Positions 1 to 64,000 of a stretch of 64,000 nucleotides of DNA are shown piece after piece. The stretch is from Planctomycetota bacterium (lineage in GTDB: Bacteria > Planctomycetota > Phycisphaerae > Sedimentisphaerales > Anaerobacaceae). The notes under the pieces are model-generated. The model did no database searches. It was not told where the DNA came from and saw only the letters and a list, made by a program, of their open reading frames with translations. How positions within the stretch are numbered: position 1 is the stretch's first letter; each line of letters begins with the position of its first letter. Made by a program: the position numbers and the translations under genes. The stretch covers positions 1 through 64,000 of the forward strand of contig JADFJC010000005.1 of assembly GCA_022566315.1 (NCBI GenBank), read 5' to 3'.

Positions 1-129
1 GAACGAAATACAATCTACGAAATATTACGTACGAAATTATCAAAGAATTATGCAAAACAAACCCAATCTTGTCCGCCGTAGGCGGATTGCAAGCTCAGTA
101 TGTACAAGGAATTATGAAATTTTTCTCTC

Positions 130-395
130 GCTGGCGGGGCAAAAAAACAAACCCAATACAAACCCAATCAAACCCAATCTCCGAAAGGCCAAAATGAACG
201 TAAACTTATATGTTATAGAGGATTACAGAAAAAACGACACTTTCGCAGTCCGAAAAAACAAACCCAATTCAAACCCAATCTCCGCAACGCCCAAAATGAA
301 CGTAAACTTATATGTTATAGAGGATTATGAAAATGAAACCGCTTTCAGGCTCCAAAAAAACAAACCCAATTCAAACCCAATTGGAAGCGTAGCTC
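130..395. repeat. Degenerate tandem repeat, unit about 108 bp, containing aaaaaacaaacccaattcaaacccaatc and atgaacgtaaacttatatgttatagaggatta
   Basis: The segment aaaatgaacgtaaacttatatgttatagaggatta occurs at ~190 and again at ~295; each copy is followed by an aaaaaacaaacccaat block. The 50..400 ORF translates these repeats (KNKPNSNPI) and is unlikely to be a gene. Confidence 0.8.
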
Positions 396-445
396 GATAA
401 TGATAAACTTTGTGCGTCATCGGCTGACGCCGATGAGAAAAGTAA

Positions 446-519
<74 letters not shown>

Positions 520-756
520 AAAACTCGTTATGGCCACTACCGATACTAAGTGCGTAACAAACAGCTTTTTTAACTTACTACTTTGACTGTTCTTGAATTA
601 TAGACAAGATTTTGGGCTTATCAAGGATAAAGAAGCCTAAATAATAGGTATAGATACTGCCTCGCTTTGAGGAGAGATTTTTATAGCTGTTCGGAGGATT
701 AACAACCTCGGTAAATGCCTAAAACGTCGGTTTTTTAGGCGAAATGTATACCGAAT

Positions 757-1200
757 TTATTTGGGGGTTATTTGTCGCTCTGTATTATTGGGGGCACCGG
801 CGGCTGGAACGGCATCTTCATCCAATAGTCGAAGAATGCATTTAAGGATATCTGACCTGCTGATAACGCCTACTACTTTGCCATTTGACGTAACCGGGAC
901 TCTTCTGATATTGTTGTCTCTCAAACAGTAGCAAACATCCAGCAAAAGTTCCTCCTCTTCGAAGTGAACAGCAGGTTGTGTCATAAAATCGTTTACTGTC
1001 CGGTCTTTTTCATCTTCATAAGTGTGGAATAATCTTAGCACATCTTGTTCTGAAATAATCCCCAATAGAGTCATATCATCTTCGACCACAGGGATGCCGG
1101 TGATGTTGTTTTTCGCCATAAGTCTTATGGCATCAACTACAGGGATGTCCTTTTTTATGCAAATTACGTTCTTGGTCATAATATCTTTTGCTTCAAGCAT
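757..1200 (-). CDS. Tandem CBS-domain protein
   Basis: Two CBS-like repeats (DIMTKNVICIKKDIPVVDAIRLMAKNNITGIPVVEDD...; DFMTQPAVHFEEEELLLDVCYCLRDNNIRRVPVTSNGKVVGVISRSDIL). Confidence 0.9.
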   Translation of the reverse strand: MLEAKDIMTKNVICIKKDIPVVDAIRLMAKNNITGIPVVEDDMTLLGIISEQDVLRLFHTYEDEKDRTVNDFMTQPAVHFEEEELLLDVCYCLRDNNIRRVPVTSNGKVVGVISRSDILKCILRLLDEDAVPAAGAPNNTERQITPK

Positions 1201-1304
1201 CGCACAGCCCTCTTTTCACCAATTTATTGTATTGATACAAAAACATTTTAAAGGAATTCTTCCACTGGGTAATATTTTAACTACAGCAATAAATTCATAA
1301 TTGA

Positions 1305-1664
1305 TTATCCGGCGATGGCCTTCCAACCCTGGTTTAATTCTTCCATTAGTTTGATTACGTCACGAATCATTTGAGGGTCACGTTTTACATTAGCCTGCGA
1401 CAGGCGATTACTCATAAAACAATAGAGCTTGCGAAGGTTGGCAGCTATTTCGCCGCCGGCGTCCGTATCCAGAATCGCATTGAGCTCATTGATTATGTCC
1501 TGAGCTTTGTTTATATAGTGGCCCTTTTTCTCGTGGTTGTTCGTTTCCAGCTCCATGACTGCCAATCTCATAAATTTGATTGCACCGTCGTATAGCATAA
1601 CAATGAGACGGCCTTTGCTTTGTGTTGTAACTGTATTGTCCTGGTATGTTGCGATTCCATTCAT
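1305..1664 (-). CDS. fliS: Flagellar export chaperone FliS
   Basis: MNGIATYQDNTVTTQSKGRLIVMLYDGAIKFMRLAVMELE... matches FliS. The ORF opens at 1733, but ATG at 1664 has an RBS-like ggagtgaaatt and upstream sequence is low-complexity repeat. Confidence 0.9.
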   Translation of the reverse strand: MNGIATYQDNTVTTQSKGRLIVMLYDGAIKFMRLAVMELETNNHEKKGHYINKAQDIINELNAILDTDAGGEIAANLRKLYCFMSNRLSQANVKRDPQMIRDVIKLMEELNQGWKAIAG

Positions 1665-1764
1665 AATTTCACTCCGTTGATTCTCGTATTGCGTATATCG
1701 TATTGCGTTTTTGTTTTGCGCGATACGCATCACGCACGACGAATTAGCTGGTATCTTAACTTAT

Positions 1765-1803
1765 GGGAAGATGGCTGAGGGTTTGCGCCCCAGTCATCTT
1801 CCC
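1765..1803 (-). terminator. Strong stem-loop between fliC and fliS
   Basis: Minus strand GGGAAGATGACTGGGG-cgcaaa-CCCTCAGCCATCTTCCC is a long near-perfect inverted repeat directly downstream of the flagellin stop; no clear long T-run. Confidence 0.65.
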
Positions 1804-1839
1804 TTATAGTGTCATTCAACGCTCGAATGCTGCCGCTTT

Positions 1840-2658
1840 TTATCTGAGCAGTTGCAGTGCCATCTGAGGCATTGCGTTGGCCTGTGCCAGCATTGAGATA
1901 CCGGCTTGTGCCAGCACCTGGTTTCTTGTCATCGCTGCCATTTCGGTAGCCACATCGACGTCCGAAACACGCGATTCGGCTGCCATCAGGTTCTCAGTCT
2001 GAATGTTAAGCACCGATATAGTACCTTCCAGACGGTTCATCTTGTAACCGAACTGGGCACGAGCGTTATCTTTGGTGTTGATTGCGCTGTCCAGTAATGT
2101 CAATGTCGCCTTGGCGCTGGTTACGTTGCCAATGGTCAGACCCGTGATATTAAGACCGCTCGATGCACTGGTCATATTGCTGCCGGTAAGGGTAATATAG
2201 TCGTTTGCAGCTTTACCAACCTGGATTGCCACGGAAGCGGAGTTGTCGAGCATCTTGATGCCGTTAAACTTGGTTGCTACGGCGACACGGTCGATTTCTT
2301 CGCGCATTTCTTTGAACTCGTTCTCCATAATTGTTCTCTGTGCAGAAGAGTACGAGCCTGTGGCCGCCTGCTCGGCCAACTGCTGCATACGCACTAATTT
2401 ATCATCGATTGTTGCCATAGCACCTTCCATTGTCTGTAGCATACTGATGCCATCCAGAGCATTACGGGCAGCCTGCTGGAAAACAGCGATGTCGGCTCGC
2501 ATCAATTCGCGAACAGCCAGGCCGGCTGCGTCGTCCTTTGCACTGTTGATGCGCAGGCCTGACGACAGCCTTTCGATCGATGTGGCCAGGGCGTCGTAGC
2601 TGTTTCCCAGGTGCCGCGCAGCGTTTACTGCCATAAGGTTGTTCTTAATTGCTAACAT
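1840..2658 (-). CDS. fliC: Flagellin
   Basis: Canonical D0/D1 N-terminus (INSAKDDAAGLAVRELMRADI...) and C-terminus (ESRVSDVDVATEMAAMTRNQVLAQAGISMLAQANAMPQMALQLLR); short variable centre. Confidence 0.97.
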   Translation of the reverse strand: MLAIKNNLMAVNAARHLGNSYDALATSIERLSSGLRINSAKDDAAGLAVRELMRADIAVFQQAARNALDGISMLQTMEGAMATIDDKLVRMQQLAEQAATGSYSSAQRTIMENEFKEMREEIDRVAVATKFNGIKMLDNSASVAIQVGKAANDYITLTGSNMTSASSGLNITGLTIGNVTSAKATLTLLDSAINTKDNARAQFGYKMNRLEGTISVLNIQTENLMAAESRVSDVDVATEMAAMTRNQVLAQAGISMLAQANAMPQMALQLLR

Positions 2659-2739
2659 ATTCTTGACTCCTTAATTTAATAAAGTACCGAACAAATTTTT
2701 CTTGGCCCTGTCAAAAGCCTCCAAATACTAATTAGCACG

Positions 2740-2755
2740 TGCAACAAGCACGCCG
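2740..2755 (-). promoter_or_regulatory. Candidate sigma-54 (-24/-12) promoter of fliC
   Basis: Minus strand CGGCGTGCTTGTTGCA against TGGCACGNNNNTTGCW: GG and GC at the required spacing; ~70 nt leader to the ATG. Confidence 0.55.
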
Positions 2756-3036
2756 GAAGAATTTGCTTCCAAAGGCCATTATCGACCAAAATAGAACAGA
2801 CTTGAGGGATTTTTTTGACGTAAGTACTCGCAAAATCGTTGGACCGGTAATTCGGATGAAATCGGGACTGATATAGCAGGCAGGCTGTTAAGAACGGCAA
2901 AAAAAGCGGAAAATTTTGTTAAATTATCGGACAATATGGTATAGTTCACTAATGTATGCAGAAACCAGAAGGAACAAGCTCAAAGAATCTTTTCTAAGGT
3001 CTATCGAGACCGTATATCGCAAATGGGAGACTCCCG

Positions 3037-5040
3037 TTGTTACCGAACAACGACAGAGAGAATGAAAACAATGCTCGGGCGTTCAGGAAAACCGACGGGG
3101 ACAGCATGGAAACTCTCTCCGGCATTTCTTTATCCGGATTGACCGTTGAGCAAGCTCTGGACCTCGCATTTTCCTACTACGATGCCGGACGTTTGTTGGA
3201 GGTTGAACAACTCTGCCGGCTGGTTCTTCAGAAGGTTCCCCGCCAAGTCGATGCGATGCAGTTGTTCGCCGCTCTTCTTAGTCAAAGAGGCCAATACACC
3301 GAAGCGGTACAGCTTCTGCGGGAGGCCATCAGGCAAGCACCCGGGTATGCCCACATCCATAACAACCTGGGAATAGCTCTGCATCAACTCCAAAAATCTC
3401 ACGAGGCTGTTTCGGAGTTCAACAAGGCGCTTCAACTTCGGCCGGATTTTGCAAAAGCGCACAATAACCTTGGTGTTGCGCTGATGACGCTGGGCCGTCT
3501 GGATAAGGCAGTAACCGCCTGCAGGCAGGCAATCCACCTGCAGGGTGATTTCAAGGAGGCATACAACAATCTCGGGCTGGCGCTGAAGAAAAAGGGAGAT
3601 TTGGGAAACGCGATGACATCATACGCGAAAGCGGTAAACCTTGACCCCGAATATGCCGAGGCCCTGAGCAATCTCGGTATGGTGCTGATTGCTCAAGGTA
3701 GATTTGAAGAGGCGGTTGGGAATCTGCAAAAGGCGGTAAGCCTGGTCCCGGATTCAGCCGAATTCCGCGATAATCTGGGTATTCTTTTTAACCGGCAGGG
3801 GCGCTTTGAAGAGGCTGTTAGTGTAAGCGAAAAGGCTATAACTATGCGTCCGTCCTGCGTGGAAGCCCACAACAATCTTGGTACAGCGTTGATGGAACTG
3901 GGTCGATTCTCTGAAGCAAACACCGCCTTTGAAAAGGCGATTGCTATTGACCCTGAATGTGCAGAGGCCCATCACAACCGCTCACTTGTCCTGTTGCTGA
4001 GGGCTCAATTCGAGCAGGGATGGGATGAATACGAATGGCGCTGGAGACATGCCGGCTTTTCCACACCTCTGCGTGGCTTCTGGCAGCAGTGGTGGAATGG
4101 TTCTGTGGAAGGTGTGGCAAAGCTGCTCGTATGGGGCGAGCAGGGCATCGGCGACGAAGTGCAGTTTTCAGGGCTTATCCGGCATATACTGTCACAGGGT
4201 ATTGAGGTGGTTGTCGAATGTGATAAGCGTTTAGTGCCGCTTCTTCAGAGGAGCTTTCCCGGGGTCATTGTTGTTAAACGGAGCGACCCTCCTGCGCCTT
4301 TGCTCAAAGAGGCGTCAATTACCCATCAGATTCCGATGGCCTCTATCCCCCGCGTGCTGGGATTGTCTCCGAATTCCATGGGCTTTCAGAATCCGTTTAT
4401 GGTCCCCGACGAGAAGCAGCGCGAGCGGTTTCGCAGCGAATACAAAGCCGATATAGAAATAGCGGATAGCGGACAGCGGATAGCGGATAGTAAAAGCCTA
4501 AACGCTAAACGCTATACGCTAAACGCTGGAAATCCTGTGCTGGTTGGGATAAGCTTCAGAAGCGGGAACAGCCAGGAAGGACAGAAAAGGTCTATTGGAT
4601 TAGAGCATTGGGGCCCTATATTGAAGGTCAAGGGAGCACGATTTGTGAATCTGCAATACGGCGAATGCTCGAGGCAGTTGCAGGCGGCCTATGAGCGTTT
4701 CGGTGTGGAGATTTTGAAAGATGAGAGGATTGACCCTCTCAGGGACTTAGAAAGTTTTGCCGCCCAGGTGGCAGCGATGGATGTGGTAATCTCTGTGGAC
4801 AATTCAACAGTTCACTTCGCCGGAGCTTTGGGCGTTGAGGTGTGGACTATGTTGCCTACTGTGCCGGACTGGAGGTGGGGCCTTGAAGGCGACAGGACTC
4901 AGTGGTATCCCACTATGCGCTTGTTTCGGCAGGCCGAGAGGGGAGAGTGGAAACCGGTTATTTCAAGGGTCGCCAGAGAGCTTACTTCGTCGATAAATCC
5001 GGATGAAAGTCGGCAATTCGGCATCGCCATAAAGACCTGA
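3037..5040 (+). CDS. TPR-repeat protein with C-terminal GT-B (ADP-heptose/OGT-like) domain
   Basis: Multiple TPR units (AEALSNLGMVLIAQGRFEEAVGNLQKAVSLVPD...) followed by WGEQGIGDEVQFSGLIRHIL...DVVISVDNSTVHFAGALGVEVWTMLP. Confidence 0.85.
   Translation: MLPNNDRENENNARAFRKTDGDSMETLSGISLSGLTVEQALDLAFSYYDAGRLLEVEQLCRLVLQKVPRQVDAMQLFAALLSQRGQYTEAVQLLREAIRQAPGYAHIHNNLGIALHQLQKSHEAVSEFNKALQLRPDFAKAHNNLGVALMTLGRLDKAVTACRQAIHLQGDFKEAYNNLGLALKKKGDLGNAMTSYAKAVNLDPEYAEALSNLGMVLIAQGRFEEAVGNLQKAVSLVPDSAEFRDNLGILFNRQGRFEEAVSVSEKAITMRPSCVEAHNNLGTALMELGRFSEANTAFEKAIAIDPECAEAHHNRSLVLLLRAQFEQGWDEYEWRWRHAGFSTPLRGFWQQWWNGSVEGVAKLLVWGEQGIGDEVQFSGLIRHILSQGIEVVVECDKRLVPLLQRSFPGVIVVKRSDPPAPLLKEASITHQIPMASIPRVLGLSPNSMGFQNPFMVPDEKQRERFRSEYKADIEIADSGQRIADSKSLNAKRYTLNAGNPVLVGISFRSGNSQEGQKRSIGLEHWGPILKVKGARFVNLQYGECSRQLQAAYERFGVEILKDERIDPLRDLESFAAQVAAMDVVISVDNSTVHFAGALGVEVWTMLPTVPDWRWGLEGDRTQWYPTMRLFRQAERGEWKPVISRVARELTSSINPDESRQFGIAIKT
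4459..4527 (+). repeat. Low-complexity repeat embedded in frame in the TPR/GT gene
   Basis: agcggatagcggacagcggatagcggatag followed by aacgctaaacgctatacgctaaacgct; translated as IADSGQRIADSKSLNAKRYTLNA. Confidence 0.8.
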
Positions 5041-5082
5041 GTCGGACATGTCGCAAGTGGGAGAGCAGAAAGGTCGAAGTGT

Positions 5083-5153
5083 AAACTCGATACTCCCCCT
5101 AAGGGGTCTCCGCAGAGCTCCGAGATTCTCGACGAGCATCCAGCATCAAGCAA
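5083..5153. repeat. Intergenic GATACTC/GATTCTCGACGAGCATC-type palindromic repeat
   Basis: ctcgatactccccctaaggggtctccgcagagctccgagattctcgacgagcatccagcatc; shares words with 6961-7045 and 61805-61900. Confidence 0.7.
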
Positions 5154-5161
5154 CTGTATAT

Positions 5162-6880
5162 TTATGCCAGCATATTTATGCCATCAGTAACGAGCGCCTC
5201 CTGTAATTCGGAAATGTTCTCGTAGCTATTATTGTTTATTAACCATTCGTTAATCCCCCTGGCATCGGGATTATTTCCATCCATATATGAATTTGTTGAG
5301 TCTTGTTGCTGGCCCCAGCCGTTGTGCAGCGATTGGTCTCTAAGAGCTTCATGTTCCGGCTGTTCGGCCTCGGAGAGCACAACTTCAAGCCGCTTTATCT
5401 GAATACCTGAATCCTGAAGACTTCGGATTATCTGCGGCAGTGCCTGCTGTATCTCTATTCTGGTTTGTGTCTTGCTGACTTCCAACAAGCCTATTATTTG
5501 GTTGTCCTGCTCCTGGAATTTTATGAGAACCTTTCCCAGTTCCGGTGGATTGAGGCGAACTGTAATCTGCTGGTCTTGCCCTTTTTGAGATAAAGAGCTG
5601 TGAATAGATTCAAGAATCTGTTTGCCAATATCTGCAGAGACACTGCCGGGCGAAGTCTGTCCCGGCAGATTGAAGCTCTTTGCGCCCTCTGCAGAGTTGG
5701 GGGATTGTTCTGTAACGGGAGTTTGTGGGTTGTTGTGAGAGAGTATTTGTTCGAGGTCTGAATTAGAACTGTCATTGGAGGTCGAACTGCTGCGGTTTTT
5801 TGTTTGGCCGGTGGATACCTGGACGGCTGTTATGTTCAACTCCTGGGCAGTAGGATTATCTGGGAGTTTGTTCCCGGCACGTAGGGACTCTTTGCCGCTG
5901 CCTCCTGATGATTCTGAGAGTATTTCGGGGGCGGCTGCTTTACTTTCAGATGGTTTATTGGCGAGGCGTGTAGATTTTTCCGGAGTAATGCCGACAGGCT
6001 GAGACTGGGGTTCGGTGAATTTGGTCTGAGCCGGTGGGAAGTTGGTATTCAAGGCCGGCGTTTTTTCATTGCCGGGGATGGCTGACTTATCTGTTGTAGC
6101 TGCTCCTTTGTTGGTAGTAGTTGTTTTGCTGTCGTTATCAACAAGGGCATCGGACATCAGTTCTTTGGTGTTTTCCCCATTGGTTGGGCCTTTTGTGGGT
6201 ACGACAGTGCTATTTGATATCGATATCTTATCAGTATTTTTGTCTTGTCCAGGCTGGGTATCGGCAGTACCCTCGGATGTGTTAGATAAAACGGTTTTGA
6301 GTCCATGTTGGCCCTTGGATGTCTCCGGTAAAACGGTTTTGAGTCCAAGCTGACCCTTATCAGTGGTTACGAGCAGTTTGATTTGGGCTGATTTGGCTGC
6401 TTGTCCCGTAACAGGAGGGGATTTGCCATCTTTCAGATCGGTGATCAATTGGGCAAATTGGCGCCCGGTTTTCGGCTCCATTTTTGTAGCGGCCTCTTTG
6501 ACGAGCGCCCCAGGTGTAATTGGGGCTTCTGGAGCCGAAGGGGATTGGGTAGGATTCGTCTTGGAAGGTATCGCAGAAGCCGGGTCTTGTTTTTCTGATT
6601 TTGTTCTATCCTGTGCTTTCTGGGTCGTTTTACTCATTACTGTTTCGCGAAGCCTATGGCGAAAATCTTGCGCAGGCTTGTTTACAGGCTCATTTCGGGC
6701 GATAAAAGGCGTATTATCGGTCGTTGTTGGTTCGAGAGTGTTAGGAGGCGGTGGGGTATCATCTGCCGCCGGGGATAACCGCGTGGCATTTGTGAATGTA
6801 TTAGGTTTGGGTGCAGGAGGGGCCGCGACGGCTGGTCCCGCGAACATCATATTATCGATTGTCAACAAGTTCGTATTCAT
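5162..6880 (-). CDS. fliK: Flagellar hook-length control protein FliK
   Basis: Long Pro/Thr/Ser/Lys-rich N-terminal region and Flg_hook-type C-terminal domain (ITVRLNPPELGKVLIKFQEQDNQIIGLLEVSKTQTRIEIQQALPQIIRSLQDSGIQIKRLEVVL). Confidence 0.88.
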   Translation of the reverse strand: MNTNLLTIDNMMFAGPAVAAPPAPKPNTFTNATRLSPAADDTPPPPNTLEPTTTDNTPFIARNEPVNKPAQDFRHRLRETVMSKTTQKAQDRTKSEKQDPASAIPSKTNPTQSPSAPEAPITPGALVKEAATKMEPKTGRQFAQLITDLKDGKSPPVTGQAAKSAQIKLLVTTDKGQLGLKTVLPETSKGQHGLKTVLSNTSEGTADTQPGQDKNTDKISISNSTVVPTKGPTNGENTKELMSDALVDNDSKTTTTNKGAATTDKSAIPGNEKTPALNTNFPPAQTKFTEPQSQPVGITPEKSTRLANKPSESKAAAPEILSESSGGSGKESLRAGNKLPDNPTAQELNITAVQVSTGQTKNRSSSTSNDSSNSDLEQILSHNNPQTPVTEQSPNSAEGAKSFNLPGQTSPGSVSADIGKQILESIHSSLSQKGQDQQITVRLNPPELGKVLIKFQEQDNQIIGLLEVSKTQTRIEIQQALPQIIRSLQDSGIQIKRLEVVLSEAEQPEHEALRDQSLHNGWGQQQDSTNSYMDGNNPDARGINEWLINNNSYENISELQEALVTDGINMLA

Positions 6881-6883
6881 ACA

Positions 6884-7100
6884 ACTAAAGTGCCTAAAGT
6901 GAGCTAAAGTGAGCTAAAGTTACAAAAAAGAATCCCGATATACATCGGGATCGAATAAGGAATGATGCTCGATGCTCGATGCTGGATGCTCGATACTCGT
7001 AAAAAGTTAGAATCGAGTATCGAGTATCGAGAATCGAGTTTCGATATTCCTTGCTGAATATTCATTATTCATCCCTTTTAACTTTAGGCACTCTAAATTT
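6884..7100. repeat. CTAAAGTG-bounded composite repeat with nested GATGCTCGA array
   Basis: Left end aactaaagtgcctaaagtgagctaaagtgagctaaagt; interior gatgctcgatgctcgatgctggatgctcgatactcg...atcgagtatcgagtatcgagaatcgag; right end aactttaggcactctaaa in inverted sense. Confidence 0.75.
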
Positions 7101-7106
7101 TATAGC

Positions 7107-7122
7107 AGCAACTGTTGTGCCA
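7107..7122 (-). promoter_or_regulatory. Candidate sigma-54 promoter for fliK
   Basis: Minus strand TGGCACAACAGTTGCT versus TGGCACGNNNNTTGCW: one mismatch, correct spacing, upstream of fliK. Confidence 0.7.
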
Positions 7123-7445
7123 GTATTTGTGGGGCGACTCCTGTCAAATGATAACACTTTGCTGATACTGAACTTATGAATACTAAAAGGACGGCGATTG
7201 TTCGATAATGCCTTGCTGTTAGCGGTATTCACGGAGAAATATTCTGGATATAGGAAGGAATTTCCGGTTTGGTTTAAGGGTTCGTTGAATGGCCTTGCCG
7301 GAAGTATGGGCATGTAAAAAAAGTACGCCATTGTATAAAATCCTGACATCACTGCTGCCGCCCAAATCAGCGATTATTAGGGCTTAGGGCGGTTTTTCAC
7401 ACAGCATAAGGGTTAATATGCTGAAAATGACCGGCTTTAAACGTT

Positions 7446-7461
7446 TGGCACGATTCTTGCT
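7446..7461 (+). promoter_or_regulatory. Sigma-54 promoter of the flgB operon
   Basis: TGGCACGATTCTTGCT is a full match to TGGCACGNNNNTTGCW; expected start ~12 nt downstream of the -12 GC, before the flgB ATG at 7535. Confidence 0.88.
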
Positions 7462-7534
7462 GATATATTTTGTCAGGCAGGGCTTGTGTATAAATCTTGC
7501 TTTGCAGGAAGCCATAGATATTGGGAAATTTCAG

Positions 7535-7900
7535 ATGTCCAAGACAAATAGCATAATAGCTCTTATCGAGGCAGGTATAAGAGCCGAAAGCCTTCGCCAG
7601 AAAGCGATCGCCAATAATATTGCCAATCTTGAAACTCCGGGATACCGCAGGATTGATGTCAAGTTTGAAGAGTTACTTGCCAAATCCCTGGATTCATCCG
7701 GGTCAGTTGACCTTAGTAAACTTGAGCCGCAGATTTATAGGCCCAAACAGACACCGGTAAAGTCAAACGGCAACGACGTTAGCTTGGAAAACGAAGTGGG
7801 TGCTATGATTAAAAATAGTCTTCGCTTCACGACATATATTCGGCTGCTCAACAAGAAGTACAGGGGGATTGAATTGGCAATAAATGTAGGCGCAAGGTAG
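7535..7900 (+). CDS. flgB: Flagellar basal-body rod protein FlgB
   Basis: IIALIEAGIRAESLRQKAIANNIANLETPGYRRIDVKFEELL. The provided ORF starts at 7418, but the sigma-54 site lies inside that extension, so ATG 7535 is preferred. Confidence 0.93.
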   Translation: MSKTNSIIALIEAGIRAESLRQKAIANNIANLETPGYRRIDVKFEELLAKSLDSSGSVDLSKLEPQIYRPKQTPVKSNGNDVSLENEVGAMIKNSLRFTTYIRLLNKKYRGIELAINVGAR

Positions 7901-7974
7901 TAATCCATTGTTGGTTACTGTGTTTTGTAATGAGTCGGGACAAGGCCCGGCAGCGAAAGAGAAAGGAACAGCAA

Positions 7975-8376
7975 ATGAAAGTTGACAATTTCTTCAGCCC
8001 TATAGATATAGCAATTTCGGGTTTGCGAGCACAGGGCAAACAGATGGAAGTGATTTCGTCGAATGTTGCCAATGCCCGCACAAGCGATGCCGGTAATGGT
8101 GAGCCTTATCGCAGGCTCGAAGCGATGTTCAAATCAGATGGCGATTTGGGCGGTGTTGAGCTGGGCGAAATTCTTCCGGATATGGGCGATTTTCTTAGGG
8201 TTTACGACCCCGGCAGCCCTCGGGCGGATGAGCAGGGATACGTTTCAATGCCCAATATAAATTTGCCGCTTGAGATGATGAATCTGAATATTGCAACACG
8301 GATGTATCAAGCCAATGTAGCGGTCTTGAAGCGTTACCAGCGAATGGTGGAAACCTCGCTCGAATTACTTCGATAA
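7975..8376 (+). CDS. flgC: Flagellar basal-body rod protein FlgC
   Basis: FFSPIDIAISGLRAQGKQMEVISSNVANARTSD...NIATRMYQANVAVLKRYQRMVETSLELLR; ATG 7975 follows aaaggaacagcaa. Confidence 0.93.
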   Translation: MKVDNFFSPIDIAISGLRAQGKQMEVISSNVANARTSDAGNGEPYRRLEAMFKSDGDLGGVELGEILPDMGDFLRVYDPGSPRADEQGYVSMPNINLPLEMMNLNIATRMYQANVAVLKRYQRMVETSLELLR

Positions 8377-8391
8377 GTTAGGGAATAGGCT

Positions 8392-8745
8392 ATGGTTAAT
8401 TTGAATGCAAATGTAAGTGGTGTCCCAAACTCGATGAAGGGAATTTGGGAACGCCATTCGGTACAGCCCAGGACCAATCCCAATTCCACCGGGATGCCGA
8501 AAGTGGATAGTTCCGAGGACAAGAAGCCGGACTTTGCTAATGCCGTGAAGAGCTACATATCCAAGGTTAGTGACCTTCAACAGTCCTCAAATGTATCCAT
8601 AAAGGATTTGTTATCGGGTAAGAACGCTGATATCACCTCAGTGATATCAGCGGTGGCTAAAGCTGATATAAGTTTCAAGCTTCTTGTGGGCGTTAGGAAT
8701 AAGCTGATTGAAGCGTATAAGCAAACCATGAATATGCCAATGTAA
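8392..8745 (+). CDS. fliE: Flagellar hook-basal body protein FliE
   Basis: C-terminus DITSVISAVAKADISFKLLVGVRNKLIEAYKQTMNMPM matches FliE; position between flgC and fliF. Confidence 0.92.
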   Translation: MVNLNANVSGVPNSMKGIWERHSVQPRTNPNSTGMPKVDSSEDKKPDFANAVKSYISKVSDLQQSSNVSIKDLLSGKNADITSVISAVAKADISFKLLVGVRNKLIEAYKQTMNMPM

Positions 8746-8813
8746 CTGGTGAGTAGTGAGTAGCCAATTAACCACTCACCAATTACCACTCACCAAATTA
8801 ACAAAAGGGCTTA

Positions 8814-10319
8814 ATGAACTTTTTCCAAAAGATAATGCTGGTTTGGCAAAAGATAGGCCTCGTTCAGCGGGCCTTGCTTATTGCGCTTTTTCTTACATTT
8901 GTTGCTGCCGCCGCTCTTCTTACTTATTGGGCCCGCAGGCCTGATATGAGAATGCTATACCAGGAAGTTGCGCTCGAAGAGGCAGCTAAGATTACGGAGA
9001 AAATCAGTGATAAAGGCATTGCTTACGAATTGCGAAACGGCGGGACAAGTATCTACGTGCCGAAAGAACAGGTATATCAGCTTCGTTTGGATATGGCAAA
9101 AGAGGGCCTTCCGGTAGGTGAACAGGGCGGTTACAAGATATTTGATAATGAAAAAATCGGCATCAGCCCGTTCGTCCAAAGCGTCAACCTCAAGCGAGCA
9201 CTCCAGGAAGAGCTTGCCAAGAGCATCCAAATGATAGACGGTGTCGTTCACGTCCGTATCCATTTAGCAAGCCCTGAACAAACGCTTTTTACATCTAATG
9301 CCGGCAAAAGCACCGCTTCTGTGATTCTTCGACTAAGACCGGGTTATAAATTGAGCGCTTTGAATATCGCGGCAATTACTCATCTGGTCTCCGGCAGTGT
9401 TGAAGGGCTTACATCCGAAAATGTTACCGTGATAGACAGCCAGGGCAATCTTCTTTCTCGTGAGTCTGACCCAACTATGGCCAGCGGGGCAAGTACTGTT
9501 CAGGATTATAGGGAAAGGGTAGAGGAGAGTTTAGCCCGCAAGGTTGAGGACATGCTTGATGTTGTTTTAGGCCCCGGCCGGGCAACGGTAAAGGTCAGTG
9601 CCGTTATTGATATGAACAGCGTTAGCACCGTTACAGAAAAGCTTGACCCAAAGGGAGTGACTACAAAAGAAGAGATTGTAAGCGGTTCTGAAACTGGAGC
9701 CAGCACACCATCGGCCGATGGCGGGCCAGCCATACCGGGAATCGTAAAGAAAGATGAAACAATTATTACCGAATACGAGGTTGGCAAGACTGTAAAGCAG
9801 GAGATTATTTTGCCGGGCCAAATAAAATCTCTGAAAGTAGCGGCTTTTGTTGACTTGTCGATATCAGACGCTAATGAGGCAGGTTCCGGTAGCAGCACTG
9901 CAAAGATAATGCAAGAATCTGATGTGGTGGCAATTATTCAAAATGCTCTTGGTCTTGAGGATGCAACTGCGATCAAAGTAGTTGATGTTAAGTTCAATCG
10001 TCCGTTTGCATCACTGGTTGAGGAAGAGCCTTCCAGTTGGCCTCGCTATATAGCAATTGCCCGCCAGGCTTCCTTAGGCATTATGGCAGTTTGCGCGCTG
10101 CTCGTTCTTCGTATGTTTCGTGGCGCAAAGAGTAAGGTGGCATCGACGGCCGCAGCAGGGCAATTGCCCGAAGCTGAAGGGGCCGCCGGGCTTCTTCCAG
10201 GTGGAGGCGGGAGCTCCGAGCCATTAGTCTTGCGCAAACAGATAGCCGGTGCTTTGGAACAAGACCCTGAGCGTGTCAGGCAATTGTTTGCCAGTTGGCT
10301 CGAAGAAAAGGCGGAATAA
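8814..10319 (+). CDS. fliF: Flagellar MS-ring protein FliF
   Basis: LYQEVALEEAAKITEKISDKGIAYELRNGGTSIYVPKEQVYQLRLDMAKEGLP...; YscJ/FliF-type region, two TM segments. Confidence 0.95.
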   Translation: MNFFQKIMLVWQKIGLVQRALLIALFLTFVAAAALLTYWARRPDMRMLYQEVALEEAAKITEKISDKGIAYELRNGGTSIYVPKEQVYQLRLDMAKEGLPVGEQGGYKIFDNEKIGISPFVQSVNLKRALQEELAKSIQMIDGVVHVRIHLASPEQTLFTSNAGKSTASVILRLRPGYKLSALNIAAITHLVSGSVEGLTSENVTVIDSQGNLLSRESDPTMASGASTVQDYRERVEESLARKVEDMLDVVLGPGRATVKVSAVIDMNSVSTVTEKLDPKGVTTKEEIVSGSETGASTPSADGGPAIPGIVKKDETIITEYEVGKTVKQEIILPGQIKSLKVAAFVDLSISDANEAGSGSSTAKIMQESDVVAIIQNALGLEDATAIKVVDVKFNRPFASLVEEEPSSWPRYIAIARQASLGIMAVCALLVLRMFRGAKSKVASTAAAGQLPEAEGAAGLLPGGGGSSEPLVLRKQIAGALEQDPERVRQLFASWLEEKAE

Positions 10320-10500
10320 AAATCGCAATGCATGAATCATAATGCGTATAGCGAAATAATAAGCAACACGATATACAAGACGTGAATATCGAATGCCGAA
10401 CAAGGAACATCAAATTTCGAGCAGAAAATTTCTTCGAACGAGATACAAGGCAGGTATCCGTCCGTTGCGGACTTCTGGCAGGCGGCTCCGAGATACGAAA

Positions 10501-11583
10501 ATGGTATTGACGGGTAAACAAAAGGCTGCAATGTTGTTGATGAGCTTGGATTCAGCAACCGCTGCTGAGCTGCTTAAAGGTGTTGACGCCAAGGTGGTTC
10601 AGGAATTGGCAGTGGAATTGGCACATCTGGATGCCGATGGTTTCAGCAGGAGCAGGCAGAGCTTGAAACTTGCCCGGCAGTTCTGTAATTCGCTGCAGAC
10701 CAATCGTGGTTTTCACCTTAATGGCTTTCTGAAAGAAGTATTGAAGATTACCGTAGGTGATAAGAAGACAGAGCATATCCAGGCCGGAATACAGGAACTG
10801 CTGTACAAAGACGACCCTTTCATATCTATTCGTTCCGCCGAGTCCCAAAGGATAGCATCGGTTCTGGAGAGTGAGCACCCTCAGACTGCTGCGGTAGTTT
10901 TATCAGGACTGCCGACGGAGAAAAACTCGGAGGTGCTCAGCTTTTTGGACTGGAGTATCCGAGTTAGTGTTGTCAACAGGATGAGCGGTTGTGGGGCTAT
11001 GAGCGGCGAAGCAAAGAGGCGAATAGCAGAAGTGGTTTGCAGACGTCTTGAGGCTATTGCTACCCCCGTGCGTTCTTGCGAAAGCAATCCGCAGGACACC
11101 TTGCGGTGGAACGGGGGTGCAGGTGGACTTTCACCAACACTCGTCGCGGCGAAGGCCAAGGCCGCAGCAGGACAGTCTGAACCGTCTTTAAGAAAATTAG
11201 CTGTGATTTTGCGAAACATGGGTAAAGAGATTCGAGATGGTCTGCTCGGCTTCATACAGCGCAAAGACAGACGGGCCGGTGAAATGGCAGCTGACTTAAT
11301 GATAGTATGGAAGGATATTCCACAACTTGCTGACAGGTCGCTGCAGAGGGCCTTGAGAAGAATTGACGTAAAGAAATTAGCGTTGGCATTGGTCAAGGCC
11401 GACAATAAGCTCGTTCAGAAAATAAAATACAATATCTCTGAGCCGATGGCTGTTGTTCTGAATGAGCAGGCGTTACTTGTGTCAGCTTACGGAAAGGAAG
11501 ATATTGAGCAAGCCAGAGCGGAAATTGTCCAGGTCTTGCGGGAAATGAATGAGAAAGGTGAGCTTGCATTTATAGAAGAATGA
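10501..11583 (+). CDS. FliG-like flagellar motor switch protein, divergent paralog 1
   Basis: MVLTGKQKAAMLLMSLDSATAAELLKGVDAKVVQ...EHPQTAAVVLSGLP... ; ORF opens at 10393 but 10501 aligns with the second fliG start. Confidence 0.85.
   Translation: MVLTGKQKAAMLLMSLDSATAAELLKGVDAKVVQELAVELAHLDADGFSRSRQSLKLARQFCNSLQTNRGFHLNGFLKEVLKITVGDKKTEHIQAGIQELLYKDDPFISIRSAESQRIASVLESEHPQTAAVVLSGLPTEKNSEVLSFLDWSIRVSVVNRMSGCGAMSGEAKRRIAEVVCRRLEAIATPVRSCESNPQDTLRWNGGAGGLSPTLVAAKAKAAAGQSEPSLRKLAVILRNMGKEIRDGLLGFIQRKDRRAGEMAADLMIVWKDIPQLADRSLQRALRRIDVKKLALALVKADNKLVQKIKYNISEPMAVVLNEQALLVSAYGKEDIEQARAEIVQVLREMNEKGELAFIEE
11062..11118 (+). repeat. Palindromic element in frame in fliG1
   Basis: ACCCCCGT (11062-11069) and ACGGGGGT (11111-11118) are perfect inverted ends, with CCGCAggacaccTTGCGG nested; encodes TPVRSCESNPQDTLRWNGG, absent from fliG2. 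Confidence 0.65.
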
Positions 11584-11587
11584 TGCG

Positions 11588-12580
11588 ATGTTGACGGGTA
11601 AACAAAAAGCTGCGATGTTGTTAATGAGTCTGGATGCTGCAACTGCTACTGAACTGCTCAAGGGACTTGACGTTGAGGAGATTCAGGAGATTGCTATGGA
11701 GCTTGCGCGAATCGACGCATCGGAGCAGCGCGATGCCAGGGAACAAGCGAAGGTTGCCCAGGAGTTCTTTAGCTCACTTCAACAAAAGCAAACACGTAAA
11801 TTTAGCATGAAAACTTTTCTTAACGAAATACTTGTAAGCGTACTCGGCAAAGACGGTGCCGAGAAAATCCAATCCCAGGTTAAAAAGGTTACGGGGGATA
11901 AAGACCTGTTTGTGGATATTCGTCTGGCCAGTACGGACGAATTGGTTCTTGCGCTGGATGGTGAACACCCACAGACGATTGCTGTGGTACTTTCTGAGCT
12001 GGCTCCGAAGAAAAGTCAGGATGTTCTGTCGCGTTTGGGTGAAGAAGCTCGGCTCAAAGCTGTGTGCAGGATGACGAATCCTGAACTGGTGGGCAGCGGA
12101 GTAAAACAGCGGATGGCATTTACGGTTAGCGAACGGCTAAAGAGTCTCAAAGGAGAGACTCTTGCAGAAAAACCGGAGCAAACTCTACGAAAGCTGGCTA
12201 TTGTGCTGAGTGGTCTGGAAAAAGACCTGCGAGACCAGCTACTTGATGAACTCAACAAGCATGATGAGGAAACCTCCACAATGGTAAAGCGTTTGATGAT
12301 AACGTGGGAAGATATTCCGTCAATAGCGGACAGGTCTATGCAGGAAGCGCTGCGAGCCGTGGAGCCGGGCAAATTAGCGGTGGCGCTTTATGGAGCAGAT
12401 GAAGATATCATGCAAAAAATACGCTCAAATATATCTGAGCGGGCTGCAGCTATGCTTGATGAAGAAATCTCATTGATGCAGGAGCCGCTGGAAAAGGAAG
12501 TTCTTGATGCCAGAGAAGAAGTTGTCGGTCCGCTGCGGGATGCCAATGAGCAAGGGACACTTAGGGTGACAGGGCGATAG
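11588..12580 (+). CDS. fliG: Flagellar motor switch protein FliG (paralog 2)
   Basis: MLTGKQKAAMLLMSLDAATATELLKGLDVEEIQEIAMELARID...EHPQTIAVVLSELAPKKSQDVLSRL...ALRAVEPGKLAVALYGADEDIMQKIRSNISERAAAMLDEEISLM. Confidence 0.93.
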   Translation: MLTGKQKAAMLLMSLDAATATELLKGLDVEEIQEIAMELARIDASEQRDAREQAKVAQEFFSSLQQKQTRKFSMKTFLNEILVSVLGKDGAEKIQSQVKKVTGDKDLFVDIRLASTDELVLALDGEHPQTIAVVLSELAPKKSQDVLSRLGEEARLKAVCRMTNPELVGSGVKQRMAFTVSERLKSLKGETLAEKPEQTLRKLAIVLSGLEKDLRDQLLDELNKHDEETSTMVKRLMITWEDIPSIADRSMQEALRAVEPGKLAVALYGADEDIMQKIRSNISERAAAMLDEEISLMQEPLEKEVLDAREEVVGPLRDANEQGTLRVTGR

Positions 12581-12584
12581 CAGA

Positions 12585-13145
12585 ATGACACAGACACTTA
12601 CAATCCATCTTGAGAAGCCGATTACCTCGGCTAAAATCCTGGATGATTCCGCCGGTCGCGGCAGAGCGGATTCAGCAGCAAATTCCGAGCAAATTCTGAC
12701 ACGGGATTCAGAGGCTCAGAAAACTGCATTTTCGCAGGCTTATCAGGCAATTAATAGTGTGGTTACCAAGCTCAATCAGTTTTACGACAAAATATTTGTC
12801 GAGCATAAAGAAGAAATTGCCAAACTTTCGGTGGAAATCGCCAGAAAGATTTTGATGCAAAAAGTAGAAGATGGTGCATATGAAATAGAATCTATTGTTA
12901 AGGAAGCACTCAACAATGCTCCAACTCGCCAGAATATAGTGGTGCATTTGAACCCTGAAGACCTTGCGCAATGCCAGAAGGCACAGCAGGATGAAGCAGA
13001 CGGCGCCTTAGCCGGCGTTAAGTTTGTTTCTGACCCGAATATCGGGCGGGCAGAGTGCCTGCTTGAGAGCCCCAAAGGAATAATCGAATCGTTGATTAAC
13101 GAACATCTGGAAAGAATAGGTAAAGCACTTAAAAAGGCGGAATGA
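12585..13145 (+). CDS. fliH: Flagellar assembly protein FliH
   Basis: EEIAKLSVEIARKILMQKVEDGAYEIESIVKEALNNAP...VVHLNPEDLAQCQ...GRAECLLESPKGIIESLINEHLERIGKAL; between fliG and fliI. Confidence 0.88.
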   Translation: MTQTLTIHLEKPITSAKILDDSAGRGRADSAANSEQILTRDSEAQKTAFSQAYQAINSVVTKLNQFYDKIFVEHKEEIAKLSVEIARKILMQKVEDGAYEIESIVKEALNNAPTRQNIVVHLNPEDLAQCQKAQQDEADGALAGVKFVSDPNIGRAECLLESPKGIIESLINEHLERIGKALKKAE

Positions 13146-13148
13146 GTT

Positions 13149-14630
13149 ATGGCTACGAGCCCCGTTAGAAATTCTGCAACAAGTGGTATAAGCCCATTAG
13201 AAGTCCTTGCTGTTAGCAGGACAGACGAGAGGTGTCTTAGTCCTGATGGGGCGATACAAAAAGGAAAGATTTCTAACGGGGCGAGCGAGGTTAGTAACAG
13301 TTTGATTGATTTTGAGAAGTTTCACTCGGCGCTGCGCGATGTAAATTTGTTGGATTGTCAGGGTTTTGTGGTCCGGGTCTCCGGTCTGACGGTCGAATCT
13401 GCCGGTCCGGCAATAGGTTTAGGAGAACTTTGCGGCATCCAGATTCGTGATGGTCGGCGTGTGTTAGCTGAAGTGGTAGGTTTCCAGAATGACCATCTTA
13501 TCCTGTTGCCGTTGGAGCATATAGATGGTATATCGCCGGGCGATACGGTAACCGCACGCACTACTGTCCGGCATATTACCTTAAGCGAAAGTATCTTGGG
13601 TAGGGTAGTGAACGGGTTGGGAGAGCCTATAGATAATAAAGGCCCGTTAACAGGGACGGATAAGAGGGCATTGGATGCAAATAGTCCGCCACCTTTGAGC
13701 CGGGAGAAAATTACCAGTCCTTTGGCTTTGGGCATCAGGTCGATGGACGGTGTATTAACTTTTGGCAAGGGGCAGCGCGTAGGTATTTTCTCGGGCAGCG
13801 GAGTGGGCAAGAGTGTTTTGCTTGGCGATATTGCCAATTCGAGTGAGGCAAATGTCAATGTGGTGGCGCTGATAGGTGAGCGTGGCAGAGAGGTTCGGGA
13901 ATTTATCGAGGAAGACCTCGGTGCAGAGGGTTTGGCACGCAGCGTGGTTGTCGTTGCCACCTCGGATTCGCCCCCCATTCAGCGAGTAAAGGCGGCATTC
14001 GTAGCGGTTACAATTGCCGAATACTTCAGAGACAAGGGCAAAAATGTTTTGTTTATGATGGACTCGCTAACTCGCTTTGCCCAGGCCCAGCGTCAAATAG
14101 GTCTTGCCGCGGGTGAGCCGCCGACGACAAAAGGTTACTGTCCGAGCGTTTTTTCACTAATGCCGAGACTTATCGAACGTTTGGGCTGCGCCGAAACCGG
14201 CAGTATTACAGGCATTTTGACCGTACTGGTGGAGAACGATGATTTGGCGGACCCCGTGGCTGATAGTGCCAGGAGTCTGCTGGATGGGCATATAGTTCTG
14301 TCAAGGAAATTGGCTGAGAGGAACCATTATCCCGCTGTGGATATTTTACAGAGTGTCAGCCGATTGATGCCTGCGGTGGTCAGCAAAGAGCACCAGCTTG
14401 CCGCACAGAAGCTCAAAGAAATATACGCTATTTATATTGATGCTGAAGACTTAATAAACATTGGAGCGTTTTCGTCGGGCAGCAATCGACGTATTGACGG
14501 AGCGGTAGCCTTGATTGACAGGATAAACAACTTTCTTATTCAGCCTATTCGAGAGAGGACCGATTTCAAAGAGACTGTCAAGCAGTTGACTGCTATTACC
14601 CGGTCGTGGGATAAGCTGCTGGGTTCCTAA
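13149..14630 (+). CDS. fliI: Flagellum-specific ATPase FliI
   Basis: GQRVGIFSGSGVGKSVLLGDIA Walker A, NVLFMMDSLTRFAQAQRQIGLAAGEPPTTKGYCPSVFSLMPRLIERLG. Confidence 0.97.
   Translation: MATSPVRNSATSGISPLEVLAVSRTDERCLSPDGAIQKGKISNGASEVSNSLIDFEKFHSALRDVNLLDCQGFVVRVSGLTVESAGPAIGLGELCGIQIRDGRRVLAEVVGFQNDHLILLPLEHIDGISPGDTVTARTTVRHITLSESILGRVVNGLGEPIDNKGPLTGTDKRALDANSPPPLSREKITSPLALGIRSMDGVLTFGKGQRVGIFSGSGVGKSVLLGDIANSSEANVNVVALIGERGREVREFIEEDLGAEGLARSVVVVATSDSPPIQRVKAAFVAVTIAEYFRDKGKNVLFMMDSLTRFAQAQRQIGLAAGEPPTTKGYCPSVFSLMPRLIERLGCAETGSITGILTVLVENDDLADPVADSARSLLDGHIVLSRKLAERNHYPAVDILQSVSRLMPAVVSKEHQLAAQKLKEIYAIYIDAEDLINIGAFSSGSNRRIDGAVALIDRINNFLIQPIRERTDFKETVKQLTAITRSWDKLLGS
13159..13282 (+). repeat. 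MITE/RPE-like element within the fliI N-terminus
   Basis: Perfect 14-bp terminal inverted repeats GCCCCGTTAGAAAT (13159-13172) / ATTTCTAACGGGGC (13269-13282), internal GTCCTTGCTgttAGCAGGAC hairpin; open in the fliI frame. Confidence 0.8.
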
Positions 14631-14635
14631 AATGC

Positions 14636-14714
<79 letters not shown>

Positions 14715-14759
14715 ACTCTGGCTTCAGCCTTTATTGAGAGTGGAAAAATTGGAAATTAA

Positions 14760-15218
14760 ATGAAACGGTTTGTATGGCGGTTGCAGCGTGTTCTTGACAT
14801 AAGGAAAAAGGAAGAACAAAAAGCCAGAGCAGAATTGCTTGAGCTGACGGAAAGGTTAGTTGAGACACGAGGCGAGCTGCTGGCACGGCGGAAGATGTTA
14901 GAGGATATAATTGATGGTTTAACCGGCGAAAATCCCAAGAAGCGATTAGGCAAGCAGGAATTTTTTCTAAAGTTTTCGGCGGCAAGTGATGAGCAGATTA
15001 AGAAACTCGAAGATAAAGTGAAAGAGCTGGAGTTACAACAAAGAGACAAAATTGCAGAAGTTATAAAACTCAGAAGGTTTAAAGAATGCCTGGAAAAATT
15101 TCGGACCGAAGCAAAGATGCGATTTATAAAGGAACAAGAGAAACTTGAGCAAAAACAATTGGATGAGGGATCTATAGTTTCATTTGTTCGAAAAACACAA
15201 AGTAAAGTTAGGATCTGA
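14760..15218 (+). CDS. fliJ: Flagellar export protein FliJ
   Basis: MKRFVWRLQRVLDIRKKEEQKARAELLELTERLVETRGEL...; coiled coil, directly after fliI. Confidence 0.85.
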   Translation: MKRFVWRLQRVLDIRKKEEQKARAELLELTERLVETRGELLARRKMLEDIIDGLTGENPKKRLGKQEFFLKFSAASDEQIKKLEDKVKELELQQRDKIAEVIKLRRFKECLEKFRTEAKMRFIKEQEKLEQKQLDEGSIVSFVRKTQSKVRI

Positions 15219-15233
15219 AGTTTTGCAAAAGTT

Positions 15234-15974
15234 TTGTTAGGAGAAAAACCAGTGAGTAAGAAACTGATAATAATCACGGCGGCAGCGGGACTGGTAAGTT
15301 TTGCCGGAGCGTTTGTCTTGGGGTGGCTTACTAAACCACCTTTGGCAAGCCGTCCCGATGAATCGGGTCAGCCGGCGCTTGCCGACGTGGAGACTGTTCC
15401 GGAATTTCCCCAGCCTGGAGTCGGTGTGATAAGTGCTGTTGGTACGGCTTCCGACAGAGAGAAAAAAGCTATGACGGAAAAGCAGCTCAAGAATCTTGTC
15501 TTTGAGGTCAGGGAAAAAGTGCAGGAGTATAACGATAAGCTGCAAGAACTTGGAGTGCGGGAACAAAGATTGCAGAGGGCCCAGGATACGTTAAAAGAAG
15601 ACATTAAGAACCTCGATAATCTGCGAATCGAGCTTATTTCAATCGTCACCAGTCTCAAGGATGAGCGCGATAAGTTGCTCAAAAGCAAGCTTGAGATTGC
15701 CCAGACCGAGAAGGACAACCTTGTATTGATAGCAGCTACCTATGACAAGATGGATGCAGGCAGTGCCGGCAAGATATTGATTAGTATGTGTACGAGCCAA
15801 ACGCAACCTGGTAAGGTTGATAGCCAGAGCAGTGGCTTTGATGAGGCGGTGAAGATTCTGTACTATATGACCGAGAGGACCAAAGCCAAACTGTTGGCTG
15901 AGTTAACCAATACTGAGTCCAATCTGGCAGCGTTTTTAACCCGGAGATTAAAACTGGTATTTGAAGGAAAGTAA
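15234..15974 (+). CDS. MotE-like flagellar protein (one TM, coiled coil)
   Basis: N-terminal TM, central coiled coil, C-terminal YDKMDAGSAGKILISM...EAVKILYYMTERTKAKLLAELTNTESNLAAFLTRRLK reminiscent of MotE/MgtE-N-type regions; before motA. Confidence 0.65.
   Translation: MLGEKPVSKKLIIITAAAGLVSFAGAFVLGWLTKPPLASRPDESGQPALADVETVPEFPQPGVGVISAVGTASDREKKAMTEKQLKNLVFEVREKVQEYNDKLQELGVREQRLQRAQDTLKEDIKNLDNLRIELISIVTSLKDERDKLLKSKLEIAQTEKDNLVLIAATYDKMDAGSAGKILISMCTSQTQPGKVDSQSSGFDEAVKILYYMTERTKAKLLAELTNTESNLAAFLTRRLKLVFEGK
15344..15383 (+). repeat. Palindromic element in frame in the motE-like gene
   Basis: GGCAAGCcgtCCCGATgaATCGGGtcagccggcGCTTGCC nested inverted repeat; CCCGAT...ATCGGG also occurs in intergenic 6932-6951. 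Confidence 0.6.
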
Positions 15975-16749
15975 TCCCGTGGATATTGCAACGATAATAG
16001 GGATAATTTTTGGTTTTTTGGTCATTATAACCGCCATTGTTGCGGGTGGTGGTTGGCAGATGTTCATCCATATTCCCTCAATGGCCATCACCATAGGGGG
16101 CATGCTGTGTGCTACGCTCATACATTTTTCACTGCCGCAGTTTTTGGGAATATTTTCGGTAATCAAGAAAACGGTCATTGCCAAGATACCGTCACAGTCG
16201 GAGCTGATTCAAAAAATGGTTAACTTCGCAGCCATCAACAGACGTGACGGGGCGTTGGCTTTGGAGCAGGAGATTCCTAACTTAGACAATATATTTTTCA
16301 TCAAGGGCTTGCAGATGCTTGTGGATGGACGGGATGCCGAACAAATTCGGGACTTTATGTCTATAGAGATTCAGTACCTTCAGGAGCGCCATTTGACCGG
16401 CAAAAAGATTTTGGAGTTTATGGGGTCGTCCGCACCTGCTTTTGGGATGATAGGCACACTTATCGGTCTGGTGCAAATGCTTAGAAACCTGAGTTCACCT
16501 GAAGCGATTGGTGGAGGAATGGCGGTAGCTTTGCTTACTACTTTTTATGGTGCGTTATCAGCAAATTTGCTTTTTATCCCATTGGCAGGCAAATTGGGGA
16601 TTTATTCTAAAGCAGAAACAACCGTAATAGAGATGATTGTAGAAGGTGTCTGTGCTATTGCGCAAGGTGATAATCCAACCATTGTTCGAGAAAAACTCCA
16701 GGCATTTATCTCACAGGGCAGACGGGAAGAAGTAAAGGCTACTGTATAA
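15961..16749 (+). CDS. motA: Flagellar stator protein MotA
   Basis: VDIATIIGIIFGFLVIITAIVAGGGWQMFIHIPSMAITIGGMLCATLIHF...SSAPAFGMIGTLIGLVQMLRNL; start probably GTG 15979 or TTG 15961. Confidence 0.93.
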   Translation: MKESNPVDIATIIGIIFGFLVIITAIVAGGGWQMFIHIPSMAITIGGMLCATLIHFSLPQFLGIFSVIKKTVIAKIPSQSELIQKMVNFAAINRRDGALALEQEIPNLDNIFFIKGLQMLVDGRDAEQIRDFMSIEIQYLQERHLTGKKILEFMGSSAPAFGMIGTLIGLVQMLRNLSSPEAIGGGMAVALLTTFYGALSANLLFIPLAGKLGIYSKAETTVIEMIVEGVCAIAQGDNPTIVREKLQAFISQGRREEVKATV

Positions 16750-17447
16750 TGGGACATAGGAGCAAACAGGCAGAACCCGATGAAACTCCAGGCGCACCGA
16801 TATGGATGGTAACTTTCAGTGATTGTATGACGCTGCTGTTGACGTTCTTTGTGCTTCTTTTGAGTTTTTCGTCTTTCGATGACAAAGTTTTTCGGAAATT
16901 AAGAATGGGTTTCATGGAGGCTCTGCCCGGGATCAGCCAGCCGGACGAAAAAAATAGAGATGCAGTCCTGCCTATAGAGCAAATTGAAACGATACCGGAG
17001 CTGGTCGAAGGCAGCGAAAAACCTACTTTGATTAAAGGGTTGGACGACAACTTAAAAGAAGATACGCCCACGGATTTTCGCCGCTGGAAGGTTTTCACAA
17101 TCTCATCGGAAAAAATCTTTTGGGGTAGAGGTACGCTTATTTCGGCTGAAGGTCGTCGCATTATGACTAAAATGGCGTCATTCTTAAAAGAGGTACCCAG
17201 CCGTGTAGTTGTTAGCGAAAATGGGCCGGCGAGCGAAGAGGGCGCTGAACAGCTTGGTTTGCCGCGGGCTTGGGCGGTCATGGAGTATCTTACAACCGAG
17301 CAGAATCTTAATAAAAAGTGGTTCAGCATCTCGGCGGCAAGTACTCTGGCTCAAGAGGGCCTCAGAAGGGGTGAGCCTGCCCGCGCGAGCCTGGAGCCTG
17401 AACGTACTGTTAAGATAGTTTTGTTAGAACGGAGCGTTTACAATTGA
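16749..17447 (+). CDS. motB: MotB-like stator protein 1
   Basis: APIWMVTFSDCMTLLLTFFVLLLSFSSFDD plug/TM with the conserved Asp; C-terminal OmpA-like region. Confidence 0.88.
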   Translation: MGHRSKQAEPDETPGAPIWMVTFSDCMTLLLTFFVLLLSFSSFDDKVFRKLRMGFMEALPGISQPDEKNRDAVLPIEQIETIPELVEGSEKPTLIKGLDDNLKEDTPTDFRRWKVFTISSEKIFWGRGTLISAEGRRIMTKMASFLKEVPSRVVVSENGPASEEGAEQLGLPRAWAVMEYLTTEQNLNKKWFSISAASTLAQEGLRRGEPARASLEPERTVKIVLLERSVYN

Positions 17448-18217
17448 AGCGTCGGCATCAGTCAACCGAAGAAGGAGGTCCTAAAGTCCCGGCATATATC
17501 GTTACGTTTTCAGATATGGTAACGCTGCTGCTGACATTCTTTGTGATGCTGTTGAGCCTTGCGACTGTACAGGACGAGGAAATATTTCACAAGGGCCGAG
17601 ATTCCTTCTCCTTTGCAATTAGAAACCTTGGAATTGGTATGTTGTTGGGTAGGAAGCCAAGACCCGATTTCGGTAATGTTAAAATCAGGCATTTCATAAG
17701 CAGCCCCGATAAGTTATTTAAAGGCAGGAGCATACATATAAAAGAGGAGAAAATTCGTCAGGTCTTCAATGAACTACGCCAGTCTATGAAGACGATGCCG
17801 TCAGAAATAGCCGCAAAGAAAACCGATTTTTCGCTAACTAACATTCGCTTCGCGCGGGGTGATGCACGTCTGAATGCCTCGGCAAAGCAGTTCTTAGGCG
17901 GCTTTTGCTCGCATTTGCAGCAGGATTCCGGTTCCAGGCCGGTTAAACTTTATGTGCTTGGTTTAGCCGATGACCGAGCAACCGAGAAAGAACAGTGGAT
18001 ACTTTCAGCTAAGCGGGCCAAGGCGGCGGCGGATTATCTGCGGGGTATTTTATCTTCCGGAACCAGTTTCCAAACGCAACGCAGTGCATTTGGGGGCTGG
18101 TCTAAGTGGTCTGTTTATTGGTGGGGAGCTGGGCCGGGAGGTGATTGGGTGCGGCGGGATAGCCCGATTTCCAGACAGTCGCAGATCCTAATCGCAGTCC
18201 TCAGGGCGGACGATTAA
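17444..18217 (+). CDS. MotB-like stator protein 2
   Basis: VPAYIVTFSDMVTLLLTFFVMLLSLATVQDEE; OmpA-like C-terminus (SAKRAKAAADYLRG); TTG start overlapping the motB1 stop. Confidence 0.85.
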   Translation: MKRRHQSTEEGGPKVPAYIVTFSDMVTLLLTFFVMLLSLATVQDEEIFHKGRDSFSFAIRNLGIGMLLGRKPRPDFGNVKIRHFISSPDKLFKGRSIHIKEEKIRQVFNELRQSMKTMPSEIAAKKTDFSLTNIRFARGDARLNASAKQFLGGFCSHLQQDSGSRPVKLYVLGLADDRATEKEQWILSAKRAKAAADYLRGILSSGTSFQTQRSAFGGWSKWSVYWWGAGPGGDWVRRDSPISRQSQILIAVLRADD

Positions 18218-18316
18218 TTCGTGCTCGTGTCAAGTTTTTCGACAGTTTGTCCGATTATGTGCCAATTCTCGCATCGAAAGTCCTGCTGACGGCTTCTAAT
18301 GCCCCTTTTGGTATTT

Positions 18317-18332
18317 CGGCACGCTATTTGCA
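18317..18332 (+). promoter_or_regulatory. Candidate sigma-54 promoter upstream of fliO
   Basis: CGGCACGCTATTTGCA, one mismatch to TGGCACGNNNNTTGCW, correct spacing, intergenic. Confidence 0.75.
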
Positions 18333-18335
18333 TAT

Positions 18336-18440
18336 GAACTAAAGTGTCTAAAGTGAAATAAAGTGCCTAAAGTGAGTTAAAGTAAAAAAATAATCCATAA
18401 CTTTAGGCACTCTAAACTTTAGACACTTTATGCACTTTCT
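18336..18440. repeat. CTAAAGTG-bounded inverted repeat
   Basis: actaaagtgtctaaagtgaaataaagtgcctaaagtgagttaaagt ... aactttaggcactctaaactttagacactttatgcacttt. Confidence 0.85.
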
Positions 18441-18461
18441 AATTTGGTATTTTGTAGCGTG

Positions 18462-18992
18462 ATGCGATACAGGAAAAAGATTGTTGTTTTTTTGATAACA
18501 GTTGTGTTGGGCAGCGGTGTGCTATTGGTCTGCTCGGTTCGATCGGCTACCGATGGAACAGAATTGGAAAATTCAAAACCGAAAGGTTCGCTTCTAACAG
18601 GCGGATCCAAATCTAATTCTTTATTTGAAAATGACCCCAATTTTTCGACGAGGACGGGTGATAAACCAGGCATCCGAGAGTTGTTCTTTAAAATGATGTT
18701 TTCGGTTTTGTTCCTTGTTGTTCTGGGTGTAGCGGTGATTTATGTTTCAAAAAGGTTTCTGCCAAAAATTACTAAGCTGTCGGGCAAAGAGATTCGTATT
18801 GCTGAAACAGTTCATCTCGGGCCGCGCAAGGCAGTACATCTGCTCGAGATAGGCAATCGACGGTTCCTTATAGGCAGTACAAATGAGAGCATCACAAGAT
18901 TGGCCGACTTAACCAGTCCCGCTGCGGCCTCGGCCTTCGCTGAGACGAGTGCCTTAACGGAGTTGTCAGTACAGGAAATGGATAATAATTGA
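18462..18992 (+). CDS. fliO: Flagellar biosynthesis protein FliO
   Basis: LVVLGVAVIYVSKRFLPKITKLSGKEIRIAETVHLGPRKAVHLLEIGNRRFLIGSTNESITRLADL; directly before fliP. ORF opens at 18444. Confidence 0.88.
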   Translation: MRYRKKIVVFLITVVLGSGVLLVCSVRSATDGTELENSKPKGSLLTGGSKSNSLFENDPNFSTRTGDKPGIRELFFKMMFSVLFLVVLGVAVIYVSKRFLPKITKLSGKEIRIAETVHLGPRKAVHLLEIGNRRFLIGSTNESITRLADLTSPAAASAFAETSALTELSVQEMDNN

Positions 18993-19000
18993 GGATATAA

Positions 19001-19840
19001 ATGACCTGCAAGTTTATTAGAATGTTTTTTCTGGCGTTTTTTGTTTTGATACCAGCCGGATCCTCTTTTGGCCAGGATGTCAATGTGATCCCAGTGCTGC
19101 CTGGACAGCTTGGCGATACTTCCACGACAAGTGCCCCTGCAAACGGTATGCCAAGCATCACGGATTTGATGACGGTTATAGATAAGGCAACGGCCAGCGA
19201 GACCCAAGGCAAAGATTGGTCAACACCTGTCAAACTTGTAATCATCTTTAGCGGCCTGGCGATTCTGCCGAGTCTTATGATGATGATGACTTCCTTTACA
19301 AGGATAGTTATCGTTTTGTCTTTTATTCGACGTGCTTTGACCACGCAGAACATACCTCCTACTATTGCAATGATGGGTTTGGCTTTATTTCTGACGCTGT
19401 ACACAATGGCTCCTACATTCGCCAAGGCCAACACAAGCGCCATACAGCCTTATCTTGCGAACGAGATTGATTTTCAAACGGCGGGTACCAGGGCCGGGGA
19501 TTGTATCAAGGAATTTATGCTTCGGCAGTGCCGCCAAGCGGATTTAGCTCTTTTTGTGCGGATGGCCAAGATAAAACCTCCAACAAGTCTGATGGGCATA
19601 GATTTGCATATAGTTATTCCGGCATTTATTATCAGTGAATTCCGCACTGCATTTGAAATAGGCTGTCTTTTGTTTATTCCTTTTCTACTGATGGATATTG
19701 TTATTGCAAGTGTTTTGCTTAGTGCGGGTATGATGATGCTGCCACCAATGATGATTTCACTGCCTTTGAAGCTGATATTATTCATTCTTGTTGATGGCTG
19801 GGGATTACTTGCCGAGAGTCTTAGTATGAGTTTTAGATAA
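19001..19840 (+). CDS. fliP: Flagellar export protein FliP
   Basis: LVIIFSGLAILPSLMMMMTSFTRIVIVLSFIRRALTTQNIPP...PAFIISEFRTAFEIGCLLFIPFLLMDIVIASVLLSAGMMMLPPMMISLPLKLILFILVDGW. Confidence 0.97.
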   Translation: MTCKFIRMFFLAFFVLIPAGSSFGQDVNVIPVLPGQLGDTSTTSAPANGMPSITDLMTVIDKATASETQGKDWSTPVKLVIIFSGLAILPSLMMMMTSFTRIVIVLSFIRRALTTQNIPPTIAMMGLALFLTLYTMAPTFAKANTSAIQPYLANEIDFQTAGTRAGDCIKEFMLRQCRQADLALFVRMAKIKPPTSLMGIDLHIVIPAFIISEFRTAFEIGCLLFIPFLLMDIVIASVLLSAGMMMLPPMMISLPLKLILFILVDGWGLLAESLSMSFR

Positions 19841-19953
19841 CGTTGAGTGTGAAGTGCCTGTGATAAGTGGTTGACAATTGAATATTGACTATTGAGAGAA
19901 AAAACAGGATTTTAAATTCCAAACCAATAGTCAATAGAGAAGAGGTACAAGTT

Positions 19954-20223
19954 ATGGATAGTAGTTTCGTTCTTTACCTGGGCCGGCATACTCTCGAGAC
20001 GGCTTTGCTTTTAGCTGCTCCGATTCTGCTGACATGTATAGTTGTAGGAGTGGTGATGACATTGTTTCAGGCAGTTACTTCCATACGTGATATGACCTTA
20101 ACGATAGTTCCTAAGCTTTTGGCTGTCGGCATCGTTACGTTGATTTGTGGCGGTTGGACACTGGAGGTGATACTTAGATTTACCAACGAAATGTTTGGCC
20201 ATATCAGGAATATTGGACACTGA
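19954..20223 (+). CDS. fliQ: Flagellar export protein FliQ
   Basis: MDSSFVLYLGRHTLETALLLAAPILLTCIVVGVVMTLFQAVTSIRDMTLTIVPKLL; ATG 19954 has an RBS (agagaagagg). Confidence 0.93.
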   Translation: MDSSFVLYLGRHTLETALLLAAPILLTCIVVGVVMTLFQAVTSIRDMTLTIVPKLLAVGIVTLICGGWTLEVILRFTNEMFGHIRNIGH

Positions 20224-20227
20224 AGGG

Positions 20228-20290
20228 GCAGATGTCAGAAGTCAGAAGTCAGAAATTCTGTCCTCTGTCCTCTGGCATCTGTTTTCTGTA
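20228..20290. repeat. GTCAGAAGTCAGAAG...CTGTCCTCTG quasi-palindromic array
   Basis: gtcagaagtcagaagtcagaaattctgtcctctgtcctctggcatctgttttctgta between fliQ and fliR. Confidence 0.85.
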
Positions 20291-20309
20291 GTTCACTTTA
20301 GGCATTTTT

Positions 20310-21062
20310 ATGGAACTGATGACCGAAAAACTTCTTGGTTTTGTAATAGTGCTGACAAGGATTTCAGCATTTTTTTTGGTACTTCCTATTTTTGGCTGGA
20401 AAAGCATTCCTGTCAGGATAAAGGTTGCGTTGACTATTCTGTTAACGATTTTTTTTTCGATGATAACACCTGTCCCTATCGAGGCCAAGCAAATCTCTAT
20501 CGTCAAGGCAGTATTGCTTCTGGCCAACGAAGCTACCTATGGGCTGGCTCTGGGCCTAAGCATTACTTTTGTATTTGCTGCGGTTAAATTCAGCGGGCGT
20601 ATTATCGAACAGCAGATGGGTTTGAATATAGCCCAGATTTTGGACCCATTGACCGGTGATAGCACTCAACCACTTGGCAGCTTGTTAGAGATGATATTTA
20701 TACTCCTGTTTCTGAGCGCTAACGGGCATCATTTGTTTTTGTTGGTTATCTCGCGAAGTTACGAGACGTTTCCTGCCGGCAGTATCCCAACAATCCACGT
20801 TTTGACCGTTGGGATAATTAAGGCTGGTTCGACACTGTTAATGGCCGGCCTGAAATTGGCCGCACCGATATTGGCGACATTCTTGGTGTTGATGGTTGTA
20901 TTAGCTGTCTTTGCACGTATGATTCCGGAAATGAACATTCTATTTATCAGTTTGCCAATACGTGTAGGTCTGGGATTGTTAATGGTGGCAATTTTTTTGC
21001 CATTTATAAATACGTTTGTGGCCGAATTCGCTGATTGGATGGGTAAACTTCTGCCCTTATGA
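20310..21062 (+). CDS. fliR: Flagellar export protein FliR
   Basis: FVIVLTRISAFFLVLPIFGWKSIPVRIKVALTILLTIFFSMI...GRIIEQQMGLNIAQILDPLTG. Confidence 0.93.
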   Translation: MELMTEKLLGFVIVLTRISAFFLVLPIFGWKSIPVRIKVALTILLTIFFSMITPVPIEAKQISIVKAVLLLANEATYGLALGLSITFVFAAVKFSGRIIEQQMGLNIAQILDPLTGDSTQPLGSLLEMIFILLFLSANGHHLFLLVISRSYETFPAGSIPTIHVLTVGIIKAGSTLLMAGLKLAAPILATFLVLMVVLAVFARMIPEMNILFISLPIRVGLGLLMVAIFLPFINTFVAEFADWMGKLLPL

Positions 21063-21082
21063 ACTAAAATCGGGGACAGATT

Positions 21083-22159
21083 ATGCCAGAGCAAGCTGCC
21101 GAAAGGACGGAACAGCCAACAACCAGGAGATTGTCGAAAGCCAGAGGGAAAGGGCGGGTACCACAGAGTCAAGAACTGACATCGATTGTAACACTTCTGG
21201 TGTTGGTGGCAATGATTACTCTGTTGGCACCGAACTTGCTGCAATTGTTCGTGATACAAATTAGGCAGGGGATGTCGTGCGAAAATAGCATTTTTGCTGA
21301 CAGCAGTGGATTTTTGGATTTCATCAATAGAAAAAGTATCGATTTGATACTTGTTATCTGCCCCATTCTCGCGGCACTTTGTGCGGGTTCTTTTATAGCC
21401 AGCGTCGCTGTCAGCGGACTGAATTATACGCCTGGGGCTTTAGAGCTTAGACTCGACCAGTTCAATCCCGTCACAGGATTACAGAAACTGGTAAACGCTC
21501 GTTCTCTGGTGAAGCTCTTATTGTCCGTGCTGAAACTGCTTTTAATCTCACTCATCGTTTGGTTCTATCTTCGGAGCAGGCTCGATATGCTTGCTGGGCT
21601 TCGATGGGCCTGGTCCACGCAAATACTTGCAGTTATCGCAAAGATAATACTTGGCCTGATGATACGCATCGGCATTGTACTGTTGGCTATGGGTATTGCT
21701 GATGCCTTCTATCAGAAATGGAAATACATCCAGGAACTGAAGATGACGAAGCAGGAAGTAAAACTGGAACTCAGGGATACAATAGGTTCGCCTGAGGTCA
21801 AAAGTCGAATCCGGAAAATCCAGTTCCAAGCGGTCTTGAGGCGCATGTTGCAGGAAGTGCCCAAGGCCAGTGTGGTTCTTGTCAACCCAACACATGTAGC
21901 TGTTGCGCTGCGTTATGATGCCAAGACGATGGAATCGCCCGTGATGGTGGCCAAAGGGGCAGACCATTTGGCGGAAAAAATCAGGGAAATTGCACGGGCT
22001 TACGGTGTGCCCATTGTAAGAAGGCCGGAGTTGGCCAGAACAATATATTCAACGGTCAAACCCGGCAATCCTATACCCGAGGCTTTGTATGTGGTGGTAG
22101 CAGAAGTGTTAGCTATGATTTATCGTTTACGTCATAGAAAAGCAAACTCCCAGGTGTAA
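21083..22159 (+). CDS. flhB: Flagellar export switch protein FlhB
   Basis: AERTEQPTTRRLSKARGKGRVPQSQEL...VPKASVVLVNPTHVAVALRYDAKTMESPVMVAKGADHLAEKIREIARAYGVPIVRRPELARTIY including the NPTH autocleavage motif. Confidence 0.97.
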   Translation: MPEQAAERTEQPTTRRLSKARGKGRVPQSQELTSIVTLLVLVAMITLLAPNLLQLFVIQIRQGMSCENSIFADSSGFLDFINRKSIDLILVICPILAALCAGSFIASVAVSGLNYTPGALELRLDQFNPVTGLQKLVNARSLVKLLLSVLKLLLISLIVWFYLRSRLDMLAGLRWAWSTQILAVIAKIILGLMIRIGIVLLAMGIADAFYQKWKYIQELKMTKQEVKLELRDTIGSPEVKSRIRKIQFQAVLRRMLQEVPKASVVLVNPTHVAVALRYDAKTMESPVMVAKGADHLAEKIREIARAYGVPIVRRPELARTIYSTVKPGNPIPEALYVVVAEVLAMIYRLRHRKANSQV

Positions 22160-22345
22160 AAGACACAAGACTCAAGAGACAAGACTCAGAAGTCAGAAGT
22201 CAGAAGATAATTAAGAATGAGTTCATTGTTCATAGTTCGTAGTTCATAGACTAAAAACTACGAACGCATAACTACTAACTAAAAAAGTCAGAAGTCAAAG
22301 TCTGTCCTCTGTTTTCTGGAGTCTTGAGTCTGAAGTCTGTGTTGT
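22160..22345. repeat. Composite GTCAGAAG / TTCGTAGTTCATAG quasi-palindromic repeats
   Basis: agactcagaagtcagaagtcagaag...gttcatagttcgtagttcatagactaaaaactacgaac...gtctgtcctctgttttctggagtcttgagtctgaagtctg between convergent flhB and fliD. Confidence 0.85.
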
Positions 22346-22397
22346 TCCCTCCAATAATTTACCAGATGAAAACTCACACTACATTCTTGCCTTTATG

Positions 22398-24755
22398 TCA
22401 TAGAGCGAAACCTAAGGCACCCATCTGTTGTTGTATCAAAGCTATATTTCTCTCAAGACGAGCAAATCGAGCTATCAGTCTTTCTTCTCTTTTAGTAAGG
22501 CGGTTTTCTTCGTATTCAATCTTATCCTGTAGGTATTCTATTTGTTTGTCCACATGTTTCTGGTCGATTTGGATGGTGCCCGTTGTTACCTTGAGCATAT
22601 TATCCAGTGCGTCTTCTATTGTGCCGGTAAAACCCTGCTTTACTCTGACAGTGGCGGTGAAAGTGCCGTCCTGACTTAAGTCAACGCTGAGTTGAAGGGC
22701 GTTCTCGGGATACACAGGGTTACCGTTATCGTCAAAGGTGCTGTCGCCGGTAATTATATTGCCGCTGTATGTTGCATCGCGGTAGGTTGATTCGGTTGAG
22801 AGTTTGATTTTGGCGCTGGTGATTGCTCCGCCACTTACCACCACCTCAACGTCGTAGCTGCCTGCTGTGGTGTACTTGCTGTGGGCGCCGTAAAATTCGA
22901 TAGTATTACTGTCGCTGCTGCCGGTCTTGTCTGCTCCGATTATGGCCAGTACGCCCATATAATCTTCAGCTATTGCTTCATCAAAGACATTCATGTCAAG
23001 ACTCAATACCCCTTCTCTGTCAAGCTTAAAGCCGAGATGTCCCGGCGTCAGGAACGTGTCGATATCCTCTATAAATCCATTGGTCCGGACGATAAGGGGT
23101 GTGCGAATCTGCTGCCTTATGGTCGAAACGACATAATCTCCCATCAAGAGACCGGCGGTTTTTAGAACGTCATTGAAGCCGGTCTTTTCCTTAATATACT
23201 CGACGGCAAAGTTATAGGCATCAACCATTTTGGTTAGTTTGTCTTTTACCGATTGGATATCTCTGGTCAGAGTTAGCTGCTCCCCGTTGGCATCAGTCGT
23301 ATCGTGCAGATGCAGAGTAACGCCGTAGATAACATCGTCCACGGTGTTAGAGCTTCTTTTGATCCACCAGTCTGTGTTGTCGCCTTTTGTCGTTTCCGAA
23401 AAAGTCCAACCGGAAGAGGGGGTTAGGTTACTCGTATCAATCGAAATCATGCTAACATCACCAACAGTACTTCGGAATGTGAATATCGTATCACCATCGT
23501 CCCTCAACCTCGCACCACTCACCGTTATATCGCCAGCTTCGACGTTTGACAATGCCTCAAGTGCAGCTTGAATTTGGGCAGTTGAAGCACCACGGTCAAT
23601 CGCGGCAGTCGTTTGTCCGTCATAAGTTAGGGTAAAGGTACCTCCCGTCGCCTTGTTGGTCTTAGACAGCGCCTGCACCTCGGCAATTCCTGGTCCTGTG
23701 GGGTAGCCATCGATCCTTATCTCACTATCCTGAGCTGATTGAGTTTCAATAAAGTCCGAGGCTGTGAAATTCGCCAGGTCCGCCGTTATTGAGCCACCTT
23801 CTGTCAAAACGGCCATCGTAGGCAATGTTAATGTGGCCGCGGAACCGTTGGCGTTGTACGTTAGGGTAATCGAAAGATTGCTTGCCCCGTATGTATCATC
23901 CGTCAAAACAATTTTGCCATTTTCAAGGACTGCTTTGGCAATGCCGTCAAAAGCATCGTTAATCTCAGCGATGAGATGACTAAGTTTGGTGTTGCTGGTG
24001 ATGCTAAGGTCCACCTGGGTTATCGGATTACCATTGTGGTCTGTACCGGTTATTTCGATAACTTCTCCGCCTTCGAGTGTCCCGCTGAATTGTTCAAGGT
24101 CTGTAACCTTCGTACTCAGCGTTGCGTTATTACTATTCTGTGTAAGTTCACTATCGGCCTGCCACACTTCCGTGCTGCTTGCATTGACCGAGATGGTATA
24201 ATCGGAGCCGGCGTCATTGCCGTTCAACACCAGATGATATGCATCGTTGTAGTACAGCAGGTTGGCTGTAACACCGGGGTTGTTCGCGTCGTTGTTGATT
24301 AAGCCGACCAGGTCCTCCAGTGTTGTAGTCGCTGTGGTCGTTAAGGTTGTTTCCTTATGATTGTATGAGTAGATAAAAGTGCCGGCTCCTACGTAATCCT
24401 CGGCGTATTCTTTGCCGGTCGTGTGAACCCATCGCTCGGCATTGGCCAACTGGTTGACTACGATCGTATAATTGCCTTCAAAAGCGTTATAAGATGCCTC
24501 GGCGGTCAATTTGTCGGTATCGCTGGAGGTAACTGAAAAAGCGCGAAGTTCGTTGGCGTCGGAAAGAGCTCGAACGGAGTTTCTTAAGTTGCTGAGTTTG
24601 GTTTCCAGAGTGCTCAGAGCATCTTGTCTTTCCTCCCAAATACTTATGCGTTCTTTATACACATTAAGTGAACGGCGCTCGATAGCCATCAGTTGGGCGA
24701 TGAGTTTGGTTGTATCTATCCCTGTTAAAAGCCCTGGGAGCTGTAAAGTTGGCAT
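22398..24755 (-). CDS. fliD: Flagellar filament cap protein FliD (HAP2)
   Basis: LPGLLTGIDTTKLIAQLMAIERRSLNVYKERISIWEERQDALSTLETKLSNLRNSVRAL...; C-terminal coiled coil LTKREERLIARFARLERNIALIQQQM. Confidence 0.93.
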   Translation of the reverse strand: MPTLQLPGLLTGIDTTKLIAQLMAIERRSLNVYKERISIWEERQDALSTLETKLSNLRNSVRALSDANELRAFSVTSSDTDKLTAEASYNAFEGNYTIVVNQLANAERWVHTTGKEYAEDYVGAGTFIYSYNHKETTLTTTATTTLEDLVGLINNDANNPGVTANLLYYNDAYHLVLNGNDAGSDYTISVNASSTEVWQADSELTQNSNNATLSTKVTDLEQFSGTLEGGEVIEITGTDHNGNPITQVDLSITSNTKLSHLIAEINDAFDGIAKAVLENGKIVLTDDTYGASNLSITLTYNANGSAATLTLPTMAVLTEGGSITADLANFTASDFIETQSAQDSEIRIDGYPTGPGIAEVQALSKTNKATGGTFTLTYDGQTTAAIDRGASTAQIQAALEALSNVEAGDITVSGARLRDDGDTIFTFRSTVGDVSMISIDTSNLTPSSGWTFSETTKGDNTDWWIKRSSNTVDDVIYGVTLHLHDTTDANGEQLTLTRDIQSVKDKLTKMVDAYNFAVEYIKEKTGFNDVLKTAGLLMGDYVVSTIRQQIRTPLIVRTNGFIEDIDTFLTPGHLGFKLDREGVLSLDMNVFDEAIAEDYMGVLAIIGADKTGSSDSNTIEFYGAHSKYTTAGSYDVEVVVSGGAITSAKIKLSTESTYRDATYSGNIITGDSTFDDNGNPVYPENALQLSVDLSQDGTFTATVRVKQGFTGTIEDALDNMLKVTTGTIQIDQKHVDKQIEYLQDKIEYEENRLTKREERLIARFARLERNIALIQQQMGALGFAL

Positions 24756-24899
24756 CTTTGTCTGCCTTTTTGGTTTAAGTTTTCATACCTTCACGAAAAT
24801 CTACAAGCACGGCTAACGCCCGCACCTACGTGATTTATTATCGTTCAAAAACACTTTTAGCTTAATTATTTATCTTATATTTGCCCACCGTATCTGTTT

Positions 24900-27800
24900 T
24901 CATTTAGAAACAACTTGCTGTGGCGCCTCGGTATATCTGGCTCGTATGAGTTTAGACTTTTGCAATAACTGCCGCAGACCCTGGTTTTCCGGGTCTATTT
25001 TTACACAGTCATTTAGCTCTGAACAGGCCCGGTCGAAAGCTGTTCTTGAACACTCAGGGGCGTTTGTCTTTACATATTCCTGCCCTATTGCAAGGTATGT
25101 CCCGGCAGTTAGGCATTTAGCGTGCAATTGCCTCATCTCAGGAGCTATCTTATCCCACTCAACGTCCGGAAACAGCTCGTCGTATGTGAACGTATCGGTA
25201 AATCGCTTGACAACATCAAAATGACTTTTTGCCTTTTGGGCGGAGCAATTTCTTGAAAGACTGTCGCTGGTCATTCGGCGCAGATACATAGCACCCTTGA
25301 GATGATGTATTTTCAGACCGGCCTTTACGAACCGCCGCATCATATCGTAGTCTTCACCAACCAGTAACTCCTCGTCAAAAAAGCCGATTTTATCGAAGAC
25401 GCTTCTTCTGATACAGGTTCTGAACGGCACTACCGGAAAGCCACAGTGGAAAAGGTCTCTAATGAGCAATCTTCGGTCCGTGTATTCTGGTCTTTCAATC
25501 ACTCGAATCGGTTTGGAGTTCTCATCAATAAGACAATCGTCACAATAAACCAGGTCAACATCGGGATGTTTTTCAAATTCAGCCAGGTGCGCGGCAATAA
25601 AGTCCGCTGTCATCATATCATCGTGGTCAAGCTTTATTAGAAAAGAGCCTTCGGATTTTTCGATCCCGGTATTGTGCGTGGCAGCAAGCCCGGAATTTTC
25701 ATGGTAGAAGTATTTTATTCTTTCATCTTTAAAACTGAATACTATGTCTTTGGTATCGTCTGTGGAGCCATCGTTAACAACAATCAGTTCGAGGTTTCGG
25801 TAGTTTTGAATTAGAACACTTTCAATTGCCTCTGCGATATGTTCAGCGGCATTGTAAGCCGGCATTATCACCGAAACCAGTGGCTCAGATTGTTTACAGC
25901 AAGAGCTTTGCCGGATACCTTTCTGCTCACTTTGCTGTTCAGAAACGTAAGGCTCGGAAATATTATTGTTTTGCCGTTGTTGGCAACTTTCGTTCTCCAG
26001 ATCAATCAACCGAAGGTCATAAAGCTTGCTGTTTTCCAGATACCAGTTCCGAACATCAGCCTCTATCTGATTTTCGAAATAATCAGATATGAACTGTCTT
26101 GCAGCGGCGTTGTTGTAGTTTTGTATTTCCCTGTTTAGATACCCTCGGCTCTCAGCCTTCATGCTGACCGCAAAGTAGGCAAGTCCCCTAAGAAGGTCAT
26201 AATTCCTGAAAATTCTCTCTACACCTTTAACTCTCTTACCTACGGTATTGAGAGTGATAATACACGATATGTATTTTGAATTGACAAATTGTGCGAGGGC
26301 TCTGTCTGCAAATCTATAGAGCATCGTACGGTTAACAGGCCTGGTGTCAAACTCACGCTCCACAGATTCCTGCAACGCAAGCTCGGCATATTCATTTTGC
26401 TGTTCAGCCCGTGTGGCAGAAACAGCTCCCGGCCAGGACCTCAAGTTATATAGATATTCTCCCAGATTTCGTATCTCTCCGACTTCGGATAATCGTAACA
26501 ACAGGTCATAGTCCTGGGCATATGTGTACTTTTCATTATATCCTCCGATTTCCACCAGAGAGGATCTTCGCAACATCATTGACCCATGGCCAACACAGTT
26601 TCCAATTGGCAAGTTCTTTTTAATATCTTCATATCCTATTGGTGTCTCCTTGCTACCCCAAACCTCGCCATTGGAATCAATTCTGCCATACCAAGAGCCC
26701 AGAGCTACACATTCCGGATTTTCGTTCAAAAATCCTACCTGTTTTTCAAACCGCTGAGGATGAGAAATATCATCCGCATCCATCCGGGCAACATATTCAC
26801 CTCTACATAACTTTAGCCCAATGTTTAAGGATTTTGTTAAGCCCTTATTTACAGAATTTCTACAAATGAACGTCCTTGGGTCTTTCATATTAACGAGTAT
26901 CTCAGAGGTCCTATCGGTGCTTCCATCATCAACTATGATTACCTCAAAATCCTGATATGTCTGGTTGTATATGCTCTCCAGCGCTTGCTCGATATATTTT
27001 TCGGAATTATAAGCAGAAATTAACACGCTAACTTTAGGCCTATTAGTCATGTCCTTGTTCTTTTCCTGGTAAGGTATGAATGCGTTAAAGCCGCCATTAT
27101 AGTAATGCTGAACTCTATCATTGTGCCCCTGCAAGTAAACCAGGCCTCTGTCATCAATGTATTCATACAGTTTTTTATCCAATGTAAGGCGATATAATTT
27201 GCTGTCGGGTATGCCGACAAATACATTGAACCAGGTCACTGTGGGTTTGATTTCCTTTAATAACTGGTTTGTTTGAAGGATATCCAATTCTGTCTCATCG
27301 GGAACTCCAACGATGACACTTGCCGCTGTCTTTACATCAAACTCATGACACCACTTAAAAACATATCTAATTTGCTCGACAGTAATATCTTTTTGCGTCA
27401 AATCCAGCATTCTCTGGGAGCCGCTTTCTACGCCGAAATAAAATCCCCTTAAACCAGCACGTGACATTAGTTCAACAATATCTCTGGTGAGGTTAGAGAC
27501 TCTCGATTCGCAAACCCAGGATATCTTTATTCTTTTTTCTATCATCAGGTTGCAAAACTTTTTCAGCCTTTCTTTGTTAAGAGTAAAGTTATCTTCCCGG
27601 AAGTAGATTCCCTTTGTCCCATAATTCTTAATAAGATATTCGATGTCAGAGACAATCCGCTCAGCGCTAAAATATGTATACTTCTTTCCCCAGATGGAAC
27701 CGACCGAGCAAAATTGGCATCTGAAGGGGCAGCCACGACTGGTGTTCATTGTGAATACAGGCTGGTCTTCAAAAAACCTTACATTCCAATTGTAGGGTAA

Positions 27801-30800
27801 CTTGACAAAATAATCCCAGGCGGGCATTGGGAGCGCATCTAAATTCTCTATTCGAGGATAACTTACGAGCCTCTGAGTTACCTTGCCTTCTACAATATCG
27901 AGAATTGCCTGTTCACCCTCTCCCTGCACGACATAATCAACAAAGTCAGGGATGGTATTTACAGCTACTGTAGTATGTGGGCCTCCTACGATTATCTTTC
28001 CGTTCCATTTATTCGTTTGCCTTAAATGCTCGAGTTTGTGCATCATTCGTAGAGTATCGCGGAGGCAAATTGTATTAGCATAAATGCCCACGTAGTCTAT
28101 TTCATTTTTCCAAAGATAGTCTGTATCGAGAAAGTCGTTCGGCTGTAAGTAGTTATCTATGAAAAATACCTCATGACCGGCGTTACGCAGCACCGAAATA
28201 AGGAAACCAACTCCAATAGGCGGTCTTTTCTCCGAGGTCGAGAATGGAGACTGGGTCGGAGCAGCAGAGGTTGTCAGCAAAATTCTCATGGATTTCTTAA
28301 AATCACTTCCAGGAGTATGCCGGGGGAAGTACGTCGTTTCTTTGTCGTGCAGTTCTTCCGATTTGCTGCAATTATGGTTATTATCAACACCTTGAGCTAA
28401 AAAAACTCTGCCGTATTTATTTCTAATTTCATCGATCTCTTTTAGTCTCTCTTTTTGTTTTCCGGGGCCGATTTCGAGGCCTTGCGGGTTTTTGTAATAT
28501 AATCCGAGTAATTCAGGTATATGAGTAATCGTATAATCTGTGTCAAAAACTATTCGAAGCCAGAAGTCCCAATCTCCTGCAACTTCGTAGTGGGGCTTAA
28601 AATAACCAATAAGCTCGTGAAGTTTTTTCCTCCACATGACTTGAGGGCCACAAGGATTACGCTGTGCTATAACCTCTTTGGAGAAATCAGGCCGTTCTAT
28701 GAAACCGTTTGTATGGTGTTTTTCGAAAGTCTCGTTTGGATAATTCGTGACTATCTGGTCAATATATATCGCACCTATATGTTCGTTGGCTTCAAGGGTA
28801 TCGGCTATTATTTCCAGAGCATCCTGCCTTAGCCTGTCATCGGTGTTTGTGTTTACGAGGTATTTGCCTGAAGCAGCCTGTGCCCCCCTGTTCCAGGACT
28901 TGTAAATTGTCTCACGTTTTTCAATTTTGATATACTTTATGTTATCGTATTGCTGCTGGAATTGACGGACTACGGCATCTTCGTTTTGCTCAGAGCCGCT
29001 ATTTACAACAACTATTTCCAATTTCCCCATTTTAAAAATTGTTTGGTTAATCAAACCTTCAAGACAGCCACGAATGAAGCGTTGAGAGTTGTACATCGAG
29101 ACGATAGCTGAGACAAGATACTTTCTGCTTTCAACGTCTCCTTGGTTTTGCTGCATAACAACGTGTTCAGCCCCTGCTATTAAGTCTTTTTTATACTCGG
29201 GTATAACATCGTCCCAACCTTCGATTCTTTTTTCACAGTTAAGGTTCTCCAATGCCTGTATGACTTTATTATCGTTCGGATTTTCCTGCAAATAGGACAT
29301 ATACAGACTTCTTGCCTCTTGAACCAGGCCATGACTGGTTAGAACCTGACCACAATTCAGAACAGTCGCAAGATCGTAGGGGTTAATTTTGAGAGCATTT
29401 GTGAAATGTTTTAAGGCATTGGCCAGTTCTCCTTTCTGCAAATATGCTTTGCCGATATTATTATGAGCGGCAATAAAGTGCGGAGCAACCTCAATGGCTT
29501 TCTTAAAGGCATTGAGGGCACCATCTATATCTTTCCTACCCAATAATTTCTCCCCTGACAGGTTGTACTTTTCCGCAGAGTTAATAACCGGATGTTCTAC
29601 TTTTCCAGCAAGAAAATCTTTTGTGCCAAGCGCTAAACTATTTTCGGAAGAAACCGTTATTGCCTGTTTGTCGGATAATCTCTGTATAATTTTCAATAAA
29701 GGAACAATCGTGTGGTTCAGATCTAATCTTTTTTCAAAAAACTCCAAGCAATTTAGCCTAAATTTCAACAACTGGCCATTTGTTAAAGGTGTGCTGAAAT
29801 ATCCATTATCATCTACAACCAATCCGAGACCATATTTTCTGACATAATCGCTCATCTGGCCGATTTCATTTATTATTATCGGCAGTCCATGCTGAAGATA
29901 CGTCGCAATTTTGCCGGAAGCCATGCCAAGATATTTTATATTATTACCGGTATACTTAGATTGATATGTAGGCTCATAGAAAGCAATACCGACATCAGCG
30001 GAATGTATTACGCAGTCCAACTGATTAGGGTCAGCGATCGGTTCTAATGAGAAATAAATGTTATCAAAACATTTGTATTTTGCATAATAAGGACGCACAC
30101 CCTGGTCAAGCCCATGTCGGTTATGCACTACCAGCACCCAATCATCCGACCACTGCTTTGCACTTTCAAGTATATAGCCTGCCATAGACCATTGGGCGAC
30201 AGTGCCCATAAACAGTGCGATCTTCTTATCTTTATTAATTCCCAGGGAATCATACAAATAAGAGTTCTTTTCCCCTTTTTTAATACCTCTTCCAGCTACG
30301 GGGATGTTAATTATTTTTTCTAAAGCGATTTTATTCTCAATTGATAAATACTTGGCACGAAGTGCATCCTGACAAACAATAAAATCCAGACACTTGCAAG
30401 CTTCTATTTCCTCTTGCTTAAATTCCTTGCTTGTTTCTTCTTCAAAGAATATTTCATAAGATATCAGCCCACAAGGAATTTCGCGGTTTTGCGCAATTAA
30501 AGCCGCCTCAATTATTCCCCTGTCCACACCGATAACCAAATCATAGCTTTTAAAGTTTTCGTTTATATAGGAGATTATCTTTTCTTGAGAGTTGAGTTTC
30601 GGGTCTTCTAAAATAAAGGTACCATTTTCAACTGACTTCTCTGGCTTGTCTAACAAAAACAGTGAAGCTCCAGCACACCGATAATGTTGTGGAGTGTAAA
30701 ACCTTTTGAGGGAATAAATATCGACCTTATAGCCGTTTTCACACAATATCTCAACAATGCCGGTGAGATTTATATTACTATTAATATTGCCTTCCGGATG

Positions 30801-31652
30801 AACTATCAGGATCTTCCCGGAATTGGAAGAATTACGTTGTGAACTCGCCACAGTAACTGATTTTATCTCTGTTTTTTCTCCGGACCATTTCTTCTTGAAG
30901 TGATTTATCTCATCTCCCGTATAAAAATGGCGACAGTAACGAGATTTATATATCCTTTCCAAATCACTATCTGGTATTGAAATAGAATCAAGCACGCGTC
31001 TATAAAGTCCCTGATACCACTTCTTCTCACTTACATTGTCTTTCACTATGGAAAAATCCGGTACCCCAAGAAATTCCCGGAATGCATCGTGACAACACCG
31101 TGACAGATCCTCAAGTCTTATCAGCAAAATATCTGCATCCTGGACTTTGTATATCTGATAACCAGTCGATTTATTAAAATCATTTGCATATATATCAAAA
31201 TTGAAGACATCTTTAATTTCCTTGTCAAACCAGGTACATGCATAATCAGTTGATTCATTAAAATCAGCAAATGTCTTAAGTATGTGAGAGTTTATATCAT
31301 TAAAGGCGCTCTCTGGGTCAACATTAGTTACATGCGACAGGTCACGTTTTATATTATGAAAAACATCAGAAATGTCACGTGCGACGGGGTCGCGAACCAG
31401 AGTGATTATTTTCCACCGTATATTTCCTGCCGTACTGTCAATCAGGCTTCTTATGTCCTTACAGTGGTCAAGACGTACATTCGTGCCGGGGATGCTTGAA
31501 TAGTGATCTTCTATCTGTTTGATATTACTCCAGGACAAAAAGTGAGTGTGGTAAATTTTGTTCGGCAGGTTGAGTTTCTCAAGAGAGGCCTGAATCGTCT
31601 TGGAACCAACCTTACCCATTTGATAAATAACTATTGGATCAAATCGCTGCAT
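24900..31652 (-). CDS. Giant multidomain protein: sulfotransferase-like + GT-B + TPR + GT2 + B12-binding radical SAM + GT2 + GT2
   Basis: 2250-aa single ORF. MGKVGSKTIQASLEKL (31652-~30850); GT-B-like (~30820-29650); TPR (~29560-29270); GT2 YLVSAIVSMYNSQRF (~29130-28400); B12 region plus TSRGCPFRCQFCSVG CxxxCxxC (~28300-27050); GT2 RPKVSVLISAYNSEKYIEQALESI (~27042-26250); GT2 PLVSVIMPAYNAAEHIAEAIESVL (~25890-25180). Confidence 0.88.
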   Translation of the reverse strand: MQRFDPIVIYQMGKVGSKTIQASLEKLNLPNKIYHTHFLSWSNIKQIEDHYSSIPGTNVRLDHCKDIRSLIDSTAGNIRWKIITLVRDPVARDISDVFHNIKRDLSHVTNVDPESAFNDINSHILKTFADFNESTDYACTWFDKEIKDVFNFDIYANDFNKSTGYQIYKVQDADILLIRLEDLSRCCHDAFREFLGVPDFSIVKDNVSEKKWYQGLYRRVLDSISIPDSDLERIYKSRYCRHFYTGDEINHFKKKWSGEKTEIKSVTVASSQRNSSNSGKILIVHPEGNINSNINLTGIVEILCENGYKVDIYSLKRFYTPQHYRCAGASLFLLDKPEKSVENGTFILEDPKLNSQEKIISYINENFKSYDLVIGVDRGIIEAALIAQNREIPCGLISYEIFFEEETSKEFKQEEIEACKCLDFIVCQDALRAKYLSIENKIALEKIINIPVAGRGIKKGEKNSYLYDSLGINKDKKIALFMGTVAQWSMAGYILESAKQWSDDWVLVVHNRHGLDQGVRPYYAKYKCFDNIYFSLEPIADPNQLDCVIHSADVGIAFYEPTYQSKYTGNNIKYLGMASGKIATYLQHGLPIIINEIGQMSDYVRKYGLGLVVDDNGYFSTPLTNGQLLKFRLNCLEFFEKRLDLNHTIVPLLKIIQRLSDKQAITVSSENSLALGTKDFLAGKVEHPVINSAEKYNLSGEKLLGRKDIDGALNAFKKAIEVAPHFIAAHNNIGKAYLQKGELANALKHFTNALKINPYDLATVLNCGQVLTSHGLVQEARSLYMSYLQENPNDNKVIQALENLNCEKRIEGWDDVIPEYKKDLIAGAEHVVMQQNQGDVESRKYLVSAIVSMYNSQRFIRGCLEGLINQTIFKMGKLEIVVVNSGSEQNEDAVVRQFQQQYDNIKYIKIEKRETIYKSWNRGAQAASGKYLVNTNTDDRLRQDALEIIADTLEANEHIGAIYIDQIVTNYPNETFEKHHTNGFIERPDFSKEVIAQRNPCGPQVMWRKKLHELIGYFKPHYEVAGDWDFWLRIVFDTDYTITHIPELLGLYYKNPQGLEIGPGKQKERLKEIDEIRNKYGRVFLAQGVDNNHNCSKSEELHDKETTYFPRHTPGSDFKKSMRILLTTSAAPTQSPFSTSEKRPPIGVGFLISVLRNAGHEVFFIDNYLQPNDFLDTDYLWKNEIDYVGIYANTICLRDTLRMMHKLEHLRQTNKWNGKIIVGGPHTTVAVNTIPDFVDYVVQGEGEQAILDIVEGKVTQRLVSYPRIENLDALPMPAWDYFVKLPYNWNVRFFEDQPVFTMNTSRGCPFRCQFCSVGSIWGKKYTYFSAERIVSDIEYLIKNYGTKGIYFREDNFTLNKERLKKFCNLMIEKRIKISWVCESRVSNLTRDIVELMSRAGLRGFYFGVESGSQRMLDLTQKDITVEQIRYVFKWCHEFDVKTAASVIVGVPDETELDILQTNQLLKEIKPTVTWFNVFVGIPDSKLYRLTLDKKLYEYIDDRGLVYLQGHNDRVQHYYNGGFNAFIPYQEKNKDMTNRPKVSVLISAYNSEKYIEQALESIYNQTYQDFEVIIVDDGSTDRTSEILVNMKDPRTFICRNSVNKGLTKSLNIGLKLCRGEYVARMDADDISHPQRFEKQVGFLNENPECVALGSWYGRIDSNGEVWGSKETPIGYEDIKKNLPIGNCVGHGSMMLRRSSLVEIGGYNEKYTYAQDYDLLLRLSEVGEIRNLGEYLYNLRSWPGAVSATRAEQQNEYAELALQESVEREFDTRPVNRTMLYRFADRALAQFVNSKYISCIITLNTVGKRVKGVERIFRNYDLLRGLAYFAVSMKAESRGYLNREIQNYNNAAARQFISDYFENQIEADVRNWYLENSKLYDLRLIDLENESCQQRQNNNISEPYVSEQQSEQKGIRQSSCCKQSEPLVSVIMPAYNAAEHIAEAIESVLIQNYRNLELIVVNDGSTDDTKDIVFSFKDERIKYFYHENSGLAATHNTGIEKSEGSFLIKLDHDDMMTADFIAAHLAEFEKHPDVDLVYCDDCLIDENSKPIRVIERPEYTDRRLLIRDLFHCGFPVVPFRTCIRRSVFDKIGFFDEELLVGEDYDMMRRFVKAGLKIHHLKGAMYLRRMTSDSLSRNCSAQKAKSHFDVVKRFTDTFTYDELFPDVEWDKIAPEMRQLHAKCLTAGTYLAIGQEYVKTNAPECSRTAFDRACSELNDCVKIDPENQGLRQLLQKSKLIRARYTEAPQQVVSK

Positions 31653-31979
31653 CTATCAGTCTTTCTTCGTTTACATTCTCAAAGCATTCATATTCTGTCT
31701 TGACAGATTATTCCCATAGACAAATTTTTCTATCAGAGTGTAAATTCCATACCTTTAACGGCTAATCCCTCTAACAGGCAAAATTTGTAAGCGCTTGCGA
31801 ATATAAGAGTTACGTGCTTTTAAATAAAAAACAGTAAGTCCTATTACAATAAAGACTTACGCATTTTAAACCCCGATATTCAACTAAAATGCCGGCTTAG
31901 CTGCCGGTATTGTGAAATTCTTCCGGAAAAATACCCACAGGCGTATAAATAATGCACAAATCCCCCTTCTCAGAGATGC

Positions 31980-32756
31980 TCAGGTATTTGTAACAACAGC
32001 CCCGCAACAACCGCTCCAAGTGTCAGTTCCAGGCTTTTTTTCAGTCATCCATCCATATGAAAATACCAATTTCATCCCCGCCTGGCGCAAAAACTCTTCT
32101 ATCTCCGGCATAAATAAGTATCTGACTCGATGGCATTCATTAAACTCCTCGATGTTACCGGTGGTTTTGTCATGAATTGTCATATCATAATTCACTTCCA
32201 CACAATTGCTGTTCTCAAGCATTTTTGGCCTTGCAACTCTCTTAATTTCCATTGCCTGCTCGATTATTTTTTTCTCTCGCACCTCGGGTTTTTCAGCCAG
32301 TACAGCCGGTCCATACCAGAAATCAAAAATAAATATCCCTTCGGGCTCTAAGTGTTCGGCAACCACTTCAAACATAGCCTGCAAATCTTCATCAGTTGTC
32401 TGATAACTAAGAACATGAAAAAGCGAGACTATTACATCAAAATTTTTCCCGACGTTTAACTTGCGAATATCGGCTACTTCAAAATTCACCTTTTGGCTGA
32501 CTTGACTACTGAGTTGTGTCTTACGTTCCCCGGCCTTCGCTATCATCTTCTCACTCAAGTCAACCCCAAAAACATCAAATCCCTTCTCAGCAAGACTCAC
32601 CGCATGTCTGCCCGTGCCACATCCCAGATCCAGAATGGATTTTGCACCGGGAGCAAATTTCTCCAAAAGGCCGCAGATATAATCCGTCTCACCTCTGTAA
32701 TCTTTATCATGGTAAAGCAAATCATAATAATGGGCGTAATTGTCAAAGACCTTCAT
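31980..32756 (-). CDS. SAM-dependent class I methyltransferase
   Basis: YYDLLYHDKDYRGETDYICGLLEKFAPGAKSILDLGCGTGRHAVSLAEKGFDVFGVDLSEKMIAKA. Confidence 0.92.
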   Translation of the reverse strand: MKVFDNYAHYYDLLYHDKDYRGETDYICGLLEKFAPGAKSILDLGCGTGRHAVSLAEKGFDVFGVDLSEKMIAKAGERKTQLSSQVSQKVNFEVADIRKLNVGKNFDVIVSLFHVLSYQTTDEDLQAMFEVVAEHLEPEGIFIFDFWYGPAVLAEKPEVREKKIIEQAMEIKRVARPKMLENSNCVEVNYDMTIHDKTTGNIEEFNECHRVRYLFMPEIEEFLRQAGMKLVFSYGWMTEKKPGTDTWSGCCGAVVTNT

Positions 32757-33883
32757 TTAAGAATTTCCTTCAGACACTCCACCACATATTCAATCTGCAA
32801 TTCGGTCAACGCCAATCCGCTGGGGACATAAAATCCCCGCCTTGCAAGCTTCTCAGCAACAGGATAGTTTTCCTTCTCGAACATACCTGTCTTTTTAAAC
32901 ACAGGTTGCTCGTGTATCGGCCAGAAAAAGGGCCTTGTCCCTACCTGTTTGTCAGCCATATATTTTCTTACATAGTCTGCATCATATCCAAAATCATCAG
33001 CCAGCAAAACTCCATAGACCCAGTAGATATTATCTGCGTATGTGATTCGGTCCTTCGGCAACTGCAACTGTTCAATACCCGAAAGTAACTCAGTATACTT
33101 CTTGCCAACCTGATGTTTTTTTTCAATGAATCTATCAAGTTGCTCTAACTGCGCAACCCCCAACGCCGCCTGCAGATTAGTCATTCTGAAATTGTAGCCG
33201 AGTTCATCATGAATAAATCTTCTGTTCTTTTTGAAACATAAGTTCCGCAATTCTTTAGACTTACGAGCAATCTGCTCATTGTCTGTAACTACCATTCCAC
33301 CTTCACCTGTTGTCACCAGTTTATTCGGATAAAAACTGAAAATACTGATATCACCGAAACTACCACAGGGTTTACCTTTATAAGTTAAGCCATGTGCTTG
33401 TGCAGCGTCTTCTATGATTTTCAAATCATATTTTTTCGCGATAGCGATAACTTGGTCCATATCCACCGGCAATCCATAAATATGAACTACCATAATCGCT
33501 TTTGTCTTTGGTGTGATTTTATCTTCAAGTTGTGAGACATCCATATTCCAGGTCACAGGGTCGCTATCAATCAGTACCGGGGATGCGCATGTCCGCACAA
33601 TAGCTGCGGCACATGAGATAATAGTAAATGTCGGCATTATAACTTCATCACCCGGCCCAATCCCTAATGCCGATACAGCCACCTGGAGTGCTGCGGTACC
33701 GCTGCTTACAGCAACACCAAACCTTCTACCTACCCGGGCAGCAAATTCCCTTTCGAATCTTTTGACAAATGGACCCTCCGAAGAAATCCAGCCACTTTCA
33801 ATACACTCAAGCAGATACTTTTTTTCGTTGCCGCAAAGCAGCAGCTCATTAACCGGAACAAAAATGCTTTCAGCTGTTTTCAT
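32753..33883 (-). CDS. DegT/DnrJ/EryC1-family PLP aminotransferase
   Basis: SGTAALQVAVSALGIGPGDEVIMPTFTIISCAAAI...IEDAAQAHGLTYKGKPCGSFGDISIFSFYPNKLVTTGEGGMVVTD. Confidence 0.95.
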   Translation of the reverse strand: MKTAESIFVPVNELLLCGNEKKYLLECIESGWISSEGPFVKRFEREFAARVGRRFGVAVSSGTAALQVAVSALGIGPGDEVIMPTFTIISCAAAIVRTCASPVLIDSDPVTWNMDVSQLEDKITPKTKAIMVVHIYGLPVDMDQVIAIAKKYDLKIIEDAAQAHGLTYKGKPCGSFGDISIFSFYPNKLVTTGEGGMVVTDNEQIARKSKELRNLCFKKNRRFIHDELGYNFRMTNLQAALGVAQLEQLDRFIEKKHQVGKKYTELLSGIEQLQLPKDRITYADNIYWVYGVLLADDFGYDADYVRKYMADKQVGTRPFFWPIHEQPVFKKTGMFEKENYPVAEKLARRGFYVPSGLALTELQIEYVVECLKEILK

Positions 33884-33934
33884 TAGAGACTCTTGTTTTT
33901 CGCTGTTCCTGTCTGGATTTTGAATTCGCTACCT

Positions 33935-34402
33935 TTATTGCGTAAGTAACCTTAAAAGGCAGTGTTTTAGCTCATCAGTTTCTTCAAATCTTTCTTTATC
34001 AACTTCAAAAGAGATATAAGGCCCTTGCTTGACCTCTATTAACTCTGATTCCTCAAGAAAAACAAAGCCGTGTCCTCCGCTGGCTAAAAGAATAACGTCA
34101 CCTGCCACAAGTTCTTCACTTCTTATATATTTTTTTTCGTCCGAATAAAGATCCACTCGAATCCTGCCTGACTTTACAAGTAGAGTCTCCTGTGTGTACT
34201 GGATTTGGCGAACAACTAATTTATGAGTATGGGGAAGAATTTTATGCCCTGCAGGATGTCTCATGTAACCTAACTGCTGGGAGAATTCTTTGGGCGTAAA
34301 AAACTCAACACTATTCGTATGAAAATCGTGAGGAATAATAATAGCTATTAGTTTGTCCCCCGAAGTAATTTCTTTAATCATAGCTAATCTGGAATTTCCC
34401 AT
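33935..34402 (-). CDS. Cupin-fold protein, probably sugar/glycan related
   Basis: GYMRHPAGHKILPHTHKLVVRQIQYTQETLLVKSGRIRVDLYSDEKKYIRSEELVAGDVILLASGGHGFVFLEESELIEVKQGPY. Confidence 0.75.
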   Translation of the reverse strand: MGNSRLAMIKEITSGDKLIAIIIPHDFHTNSVEFFTPKEFSQQLGYMRHPAGHKILPHTHKLVVRQIQYTQETLLVKSGRIRVDLYSDEKKYIRSEELVAGDVILLASGGHGFVFLEESELIEVKQGPYISFEVDKERFEETDELKHCLLRLLTQ

Positions 34403-34419
34403 TTATCTCTGCTCAGCTA

Positions 34420-34560
34420 CGCTGCTGTGTCACTACTTACCGCAATACCAAACTTCCTGCCTATATGCGCAGAAAATTGCTCCTCAAACTTTTTAACAAA
34501 CGGTCCCGCTGAAGGAATCTAACCGCTTTCAATACATTCGATTAGGTACTTCTTTGACCC
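34420..34560 (-). pseudogene. Remnant of a second DegT-type aminotransferase N-terminus
   Basis: Minus strand reads GSKKYLIECIESG*IPSAGPFVKKFEEQFSAHIGRKFGIAVSSDTAA*, collinear with EKKYLLECIESGWISSEGPFVKRFEREFAARVGRRFGVAVSSGTAA of the adjacent intact gene; TAG at 34519-34521 replaces W. Confidence 0.9.
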
Positions 34561-35383
34561 CACCATTTATGGTTAATTCTTTTTTCTCACTATCGATTAA
34601 AGCTTTTAACTTTACCTTAACCTGCTGAAACTTCTCATATGCGGTAAGCGCCTTAAGCTTCTCAAGGGTAATCATATAATGATTCATTAGTGCCTCTGTG
34701 CCTGCATATTTGATTATTTCGTCTGCGTGTTTTTCTACAATCTGGTAATAGCCTTCCGCATCCTTGTACTTATCATTCGATATGGTGTCTTCAGAATGGC
34801 AACGATGATAAATAAACAGAGGCTCGGACACAAACCCGAATTCATAATGCCTGGCAAGCCTAATCGATGTATCCCATTCTTGAAACGAAGTAATAGCTTC
34901 ATCAAGATAGCCGATACGCTCAAGGCATTCACGTTTCACTAATAGCCCCTGGAACATTGGAAATGGACGCTTGAGAAGTTCCTTGTAGATATTACCTGAT
35001 AGCGACAGAACGCCCATGTTTCGAGGAGTGATATCTTTTCCTTCTGTTATATAACATTCAGAATGAATCACCTTAAAGCCTTCTCTTTCTTGCAAATCGA
35101 AACCTGCTTGTAGTCGATTTGGCAACCATTCATCATCAGAATCGAGAAAAGCGATCCACTCGCCGGTTGCATTTCTGATACCTGTGTTCCTTGCTGCCTG
35201 GTCACCTTTATTTGTATTGTGGCAAATAAGCTTTACTCTGCTGTCCCGGCAAGCAAGCTTCTCAACAATCTGGACGGTATTATCAGTCGAACAGTCATCG
35301 ACAACAATTATTTCATAGACAGGACAGATTTGCTTCAGTGTGCTGACTATAGCTCTTTCGATAGTTTTCTCACGGTTGTACAC
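34529..35383 (-). CDS. GT2-family glycosyltransferase, likely the 3' part of the upstream frameshifted giant gene
   Basis: VYNREKTIERAIVSTLKQICPVYEIIVVDDCSTDNTVQIVEKLACRDSRVKLICHNTNKGDQAARNTGIRNATGEWIAFLDSDDEWLPNRL; begins abruptly inside the GT2 signature. Confidence 0.85.
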   Translation of the reverse strand: MYNREKTIERAIVSTLKQICPVYEIIVVDDCSTDNTVQIVEKLACRDSRVKLICHNTNKGDQAARNTGIRNATGEWIAFLDSDDEWLPNRLQAGFDLQEREGFKVIHSECYITEGKDITPRNMGVLSLSGNIYKELLKRPFPMFQGLLVKRECLERIGYLDEAITSFQEWDTSIRLARHYEFGFVSEPLFIYHRCHSEDTISNDKYKDAEGYYQIVEKHADEIIKYAGTEALMNHYMITLEKLKALTAYEKFQQVKVKLKALIDSEKKELTINGGVKEVPNRMY

Positions 35384-38300
35384 CGGAATTAATTGTGGCT
35401 ACCCGCTCGATATGCCTGCTATCAGAGCGGTCTGCTCCCATGCGAGAAGGTACCGGCACGTTCTTGTATCCAAGATTATTTTGTCTAAAAGCGCACAATT
35501 CTTCAGACGCCTCTTTCTCTGTGGCAGAACGGTCGCTGACGCCATTTTTTCGACCAACAAAAATAAAATAACAATAAACTCTTTGGTCGGGATATGCTTG
35601 CTGTATTTCACCAATATTATTGACAAAATACAACTGACCTTTCAAGGTATTCAGCTTCGAGTATATCCTCTTGACAAATACCTCAGGAGAATAATGTCTG
35701 CTAAATGGTGCTTTGTATTTATCATCCCTCCATACTTTTTTGGCACCTGGGTCAATTATCACTTCGCCCTGGTCACAATAAGGACTTGTGAGTATTAAGT
35801 AAATTGGGTCAAAATATAAAGGAACAATTGCGAATCTACCATTATTCTTCAATATTCTTTCAGCTTCCTTTATAAATAATCTGTCAGCGTCGCCCATAAA
35901 GCATTCATAAGCACAATGTAACGTTAGGACGCTTGCAAAATTATCAGGAAGTTTAGTGTCTGAAGCATCAGCTCCGATGTCCCTACCGTTTATTCCTCGT
36001 TCATAACTCAAATCCAGTCTATATGATTCTATTCCTCTTTCAGATAATATATCCGCCCACGGACTGCCTGACGCAGCCACGTCGATGAAAACATCCCCTA
36101 CTTTAATTTCCAAAAGAGTGTAAGTTAAATAATGTTCCAGCAACTTTTCTATGAAAGCATCACCAAGCCGTTTATAACTGTTCTCCATTGTGGGGTTCAT
36201 CTTCCTCCACATTTCAAAATCATTAATGTCAATTTCTATGTCCTTAACAGGAACGCCTAATTCAATAAGACGCTCTTTAAACTCATAATAATTTCTATTT
36301 TCATCATAAAACGACTGTCTCTCCTCAGCAGAACAGTTCTCAAATTGCTTTAATTGAGCCTTTATCGAAGAATTCTCACTTTTAAAATATTCCTTTTTCA
36401 GAATCCACTTCAGTAACTCAGGGTCGGAGAGAACCTGCTCATGATGGTACGCCATACCCTTGTTGTAAGCATCTCTTATCTTCAACGTAATGGGGTTTTG
36501 GATGTTGCCGTCTTTGCGTATCTGGGCGAAAGAGTCAGATATCCCCTGACAAAACATTCGCTTGCAAAAATATTCAACCGTCAATCTCTCTTTGGGGATG
36601 TAATGGTAGACGCAGGCTTTTGGATTATAATAGGCCTTGTAACCCTTTTCTTTTATAGACGCTGACAGTGCTATCTCACCGTTGCCTCTATATCTAATTA
36701 AATCAGACGGCATAGAATCAGGATGAAACCCTCCACATTCAAAGAGAACATCCTTTCTGATAGAATAATTACAGCCCCAAACGAAACATGGGTCGATTTG
36801 TTTAAGCTCATTACCAAAATCTATCAGGCTAAGCTGTCCCAGGGATTTTCCTTCCGGCCTAACTGCTATAAACTGATTTATCCACTCTGGTGGTTCTGTC
36901 TCGTACTTGGGCAAAATCTTACCTCCAACAAGAACAGCATCAGTATTGGTAAATGTCTCTATTACGCCTTGAAGCCAAAGTTTATCAACCACGACGTCAT
37001 CATCCAAATAACATAAAATTTGACCTGTTGACTCTATCGCGCCGCGATGTCTACCGCAGTGCAGCCCCGGCTCCGGCTCATAGATATAGCGAATGTTATG
37101 TCCATTATGATTTAAAACAGCCGATTCAACAACTCCACGAGTCGAATCGGTCGAACCATTATCAACAACAAGGATTTCATATTGATTCGCTTCAAAATCC
37201 TGATTGACCAAAGATCCAATAGCTCTCCCCAAAGAGGCACATCTGTTGTACGTTGGAATAATTACCGAACATTCAATTTTTGTCAACGGGGTAGAAATCT
37301 GAGCCTTTTGGTTTGTCTCTCCGCACGGCTCAGATCGATCTTGACTTATCTGAACTAATGTGGAATTTTGTTTTCGGTTGTCTTTAGTTAGTTTTTCTAT
37401 CAGGCTAAATTGCTTTTTTAGGATACCCTCGCTTACAACGGTCAGACGTTTAGCCTCTGGAAGTTCCTGATACTTGGAATAAAGGTTTTTCGCTTTTGGA
37501 TTTCTTTCAAGATAATCGTGAGAAACAAACGTAGTGATATTCTGGCGATACCACCAACACACCCTGCCATCTGACCATAAAAGTGGTCTTAGAAAATCTA
37601 TCTCAACATAGCCATAATGGTGAAATTTCTCCTGCCAATACCAATGTGGCTGCTCATTAATGTGATGAGTGCTAGTTTGCCACGGAAAAGCTGCAGAGAA
37701 AATGACGACGGGTGCTATATTGACCAGGTTTTTGACCAATCCCGGCGCCGCCGCCTCTGGTAGATGCTCTGCCACCTCTAAACAAATAACGATGTCTACT
37801 TTGCTGGTGCAGACAAATTCTTGTGATGAAAAATCACAGGAAGTTTCTATATATTTTTTTTCAACACGATAATCATAAGGAGCAAGATCGCTAACATCAA
37901 AACCCCGGATTGTCCTGGCTCCGCAATCGACGAAAACCGAAAGCCACGTTCCATCACCGCACCCAAGGTCAACTACAGACCCAGCAGGAAAAATATCCAG
38001 TATGAGTGGCACTATTACTTTCGCTGAGTACAGTGTCTCGTCCTTGTGCTCCTTGTAAAAATCACTGTTATAAATATCCTGATGTGCTGTAACAGATGGA
38101 CGAACAGGAGTGTGTGGGCCAGGCAAAGAATCAATTGTACTTTTTGTTTGTAATTGTGAACCTATCTGTTTTTTGATTTTTGGGTCGTTAAGTAAGTCAA
38201 TCTTAAGTTTCTTCAATTCCACACAATCAGGGTATTTCTCGGCCAAAGCCAATAAGTTGCAGGCTTGTGAAAATTGACCCTTTTCTATCGAGCCACGAAT

Positions 38301-39566
38301 TATCGCCTCAATAATTACCGCTCCCACTCTCTCACTCATTTTCCCATCGAGCTTGCCGAAGAAATAACGGTAATTTTCTATCAGTTTCTCTGTACATACC
38401 CTTACATATCCATCTGAAAATGCCTTCTTCATAGACTCTTTTAGCTCGGAGACATCAGAAATTGTCAGTACCCCAACAATATCTTTCATCATGGCACCAT
38501 TAGAAAGTTTGAGCACAGTTACATAAGGGTCATTTTCAAGGCGGATAAGAATTGTGGGAATCCCCAAAATAATAGATTCAAGCAATACCGTTGAATCTTT
38601 GCCCATGACTAAATCATATTTTTGAATAGCCTTGTAAGATTCTACGGAATTATCGTCAAAGTCAAACTTACAATCATTAAGTTCCTTTAGTATCTGGCTG
38701 TCAAGAAATGATTTGAGTACTTCACCGGGTTTCAATCTCAAAAATACGTCGTAATCATTCTGCAGCACCTTAATAGTATCTATCATAAATCTATAGCCGA
38801 TTTTCGCACTGGTTATATGGTCGCCATGGAATTTTCCACGGCCGTCACTAATAATTAATACTTTTTTTCTACCATTCGTTTTCGTTTTCACGTACTTACC
38901 CTTTTGCTCAAAAACCTTATCATAATAAGGAAATCCTGTGTCACGGATAATGGCTGGGTCAACACCATAATTAATTTGAAATTGTTTTAGCAAATCGGAA
39001 AATGAACATATCAGGTATTTACCGTTGCATCCGATAGGATTAACACATGGTAGGTGATAGTCCCTATTAACCCAGTCCTGAGCTTTTCTTTCTTTGATTT
39101 GAAATTTTTCCTTTGACAGGCAACCGAATGCTGGACCATGCTCCACAAATACAATTGGTATTTTCCTGGATTCTAAATACTGCATAATAAAAACTTCTAT
39201 TATACCCATGTCATCGGCGATAAGAAAAACGTCAGGTTCGAAGTCATAAAGCAACCTATCCATAAAATCTCTGATTGAAGACAAAGAATCCTCAAATTCC
39301 CTGGTGAGATCAGGCGTATACCATACTGATGTTCTAAAGCCGGAAATCCTGGGCAGATAATAGCAGTCATAACCGAAGGATTCATAATTACTGACCCCAA
39401 TATGGTTCTCAGGAGAACACCACAAGTCTGTAGATATTCCAATATGCCTGACCCTGATGCCCTTTGATTCAAAAGAGCGGACCACTTCGTCATATGCCAC
39501 GATCACATAAAAGACCTCCCCCAAAGACATAATTGTAAAATCGTTGCTTCCTTTGCTCTCCGACAT
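35370..39566 (-). CDS. Giant multidomain protein: GT-B/glycerophosphotransferase-like + methyltransferase + GT2 + methyltransferase
   Basis: 1398 aa: KPGEVLKSFL...KYDLVMGKDSTVLLESIILGIPTILI (GT-B-like); SVVDLGCGDGTWLSVFVDCGARTIRGFDVS (MT); CSVIIPTYNRCASLGRAIGSLVNQDFEANQYEILVVDNGSTDSTRG (GT2); SERGIESYRLDLSYERGINGRDIGADASDTKLPDNFASVLTLHCAYE (MT). Confidence 0.85.
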   Translation of the reverse strand: MSESKGSNDFTIMSLGEVFYVIVAYDEVVRSFESKGIRVRHIGISTDLWCSPENHIGVSNYESFGYDCYYLPRISGFRTSVWYTPDLTREFEDSLSSIRDFMDRLLYDFEPDVFLIADDMGIIEVFIMQYLESRKIPIVFVEHGPAFGCLSKEKFQIKERKAQDWVNRDYHLPCVNPIGCNGKYLICSFSDLLKQFQINYGVDPAIIRDTGFPYYDKVFEQKGKYVKTKTNGRKKVLIISDGRGKFHGDHITSAKIGYRFMIDTIKVLQNDYDVFLRLKPGEVLKSFLDSQILKELNDCKFDFDDNSVESYKAIQKYDLVMGKDSTVLLESIILGIPTILIRLENDPYVTVLKLSNGAMMKDIVGVLTISDVSELKESMKKAFSDGYVRVCTEKLIENYRYFFGKLDGKMSERVGAVIIEAIIRGSIEKGQFSQACNLLALAEKYPDCVELKKLKIDLLNDPKIKKQIGSQLQTKSTIDSLPGPHTPVRPSVTAHQDIYNSDFYKEHKDETLYSAKVIVPLILDIFPAGSVVDLGCGDGTWLSVFVDCGARTIRGFDVSDLAPYDYRVEKKYIETSCDFSSQEFVCTSKVDIVICLEVAEHLPEAAAPGLVKNLVNIAPVVIFSAAFPWQTSTHHINEQPHWYWQEKFHHYGYVEIDFLRPLLWSDGRVCWWYRQNITTFVSHDYLERNPKAKNLYSKYQELPEAKRLTVVSEGILKKQFSLIEKLTKDNRKQNSTLVQISQDRSEPCGETNQKAQISTPLTKIECSVIIPTYNRCASLGRAIGSLVNQDFEANQYEILVVDNGSTDSTRGVVESAVLNHNGHNIRYIYEPEPGLHCGRHRGAIESTGQILCYLDDDVVVDKLWLQGVIETFTNTDAVLVGGKILPKYETEPPEWINQFIAVRPEGKSLGQLSLIDFGNELKQIDPCFVWGCNYSIRKDVLFECGGFHPDSMPSDLIRYRGNGEIALSASIKEKGYKAYYNPKACVYHYIPKERLTVEYFCKRMFCQGISDSFAQIRKDGNIQNPITLKIRDAYNKGMAYHHEQVLSDPELLKWILKKEYFKSENSSIKAQLKQFENCSAEERQSFYDENRNYYEFKERLIELGVPVKDIEIDINDFEMWRKMNPTMENSYKRLGDAFIEKLLEHYLTYTLLEIKVGDVFIDVAASGSPWADILSERGIESYRLDLSYERGINGRDIGADASDTKLPDNFASVLTLHCAYECFMGDADRLFIKEAERILKNNGRFAIVPLYFDPIYLILTSPYCDQGEVIIDPGAKKVWRDDKYKAPFSRHYSPEVFVKRIYSKLNTLKGQLYFVNNIGEIQQAYPDQRVYCYFIFVGRKNGVSDRSATEKEASEELCAFRQNNLGYKNVPVPSRMGADRSDSRHIERVATINSGVQP

Positions 39567-39679
39567 TGTTAGTCCTTTTTTGGTACTATCTTAATATAAA
39601 ACACATATCGAAATTGGCCATTGGTACATATTGTATCTTTGAACAAGACGAAGAAACGTTTACAGCCCCATTGCACCAG

Positions 39680-41068
39680 TCAATTAATTTGAAGTGCTTT
39701 TGCTGTGGGTTTTTGGTAAGTTGTGGTCTTAAAAACAGATTCCAGTTCCAGGCCCTGCTTGTGAGCCAATTCACGCAAGCCTTCTTCCGCAGTCCCGACA
39801 AGCTCTTCATCACTTATCTTCGTCAGGTTAATCTGTAAATCCTGCCTGTCTCCGATCTTTTCAAGATAAGCAACCTCATCTTCTATATACTTGTTTGCTC
39901 TCGCCCATTCGTATATAGGTGTGCCGGGAAGCGGGAGTAAAAAGCCAACACTGGGATAAATATTACATTCCTCACAAACCTTTAAAGTCATTTTTATAGT
40001 CTCAGGTGTCTCCTGGGGATATCCGAAGATAACACTGGTAAGCGGTACGACACCGCCTGCCCACAATGCTTTGGCCTGTACTATGAACTGTTCAACACTC
40101 ATTCGTTTATTTATTGCTCGGAGAATCTCAGGACTGGCGTTCTCCAGAGAAAATGAAATACTTTCACATCCAATATCTCGCAACTCTCGAATCAATCCAA
40201 TGTGCTCTTTCCTGAAGATTCCTCCGCGAGAAATAGCCCGCCACCCTATCTTGAAGTCTAATGCTCCAATTCTTGCCGCTAAAGATTTAACCACTTTTAT
40301 ATTCGGCAAGGTTAATTCATCCCAAAAGCAAATAAAATCACAGTTATATCTGTAGTGTAATCTCTCTATTTCTTTTATAATCAAGTTTTCGCTATACCTT
40401 CTATATTTTTCCCCCTTGAAGACGTGATAGCAAAAAGTACAGCTATATGGGCACCCCCTGGCAGAATTGAGAGGAAAAGACAAAACGTTATCTCGTGAAA
40501 AACAGTTCGCATTCACCTTGCCATATTCATTATATTTGTCTAAATCAAAAATGTCCCAGTTAGGAAAATCGAACGCATTGATATCGGTAACGACGGCTCG
40601 CTTATCTGTAAAAATAATTTCATCTCCCGATTTAAACGCGATACCTTTTACATCAGCCAGCCTTCCTTTTCGCTCCAACACACCCAAGAGCTTAACCATT
40701 GTAATATCTGCCTCTCCCAATACTGCAATGTCAACCTTCGTGTTATGGAGCAAGCTTTCAGGAATAGATGTGGCAACCGAATTGCCCGCGATTACCGTAC
40801 ACCTTGGATTTACGTTCTTTGCAATATCCGCAATCTGCTTTACAAATCTATACCCTGTTACAATACATCCTAAAGCACAAATATCAAATTTGCTATGACC
40901 CAATATCTCCTCAAGGTCTTTCATGGACATATCGTTTATATCCATGTCAATCAATTCAAACCCAAAGCCAGCCTTTCCTACCGCTGTCATCACATATGCG
41001 ACTCCAACAGGTAACAGTCGGCGTTTCGCATTTGGACGTAACGAAGGATTGATAAAGATAATTTTCAC
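39680..41068 (-). CDS. B12-binding domain radical SAM protein
   Basis: N-terminal B12-like MKIIFINPSLRPNAKRRLLPVGVAYVMTAVGKAGFGFELIDMDI; radical SAM SARGCPYSCTFCYHVFKGEKYRRYS (CxxxCxxC). Confidence 0.93.
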   Translation of the reverse strand: MKIIFINPSLRPNAKRRLLPVGVAYVMTAVGKAGFGFELIDMDINDMSMKDLEEILGHSKFDICALGCIVTGYRFVKQIADIAKNVNPRCTVIAGNSVATSIPESLLHNTKVDIAVLGEADITMVKLLGVLERKGRLADVKGIAFKSGDEIIFTDKRAVVTDINAFDFPNWDIFDLDKYNEYGKVNANCFSRDNVLSFPLNSARGCPYSCTFCYHVFKGEKYRRYSENLIIKEIERLHYRYNCDFICFWDELTLPNIKVVKSLAARIGALDFKIGWRAISRGGIFRKEHIGLIRELRDIGCESISFSLENASPEILRAINKRMSVEQFIVQAKALWAGGVVPLTSVIFGYPQETPETIKMTLKVCEECNIYPSVGFLLPLPGTPIYEWARANKYIEDEVAYLEKIGDRQDLQINLTKISDEELVGTAEEGLRELAHKQGLELESVFKTTTYQKPTAKALQIN

Positions 41069-41205
41069 TTTACAGTCAACCTCATGACTTTATTATTTCC
41101 AGCAATGTATCCCGGCAGCAAATAAATCGTGTCTTGTTTTTATCTAACGTTATTGGCAGGGTCCAAAGTCAAAACGTTCCAAAGGGTTTCCTTTGACTGC
41201 CGGTT

Positions 41206-41913
41206 TCATAATAAACCTTTCTTTCGGCAAGCTTCATACATCAGTTCTGCAAATTCCCAATCCTCAGGCGTATCAATATCCTGAACAAGATAACGAGGGA
41301 GAATGACAGGCTTAGCATCTTTAGCATACAACTGCTTATTTCGAAGGAATTTTGCAGAATCAAACCAGTAAAACTGACCGGCGTCATGATATGCTCTCGG
41401 AAGATCCTGTGACCTGGTCAATTCATGTTCCGGCCAAAACATTTCCACAAAACCTTCGTCATTAATTTTCAATCCCCTAAAAATCGTAAATTCAAATTCG
41501 GTAATACTAAAAACGCTTGAGATGTTTTTTTCGGTCAATAATTTATAGCCTTTTAACAAATCTTCAGAACGAACAAAAGGAGCTGTCGGATAAATACAAC
41601 ATGAATACTTTACTGTTTCCCCTGTCGATTCAAACCATCTTATAGCATGTTCAAGTACTGGTGCAGTTGGTGTATGGTCATCAGAAAGCTCAGAGGGACG
41701 AATAAAAGGAACTTCCGCGCCGGCGGATTTTGCAACTTCGGCTATTCGCTTGCAATCAGTAGATACAATTATGCGATCAAAAACCTTACACTCCTGTGCA
41801 GCTTTAATTGAATAGGCAATGATTGGTTTGCCGGAAAATTTCCTGATGTTCTTGCCTGGAATTCGTTTGCTTCCGCCACGAGCTGGTATAATTGCCACAT
41901 TCAACTCAAACAT
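41206..41913 (-). CDS. pseF: Pseudaminic acid cytidylyltransferase
   Basis: VAIIPARGGSKRIPGKNIRKFSGKPIIAYSIKAAQECKVFDRIIVSTDCKRIAEVAKSAGAEVPFIRPSELSDD...; directly downstream of pseI. Confidence 0.9.
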   Translation of the reverse strand: MFELNVAIIPARGGSKRIPGKNIRKFSGKPIIAYSIKAAQECKVFDRIIVSTDCKRIAEVAKSAGAEVPFIRPSELSDDHTPTAPVLEHAIRWFESTGETVKYSCCIYPTAPFVRSEDLLKGYKLLTEKNISSVFSITEFEFTIFRGLKINDEGFVEMFWPEHELTRSQDLPRAYHDAGQFYWFDSAKFLRNKQLYAKDAKPVILPRYLVQDIDTPEDWEFAELMYEACRKKGLL

Positions 41914-42991
41914 TCTCCGTCAAAAACTGGCTGTTACGTTCATAGCAATGCCAAACCAGCTCCCAGCTAAACGGTGTCCCTTTGTCGATATCACAACTGG
42001 CCGTTTTACCGATTACTTCATCAATAAACTTTGGCGCCAGCCCATAGCCCGGCCGAATAGACCTGACATTATCCTCTGAAAACTTTTGCCCGGCCTTGAT
42101 GTCCTCAACCACAAACAAAGACCGCCTGAAAACCATGTTTCTTTCTTCCTCGGCCGTGATTCCATAGTGAACGCTGCCAATAGCTTTTTCAGCCACCCTG
42201 ATATTTTCCACCAGACTTTTCAATTCCGCTGGCTCTATCGAAAAAAAGCTGTCCGGCGTGTTGTCTTGTCGTGATAAAGTGAAGTGCTTTTCAATCACAT
42301 CGGCTCCCAGAGCCACCGCGCAAACCGACGCTCCAATTCCCAGACTATGGTCAGAAAGACCCACAGGACAATTGAATTGCTCCTTCATGTCCTGAATCGT
42401 TCGCAAATTCATCTCTTCGGTCTTTGCCGGATAGCTTGAGACGCATTTTAATAAGATAATATCCTCCGCGCCTGACCGGTGTGCTGTGTCAACAGCATCC
42501 TGAATCTCACTGATATCACCCATCCCCGTAGATATTATCAAGCCCTTCCCGGTCTTTGCGGCATAGGCTATCAGAGGCAAATCAACCAGCTCAAACGAAG
42601 ATATCTTATGAGCACAAATATCAAGCCCTTCGAGCATGTCAACGGCGGTCTTATCAAACGCTGTGCAAAGAAATATTATCCCCAAATCATCAGCTATCCT
42701 TTTCAGTTCACCAAACCATTCCCACGGCGTATAAGCCTTTTTATAAAGTTCGTACAATCTCTGACCACCCCACTGGGGATGCTCAACCTGAAAATATTTC
42801 CTGTTACAATCAATAGTCATAATATCCGGCGTATACGCCTGAAACTTAACAGCATCAGCGCCGCATTCCTTGGCCGCCTTTATCAAGGCAATTGCTTTTT
42901 CAAGACACTGACCGTGGTTCGCCGAAATCTCAGCGATTATGAATACAGAGCCATTTTCTACAACCACTTTATCGCCGAATGCTACCTGCAT
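41906..42991 (-). CDS. pseI: Pseudaminic acid synthase (NeuB family)
   Basis: IIAEISANHGQCLEKAIALIKAAKECGADAVKFQAYTPDIMTIDCNRKYFQVEHPQWGGQRLYELYKKAYTPWEW...; C-terminal SAF-like region. Confidence 0.93.
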   Translation of the reverse strand: MQVAFGDKVVVENGSVFIIAEISANHGQCLEKAIALIKAAKECGADAVKFQAYTPDIMTIDCNRKYFQVEHPQWGGQRLYELYKKAYTPWEWFGELKRIADDLGIIFLCTAFDKTAVDMLEGLDICAHKISSFELVDLPLIAYAAKTGKGLIISTGMGDISEIQDAVDTAHRSGAEDIILLKCVSSYPAKTEEMNLRTIQDMKEQFNCPVGLSDHSLGIGASVCAVALGADVIEKHFTLSRQDNTPDSFFSIEPAELKSLVENIRVAEKAIGSVHYGITAEEERNMVFRRSLFVVEDIKAGQKFSEDNVRSIRPGYGLAPKFIDEVIGKTASCDIDKGTPFSWELVWHCYERNSQFLTENV

Positions 42992-43656
42992 TTTTCCTCT
43001 TTAGATATCTTCAGAATATGCTTGAAACCTTTATGATAGAAAAAGGCTGGAAATTCTTCATTACTCACTATTCTTAAAAGATTAAATTGTTCACTTATGC
43101 TTTTATTCACATCCAGTTCACTGTCTTTCGCCCTTCTCCTGGCGTAAAACGTTTCTTTTCCCGTTTGTCTGACAGGCCTCAAATTCTTGTAGTTGTCCAA
43201 AAACTCCAGGCACAACTCGACAGACTTCTGCGCCTGCAAGTCCCTGATTTCGTCATGGAGTTCGTGGCCCTGCAAAACTATATAATCACTTATGTATATG
43301 TCACCGGCATCAACGTCTTCTGCCGCTTCAAACAAAACAATTGGAATCCTGTTTTCACCTTCCAATATCTGCCAAAACAACGGAGCCCATCCCTTACCCT
43401 GAGGCAACTGGCTTTCATGGACAACCAAGTTATGTTTATGCTTTTTTAAAAATTGCTTTTTTATTAGGTTGAAATAGCTGAGTATGAAGATCACCTGAAA
43501 TGCTTCTTCGATATCTTGATGGTCATGAAACAGTTCTGACTGATAACCTTCTTCTCTAAGGATTTCGACTAATTTTTGAGCATAGGAGACAAACCAGCTT
43601 TCTTCAGATGTTAAAACAGCTACATTTTGAAATCTCATCTTATCCATCGTACGCAT
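42982..43656 (-). CDS. Formyltransferase-like protein
   Basis: HNLVVHESQLPQGKGWAPLFWQILEGENRIPIVLFEAAEDVDAGDIYISDYIVLQGHELHDEIRD resembles the formyl-transferase fold. Confidence 0.82.
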   Translation of the reverse strand: MRTMDKMRFQNVAVLTSEESWFVSYAQKLVEILREEGYQSELFHDHQDIEEAFQVIFILSYFNLIKKQFLKKHKHNLVVHESQLPQGKGWAPLFWQILEGENRIPIVLFEAAEDVDAGDIYISDYIVLQGHELHDEIRDLQAQKSVELCLEFLDNYKNLRPVRQTGKETFYARRRAKDSELDVNKSISEQFNLLRIVSNEEFPAFFYHKGFKHILKISKEEKCR

Positions 43657-44315
43657 TCAAACGCTTCGGCATATTTTAATCCCGCTTTCATGCCCCACAC
43701 TTTAGCATTCGATTTCGCTCCCTCCAGCGACCGTGGGTGCGGAAACTCTCTAAGCTCTGACTTGTATTGGCTCATAGCTTTCATTTTTGCCTCTATCACT
43801 CCGCTTATGTCAAAAAATACATTTGGTGAAAAACTCAGTGGATAATTCCATTCCGTCGACGACAAAACTTCAAATGAATATATCTGTCTGACTGTTTCCT
43901 CCGACAAAGGCCTCGTTGCCGTCAACACCGCTTTGTATGTGATTTGATGGTCGATATTCAAATCACCGGCATAATGGGTAAACACAATGTCAGGCTTGAT
44001 ATCCTCTTTTGCCTGCTCTATTACCTTTACCAAATCAAGCAAAGCAACCGTATCAAACCTGTTGTCCGCGAAATTGTGGAAGAAAACCTCTTTTACGCCT
44101 ATAATCTCGTTGGCTGCATGTGCCCGCTTTTTCAGTTTTTCAATTTCGCTCTTCACATTCTGGCTGTCAGCTTGGCCATATCTGGCGCCTATTCCTGTCC
44201 CCAGAATCAAAGTATATACTTCACAACCGTCATTTGTCAGCCGTGCTACCGTTCCGCCACAACCAAGGACCTCATCGTCAGGATGGGCCGCAACCACTAA
44301 AACCTTATCCTTCAT
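43635..44315 (-). CDS. PIG-L-family N-deacetylase
   Basis: MKDKVLVVAAHPDDEVLGCGGTVARLTNDGCEVYTLILGTG (AHPDDE motif), THYAGDLNIDHQITYKAV. Confidence 0.95.
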   Translation of the reverse strand: MKDKVLVVAAHPDDEVLGCGGTVARLTNDGCEVYTLILGTGIGARYGQADSQNVKSEIEKLKKRAHAANEIIGVKEVFFHNFADNRFDTVALLDLVKVIEQAKEDIKPDIVFTHYAGDLNIDHQITYKAVLTATRPLSEETVRQIYSFEVLSSTEWNYPLSFSPNVFFDISGVIEAKMKAMSQYKSELREFPHPRSLEGAKSNAKVWGMKAGLKYAEAFECVRWIR

Positions 44316-45009
44316 CTTTTATCTTTATCTTAGCCTGCGCTAAAATATACTCACCCTCCTGCCTCGCATTACAAAATTCAATACTAAGTGTTCCTGTATC
44401 CACAAAAGCGGGAGGATAGCCCTCCGCATCAAGCATTCGTATATAATCATAAATCTTTGTGCTGCTTGCCAAATCCGCTATATTACTCTGCTCGCTTTTA
44501 CGCCTCGTAAATGTTACCACCGTTCCCTCCTGTTCAATCGGCACCGGCTTATCGCGTATGATGGCAGCTATCATATTCTCAAAAACAATCTCTGCGGCAC
44601 GTGTGAATATTTCAGACGCCTTGCCGGCCAAATCCAAATCGCGTTTCATATATACAGGACCGGCATCGACCTGGCTGACAACCCTCAAGGCCGATATCTT
44701 CGTCTTGTATATTCCTCGCTCTATTAAATTCTGCAGCGGACTCCCACCTCTGCCAAAGGGCAAATCAGTCATGTGAAAAACCACACATTCAAAATTATCG
44801 TAAATTTCCTGAGGAATAATCCAGGACCAATGCGGAAAAAATATGTATTCAGGGTCGAATGCCTTGACCCTGTCAAAGCTAAGAGATTTTTTATCGGTTA
44901 TTAATTCGATTTCAAACCCAGGATTGGCGGCAATAAACTTCTGCGTTGTCTCTATATTCCACGATTTGATAGTAGCAATAATGTATTTGTTCGACTTTTT
45001 CATAATCAC
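44305..45009 (-). CDS. Formyltransferase-family protein
   Basis: DNFECVVFHMTDLPFGRGGSPLQNLIERGIYKTKISALRVVSQVDAGPVYMKRDLDLAGKASEIF. Confidence 0.85.
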   Translation of the reverse strand: MIMKKSNKYIIATIKSWNIETTQKFIAANPGFEIELITDKKSLSFDRVKAFDPEYIFFPHWSWIIPQEIYDNFECVVFHMTDLPFGRGGSPLQNLIERGIYKTKISALRVVSQVDAGPVYMKRDLDLAGKASEIFTRAAEIVFENMIAAIIRDKPVPIEQEGTVVTFTRRKSEQSNIADLASSTKIYDYIRMLDAEGYPPAFVDTGTLSIEFCNARQEGEYILAQAKIKIKDEG

Positions 45010-45023
45010 TTAAAGGTCTTCAA

Positions 45024-45692
45024 TCATTCGGTGCCGCGTTTTCTCATCAGAAACATCGTATCTACGTTGTCATCTTCCAGATATTTCACCCGCTTTTCCT
45101 TGACAAGCTTCAGGCCATCAAACGAATCAAGATACAAACGCCCAAAGTCGGTCTTCCAAAGCAGCTCATCGTGCCCTCTGTACTTTACCTCGGTATATGT
45201 ATCGGCATAATACTCAAATCCCCAGATATACTCATTAGTGCATCTGTGGATTTCCATGAGCACCTTTTGTATATCCGAAGGAACAATATGAATAAGTGTC
45301 CCGGAAGTAAACACAAGGTCAAAAAAACCGTCCTTAAAGGGAATATCAAACGCGCTGCCCTGAATAATATTAATGTCACAGGTATTGGCTTTGCTTCGCT
45401 GGACGGCATAGTTGTTTATCTCAATGCCGTACAGGTTTTCAAAGCCCATTTTTTGCAGCAACAGCAATTGGTTTCCGATATTCGAGCCGACTTCGAGAAT
45501 TCTAATCGACCGTTCAAAATCTCCTAAAAACGTCTCATTCAGTTCAGTTCTCATCACGCCATAATGCCCTTGATACCTTTTGTCCATATCCTCCAGCGTA
45601 AGAGCATTTCGGTCGGTGTACTCTTTGCCGAACTTACCTTGCCAGTGCCGGAGCTGGGATGTCATAGCTTTGAGCACTTTCTTCTCCTTCAA
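45024..45692 (-). CDS. Pseudaminic acid biosynthesis-associated methylase-like protein
   Basis: LRHWQGKFGKEYTDRNALTLEDMDKRYQGHYGVMRTELNETFLGDFERSIRILEVGSNIGNQLLLLQKMGFENLYGIEINNYAVQRSK; context in pse operon. Confidence 0.85.
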   Translation of the reverse strand: MKEKKVLKAMTSQLRHWQGKFGKEYTDRNALTLEDMDKRYQGHYGVMRTELNETFLGDFERSIRILEVGSNIGNQLLLLQKMGFENLYGIEINNYAVQRSKANTCDINIIQGSAFDIPFKDGFFDLVFTSGTLIHIVPSDIQKVLMEIHRCTNEYIWGFEYYADTYTEVKYRGHDELLWKTDFGRLYLDSFDGLKLVKEKRVKYLEDDNVDTMFLMRKRGTE

Positions 45693-45732
45693 TTAAGTCT
45701 TTATCAGTCTTTTCATTTTCCTTTCACAAAAT

Positions 45733-46914
45733 TCAGGTTAAACAGTGCTCAACTATCGATTCGACAATTTCCGCACCAACATATTCCATTTCTGTGTTTT
45801 CTAATGCCGGATAAATCGGAATCGATACCTCTCGTTTATAAAATTCTTCCGAGACTGGAAAATCCCCTTCCTTGAAACCAAAACGCCTGCGGTAATAAGG
45901 CTGCAAATGCACAGGAATATAATGCACCTGACAAAATATTTTCCTCTCCCCCAGGTGCTGAAAGAAAACATCTTTTGCCACCGAAATATCATCAAACTTT
46001 ATCTGTAACGGATAAAGATGATATACATGCTCAGTCTCAGGAGTCGTTTGCGGTATAATAAATCTCTCATCTTCACCGAAAATACCATCGTAGTACGCCG
46101 CTATCTGCCGTCTCCTTTTAATGAATCTATCAAGCTTCTTCAACTGGCTCAATCCAAGAGCACACTGGATATCAGTTATTCGATAGTTAAATCCAAGTTC
46201 GTGCATTTCGTAGTACCACGGCCCGTCATTCCTGTCCAAAAGTGATTTATCCTTGGTGATACCGTGCATACGAAGCATTTTTATTTTTTCATCCAGTTCC
46301 CTGCTATCGGTAAGGACCGCTCCCCCTTCGCCGGTCGTGATATGCTTGACAGGGTGAAAACTGAACACCGTTGCATCAGCATATTTCGACGAGCCAATCG
46401 GCACAGTTTTGTACTTGGCACCAATTGCATGGCAGCCATCGTCCACTAATTGAAATTCATACTTATTCGCAAGCCGGCGAAGCGATTCCCACTGACAGGG
46501 CTGACCGGCATAATCGACCGCGACAACCGCCTTTACTCTGTTTCCACAAGCATCATATTGCTTCAGCTTCGTTTCCAGTTTTTCGACGTCAATCGTATAA
46601 GAGCACGCATCAATATCCACAAAATCCGCTTTCGCTCCCGCATACAGAATACAATTGGCACTGGCGAGAAAGGTTATCGGTGTCGTCAATACCACATCGC
46701 CGGCCTTCCAGCCGAGAGCCAAACCAGCCAAATGCAGCGACGCGGTCCCACTGCTGAGAACCGTGGCGCATTCGGATTCAAATTTTTGACATAATGCTCT
46801 CTCGAAATCGCATACATTCGGTCCCTGAGTGAGCCAATCCGAACTTAAAACATCAACTACAGACCGGATGTCGCTGTCGTCCACAAACTGCTTCCCGTAA
46901 GGAATAGGACGCAT
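45733..46914 (-). CDS. pseC: UDP-4-amino-4,6-dideoxy-N-acetyl-beta-L-altrosamine transaminase
   Basis: IPYGKQFVDDSDIRSVVDVLSSDWLTQGPNVCDFERALCQKF...SSGTASLHLAGLALGWKAGDVVLTTPITFLASANCILYAGAKADFVDID. Confidence 0.94.
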   Translation of the reverse strand: MRPIPYGKQFVDDSDIRSVVDVLSSDWLTQGPNVCDFERALCQKFESECATVLSSGTASLHLAGLALGWKAGDVVLTTPITFLASANCILYAGAKADFVDIDACSYTIDVEKLETKLKQYDACGNRVKAVVAVDYAGQPCQWESLRRLANKYEFQLVDDGCHAIGAKYKTVPIGSSKYADATVFSFHPVKHITTGEGGAVLTDSRELDEKIKMLRMHGITKDKSLLDRNDGPWYYEMHELGFNYRITDIQCALGLSQLKKLDRFIKRRRQIAAYYDGIFGEDERFIIPQTTPETEHVYHLYPLQIKFDDISVAKDVFFQHLGERKIFCQVHYIPVHLQPYYRRRFGFKEGDFPVSEEFYKREVSIPIYPALENTEMEYVGAEIVESIVEHCLT

Positions 46915-47896
46915 CGTCTTTCTCCTTATCTTCTACCATCTTCGCCAGGTCCTCCACTTCCAGCCAATGCTTATTATTATCACTTCTGTAACCGGCAAAA
47001 CCTGTATTGAGCGGCTTACCGTCTCGCCGCTCAAAGTCACGCTCTACCACATGCGGATAAATAACAAACTTGTCCTCAAACTCATAAGTGTGGATGCCGT
47101 CATCAGGAGAAACTAAGGTCTCATGAAGTTTTTCGCCAGGCCTTATACCAGTTACTATCTGTTCACATTCCGGGGCTACAGCTCTGGCCAAGTCCACTAT
47201 TCTCATACTTGGTATCTTGGGAACGAATATCTCACCGCCGGCCATTTCCAAAAGTGACCTTAATACAAAACTAACGGCCTCCTCCAGAGTCATCCAAAAA
47301 CGTGTCATTCGTTCGTCCGTTATGGGAATTTGTCCCTTTTGTCGACATTCCTTGAAAAACGGCACAACACTCCCTCTGGAGCCAAAGACGTTGCCATACC
47401 TGACAACACTAAACTTTTTACCCTTAGGTGAATAATTATTTCCTGCAATAAAGAGTTTCTCGGCACATAGTTTTGTAGCGCCGTATAAATTCACAGGGTT
47501 TGCGGCTTTATCAGTGCTTAAAGCGATTACTTTTTTCACTCCATTATCAATGGCAGCATCAATAATATTCGCAGCTCCAAATACATTGGTTTTTACCACT
47601 TCAAACGGATTATATTCGGCGGAAGGAACTATCTTAAGCGCAGCTGCATGAATGACATAATCAACACCGCTGAAAGCACGGTGCAATCTATTAGAATCAC
47701 GCACATTGCCGATAAAATACCTCATACAGGGATCATTAAAGCACTTTTGCATTTCATACTGTTTCATCTCGTCTCGGCTGAAAATTATAAGCTTCCTGGG
47801 GCTAAATTTACTTAATACTATTTCGATGAACTTCTTACCGAACGACCCTGTCCCGCCAGTAACAAGTACAACCTTGTTGTTCAGTGAGTTTTCCAT
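46853..47896 (-). CDS. pseB: UDP-N-acetylglucosamine 4,6-dehydratase (inverting)
   Basis: LNNKVVLVTGGTGSFGKKFIEIVLSKFSPRKLIIFSRDEMKQYEMQKCF...VDYVIHAAALKIVPSAEYNPFEVVKTNVFGAANIIDAAIDNGVKKVIALSTDKAANPVNLYGATKLCAEKLF. Confidence 0.95.
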   Translation of the reverse strand: MENSLNNKVVLVTGGTGSFGKKFIEIVLSKFSPRKLIIFSRDEMKQYEMQKCFNDPCMRYFIGNVRDSNRLHRAFSGVDYVIHAAALKIVPSAEYNPFEVVKTNVFGAANIIDAAIDNGVKKVIALSTDKAANPVNLYGATKLCAEKLFIAGNNYSPKGKKFSVVRYGNVFGSRGSVVPFFKECRQKGQIPITDERMTRFWMTLEEAVSFVLRSLLEMAGGEIFVPKIPSMRIVDLARAVAPECEQIVTGIRPGEKLHETLVSPDDGIHTYEFEDKFVIYPHVVERDFERRDGKPLNTGFAGYRSDNNKHWLEVEDLAKMVEDKEKDDASYSLREAVCGRQRHPVCS

Positions 47897-48179
47897 ATTA
47901 ATTTCCCTTTGCTTACCAGAAAATACGAGGTCACCTTCTCTGGCTCTCTCGTTTCAACACGGTCATTATAAAAATCCACCTCAAGAGCGCCCTTGCAGAC
48001 GAACAAAACTCCAGGATGACCGCCAGCTTACGTTACATTGGCTTGTAAACATGACGTACAAGCTCATATATAGGCAGACTCCGTCCCCGTGGGTGTACAA
48101 AGATGAAACTGACACCTACGAGGCGCTCTTTACAACAAAGTTATCATGCTTTGATTTTGCCTAAACTTGTTTTTTATAA

Positions 48180-48512
48180 CTAAATATTGTCACGATAAGT
48201 TGCGATGGTTTTTTTGCCCTTACGGACCCGGCTTAGCTCTTCGGCAGTCTCGGCTTGCTGAGCTGTAAGAGCAAGACATAGGTCCTGGTATAATTTTCGC
48301 AACTCCTCGCGCTGACTTTTAAATTCAGACGATTCAAGAACACCCGACCGGGCGATTTCCCCTACAAGAGAGCTGGCTTGCTTGCTTAAGACCTCGATTT
48401 CATTGATGTTGCCCTGCCGGGCGAGCTCTATTTGTTTTTCCAACAGGTTTTGTAGCTCGTCCAGCAGATGTATCTGTTCATCTGGAATAATCTCATCACT
48501 ATCTGTGCTCAT
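48180..48512 (-). CDS. Small coiled-coil protein, possible FliT/FlgN-like flagellar chaperone
   Basis: 110 aa helical sequence IHLLDELQNLLEKQIELARQGNINEIEVLSKQASSLVGEI; overlaps start of TPR operon genes. Confidence 0.5.
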   Translation of the reverse strand: MSTDSDEIIPDEQIHLLDELQNLLEKQIELARQGNINEIEVLSKQASSLVGEIARSGVLESSEFKSQREELRKLYQDLCLALTAQQAETAEELSRVRKGKKTIATYRDNI

Positions 48513-49156
48513 AGCATTCGAGCTCCTGTTTGGGTTCCTTGTTTTGCTTGAGCCAAACTATGTTCGGCTTCTTCCAGGAGATTAGCTGCATCTTTGTGGT
48601 TCTCGTCCAGGCTTAACAGGTCCAGGAGAATTTTTTTAGACTCCTCGAACCTGCCATCTTTCATATATAGCGCTGCCAGAGGGAACATAACGGAGATATC
48701 GCCCGGGTGCATATTCAAATACATCTCCAGATAGTGGGTAACCTGTGCGAATGAACCCATTTGGCAGGAGGCTTGAAACAGACCCAGAAGAGCTATCAGA
48801 TTATCAGTGTCCAGCTCCAGGCTTTTGAGATACATCTCAAAGGCCCGCTTGTAATCGGCTCTTTCCTGTGCGATCATAGCGAAGCCCGCGTAGGCCTTGG
48901 CGCAATTAGCGTCCAGCCGACAGGCGACCCTGAACGCTATTTCAGCATCATCAAGAAGATCCTTTTGCAGGGCCACTACTCCAAGCCCAACGTAAGGACC
49001 CGCTTCGTCAGGCGATAAGACGGCTGCTTTTTCGTAGTATTGTTGTGCCTGGGTGTAGTTGCCGACAGAGGTGTAACAGTCCCCCAGTTCCTGCAAAACT
49101 TCGTAATGCTGCGTCGAGTCGTGCTGTTCATCGACATTATTTTCTATTATGTCCAT
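48509..49156 (-). CDS. TPR-repeat protein
   Basis: GDCYTSVGNYTQAQQYYEKAAVLSPDEAGPYVGLGVVALQKDLLDDAEIAFRVACRLDANCAKAYAGFAMIAQ. Confidence 0.85.
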   Translation of the reverse strand: MDIIENNVDEQHDSTQHYEVLQELGDCYTSVGNYTQAQQYYEKAAVLSPDEAGPYVGLGVVALQKDLLDDAEIAFRVACRLDANCAKAYAGFAMIAQERADYKRAFEMYLKSLELDTDNLIALLGLFQASCQMGSFAQVTHYLEMYLNMHPGDISVMFPLAALYMKDGRFEESKKILLDLLSLDENHKDAANLLEEAEHSLAQAKQGTQTGARML

Positions 49157-50772
49157 TGCAATTCTTTTCCTTCGAGTATTTGTTCCGCTTTTTCGAGTAA
49201 TTTAATCGCCGAGTTAAAATCCTTTTCTTCGCGTTTGACCTTTGCCTCCAGCAGGAGTGTATCCACCGTTGGCCGTTGACGGTTGACTTCACGGCTGAGT
49301 TCGGCTGCTCGAATGTGGCCGCCGGCTCTGAAAGATGCCTTTGCTGCTAACGTTTTCATCCACAGTTCGTTTTCATGATGCGCGGTGATATATTCAAACA
49401 TTTCAGCAGCCTTTGACCAATTGCCGTTCTTTTCTGCTGACCTGGCTTTTTCAAGCAATTGGTCAAACTGAAACGGTATTTCTTCTGGTTGCAGCCGCCT
49501 TATCACAATGCCGGACGCATTCAGAGATTCACGCACCGATAAATTTGGAAACCTCCTCCGGGCATACTGTAAGTCATTTTTTCTGACCACTACCGCCCAG
49601 AGTCTATCTGTTGAATCTTCTAACTCAAATCCCTCGTTGTTGACGGAGCTGTTGACCAAAGCATGGAGCGAATCCTCTACCCAGAATTCTCTCATGGGAA
49701 ATCCGCTTGGTACTATGGCAATATATTCACCCTCACATCTGGCTAAAGCTGCGTCTATTCGCTCGGCCCCAGAAAACAACGGATTAACGAGCACGGGGAT
49801 TATGTTAGGCATATCGGTGTCAAGTTTTTCGAAATCCGCTGTCGGCAGTGGCATATAAACCTCGTATGGATAGAAGGTACGCTGCCAGATAGAACCGAGG
49901 GTTGTGCCCGCCTGCTTGTTTAGCCTCTCTGTAATAAAAATGATGGACATATCTCCGAGTTTAGTCCAGGGTTTGGCGGGCCGGGTGGTTCGTATCGTTA
50001 GGATGTTCCTCGTATATTCCTTTTCCTTCTTGCGACACTGCACTGATATTCTGTCACAGTCACCGTCAGGCTGATAAAATTCACCGGTAATTTCAGGGAC
50101 ATGGTGAAAATCTGAGAAGAAAACCAACCGACGCGTCATATCCCAGTCTATTAAAACGTTGATGTCCTCGTTATATAAACCCGTTTTTTCAAGCAAATCC
50201 TTCCGATGCATAAGGCTTACGTGCAGGACATGATTATAGTACAACATAAAAAAGCGGTCGAAGTCCCTGCTGATTTCAACGACTTTGCTTAAAACCTTTC
50301 GGCTGCCGTCCGGGCAAACCTTACAATACACTTTATACAAATCACTGTATGCGACTTGGCAGTCGCTTTTGTTTTCAAGAGCATCGACCAGTGTTTCGAT
50401 GTGATTAGGATAATATAGGTCATCGTCGTCAAGGTAGGCAACGTATTTGCCTTTGGCCCGAGATAATGCTTCATTAAGCGAATGGGCCTTGCCGCGATTC
50501 TCCTTTCTGTCGATAAACATTAACCGCTCGTCACCAAATGAATTAACTATATCGCTTACGTCTTCACCACCATCGTTTATTACGATTATCTGAAGATTTC
50601 GATAACTCTGGCGCACAACACTGGCCAGGGCCCCAGCTAAATATCGGCGCCGATTAAAAGTTGGAACAAGCACAGTAACGACCGGCCCGGCCTTTTTCTT
50701 AGACCACAAAGGCGCCTCATTGCTTTTTGGGGCACTCTCGTAGTTTTCTGACATTCCAGGAATATCTGACAT
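49147..50772 (-). CDS. GT2-family glycosyltransferase with C-terminal TPR-like region
   Basis: VVTVLVPTFNRRRYLAGALASVVRQSYRNLQIIVINDGGEDVSDIVNSFGDERLMFIDRKENRGKAHSLNEALSRAKGKYVAYLDDDDLYYPNH. Confidence 0.9.
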   Translation of the reverse strand: MSDIPGMSENYESAPKSNEAPLWSKKKAGPVVTVLVPTFNRRRYLAGALASVVRQSYRNLQIIVINDGGEDVSDIVNSFGDERLMFIDRKENRGKAHSLNEALSRAKGKYVAYLDDDDLYYPNHIETLVDALENKSDCQVAYSDLYKVYCKVCPDGSRKVLSKVVEISRDFDRFFMLYYNHVLHVSLMHRKDLLEKTGLYNEDINVLIDWDMTRRLVFFSDFHHVPEITGEFYQPDGDCDRISVQCRKKEKEYTRNILTIRTTRPAKPWTKLGDMSIIFITERLNKQAGTTLGSIWQRTFYPYEVYMPLPTADFEKLDTDMPNIIPVLVNPLFSGAERIDAALARCEGEYIAIVPSGFPMREFWVEDSLHALVNSSVNNEGFELEDSTDRLWAVVVRKNDLQYARRRFPNLSVRESLNASGIVIRRLQPEEIPFQFDQLLEKARSAEKNGNWSKAAEMFEYITAHHENELWMKTLAAKASFRAGGHIRAAELSREVNRQRPTVDTLLLEAKVKREEKDFNSAIKLLEKAEQILEGKELQWT

Positions 50773-50790
50773 TTTCTAAATAGCTAAAAA

Positions 50791-52368
50791 TTACACAGTC
50801 AAATTGCTCTTGAACTTCGGAACGGAAAATTCTGCCGGTAATCCAATATCTTCAAAACTCAATTTTTGCAAGTTATTGGAAAACGCGGGCACGACTTGGT
50901 GCGAATCTATCTCGCTTTCGAATTGGGTGAAAATGCTGTTGATTTCACTCAACTGTTTCTGTAACGGATAATTTTCTTCGACGAATCTGCGATACCCTTT
51001 GGGGTCATAAGTATCGGAAAGAATCTGCTCGCAGAATTCTTCCGAGATGTTAAATAAGAACTCTGACGGAAATATCTCCTCTGCACCCGGGAAATTATGG
51101 ATGACCGGCTTAAGACCGCAGGCCATTGCTTCTAAAAGTCCCATACCCTGGCTCTCAATGATACTTGTCGAAACGATGTAATGTTTGTCCTCAAGCCAGG
51201 AACGGACATCTTCCTGCCAGCCGTCGAAGAACACCACATCGCGAAGCTCAAGAGCATCAACCATATGCTTTAGGTATTGCTCAAGTGTTCTGTTCTGAAA
51301 TATCCCCCCGAAGAACAGACGATACTCAGGGTCAATATAGTGCAGCTTTTGCAGGCACTGTAAAACGAAAGCGGGGTTCTTTACAGTTCTCAGATTGGAC
51401 AAAAAAGCAATATTCTTGCCGTGCTGCCGCTCGGTAAAAGTAAATCTTTCAATATCTACGCCGCCGGGGATCGTAACTACCGATGTTTGACTTTCCAGGT
51501 TTGGAACCGTGTGGATAAGAGCATCTTTGACAAAGCTGTTGCCAACGGTAACAAGGATGTCGATATTAGCCCAGTTCATCTGCTCGGGCCATTGCGCATA
51601 GGCTTCGTAGCGGTGCAGTCTGACAATATTTTTGCAGACTTTCGGCTGCTTCGAGCCTATTACTGCAAGATTTGTGCACCACTCGAACCACGAAATATCA
51701 CTCCATTTCATTAATTCATACACTTCTTCTTCTGTTTGCTCTTCAAAAACGTGCACTTGAAAACGTTGCTCTGAAAATTTGATGATTTCATTGAGAAATC
51801 CCATACCATCACCACCACAGAAGAAAGCTATCTTAGGTCTTTTGCTGCGAATCACTTCAAGCATTGGCTTAAGAATCTCCTGGTTGGGCCAGCTTTGCAG
51901 TGAGCGGAGAAGTATTTCAATAGCGTTGGCCTTATTATTCTGCTCTAAGAATATATTGGCGGTTCTGTTTAGTACGTCCACATTCAATATGTCCATCTGC
52001 TCCATATTATCGAAAAGCTGCATAGCTTCGTTTGCTTTGCCGACAGCAAGATATGCTTCTACAAGGTTCCACACTACTTCTGCGGAGTCCTCTTGGTGGC
52101 TCAGGGCTTTGACGAAATGCTCGATGGCTTCATCCGAACGGCCAAGGCAATGCAGAATTGCTCCTGTATCATTCAGCACTTGGGCGTTGCCGCTGGTCGT
52201 GCGAAGATATTCTTGCATACAGGCCAGAGATTCCTGGTACTTACCAGCTTCAGCTAATTCCAAACCTTTCTCGTAATAATTGGGCTTACAATACGCATTA
52301 TTTTGCCTTTGCCCACTACTACTCTGCGAAGCACGAGCGGGCGGCTCCGGATTCATACTTATTGCCAT
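50791..52368 (-). CDS. TPR protein with C-terminal GT4-type glycosyltransferase domain
   Basis: TPR region KGLELAEAGKYQESLACMQEYLRTTSGNAQVLNDTGAILHCLGRSDEAIEHF; GT-B SIIESQGMGLLEAMACGLKPVIHNFPGAEEIFP. Confidence 0.88.
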   Translation of the reverse strand: MAISMNPEPPARASQSSSGQRQNNAYCKPNYYEKGLELAEAGKYQESLACMQEYLRTTSGNAQVLNDTGAILHCLGRSDEAIEHFVKALSHQEDSAEVVWNLVEAYLAVGKANEAMQLFDNMEQMDILNVDVLNRTANIFLEQNNKANAIEILLRSLQSWPNQEILKPMLEVIRSKRPKIAFFCGGDGMGFLNEIIKFSEQRFQVHVFEEQTEEEVYELMKWSDISWFEWCTNLAVIGSKQPKVCKNIVRLHRYEAYAQWPEQMNWANIDILVTVGNSFVKDALIHTVPNLESQTSVVTIPGGVDIERFTFTERQHGKNIAFLSNLRTVKNPAFVLQCLQKLHYIDPEYRLFFGGIFQNRTLEQYLKHMVDALELRDVVFFDGWQEDVRSWLEDKHYIVSTSIIESQGMGLLEAMACGLKPVIHNFPGAEEIFPSEFLFNISEEFCEQILSDTYDPKGYRRFVEENYPLQKQLSEINSIFTQFESEIDSHQVVPAFSNNLQKLSFEDIGLPAEFSVPKFKSNLTV

Positions 52369-52429
52369 CTGTTTTGCTCCTAATTCTTAGAAACCGACCA
52401 TCCCACGGTCGTAACCTTGGTAAGAGTAA

Positions 52430-52445
52430 TGCAAATTCCGTGCCG
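52430..52445 (-). promoter_or_regulatory. Candidate sigma-54 promoter for the TPR/GT operon
   Basis: Minus strand CGGCACGGAATTTGCA, one mismatch to TGGCACGNNNNTTGCW, about 60 nt upstream of the 52368 start. Confidence 0.75.
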
Positions 52446-52566
52446 TTAACCTGTACCGGCGTATATTTGCAATTTCGCAGCCCCATGCGTAACACTTGTA
52501 TAAATATCAAACATATTTGTTGTCAAATTACCCAGAAGTCAGCTCTGTCCTCTGCCCTCTGTCCTA

Positions 52567-53739
52567 TCAGATGAAATCCAGCAGCGACATAGACATAAGT
52601 CTTGCAGCCACTGCTAACGACATTTGATATAGAACCTCACGGCGAGAGAGGTCTATAACTATTTGGGCGATATCTGCTTCCTGCAGGCGCGTCGCTTCAT
52701 CTTCGGTATCGTACTTTAGACCTTTTAGACTATATTTGAGGCCATCTAAAAAGCCGATTTTAGACCCGATAGAGACTTGGGCTTGAACCAGAACTTTGCT
52801 TATCTCTTCTACTGAACTTGGTAAGTTGTTTAGCAGCTCTCGAACTTGAGCCTCGGAAAACCCTTTTTCATTTTCCAATACGTCCCGAATAATAATGAGT
52901 GTGTTGAATATATCATAAGTGCCGGGTACGCTTACCAAATCAACCCCTGTGCTGGTTATCCCTGTGGTGTCAACGTATAGGACTTCTCCGGTTAGCGAAT
53001 TCGTCACAGCTGTGTTGACACCTCCAGCAGCTATCCAAGTGGCCCCATCGTCGATAGAGAGTTCATAGCCACCACTGTCTCTTACTGTCAGCCACACCCC
53101 ACCGCGAACACTCGATGTCCCCGTACCGGTTTTGGCACCGGTATCACCAATAAAAATAGGGTCACTGCGGTCGTTGGAGCGAAAAATATTATCGCCTATG
53201 TAGAAGGCCGATGATTCCAAACCGGGAGCTACTTCTATATCTCTGCTCTCGAGACTACCCTGATAAGTTACTTTGGTGATTTTTCCGTTCGTACGTTCTA
53301 TCATATATGGCGCAGAGTCCGTATCGCTTCCACCAAAGAGGTATTGGTTCATGCGTTGAGTGTTAGCCAATGAGACTATCTGCTCTAATATATCGTCGAT
53401 TCCTTCTGCTGTCCTTTTTCTTGCTGCTTCGTCATAGATGCCACTGGTAATTTGAGTTAGACGTATTTGCATCTCCACAAGACCTGACGTTATATTATTG
53501 AGAATGGTGGAGGAAAACTCCAGGATGCTGGCGACTTCCGAGAGGTTGTTTATATAATTTCCCAGGGACTTTTCATTGCTATTGAGCCCTAAAACACGAT
53601 AGGCGGCAGCAGGGTCATCAGAGACTCGATTTATCCGTGAGCCTGTAGATATTTGTTCCTGTAGCTTAGCCATCGCATTCGTATGAAGATACAATGCAAA
53701 GCTGACGTTATTATAAATATTATTCAGTGATCCACTCAT
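52567..53739 (-). CDS. flgL: Flagellar hook-filament junction protein FlgL (HAP3)
   Basis: LQEQISTGSRINRVSDDPAAAYRVLGLNSNEKSLGNYINNL...; C-terminal LQEADIAQIVIDLSRREVLYQMSLAVAARLMSMSLLDFI. Confidence 0.93.
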   Translation of the reverse strand: MSGSLNNIYNNVSFALYLHTNAMAKLQEQISTGSRINRVSDDPAAAYRVLGLNSNEKSLGNYINNLSEVASILEFSSTILNNITSGLVEMQIRLTQITSGIYDEAARKRTAEGIDDILEQIVSLANTQRMNQYLFGGSDTDSAPYMIERTNGKITKVTYQGSLESRDIEVAPGLESSAFYIGDNIFRSNDRSDPIFIGDTGAKTGTGTSSVRGGVWLTVRDSGGYELSIDDGATWIAAGGVNTAVTNSLTGEVLYVDTTGITSTGVDLVSVPGTYDIFNTLIIIRDVLENEKGFSEAQVRELLNNLPSSVEEISKVLVQAQVSIGSKIGFLDGLKYSLKGLKYDTEDEATRLQEADIAQIVIDLSRREVLYQMSLAVAARLMSMSLLDFI

Positions 53740-53762
53740 TTTTCGTATCTTATATAGTAGTG

Positions 53763-53947
53763 ACTAAAGTGAGCTAAAGATTCAGGCTATCAGCGTATCA
53801 GGCCCCTAAGGGGTGGGTATCAGGGTTATCAGAACATCAGGCTCGTTTTTCCACCGTAAGGTGTCCTGTGAACTGATACCCTAATATACTGGTAACCTGC
53901 ATCCTGATTTCCTGATATGCTGATATCCAAACTTTAGACGCTTTATG
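53763..53947. repeat. CTAAAGTG-bounded composite repeat with nested TATCAGG array
   Basis: gactaaagtgagctaaag ... tatcagcgtatcaggcccctaaggggtgggtatcagggttatcag ... cctgatatgctgatatcc ... aaactttagacgctttatg. Confidence 0.75.
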
Positions 53948-53951
53948 TTTT

Positions 53952-55910
53952 TCATAATAGTTCCATAAGAGTTGCCAACGATGATTGGATCGTGCTCAGA
54001 TATTTGGCCATTGCCTTGAACATCTGCTCGAATATCAACATTTTGGCAGCTTCATCGTTTATGTTCACACCGCTTATTTCGCCTTGTTGATTGCCCAGGT
54101 TTTGGACCATAGATTCGATATTGTCTTTGCGTGCCTGTTTAACAAAAAGCTGTTGACCGATGTTCGTAACCATCTGGCGATAAAACTCTCCGGGCGTCAT
54201 AGAGTTCAGACTGGTTACGGTCTGGTCCTTCAAGCCTGCCATCCGCGAAGCGTTGGTGTTGTCGGTCATATCCGCACCCAGGGCTGATGCTACACGGCCC
54301 GGAGTAGCAGCTATATCCGAGCGAACCGCTATATCCAAAGCGCTGCTGCCGGAAAAAAAGGTGTTGATTCCAATCGCTGCTAACACCCCCGAAGTATCGG
54401 TATCAGCAAAAGCGTCAACGTCGAAGGTCTCGCCTGCGTTTAAGTCGCCGGTGCTAAGAGATATTTTGATTCCATTGCCTATATCGAGCTTATCACCTGC
54501 TGCGTAGCCGGAACCGACATTGAGAGTGCTAACAAGCTCGGCTGCTCCATTTCTCACTTCAAGCTGCAAGGTGCCGTTGCCTACTGAGCCGGTACCTACC
54601 ACCGTAAACTGGAAGGTATCGTTTGCCGTGCCTGTATAAATACCCGACACAGATATACTTGGCGGTGAGCCGGTCAAGGTGCTGGCGGTGGGTTCCGGCA
54701 GCACGGCGGGAAGAAAATCAAATTTATAATTTGTGTCGGCCTGAATATGAAGCTTGGAAGAAACCACCGAAGCACTCAAACCGGTGATAGCCGTAATAGC
54801 AGTAGCTATGGTGGTTAACGAATCTGTTGATGCATTAATAGGAACAGCGGTTCGTGTTACTGTCCCAGTGCTGGTATTGGTAACTCTTATATATATTGTG
54901 CCGTCGCTTACAGGTGGGTCGAAATCGGCCAAGTCTTCGCTCGTCACAGGCCAGCCGGTCAGGTCGGTAAATGACCCGGTTGAACCGACTCCCTGGACAT
55001 GGTATTGATTTATCTGCTGTATCATTGCAGTTGCCAAATCGTCCAGGTCATCGTGAATATCAGAGACCAGTTCGTTTCTTAACGACAATAATCCGCCTAA
55101 TCGTCCGCCTTGTACGTTTATATTAAAATTGTTCGCGCCGGCGACTGAAATACCCAGTTTGCCCTCTTCTTTCAAACCAACCTCCAGGTCGATAGCGGTG
55201 GCACCTATTACAACAGAGGTTCCAGCTACATAGACATCTATCACACCATACTGTCGCGCCTGGGTCTCTATACCAACCAATTCGGACAGCTCTGTTATGC
55301 TCTGGTCTCTTTGGTCCCGTAAATTGTTGGCCTGGCCACCGCTTATTTCCTGCTTTTCTATATTGTCGTTCAGTTCAGCTATTCTGTTTGTCAGGATATT
55401 GATCTGTTCGATGGTGTTCTTAGCTTCCAGTTCAATTTGATTTTTCAAGGATGTCAGGAATTCTCCTAATGTTCTGAATTGACCGGCCATAGTCTTAGCG
55501 ATGGTTACAATCTGGTTTTGCCAGATGATTTCTGTCGGATGAGCGGAAAGGTCCTGCAATGCGTTGAAAAAATTGTCCATAGCTGTACTCAGACCGGTCC
55601 CCTCCAAAAATTCTCCAAATGCGTTTTCGACCGTCCGCAGCGTGGCAAATTCCTGTGAGACCTGCCCTAATAACGACTTTTGACGGAGAATCTCCTGCTC
55701 CAGAAGACCATCAATTAATCTGGTAATACCGGCGACCTCGACACCTCCTCCTAAGAGAATCGAACCGACTTGCCCCGAATAAGCAGGACGCAGTTCTATT
55801 CTCTGACGGTGGTAGCCGTCGGTAGCCGCGTTGGCAACATTATTGCCGATTATATCAAAGGCCTTCTGGGCTGCTTTAAGGCCGCTAATGCCTATGGAGA
55901 AACTATCCAT
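53952..55910 (-). CDS. flgK: Flagellar hook-associated protein FlgK (HAP1)
   Basis: SFSIGISGLKAAQKAFDIIGNNVANAATDGYHRQRIELRPAYSG...; C-terminus GVNINDEAAKMLIFEQMFKAMAKYLSTIQSSLATLMELL. Confidence 0.95.
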   Translation of the reverse strand: MDSFSIGISGLKAAQKAFDIIGNNVANAATDGYHRQRIELRPAYSGQVGSILLGGGVEVAGITRLIDGLLEQEILRQKSLLGQVSQEFATLRTVENAFGEFLEGTGLSTAMDNFFNALQDLSAHPTEIIWQNQIVTIAKTMAGQFRTLGEFLTSLKNQIELEAKNTIEQINILTNRIAELNDNIEKQEISGGQANNLRDQRDQSITELSELVGIETQARQYGVIDVYVAGTSVVIGATAIDLEVGLKEEGKLGISVAGANNFNINVQGGRLGGLLSLRNELVSDIHDDLDDLATAMIQQINQYHVQGVGSTGSFTDLTGWPVTSEDLADFDPPVSDGTIYIRVTNTSTGTVTRTAVPINASTDSLTTIATAITAITGLSASVVSSKLHIQADTNYKFDFLPAVLPEPTASTLTGSPPSISVSGIYTGTANDTFQFTVVGTGSVGNGTLQLEVRNGAAELVSTLNVGSGYAAGDKLDIGNGIKISLSTGDLNAGETFDVDAFADTDTSGVLAAIGINTFFSGSSALDIAVRSDIAATPGRVASALGADMTDNTNASRMAGLKDQTVTSLNSMTPGEFYRQMVTNIGQQLFVKQARKDNIESMVQNLGNQQGEISGVNINDEAAKMLIFEQMFKAMAKYLSTIQSSLATLMELL

Positions 55911-55975
55911 TTCTTAACTCTCTTTAGAACACACTTCTCACAGTTCTTATCCCGCACCTGTTGGGCATTAGCCCG

Positions 55976-56042
55976 TAGGGTGGGGCTTGCCCCACCGAAA
56001 TCTTGCCTCTTAGTTCCTTTCGGTGGGCTAAAGCTCACCCTA
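55976..56042. repeat. Two-hairpin palindromic element overlapping the flgN stop
   Basis: TAGGGTGGGGCTTGCCCCACCgaaatcttgcctcttagttcctttcGGTGGGCTAAAGCTCACCCTA. Confidence 0.85.
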
Positions 56043-56585
56043 CAACTGCAGGTTTACAAAAGCCATATCAGTTTGCTGTTTGGTTGCACCATTGGAGTTG
56101 TAGTAAACCGTCCCTGTCTTGCCGAGGTCGAAGATACTCTTCAAAAGCAGGTTATTGAATCTGGTGCATTCAGACAAAAGCAAGGTCGTGCTTAAATATT
56201 CTTTCTTAAGTTCTTTAATCAATGACATTAACTCTGCTTTCTTCTTGGTTACCTGAGCTTTTTTCCCTTTTGGCAGACTTGCGCCGGAAGGCGTCCCCAA
56301 GTGGACTTCCAGTGCCGACAAAGTCATTTGCTTTATGTTACAACCAAGAGCACTCGCCAATTCTTTTCGTATCGTTTGCCGTTTTGATTCATGGTTTCTG
56401 TAGCTGTCCGACTCGGTCTGGATAATCTTAAGTAGTGTGCCCAAACCGGCATCGTCACGCTTGATAACTAAGCTGCGCAATTTATTCAACTGCAACAAAC
56501 TTTCCTGTATATGTCGGCTGTCTTTATCGAGACAAGCTAACAGCTCATCAACTTTATCTTCTATTTCAGTTGCCGTAGATTTCAT
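56040..56585 (-). CDS. flgN: FlgN-like flagellar chaperone
   Basis: EDKVDELLACLDKDSRHIQESLLQLNKLRSLVIKRDDAGLGTLLKIIQTESDSYRNHESKRQTIRKELASALG; between flgK and flgJ. Confidence 0.75.
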   Translation of the reverse strand: MKSTATEIEDKVDELLACLDKDSRHIQESLLQLNKLRSLVIKRDDAGLGTLLKIIQTESDSYRNHESKRQTIRKELASALGCNIKQMTLSALEVHLGTPSGASLPKGKKAQVTKKKAELMSLIKELKKEYLSTTLLLSECTRFNNLLLKSIFDLGKTGTVYYNSNGATKQQTDMAFVNLQL

Positions 56586-56599
56586 ACATGCCCATCTTT

Positions 56600-56755
56600 A
56601 GTCAGAAGTCAGAAAACGGAGGACGGAAGACATCTCTGTTATCTGTCTTCTGTTATCTGTCTTCTGTTTTCTGTCATCTGTCATCTGTTTTCTGTTATCT
56701 GTCCTCTGTTATCTGTCCTCTGTCATCTGTTTTCTGTCTTCTGTCTTCTGTACTG
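56600..56755. repeat. GTCAGAAG...CTGTCTTCTGTTATCTG repeat array
   Basis: gtcagaagtcagaaaacgg ... ctgttatctgtcttctgttatctgtcttctgttttctgtcatctgtcatctg...; extends into the flgJ 3' end. Confidence 0.9.
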
Positions 56756-57074
56756 TGTTGACCTGCTCAGAATCGGATAAAAATTGATATATATCCTTCC
56801 ACAATCCAAGACCGCCGCTGTTTGCAATATCACGGGCAAGGTATAGCCAGAATATTCCATGAATCTGTTCGGAAGTCGCGTCTTTTTCAAGGCCCCAGTC
56901 CACAATACTATTTTTCATTTCGTCCAGCATCTTAGTTAGTAGAACTGATTCGAAATCCTTGGCTACTTGCGCCTTTTTCTTTTCCGAAATGCTGTTGGGT
57001 CTCGATTTGTCGAGTTGCTCTAACAGAGTCGGCGGTGAGATTGGTTCGGTTAATATCAATTTAACGCTGTCCAT
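56709..57074 (-). CDS. flgJ: FlgJ-like rod-binding protein (N-terminal domain only)
   Basis: KKKAQVAKDFESVLLTKMLDEMKNSIVDWGLEKDATSEQIHGIFWLYLARDIANSGGLGLWKDIYQFL; tail NTVQKTEDRKQMTEDR is repeat-encoded. Confidence 0.8.
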   Translation of the reverse strand: MDSVKLILTEPISPPTLLEQLDKSRPNSISEKKKAQVAKDFESVLLTKMLDEMKNSIVDWGLEKDATSEQIHGIFWLYLARDIANSGGLGLWKDIYQFLSDSEQVNTVQKTEDRKQMTEDR

Positions 57075-57084
57075 TAAATTACTC

Positions 57085-58227
57085 CTACATTATCACCAGC
57101 TTGGCTTGAAGGGCGCCGGCCTTTTTCAAAGCGTTAAATATCGCTATCAGGTCTGTTGGTGTTGCCCCTATGCCATTAAGACTTTTAGCTAACTCTGAGA
57201 CGGTAACCGACCGGGACATAGGAATCAGATGTCCTTCGTCCTCTTCGACTCCTATCAACGTTTCTTGGACAACTTTGGTTTGCCCGGCATCAGAGAAAGG
57301 CGCCGTTGGCTGTGAAACGATTGGCATTTCCTTGATTTTTATAACAAGGCTGCCCTGTGAAATCGCCACCGCTGATATGCCCACGTTTTCACCGACCACA
57401 ATAGTGCCCGTGCGCTCGTTGATAACCACCACCGCAGGAACATCAACCTTCACTTCGTGCTTTCTAATATCGACGATAAAGCCGGCTATATCTTCCTCAC
57501 TAATTTCGCTTGGAACTTTAACTGTAACTGTACCGGCGTCAACTGCTACTGCGCTGTTCGCGTAATCACGGTTAATGGCTTTGCTGATTTGCTCTGCGGT
57601 TGAAAAGTCACTGTTTCTAAGATTAAGCGTGATAAGTCTATAGCCTCCAATGTATTCGACGAATATAGCTATTTCTTCTTTTTCAACTACCGCACCGTCG
57701 GGAATTCGACCGACCGTCTGGTGGTTCTTTGTAATCGAAGCCTTATCGCCTGCTGCCGTCCAGCCGCCGATTGAAACTCCTCCATCCGCTATGGCGTAAA
57801 CCTGACCATCAAGACCTTTCAGTGGTGTCGGCATCAGCTTTCCGCCCTGAAGGCTTTTGGCATCTCCTATAGCTGAGACGTCAACATCGATTCGTGAGCC
57901 TTCACGGGCAAATGGACCCAATTCCGCTGTAACCCAAACCACCGCAATATTACCGCCGGTCAAATCGGTAGGATTGAGAACCAGTCCTGAATCCCTCAGC
58001 ATATTTGTAAGCATTTGTCGCGATAGCACACCGCTGTCGCCGGTGCCGGCCAGACCAATAACTAAGCCGACACCTGTAAGTGGGTTGCTGCGAAGCCCTT
58101 GAATATCAACAATGTCCTTTATTCGCTCACATTGCCCAACGCCGGGCATAAGTGCGCAGGCTATAAGTGCACAAGTCATAAGGACTATTACGCTCTTTTG
58201 CTTTTTTGCTCGTATTGTTGATTTCAT
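57085..58227 (-). CDS. flgI: Flagellar P-ring protein FlgI
   Basis: RIKDIVDIQGLRSNPLTGVGLVIGLAGTGDSGVLSRQMLTNMLRDSGL...GVSIGGWTAAGDKASITKNHQTVGRIPDGAVVEKE. Confidence 0.97.
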   Translation of the reverse strand: MKSTIRAKKQKSVIVLMTCALIACALMPGVGQCERIKDIVDIQGLRSNPLTGVGLVIGLAGTGDSGVLSRQMLTNMLRDSGLVLNPTDLTGGNIAVVWVTAELGPFAREGSRIDVDVSAIGDAKSLQGGKLMPTPLKGLDGQVYAIADGGVSIGGWTAAGDKASITKNHQTVGRIPDGAVVEKEEIAIFVEYIGGYRLITLNLRNSDFSTAEQISKAINRDYANSAVAVDAGTVTVKVPSEISEEDIAGFIVDIRKHEVKVDVPAVVVINERTGTIVVGENVGISAVAISQGSLVIKIKEMPIVSQPTAPFSDAGQTKVVQETLIGVEEDEGHLIPMSRSVTVSELAKSLNGIGATPTDLIAIFNALKKAGALQAKLVIM

Positions 58228-58269
58228 AAGCTATTACTCTCAAAAAATAAATCTGTGCAAACGGTACAA

Positions 58270-58935
58270 TCAAAACGGCCAAATAATGTCAAATATCGTG
58301 CCGAGCCAGCCCGGTTTTGTGTAGGGTGCCGAGACGCCTGAATTTTTAGTAACAATACGAAAATCCGCCACCTGTTCACTCTTGACCGTGTTATCAAATG
58401 CAATATCGCTTGGCCTGACGATACCGCTTACCTCAATGGTTTGTATATCTCCTGCGATATTACGGTTGCGAGTCCCCATAACCACAAGGTTGTGATTAGG
58501 CAGGATATCCATTACTACTACACTGACCTGGTCCACAAACTTGCGTTCGTCTTTGTAATCAGCCTTGCTTTTCAACTCATTACTCGATGTAGCAGTCATC
58601 GTGAAGCCAGGTATGCTGGGCAAGATGTGGTCGATTCCTAATTTCCCGTTAAATGTTGTTGACCGGTCGGTTTCTTTTTTCAAATCCCTTTTTGCTTTGT
58701 TATCGATCTTGCTGCTTTCATTGATCTTAATAGTCAGGATATCACCTATCTGGCGGGCCACATCGTCGGCGTATAATTCCTTCATATTCTTGTCTCTCTT
58801 GGCCCAGATAGAACCTGCTTGCAGCCAGGTAGCCGGCAAGAGCATAAGAACTATCAAGACAACCGTAGGGTGGGCTTTAGCCCACCGAGTCGTAGTTGGT
58901 GGGGCAAGCCCCACCCTGCTTTTTCTGTTATTCAT
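58270..58935 (-). CDS. flgH: Flagellar L-ring protein FlgH
   Basis: GSIWAKRDKNMKELYADDVARQIGDILTIKINESSKIDNKAKRDLKKETDRSTTFNGKLG...NHNLVVMGTRNRNIAGDIQTIEVSGIVRPSDIAFDNTVKSEQVADFRI. Confidence 0.95.
   Translation of the reverse strand: MNNRKSRVGLAPPTTTRWAKAHPTVVLIVLMLLPATWLQAGSIWAKRDKNMKELYADDVARQIGDILTIKINESSKIDNKAKRDLKKETDRSTTFNGKLGIDHILPSIPGFTMTATSSNELKSKADYKDERKFVDQVSVVVMDILPNHNLVVMGTRNRNIAGDIQTIEVSGIVRPSDIAFDNTVKSEQVADFRIVTKNSGVSAPYTKPGWLGTIFDIIWPF
58866..58917. repeat. Two-hairpin palindromic element within the flgH signal-peptide coding region
   Basis: TAGGGTGGGCTTTAGCCCACCgagtcgtagttGGTGGGGCAAGCCCCACCCT; opposite orientation to the copy at 55976-56042. Confidence 0.88.
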
Positions 58936-58947
58936 TTATTTCTCCTT

Positions 58948-59976
58948 CTAAAAAACAGGTTCCACGCTTCCGTCTTCCTTGATCTTGACTAAAATTATTC
59001 GTTGTGAGTCCACGTTCCGTACTTTTATATATTCACCGGCTCGGCCATCCTGCATAGCTTTTCCAAACACCGTAATCAGAAACCCAGGCCTGTCAATTCG
59101 AATAAGAACCTTTTGATTTCGCTTAGTAATGATTGGAGACATAACGGGACCCAAGATATTTGGACGAAGCACGGTGTTTGCCGGTATCTGACGTTTGGCA
59201 ATAAGGCCGTAAGGAGGCTTCCAGTCGGCAGGTTCCGGATTGTTCGATGCCCTCTTTTCTATCTTGACATTTTCAGGACTGATAATCGCACCTGTGGGAA
59301 TATTAACCTTTGTTACTGCTTGCCGGAAATTGTATTTCAACCTGAAAATTACCTCTCGCACCCCGATTTTTTTACCGCCTGAAAGTATGGTAATTTCAAC
59401 CCTCGCCTGGTTTCTTGCTCTGTTTTGGACTAATCGAGGAGAAAATCTTATATCTTTGCCCGTCCCGGTGATGATGAAATCTTTGGGCTTCCGTATTGGA
59501 TTGAATTCACAAACTGAAACGGCGGGAGGATTTTTTTCCAGAAAGGAACTTGCTAACTTAACTAATTCACTGCTCCGGATAATTTGCTCTTGCTTTCTTA
59601 CCGTTATTTTTTCTGCACCGGTGAATGTTACTTTCGATGCAGGGATGCCGTTGCAGACCAATCTGCTTAGAACCATTGCCCTGTCGATAACAATCTTCTG
59701 CCCCGGTACTGAAAGCCGCCCTAATGCGATTTCACTCGCCTTGGCTACAAGAGACTCTTGGCCTCGGATTATACTGACCCGGCCAAGGCTTAAGTTACTG
59801 TCTTTGATTGTAACTTCTCTCGGCAGGTAAACTTGGATGCCGGAATCCTTCTTCGTGTTGTCGGCTTTGATGTTCGCCGACCCCTGGCAGAAAATCGCAT
59901 AAATCATAAGTGTACAAGTTATAAGTGTTCTTATGCTCTTATGCCCTTGTGTTCTTGTGCTCTTTTTTTTACTCAT
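58948..59976 (-). CDS. flgA: Flagella basal body P-ring formation protein FlgA
   Basis: C-terminal SAF-like VTKVNIPTGAIISPENVKIEKRASNNPEPADWKPPYGLIAKRQIPANTVLRPNILGPVMSPIITKRNQKVLIRIDRPGFLITVFGKAMQDGRAGEYIKVRNVDSQRII. Confidence 0.93.
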   Translation of the reverse strand: MSKKKSTRTQGHKSIRTLITCTLMIYAIFCQGSANIKADNTKKDSGIQVYLPREVTIKDSNLSLGRVSIIRGQESLVAKASEIALGRLSVPGQKIVIDRAMVLSRLVCNGIPASKVTFTGAEKITVRKQEQIIRSSELVKLASSFLEKNPPAVSVCEFNPIRKPKDFIITGTGKDIRFSPRLVQNRARNQARVEITILSGGKKIGVREVIFRLKYNFRQAVTKVNIPTGAIISPENVKIEKRASNNPEPADWKPPYGLIAKRQIPANTVLRPNILGPVMSPIITKRNQKVLIRIDRPGFLITVFGKAMQDGRAGEYIKVRNVDSQRIILVKIKEDGSVEPVF

Positions 59977-59989
59977 AATCCTCTTTCAC

Positions 59990-60778
59990 TTAGAACCTTG
60001 CGATTTGATTTGCTTGTCTTAGCATTTCGTCTCCAGCTCTGATTGCACGGGAGTTCGTCTCGTATGCTCGTTGGGCGGTGATAAGGTTGATAAGTTCGGT
60101 TATCATCTGGACATTCGATTTTTCCAGAAATCCTGACTGGATAGTACCGAAACCACTATCCCCTGCTGTGCCGGTCGTAGCCGTGCCGCTTGCTAAAGTC
60201 TCTGCAAACAGATTACCGCCTTCACTGGAAAGACCCGATGGATTCGGAAAACGTGCCAGTTGAATAGTACCTACAACTGATTGTGTCCCCGCAGAGTCGG
60301 TAACATTAACGCCTCCGTCCTTGCCGATATCAATAGAAGTGGCGTCTATTGGAACGGTGATGGCCGGCTCTATCTTGTATCCGGTAACGGTAACTAATTC
60401 ACCGTTGGCATTTAGTTGCAGCGAGCCGTCGCGCGTGTATCTTATATCACCATTTGGCATACTTACCTGAAGAAAGCCTTCGCCTGAAATAGCTATATCG
60501 AGATTTCGGTTGGTATTCTCAAGCTCACCGCCGCTAAAAACTTTTATGGTAGCTGCAACTTGGACGCCGCTACCTATTTCCAGGCCTGTAGGAGTATTTG
60601 TGCCGGAAACCACTTCTGTGCCGGGTTCTCGTAGAACTATGTAAAGCAAATCCTGAAAAGCAACCTGGCTACGCTTGAAACCCGTGGTGTTGATGTTGGC
60701 AAGATTATTAGCAATCGTGTCCACCATTAACTGCTGGGCCGCCATACCCGTCGCTGAAGTGGAAAATGCTCTTAACAT
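59990..60778 (-). CDS. flgG: Flagellar distal rod protein FlgG
   Basis: MLRAFSTSATGMAAQQLMVDTIANNLANINTTGFKRSQVAFQDLLY...GFLEKSNVQMITELINLITAQRAYETNSRAIRAGDEMLRQANQI. Confidence 0.96.
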   Translation of the reverse strand: MLRAFSTSATGMAAQQLMVDTIANNLANINTTGFKRSQVAFQDLLYIVLREPGTEVVSGTNTPTGLEIGSGVQVAATIKVFSGGELENTNRNLDIAISGEGFLQVSMPNGDIRYTRDGSLQLNANGELVTVTGYKIEPAITVPIDATSIDIGKDGGVNVTDSAGTQSVVGTIQLARFPNPSGLSSEGGNLFAETLASGTATTGTAGDSGFGTIQSGFLEKSNVQMITELINLITAQRAYETNSRAIRAGDEMLRQANQIARF

Positions 60779-60799
60779 AATATTGGTCTCCTTATCAAA

Positions 60800-60857
60800 T
60801 GTCAGATGTCAGTTTTCTGTATTCTGTCCTCTGTCTTCTGTCCTCTGTCTTCTGTAT
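60800..60857. repeat. GTCAGATGTCAG...CTGTCCTCTGTCTTCTGT array
   Basis: gtcagatgtcagttttctgtattctgtcctctgtcttctgtcctctgtcttctgta between flgG and the flgF-like gene. Confidence 0.88.
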
Positions 60858-61591
60858 CAGGCCATAATTGCACTTATAAGAGTGTTGGTTACTTCCATAC
60901 TGGCTGAAAAGAACTTCATATTTGCTTCGTATAGTCTGGACACCATTATCATATCCACTAATTCATCTATGATCTTTACGTTGGAGGCCTCTTGGTAGCC
61001 CTGCTTTACAATTATATTTTCGGCTGCGACCGGTTGGATATTCTCATCCGGCATCCAGTAACTGTTCTCTCCATATGGCACAAGTTTGTCTTCGTTGTCT
61101 CCGAAATCAACCAATCTGAATTTTCCGATGGCTATACCGCTGGCACTGATACTTCCGTCACTTGAGACGCTCACTTGCGAGATTCCCACGTCATTCGGTA
61201 TCGTGATTGGCCCTGCCTCACCTGCTACAATTCTTCCCTGAGAATCCGTTATTTGACCACTTTGGTTTCTGAAGAGCGTGCCGTTGCGCCTGTAAAGAGG
61301 TCCTTGAGGTGTCTCTGTCACAAAGAATCCTTTACCGTGCAGAGCAAAATCCAAAGGCCGGCCTGTCTCGACCATATTGCCCTGGGAAAAATCAAATGCC
61401 GAGTTCAGTTCGATAATTCCGGGCGAATATGTCTCTGTCCCCGTCCCTTGTGCCTCAAGGTATTGTGAGAATGCGTTGCTTCTGCGCTTGAATCCGGCTG
61501 TGCTTACGTTGGCCAGATTGTGCGCTATTATTTCAAATTCCTTTGTTAACGCATCAATGCTTGAACTAACTTGGTCTGTAAGTTCTGACAT
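60857..61591 (-). CDS. flgF: FlgF/FlgG-family basal-body rod protein
   Basis: LTKEFEIIAHNLANVSTAGFKRRSNAFSQYLEAQGTGTETYSPG...GYQEASNVKIIDELVDMIMVSRLYEANMKFFSASMEVTNTLISAIMA. Confidence 0.88.
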   Translation of the reverse strand: MSELTDQVSSSIDALTKEFEIIAHNLANVSTAGFKRRSNAFSQYLEAQGTGTETYSPGIIELNSAFDFSQGNMVETGRPLDFALHGKGFFVTETPQGPLYRRNGTLFRNQSGQITDSQGRIVAGEAGPITIPNDVGISQVSVSSDGSISASGIAIGKFRLVDFGDNEDKLVPYGENSYWMPDENIQPVAAENIIVKQGYQEASNVKIIDELVDMIMVSRLYEANMKFFSASMEVTNTLISAIMA

Positions 61592-61592
61592 T

Positions 61593-62912
61593 TCAGATTC
61601 CTTGCAAAGACGCCGCCTCCGAAACGTTTTCTTCTGTGTTTACGGAACTCGGAGTATCTTGACGGTTGCTATTGGTTCTTATAGAAGCTGCGTTCGTAGC
61701 GCGAATTAGCTCGCTGACGTTTGAGTCGCTTAAGCCTGTCAATTCGACGGCTATTGAAAAACCATCTTGTATAGCTTTGGTATGCCTGACCTCGCCAATA
61801 TCTTCTACTATTCTCGATTCTCGACGAGTATCCGGTATCGACCCGCCAACGGCGGGTTTTAATCGGAACCCAGCGTTGCTGGGTCGAGCATCGATTGTTT
61901 CACTCAGATTAACTATTACCAATACTCTGTCACCTGCTTTTACTTCCAGCGGGGTCTCTATGAGCAGGCCGGGACCGCCAAGCTCAGTAACAGTTGCAGG
62001 TATAAATTCCGGTGGTCCCCAACTGCTGTCGGAGGCATTTGCCGAACCTTGCTTTACCGCACGACCCTTGTTGCTGCTGTTACTGTTTGGCGACAGCGTT
62101 CTTGAGAATGGAAAGCGTGCAATGAAGGCTGGCTTGTTTACTCGAACACGCAGGAAACGCCGGCGACTAATGAACCGCATATCATCACTATGATTCAAAA
62201 CCAGAATGTCACCATTACAGCGAACTACAGAAGTGTCAAACTCCCAGACCGAGACACCAAAATAATAACGCGCACGCCAGAACTCGCCCAGCTTACTTTC
62301 CACCGGTGTTGTCAATTTGACAGTAAGTTCCATATTGTCATTTTTTATAACGGTGGACTCAATATCGCCTAAGTCGGGACTTTTACGACGGGTTATATGA
62401 AGTTGTTTACCTGCGGGAATTTGTCTGCTGCTCGGTTTCTTCAATTTCGTTGGCGGGCCTATTGAGACTGAGGATTTTTTCTGAAAGCCAAGCTTTTCAC
62501 GCAGAAAGGACAGTTCGGTTCTTAACCATTTGCTTTCTTCTGCTCCCTGCTGGGCAAGGCTTTCTTCTATCATTTTACCGGCCCCGTGGTCAAAGGCACC
62601 GACCATACTAAAAATGGCCTGGCTTCTCTTAAGTCCTGCCTTATTTGCTATCTCAAGCAAAATTTGTCGCTCCCGTCCGCTTAGACCCCTTTTTTCGGCA
62701 TAATCAACAAATAGCTGCCCACTAACCTTATGTTTCTGTGTTGTTCGACGTAAGCTAATCATCAACAGCAGCGCAGTTAATACGATTATGACAGCCACTC
62801 CTGTTAGAATAAGCCAGCGTTCGGTCATGCCGGTACCAAATCGCCCAGCGGCCTTCCACCGCTCCGTCGGTGTTAGTGCCAAAACAACCATATTGCATAG
62901 TTCGTAGTTCAT
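61593..62912 (-). CDS. Membrane-anchored PilZ-like protein (flagellar brake-type candidate)
   Basis: TM segment RWLILTGVAVIIVLTALLLMISL; FISRRRFLRVRVNKPAFIARFPF and PATVTELGGPGLLIETPLEVKAGDRVLVIVNL resemble PilZ. The first 28 aa include repeat-derived sequence; start may be ATG 62828. Confidence 0.6.
   Translation of the reverse strand: MNYELCNMVVLALTPTERWKAAGRFGTGMTERWLILTGVAVIIVLTALLLMISLRRTTQKHKVSGQLFVDYAEKRGLSGRERQILLEIANKAGLKRSQAIFSMVGAFDHGAGKMIEESLAQQGAEESKWLRTELSFLREKLGFQKKSSVSIGPPTKLKKPSSRQIPAGKQLHITRRKSPDLGDIESTVIKNDNMELTVKLTTPVESKLGEFWRARYYFGVSVWEFDTSVVRCNGDILVLNHSDDMRFISRRRFLRVRVNKPAFIARFPFSRTLSPNSNSSNKGRAVKQGSANASDSSWGPPEFIPATVTELGGPGLLIETPLEVKAGDRVLVIVNLSETIDARPSNAGFRLKPAVGGSIPDTRRESRIVEDIGEVRHTKAIQDGFSIAVELTGLSDSNVSELIRATNAASIRTNSNRQDTPSSVNTEENVSEAASLQGI
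61805..61900. repeat. Composite palindromic element in frame in the PilZ-like gene
   Basis: tattctcgattctcgacgagtatccggtatcgACCCGCCaacGGCGGGTtttaatcggaaCCCAGCgttGCTGGGtcgagcatcgat; matches words of intergenic 5083-5153 and 6961-7045. Confidence 0.75.
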
Positions 62913-62985
62913 TGTTTTATAGTTCGTAGTTCATTGTTCATAGTTCGTAGTCTATGAACTCATAACAATGAACTTTGAACTGTCT
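62889..62985. repeat. GTTCGTAGTTCATTG quasi-palindromic array
   Basis: catagttcgtagttcattgttttatagttcgtagttcattgttcatagttcgtagtctatgaactcataacaatgaac between flgE and the PilZ-like gene. Confidence 0.88.
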
Positions 62986-64000
62986 ATCTGATAAGGTTGC
63001 TCAGTTCTCGCAGTATGTCGTTGGCGACTCTGATGGTCCTCGCATTGGCCTGGAAACCGTTTTGGGCTTGAATCATAGCAACAAACTGGGTCGCCACGTC
63101 TGAGTTGGATTTTTCCAATGCCCCACCATGAATGGAGCCGGCACCGCCGGTCATCGCCTGGGTAGCTACCGGCTCTCCTGAGTTGGCCGAGGTAGTAAAG
63201 TACCCGCCGCCCACACTTTCCAGACCTGATGCATTCTGGAACAATGATATTTTTATGGCTCCAATGTCCTTCTTGATACCATTAGAGAAAGCACCGATAA
63301 CTATGCCTTCCTTATTGATCGATACGGTGGAGAGGTTGCCTGCTTCGTAGCCGTCCTGGTCTTTTGTTACTGCCGTAGAGTTTCCAGCGAATTGGGTCAA
63401 GCCGTTTAGTTTGCCTATGGTGCCAAAGTCTATGTTAATGGTTTGTGGATTCGAGGGGTCTTGTGCAAAGTTTATTACAAACTCGGCTGGGTCGCTGCCG
63501 CCCAAACCGGTGTAATAGCCGTTCGTAGCGTCAAAGGTTATATCTTCGATACGCCGATTTGCTATAGTTATCTCATTGATATTGCCGGTGATTGAGGTCA
63601 GCACCATATCCCAGGTATTGGGGGTATCTGTCCGGACAAATGCGCCCGAGAAAACGTGTTTGCCCCCCTGAGAGTCGTAGGTCTTAATATTAACGCTTCT
63701 GACCTCATCGCCGCCAACGGTCAACATCTCGAAATACGCCGGCTCCGTCCAGTCGGCAGTGCCGCTGTTCGCGAACGCCAGCTTCACATCAGACCTGCTG
63801 TAGCCGCTGCTGACATCAGTTATACGTATTTGGCCGTTGTCTAAGGACGCAGTCGCGTTGGTAGCGCCGAGAACAGTATTTATATGGCTAACAAGGTCAT
63901 CCAAAGTAGTAGTTCCATCGACAGTAAGAGGAGTGCCATCAACTAAAGCAGTACCATCGTGTTCATAACCGGAGACGGTAATTGTGGCAGAGCTGTACGT
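62984..64000 (-). CDS. flgE: Flagellar hook protein FlgE, 5' end beyond window
   Basis: FSGAFVRTDTPNTWDMVLTSI...GLTQFAGNSTAVTKDQDGYEAGNLSTVSINKEGIVIGAFSNGIKKDIGAIKISLFQNASGLESVGGGYFTTSANSGEP...HGGALEKSNSDVATQFVAMIQAQNGFQANARTIRVANDILRELSNLIR; frame stays open to 64000. Confidence 0.92.
   Translation of the reverse strand, partial: TYSSATITVSGYEHDGTALVDGTPLTVDGTTTLDDLVSHINTVLGATNATASLDNGQIRITDVSSGYSRSDVKLAFANSGTADWTEPAYFEMLTVGGDEVRSVNIKTYDSQGGKHVFSGAFVRTDTPNTWDMVLTSITGNINEITIANRRIEDITFDATNGYYTGLGGSDPAEFVINFAQDPSNPQTINIDFGTIGKLNGLTQFAGNSTAVTKDQDGYEAGNLSTVSINKEGIVIGAFSNGIKKDIGAIKISLFQNASGLESVGGGYFTTSANSGEPVATQAMTGGAGSIHGGALEKSNSDVATQFVAMIQAQNGFQANARTIRVANDILRELSNLIR

Follow-up and report, generated by a model that had tools for sequence, protein, structure and literature searches.

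The locus and its open reading frame

The window, that is the whole stretch of DNA analysed, comprises 64,000 nucleotides of contig JADFJC010000005.1 (positions 1 to 64,000; assembly GCA_022566315.1, Planctomycetota bacterium, Anaerobacaceae). It contains an open reading frame (ORF) of 2250 codons without stops. The original prediction had described a single uninterrupted ORF that places sulfotransferase-like, GT-B, TPR, three GT2 and B12-type radical SAM domains on one scaffold. The frame proved to be open and to lie on the minus strand, which that prediction had not stated, and the domain list was borne out by Pfam matches, predicted fold and motifs. From the N-terminus the seven modules are arranged in the order sulfotransferase (ST), GT-B, TPR, GT2, B12-binding/radical SAM, GT2, GT2. 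A search of genome contigs in the database with the whole protein returned only an unrelated Psychroserpens GT2.

Features of the window (residue numbers refer to the 2250-aa protein)
Feature	Position	Strand	Remarks
Whole ORF, putative modular glycan-assembly protein	24900..31652	-	stop-free 2250-aa frame; syntenic giant ORFs in relatives
Sulfotransferase-like domain, residues 1-262	30867..31652	-	PF10364; 5'-PSB-like YQMGKVGSKTI, 3'-PB-like RDPVARDIS
GT-B domain, Gtf3/GT4-like fold, residues 280-660	29673..30815	-	weak PDB match and predicted fold
TPR repeats and linker, residues 662-835	29148..29669	-	Pfam
GT2 domain 1, residues 836-1090	28383..29147	-	Pfam; homologue abuts that of GT2 domain 3 in nine relatives
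Cassette of B12-binding/radical SAM (CPFRCQFC) and GT2 domain 2 (about 1535-1770), residues 1102-1796	26265..28349	-	
GT2 domain 3 plus conserved tail (C-terminal core), residues 1921-2250	24903..25892	-	
fliD (flagellar cap), 3' neighbour of the giant ORF and anchor gene	22398..24755	-	
N,N-dimethyltransferase-like gene (DesVI/TylM1-like)	31980..32756	-	
DegT aminotransferase, perosamine synthetase-like	32753..33883	-	
Small protein, cupin-like by reading only	33935..34402	-	conserved beside DegT/methyltransferase genes in distant genomes
pse-type nonulosonic acid genes	41206..47896	-	CTP_transf_3, NeuB, formyltransferases, deacetylase-like, Pse_Me-ase, PseC, PseB
flgL and flgK, far border of glycosylation island	52567..55910	-	
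Flagellin, 272 aa, candidate acceptor	1840..2658	-	same contig

The ORF belongs to a run of minus-strand genes that extends from flgK-flgL via the pse genes to fliD. Glycan genes are thus enclosed within the hook/filament gene region, as expected of a flagellar glycosylation island, and this setting supports glycosylation of flagellar proteins. A flagellar glycan role had been proposed earlier from the proximity of fliD and pse genes; pseB, pseC, NeuB and a CMP-transferase gene are in the same run. Upstream of the ORF, the DegT protein resembles perosamine synthetase and the methyltransferase resembles DesVI/TylM1, suggesting that the two genes serve a predicted donor pathway for an N-methylated amino-dideoxy sugar. 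The small cupin-like protein encoded beside them had no match in Pfam or PDB.

Two further ORFs of the island were noted. One encodes a separate 462-aa B12-binding radical SAM protein (39680-41068, minus strand). The other, within 34529-39566 of the same strand, is another fusion, 1398 aa long, in which Pfam places a GT2 domain between two methyltransferase domains. It stops where the next GT2 ORF starts and the GT2 start motif is out of frame, an apparent frameshift that may be real or an assembly indel. No homologue spanning half the length of this fusion was detected in the fetched loci.

Domain content of the giant protein

The N-terminal domain matched NKWYS (PF10364) at residues 129-245 (1.3e-22; 80.7 bits against a Pfam gathering cut-off of 25.1). 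The PAPS-loop-like MGKVGSKTI noticed earlier forms part of a 5'-PSB-like motif, with GKVGS at residue 13, and a 3'-PB-like motif, RDPVARDIS, is at residue 87. Both PAPS-like motifs (YQMGKVGS and RDPxARDIS) are kept in a distant homologue from genome G201, and an APS kinase that could provide for PAPS supply is encoded in the genome (3.0e-58). These observations make PAPS use by this domain plausible, and with it the sulfation originally predicted. A PDB search with the domain returned chance matches only.

The region at about residues 280-660 had nothing above cut-off in Pfam or NCBIfam. A weak match to a Gtf3-type glucosyltransferase in PDB (5e-4) and a predicted GT-B fold, with Staphylococcus aureus BshA (6d9t, TMt 0.75) and Streptococcus agalactiae GtfC (4w6q, TMt 0.69) as structural matches, agree with its earlier description as GT-B-like. 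TPRs were located by Pfam at about residues 700-820. Stand-alone counterparts of the first two modules are found as a 321-aa sulfotransferase in G461 and a 431-aa GT-B protein in G388. The three predicted GT2 domains were recovered as three PF00535 stretches (1.2e-93, 312 bits, above cut-off), with the motifs NTDD, DADD and DHDD at residues 936, 1625 and 2009 of domains 1, 2 and 3, respectively.

Between the first two GT2 domains, Pfam identified B12-binding (PF02310, residues 1144-1252) and Radical_SAM (PF04055, residues 1302-1463, 8e-23) domains above cut-off, with CPFRCQFC at residue 1308. The presence of both families and of CxxxCxxC places the module in the B12-binding radical SAM superfamily, as had been anticipated. 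The C-methylation attributed to it was not established. Among the NCBIfam matches shown every one lay below its cut-off, which leaves no methyltransferase model matched above it; the AprD4 model NF033070 failed as well, with 102 bits against a cut-off of 500. The nearest solved relative both by sequence (6.5e-21) and by fold (1.5e-18) is AprD4, with the B12 methylases TsrM and MgmA ranking behind it. Since the structure model of residues 1100-1768 had low confidence over GT2 domain 2, the radical SAM part alone was used. AprD4 (PDB 6fd2) is a radical SAM 1,2-diol dehydratase with a sugar-containing substrate and a reductase partner, AprD3 (PMC5461906). It differs from the window module, to which it is about 20% identical, in being a stand-alone protein. 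With AprD4 as nearest solved relative, deoxygenation has no less support than C-methylation as the predicted reaction.

Giant proteins at the fliD loci of relatives

At loci with readable upstream context, we looked 5' of fliD for an ORF of 900 aa or more that carries GT2 and lies no further than two same-strand genes away. Such a giant was present at 32 of 55 loci of the family, where closed giants have a median length of 2110 aa and reach up to 4014 aa. The other 23 comprise three loci with GT ORFs cut by the contig end, one with a giant TPR ORF devoid of GT2, and 19 with none of these; at most of the 19 a small ORF of 100-130 aa, read as candidate FlaG, is found instead. Five of 12 loci from other families of the order also carry a giant, which brings the total for the order to 37 genomes. 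Outside the order, 16 loci with recognised fliD were sampled from further families of the class and phylum; no adjoining GT2-bearing giant was detected at them, and one had little upstream sequence. Related giants of the f36 genomes do not adjoin fliD. In G163 the island comes after flgKL, and in the stretches read from G201, G351 and G305 no flagellar gene was recognised beside the giants.

Module content of individual proteins is diverse. In the longest giant (G064, 4014 aa, L084 3697-15741) radical SAM plus SPASM replaces the B12 type. A 2582-aa protein of G305 (L140 1121-8869) contains Sulfotransfer_1, TylF and methyltransferase stretches together with GT4 and GT2, and a 1941-aa TPR protein near fliD in G036 (L118 4205-10030) has no recognised GT domain.

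Among the family genomes sampled, 14 of 26 with fliD and 0 of 11 without it have the C-terminal core at an identity of roughly 55% or higher (Fisher 0.0022), which supports a flagellar role; the genomes are related and incomplete, so the figure is indicative only. We also considered that the core might simply track fliD. This idea was weakened by an identity rank correlation of only 0.46 and by G014, whose FliD is 76% identical and which has no core.

Across the family the modules of this locus have been shuffled, a property beyond what the original prediction could see. Giants of the congeners G004 and G005 have their last 1282 residues in common at 82% identity, and upstream of this point no match was found at thresholds of E 1e-10 and 35% identity. 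Homologues of GT2 domains 1 and 3 are directly adjacent in G001, G004, G005, G006, G011, G015, G022, G046 and G090; in the window protein the radical SAM-GT2 cassette intervenes between them. G008, G009 and G025 have the cassette at 68-76% identity, as part of other arrangements. In G019 the radical SAM module has a gene of its own (457 aa) with a GT2 gene after it, in a cluster that reads like one for exopolysaccharide and in a genome without a FliD match, and the cassette is therefore not flagellum-specific.

For residues 1-690 no full-length homologue was found among 88 family genomes. G201, which belongs to another class, has 50% identity over residues 4-661, within a 1678-aa ST-GTB-TPR-GT2-GT2 protein. 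The three genes upstream of the giant are also common to f36 genomes including G201 (DegT 61-68%, methyltransferase 40-48%, small cupin-like protein 51-55%); among the fetched family loci no counterparts this similar were found. The GC content of the ORF climbs from 0.38 in the N-terminal modules to 0.45 in the C-terminal core, with 0.48 in fliD. The homology to G201, the trio shared with f36 genomes and the GC gradient point to exchange of donor-sugar genes together with the 5' half of the giant gene.

Proposed role, alternatives and known systems

At the level of sequence, the seven fused modules, their position with the flgKL/pse island on one side and fliD on the other, and the block-wise variation across the family make it probable that the product works in the cytoplasm as a modular glycan-assembly protein serving flagellar proteins (flagellin and/or cap). 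Its activity, acceptor and step order we infer as follows, the order of steps and the role of the TPRs being guesses. GT2 domains 1 and 3, the core, would attach or start a chain on the acceptor, while the TPRs might hold acceptor or partner proteins. The radical SAM-GT2 cassette would add a sugar that then undergoes radical modification, either deoxygenation/dehydration or C-methylation. The N-terminal GT-B domain would add a distal sugar, possibly the predicted N-methylated amino-dideoxy sugar of the upstream genes, and the sulfotransferase would sulfate it. In-frame recombination would gain and lose modules and so alter the glycan. Against this role stand the 19 family loci where fliD lacks a giant neighbour, the f36 giants away from fliD and the radical SAM gene of G019.

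A different substrate can be envisaged. The protein might build a polysaccharide of the cell surface, such as LPS O-chain, capsule or exopolysaccharide, and lie beside fliD incidentally; PF10364 is named as a capsular polysaccharide family, Capsule_synth domains are present in sister giants, and the stand-alone radical SAM gene of G019 sits amid polysaccharide-type genes. We consider this unlikely in view of the repeated adjacency of giants to fliD in the order, the flgK-flgL and pse genes at the opposite border, and the fusion of a Maf-like domain in G006. It is more improbable still that the modules are joined merely as a co-regulated set, with some of them inactive scaffolds and one or two GTs at work. 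GT2 domain 1, where NSGS and NTDD replace the commoner DDGS and DxDD, would fit such a set, but the motifs of GT2 domains 2 and 3 look complete, every module keeps recognisable motifs and the long frame is open.

It is very improbable that separate genes were fused into this ORF by an error of assembly or prediction. The source assembly is indeed fragmented (244 contigs), and the exact seven-module order was found nowhere else. However, ST-GTB-TPR-GT2-GT2 (G201) and radical SAM-GT2 (G008, G009, G025) do occur fused, a fused counterpart exists for most junction types, and ORFs of comparable length occupy the same locus in dozens of independent assemblies, including the single-contig genomes G022 and G082. 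Chance or a chimeric contig is therefore a poor explanation, and an assembly chimera was rejected. The lack of homologues with this fusion, which the original prediction had named as a ground for refutation, is borne out by half.

Returning to glycan assembly on flagellar proteins, the equally large and differently assembled versions at the same locus in relatives suggest a mix-and-match line for flagellar sugar coating. We tentatively propose, with somewhat less confidence than the role itself, that the fliD locus may be an evolving assembly line in which modules and donor-sugar genes are swapped as in-frame cassettes and radical SAM acts in cis on the growing glycan. If so, flagellar glycans would diversify via protein fusion instead of separate genes. 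Should the modules work as supposed, their order could predict glycan structure, and the family would represent natural recombination experiments for glycan engineering.

We regard the window protein as an unusually large, shuffled form of the multidomain glycosyltransferases of flagellar glycosylation islands. Multidomain glycosyltransferases are known; flagellar ones of 2000-4000 residues with interchangeable modules (sulfotransferase, radical SAM, methyltransferase, GT) at a fixed locus were not found described. A literature search, which had most subscription papers outside its reach, retrieved no report of comparable flagellar giants and nothing relevant on flagellar multidomain glycosyltransferases, radical SAM/glycosyltransferase fusions or giant genes. 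In the chlorovirus PBCV-1, A111/114R has three GTs in 860 aa and A064R combines GT and methyltransferase functions, so that a single polypeptide with several modules extends a protein-linked glycan (PMC7826918). By description their mechanism resembles the one proposed here; these proteins are viral, act on an N-glycan and are far smaller, and no radical SAM, sulfotransferase or TPR module is described in them. Donor hydrolysis has been assayed in vitro with excised modules of A111/114R. In Enterobacteriaceae, flagellin glycosylation islands likewise show a changing set of GT genes and genes for sugar modification beside flagellin, and include GT41 and GT2-30 proteins fused to methyltransferase domains (PMC4875605); the text of that paper contains neither radical SAM, tetratricopeptide nor "fused", and no description of giants this large was found. 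Gtf3/GtfC, of serine-rich adhesin glycosylation, resembles the window GT-B region by weak sequence match and fold, although identity is low.

Maf glycosylates flagellin with pse-type sugars ahead of export (PMC4065374). Its MptE-like domain (PF01973) is absent from the window protein by Pfam. In G006 a 1123-aa protein (L039 9009-13121) joins a Maf-like domain to the same GT2 pair; it adjoins a 188-aa fliD-like fragment far from the main fliD of that genome.
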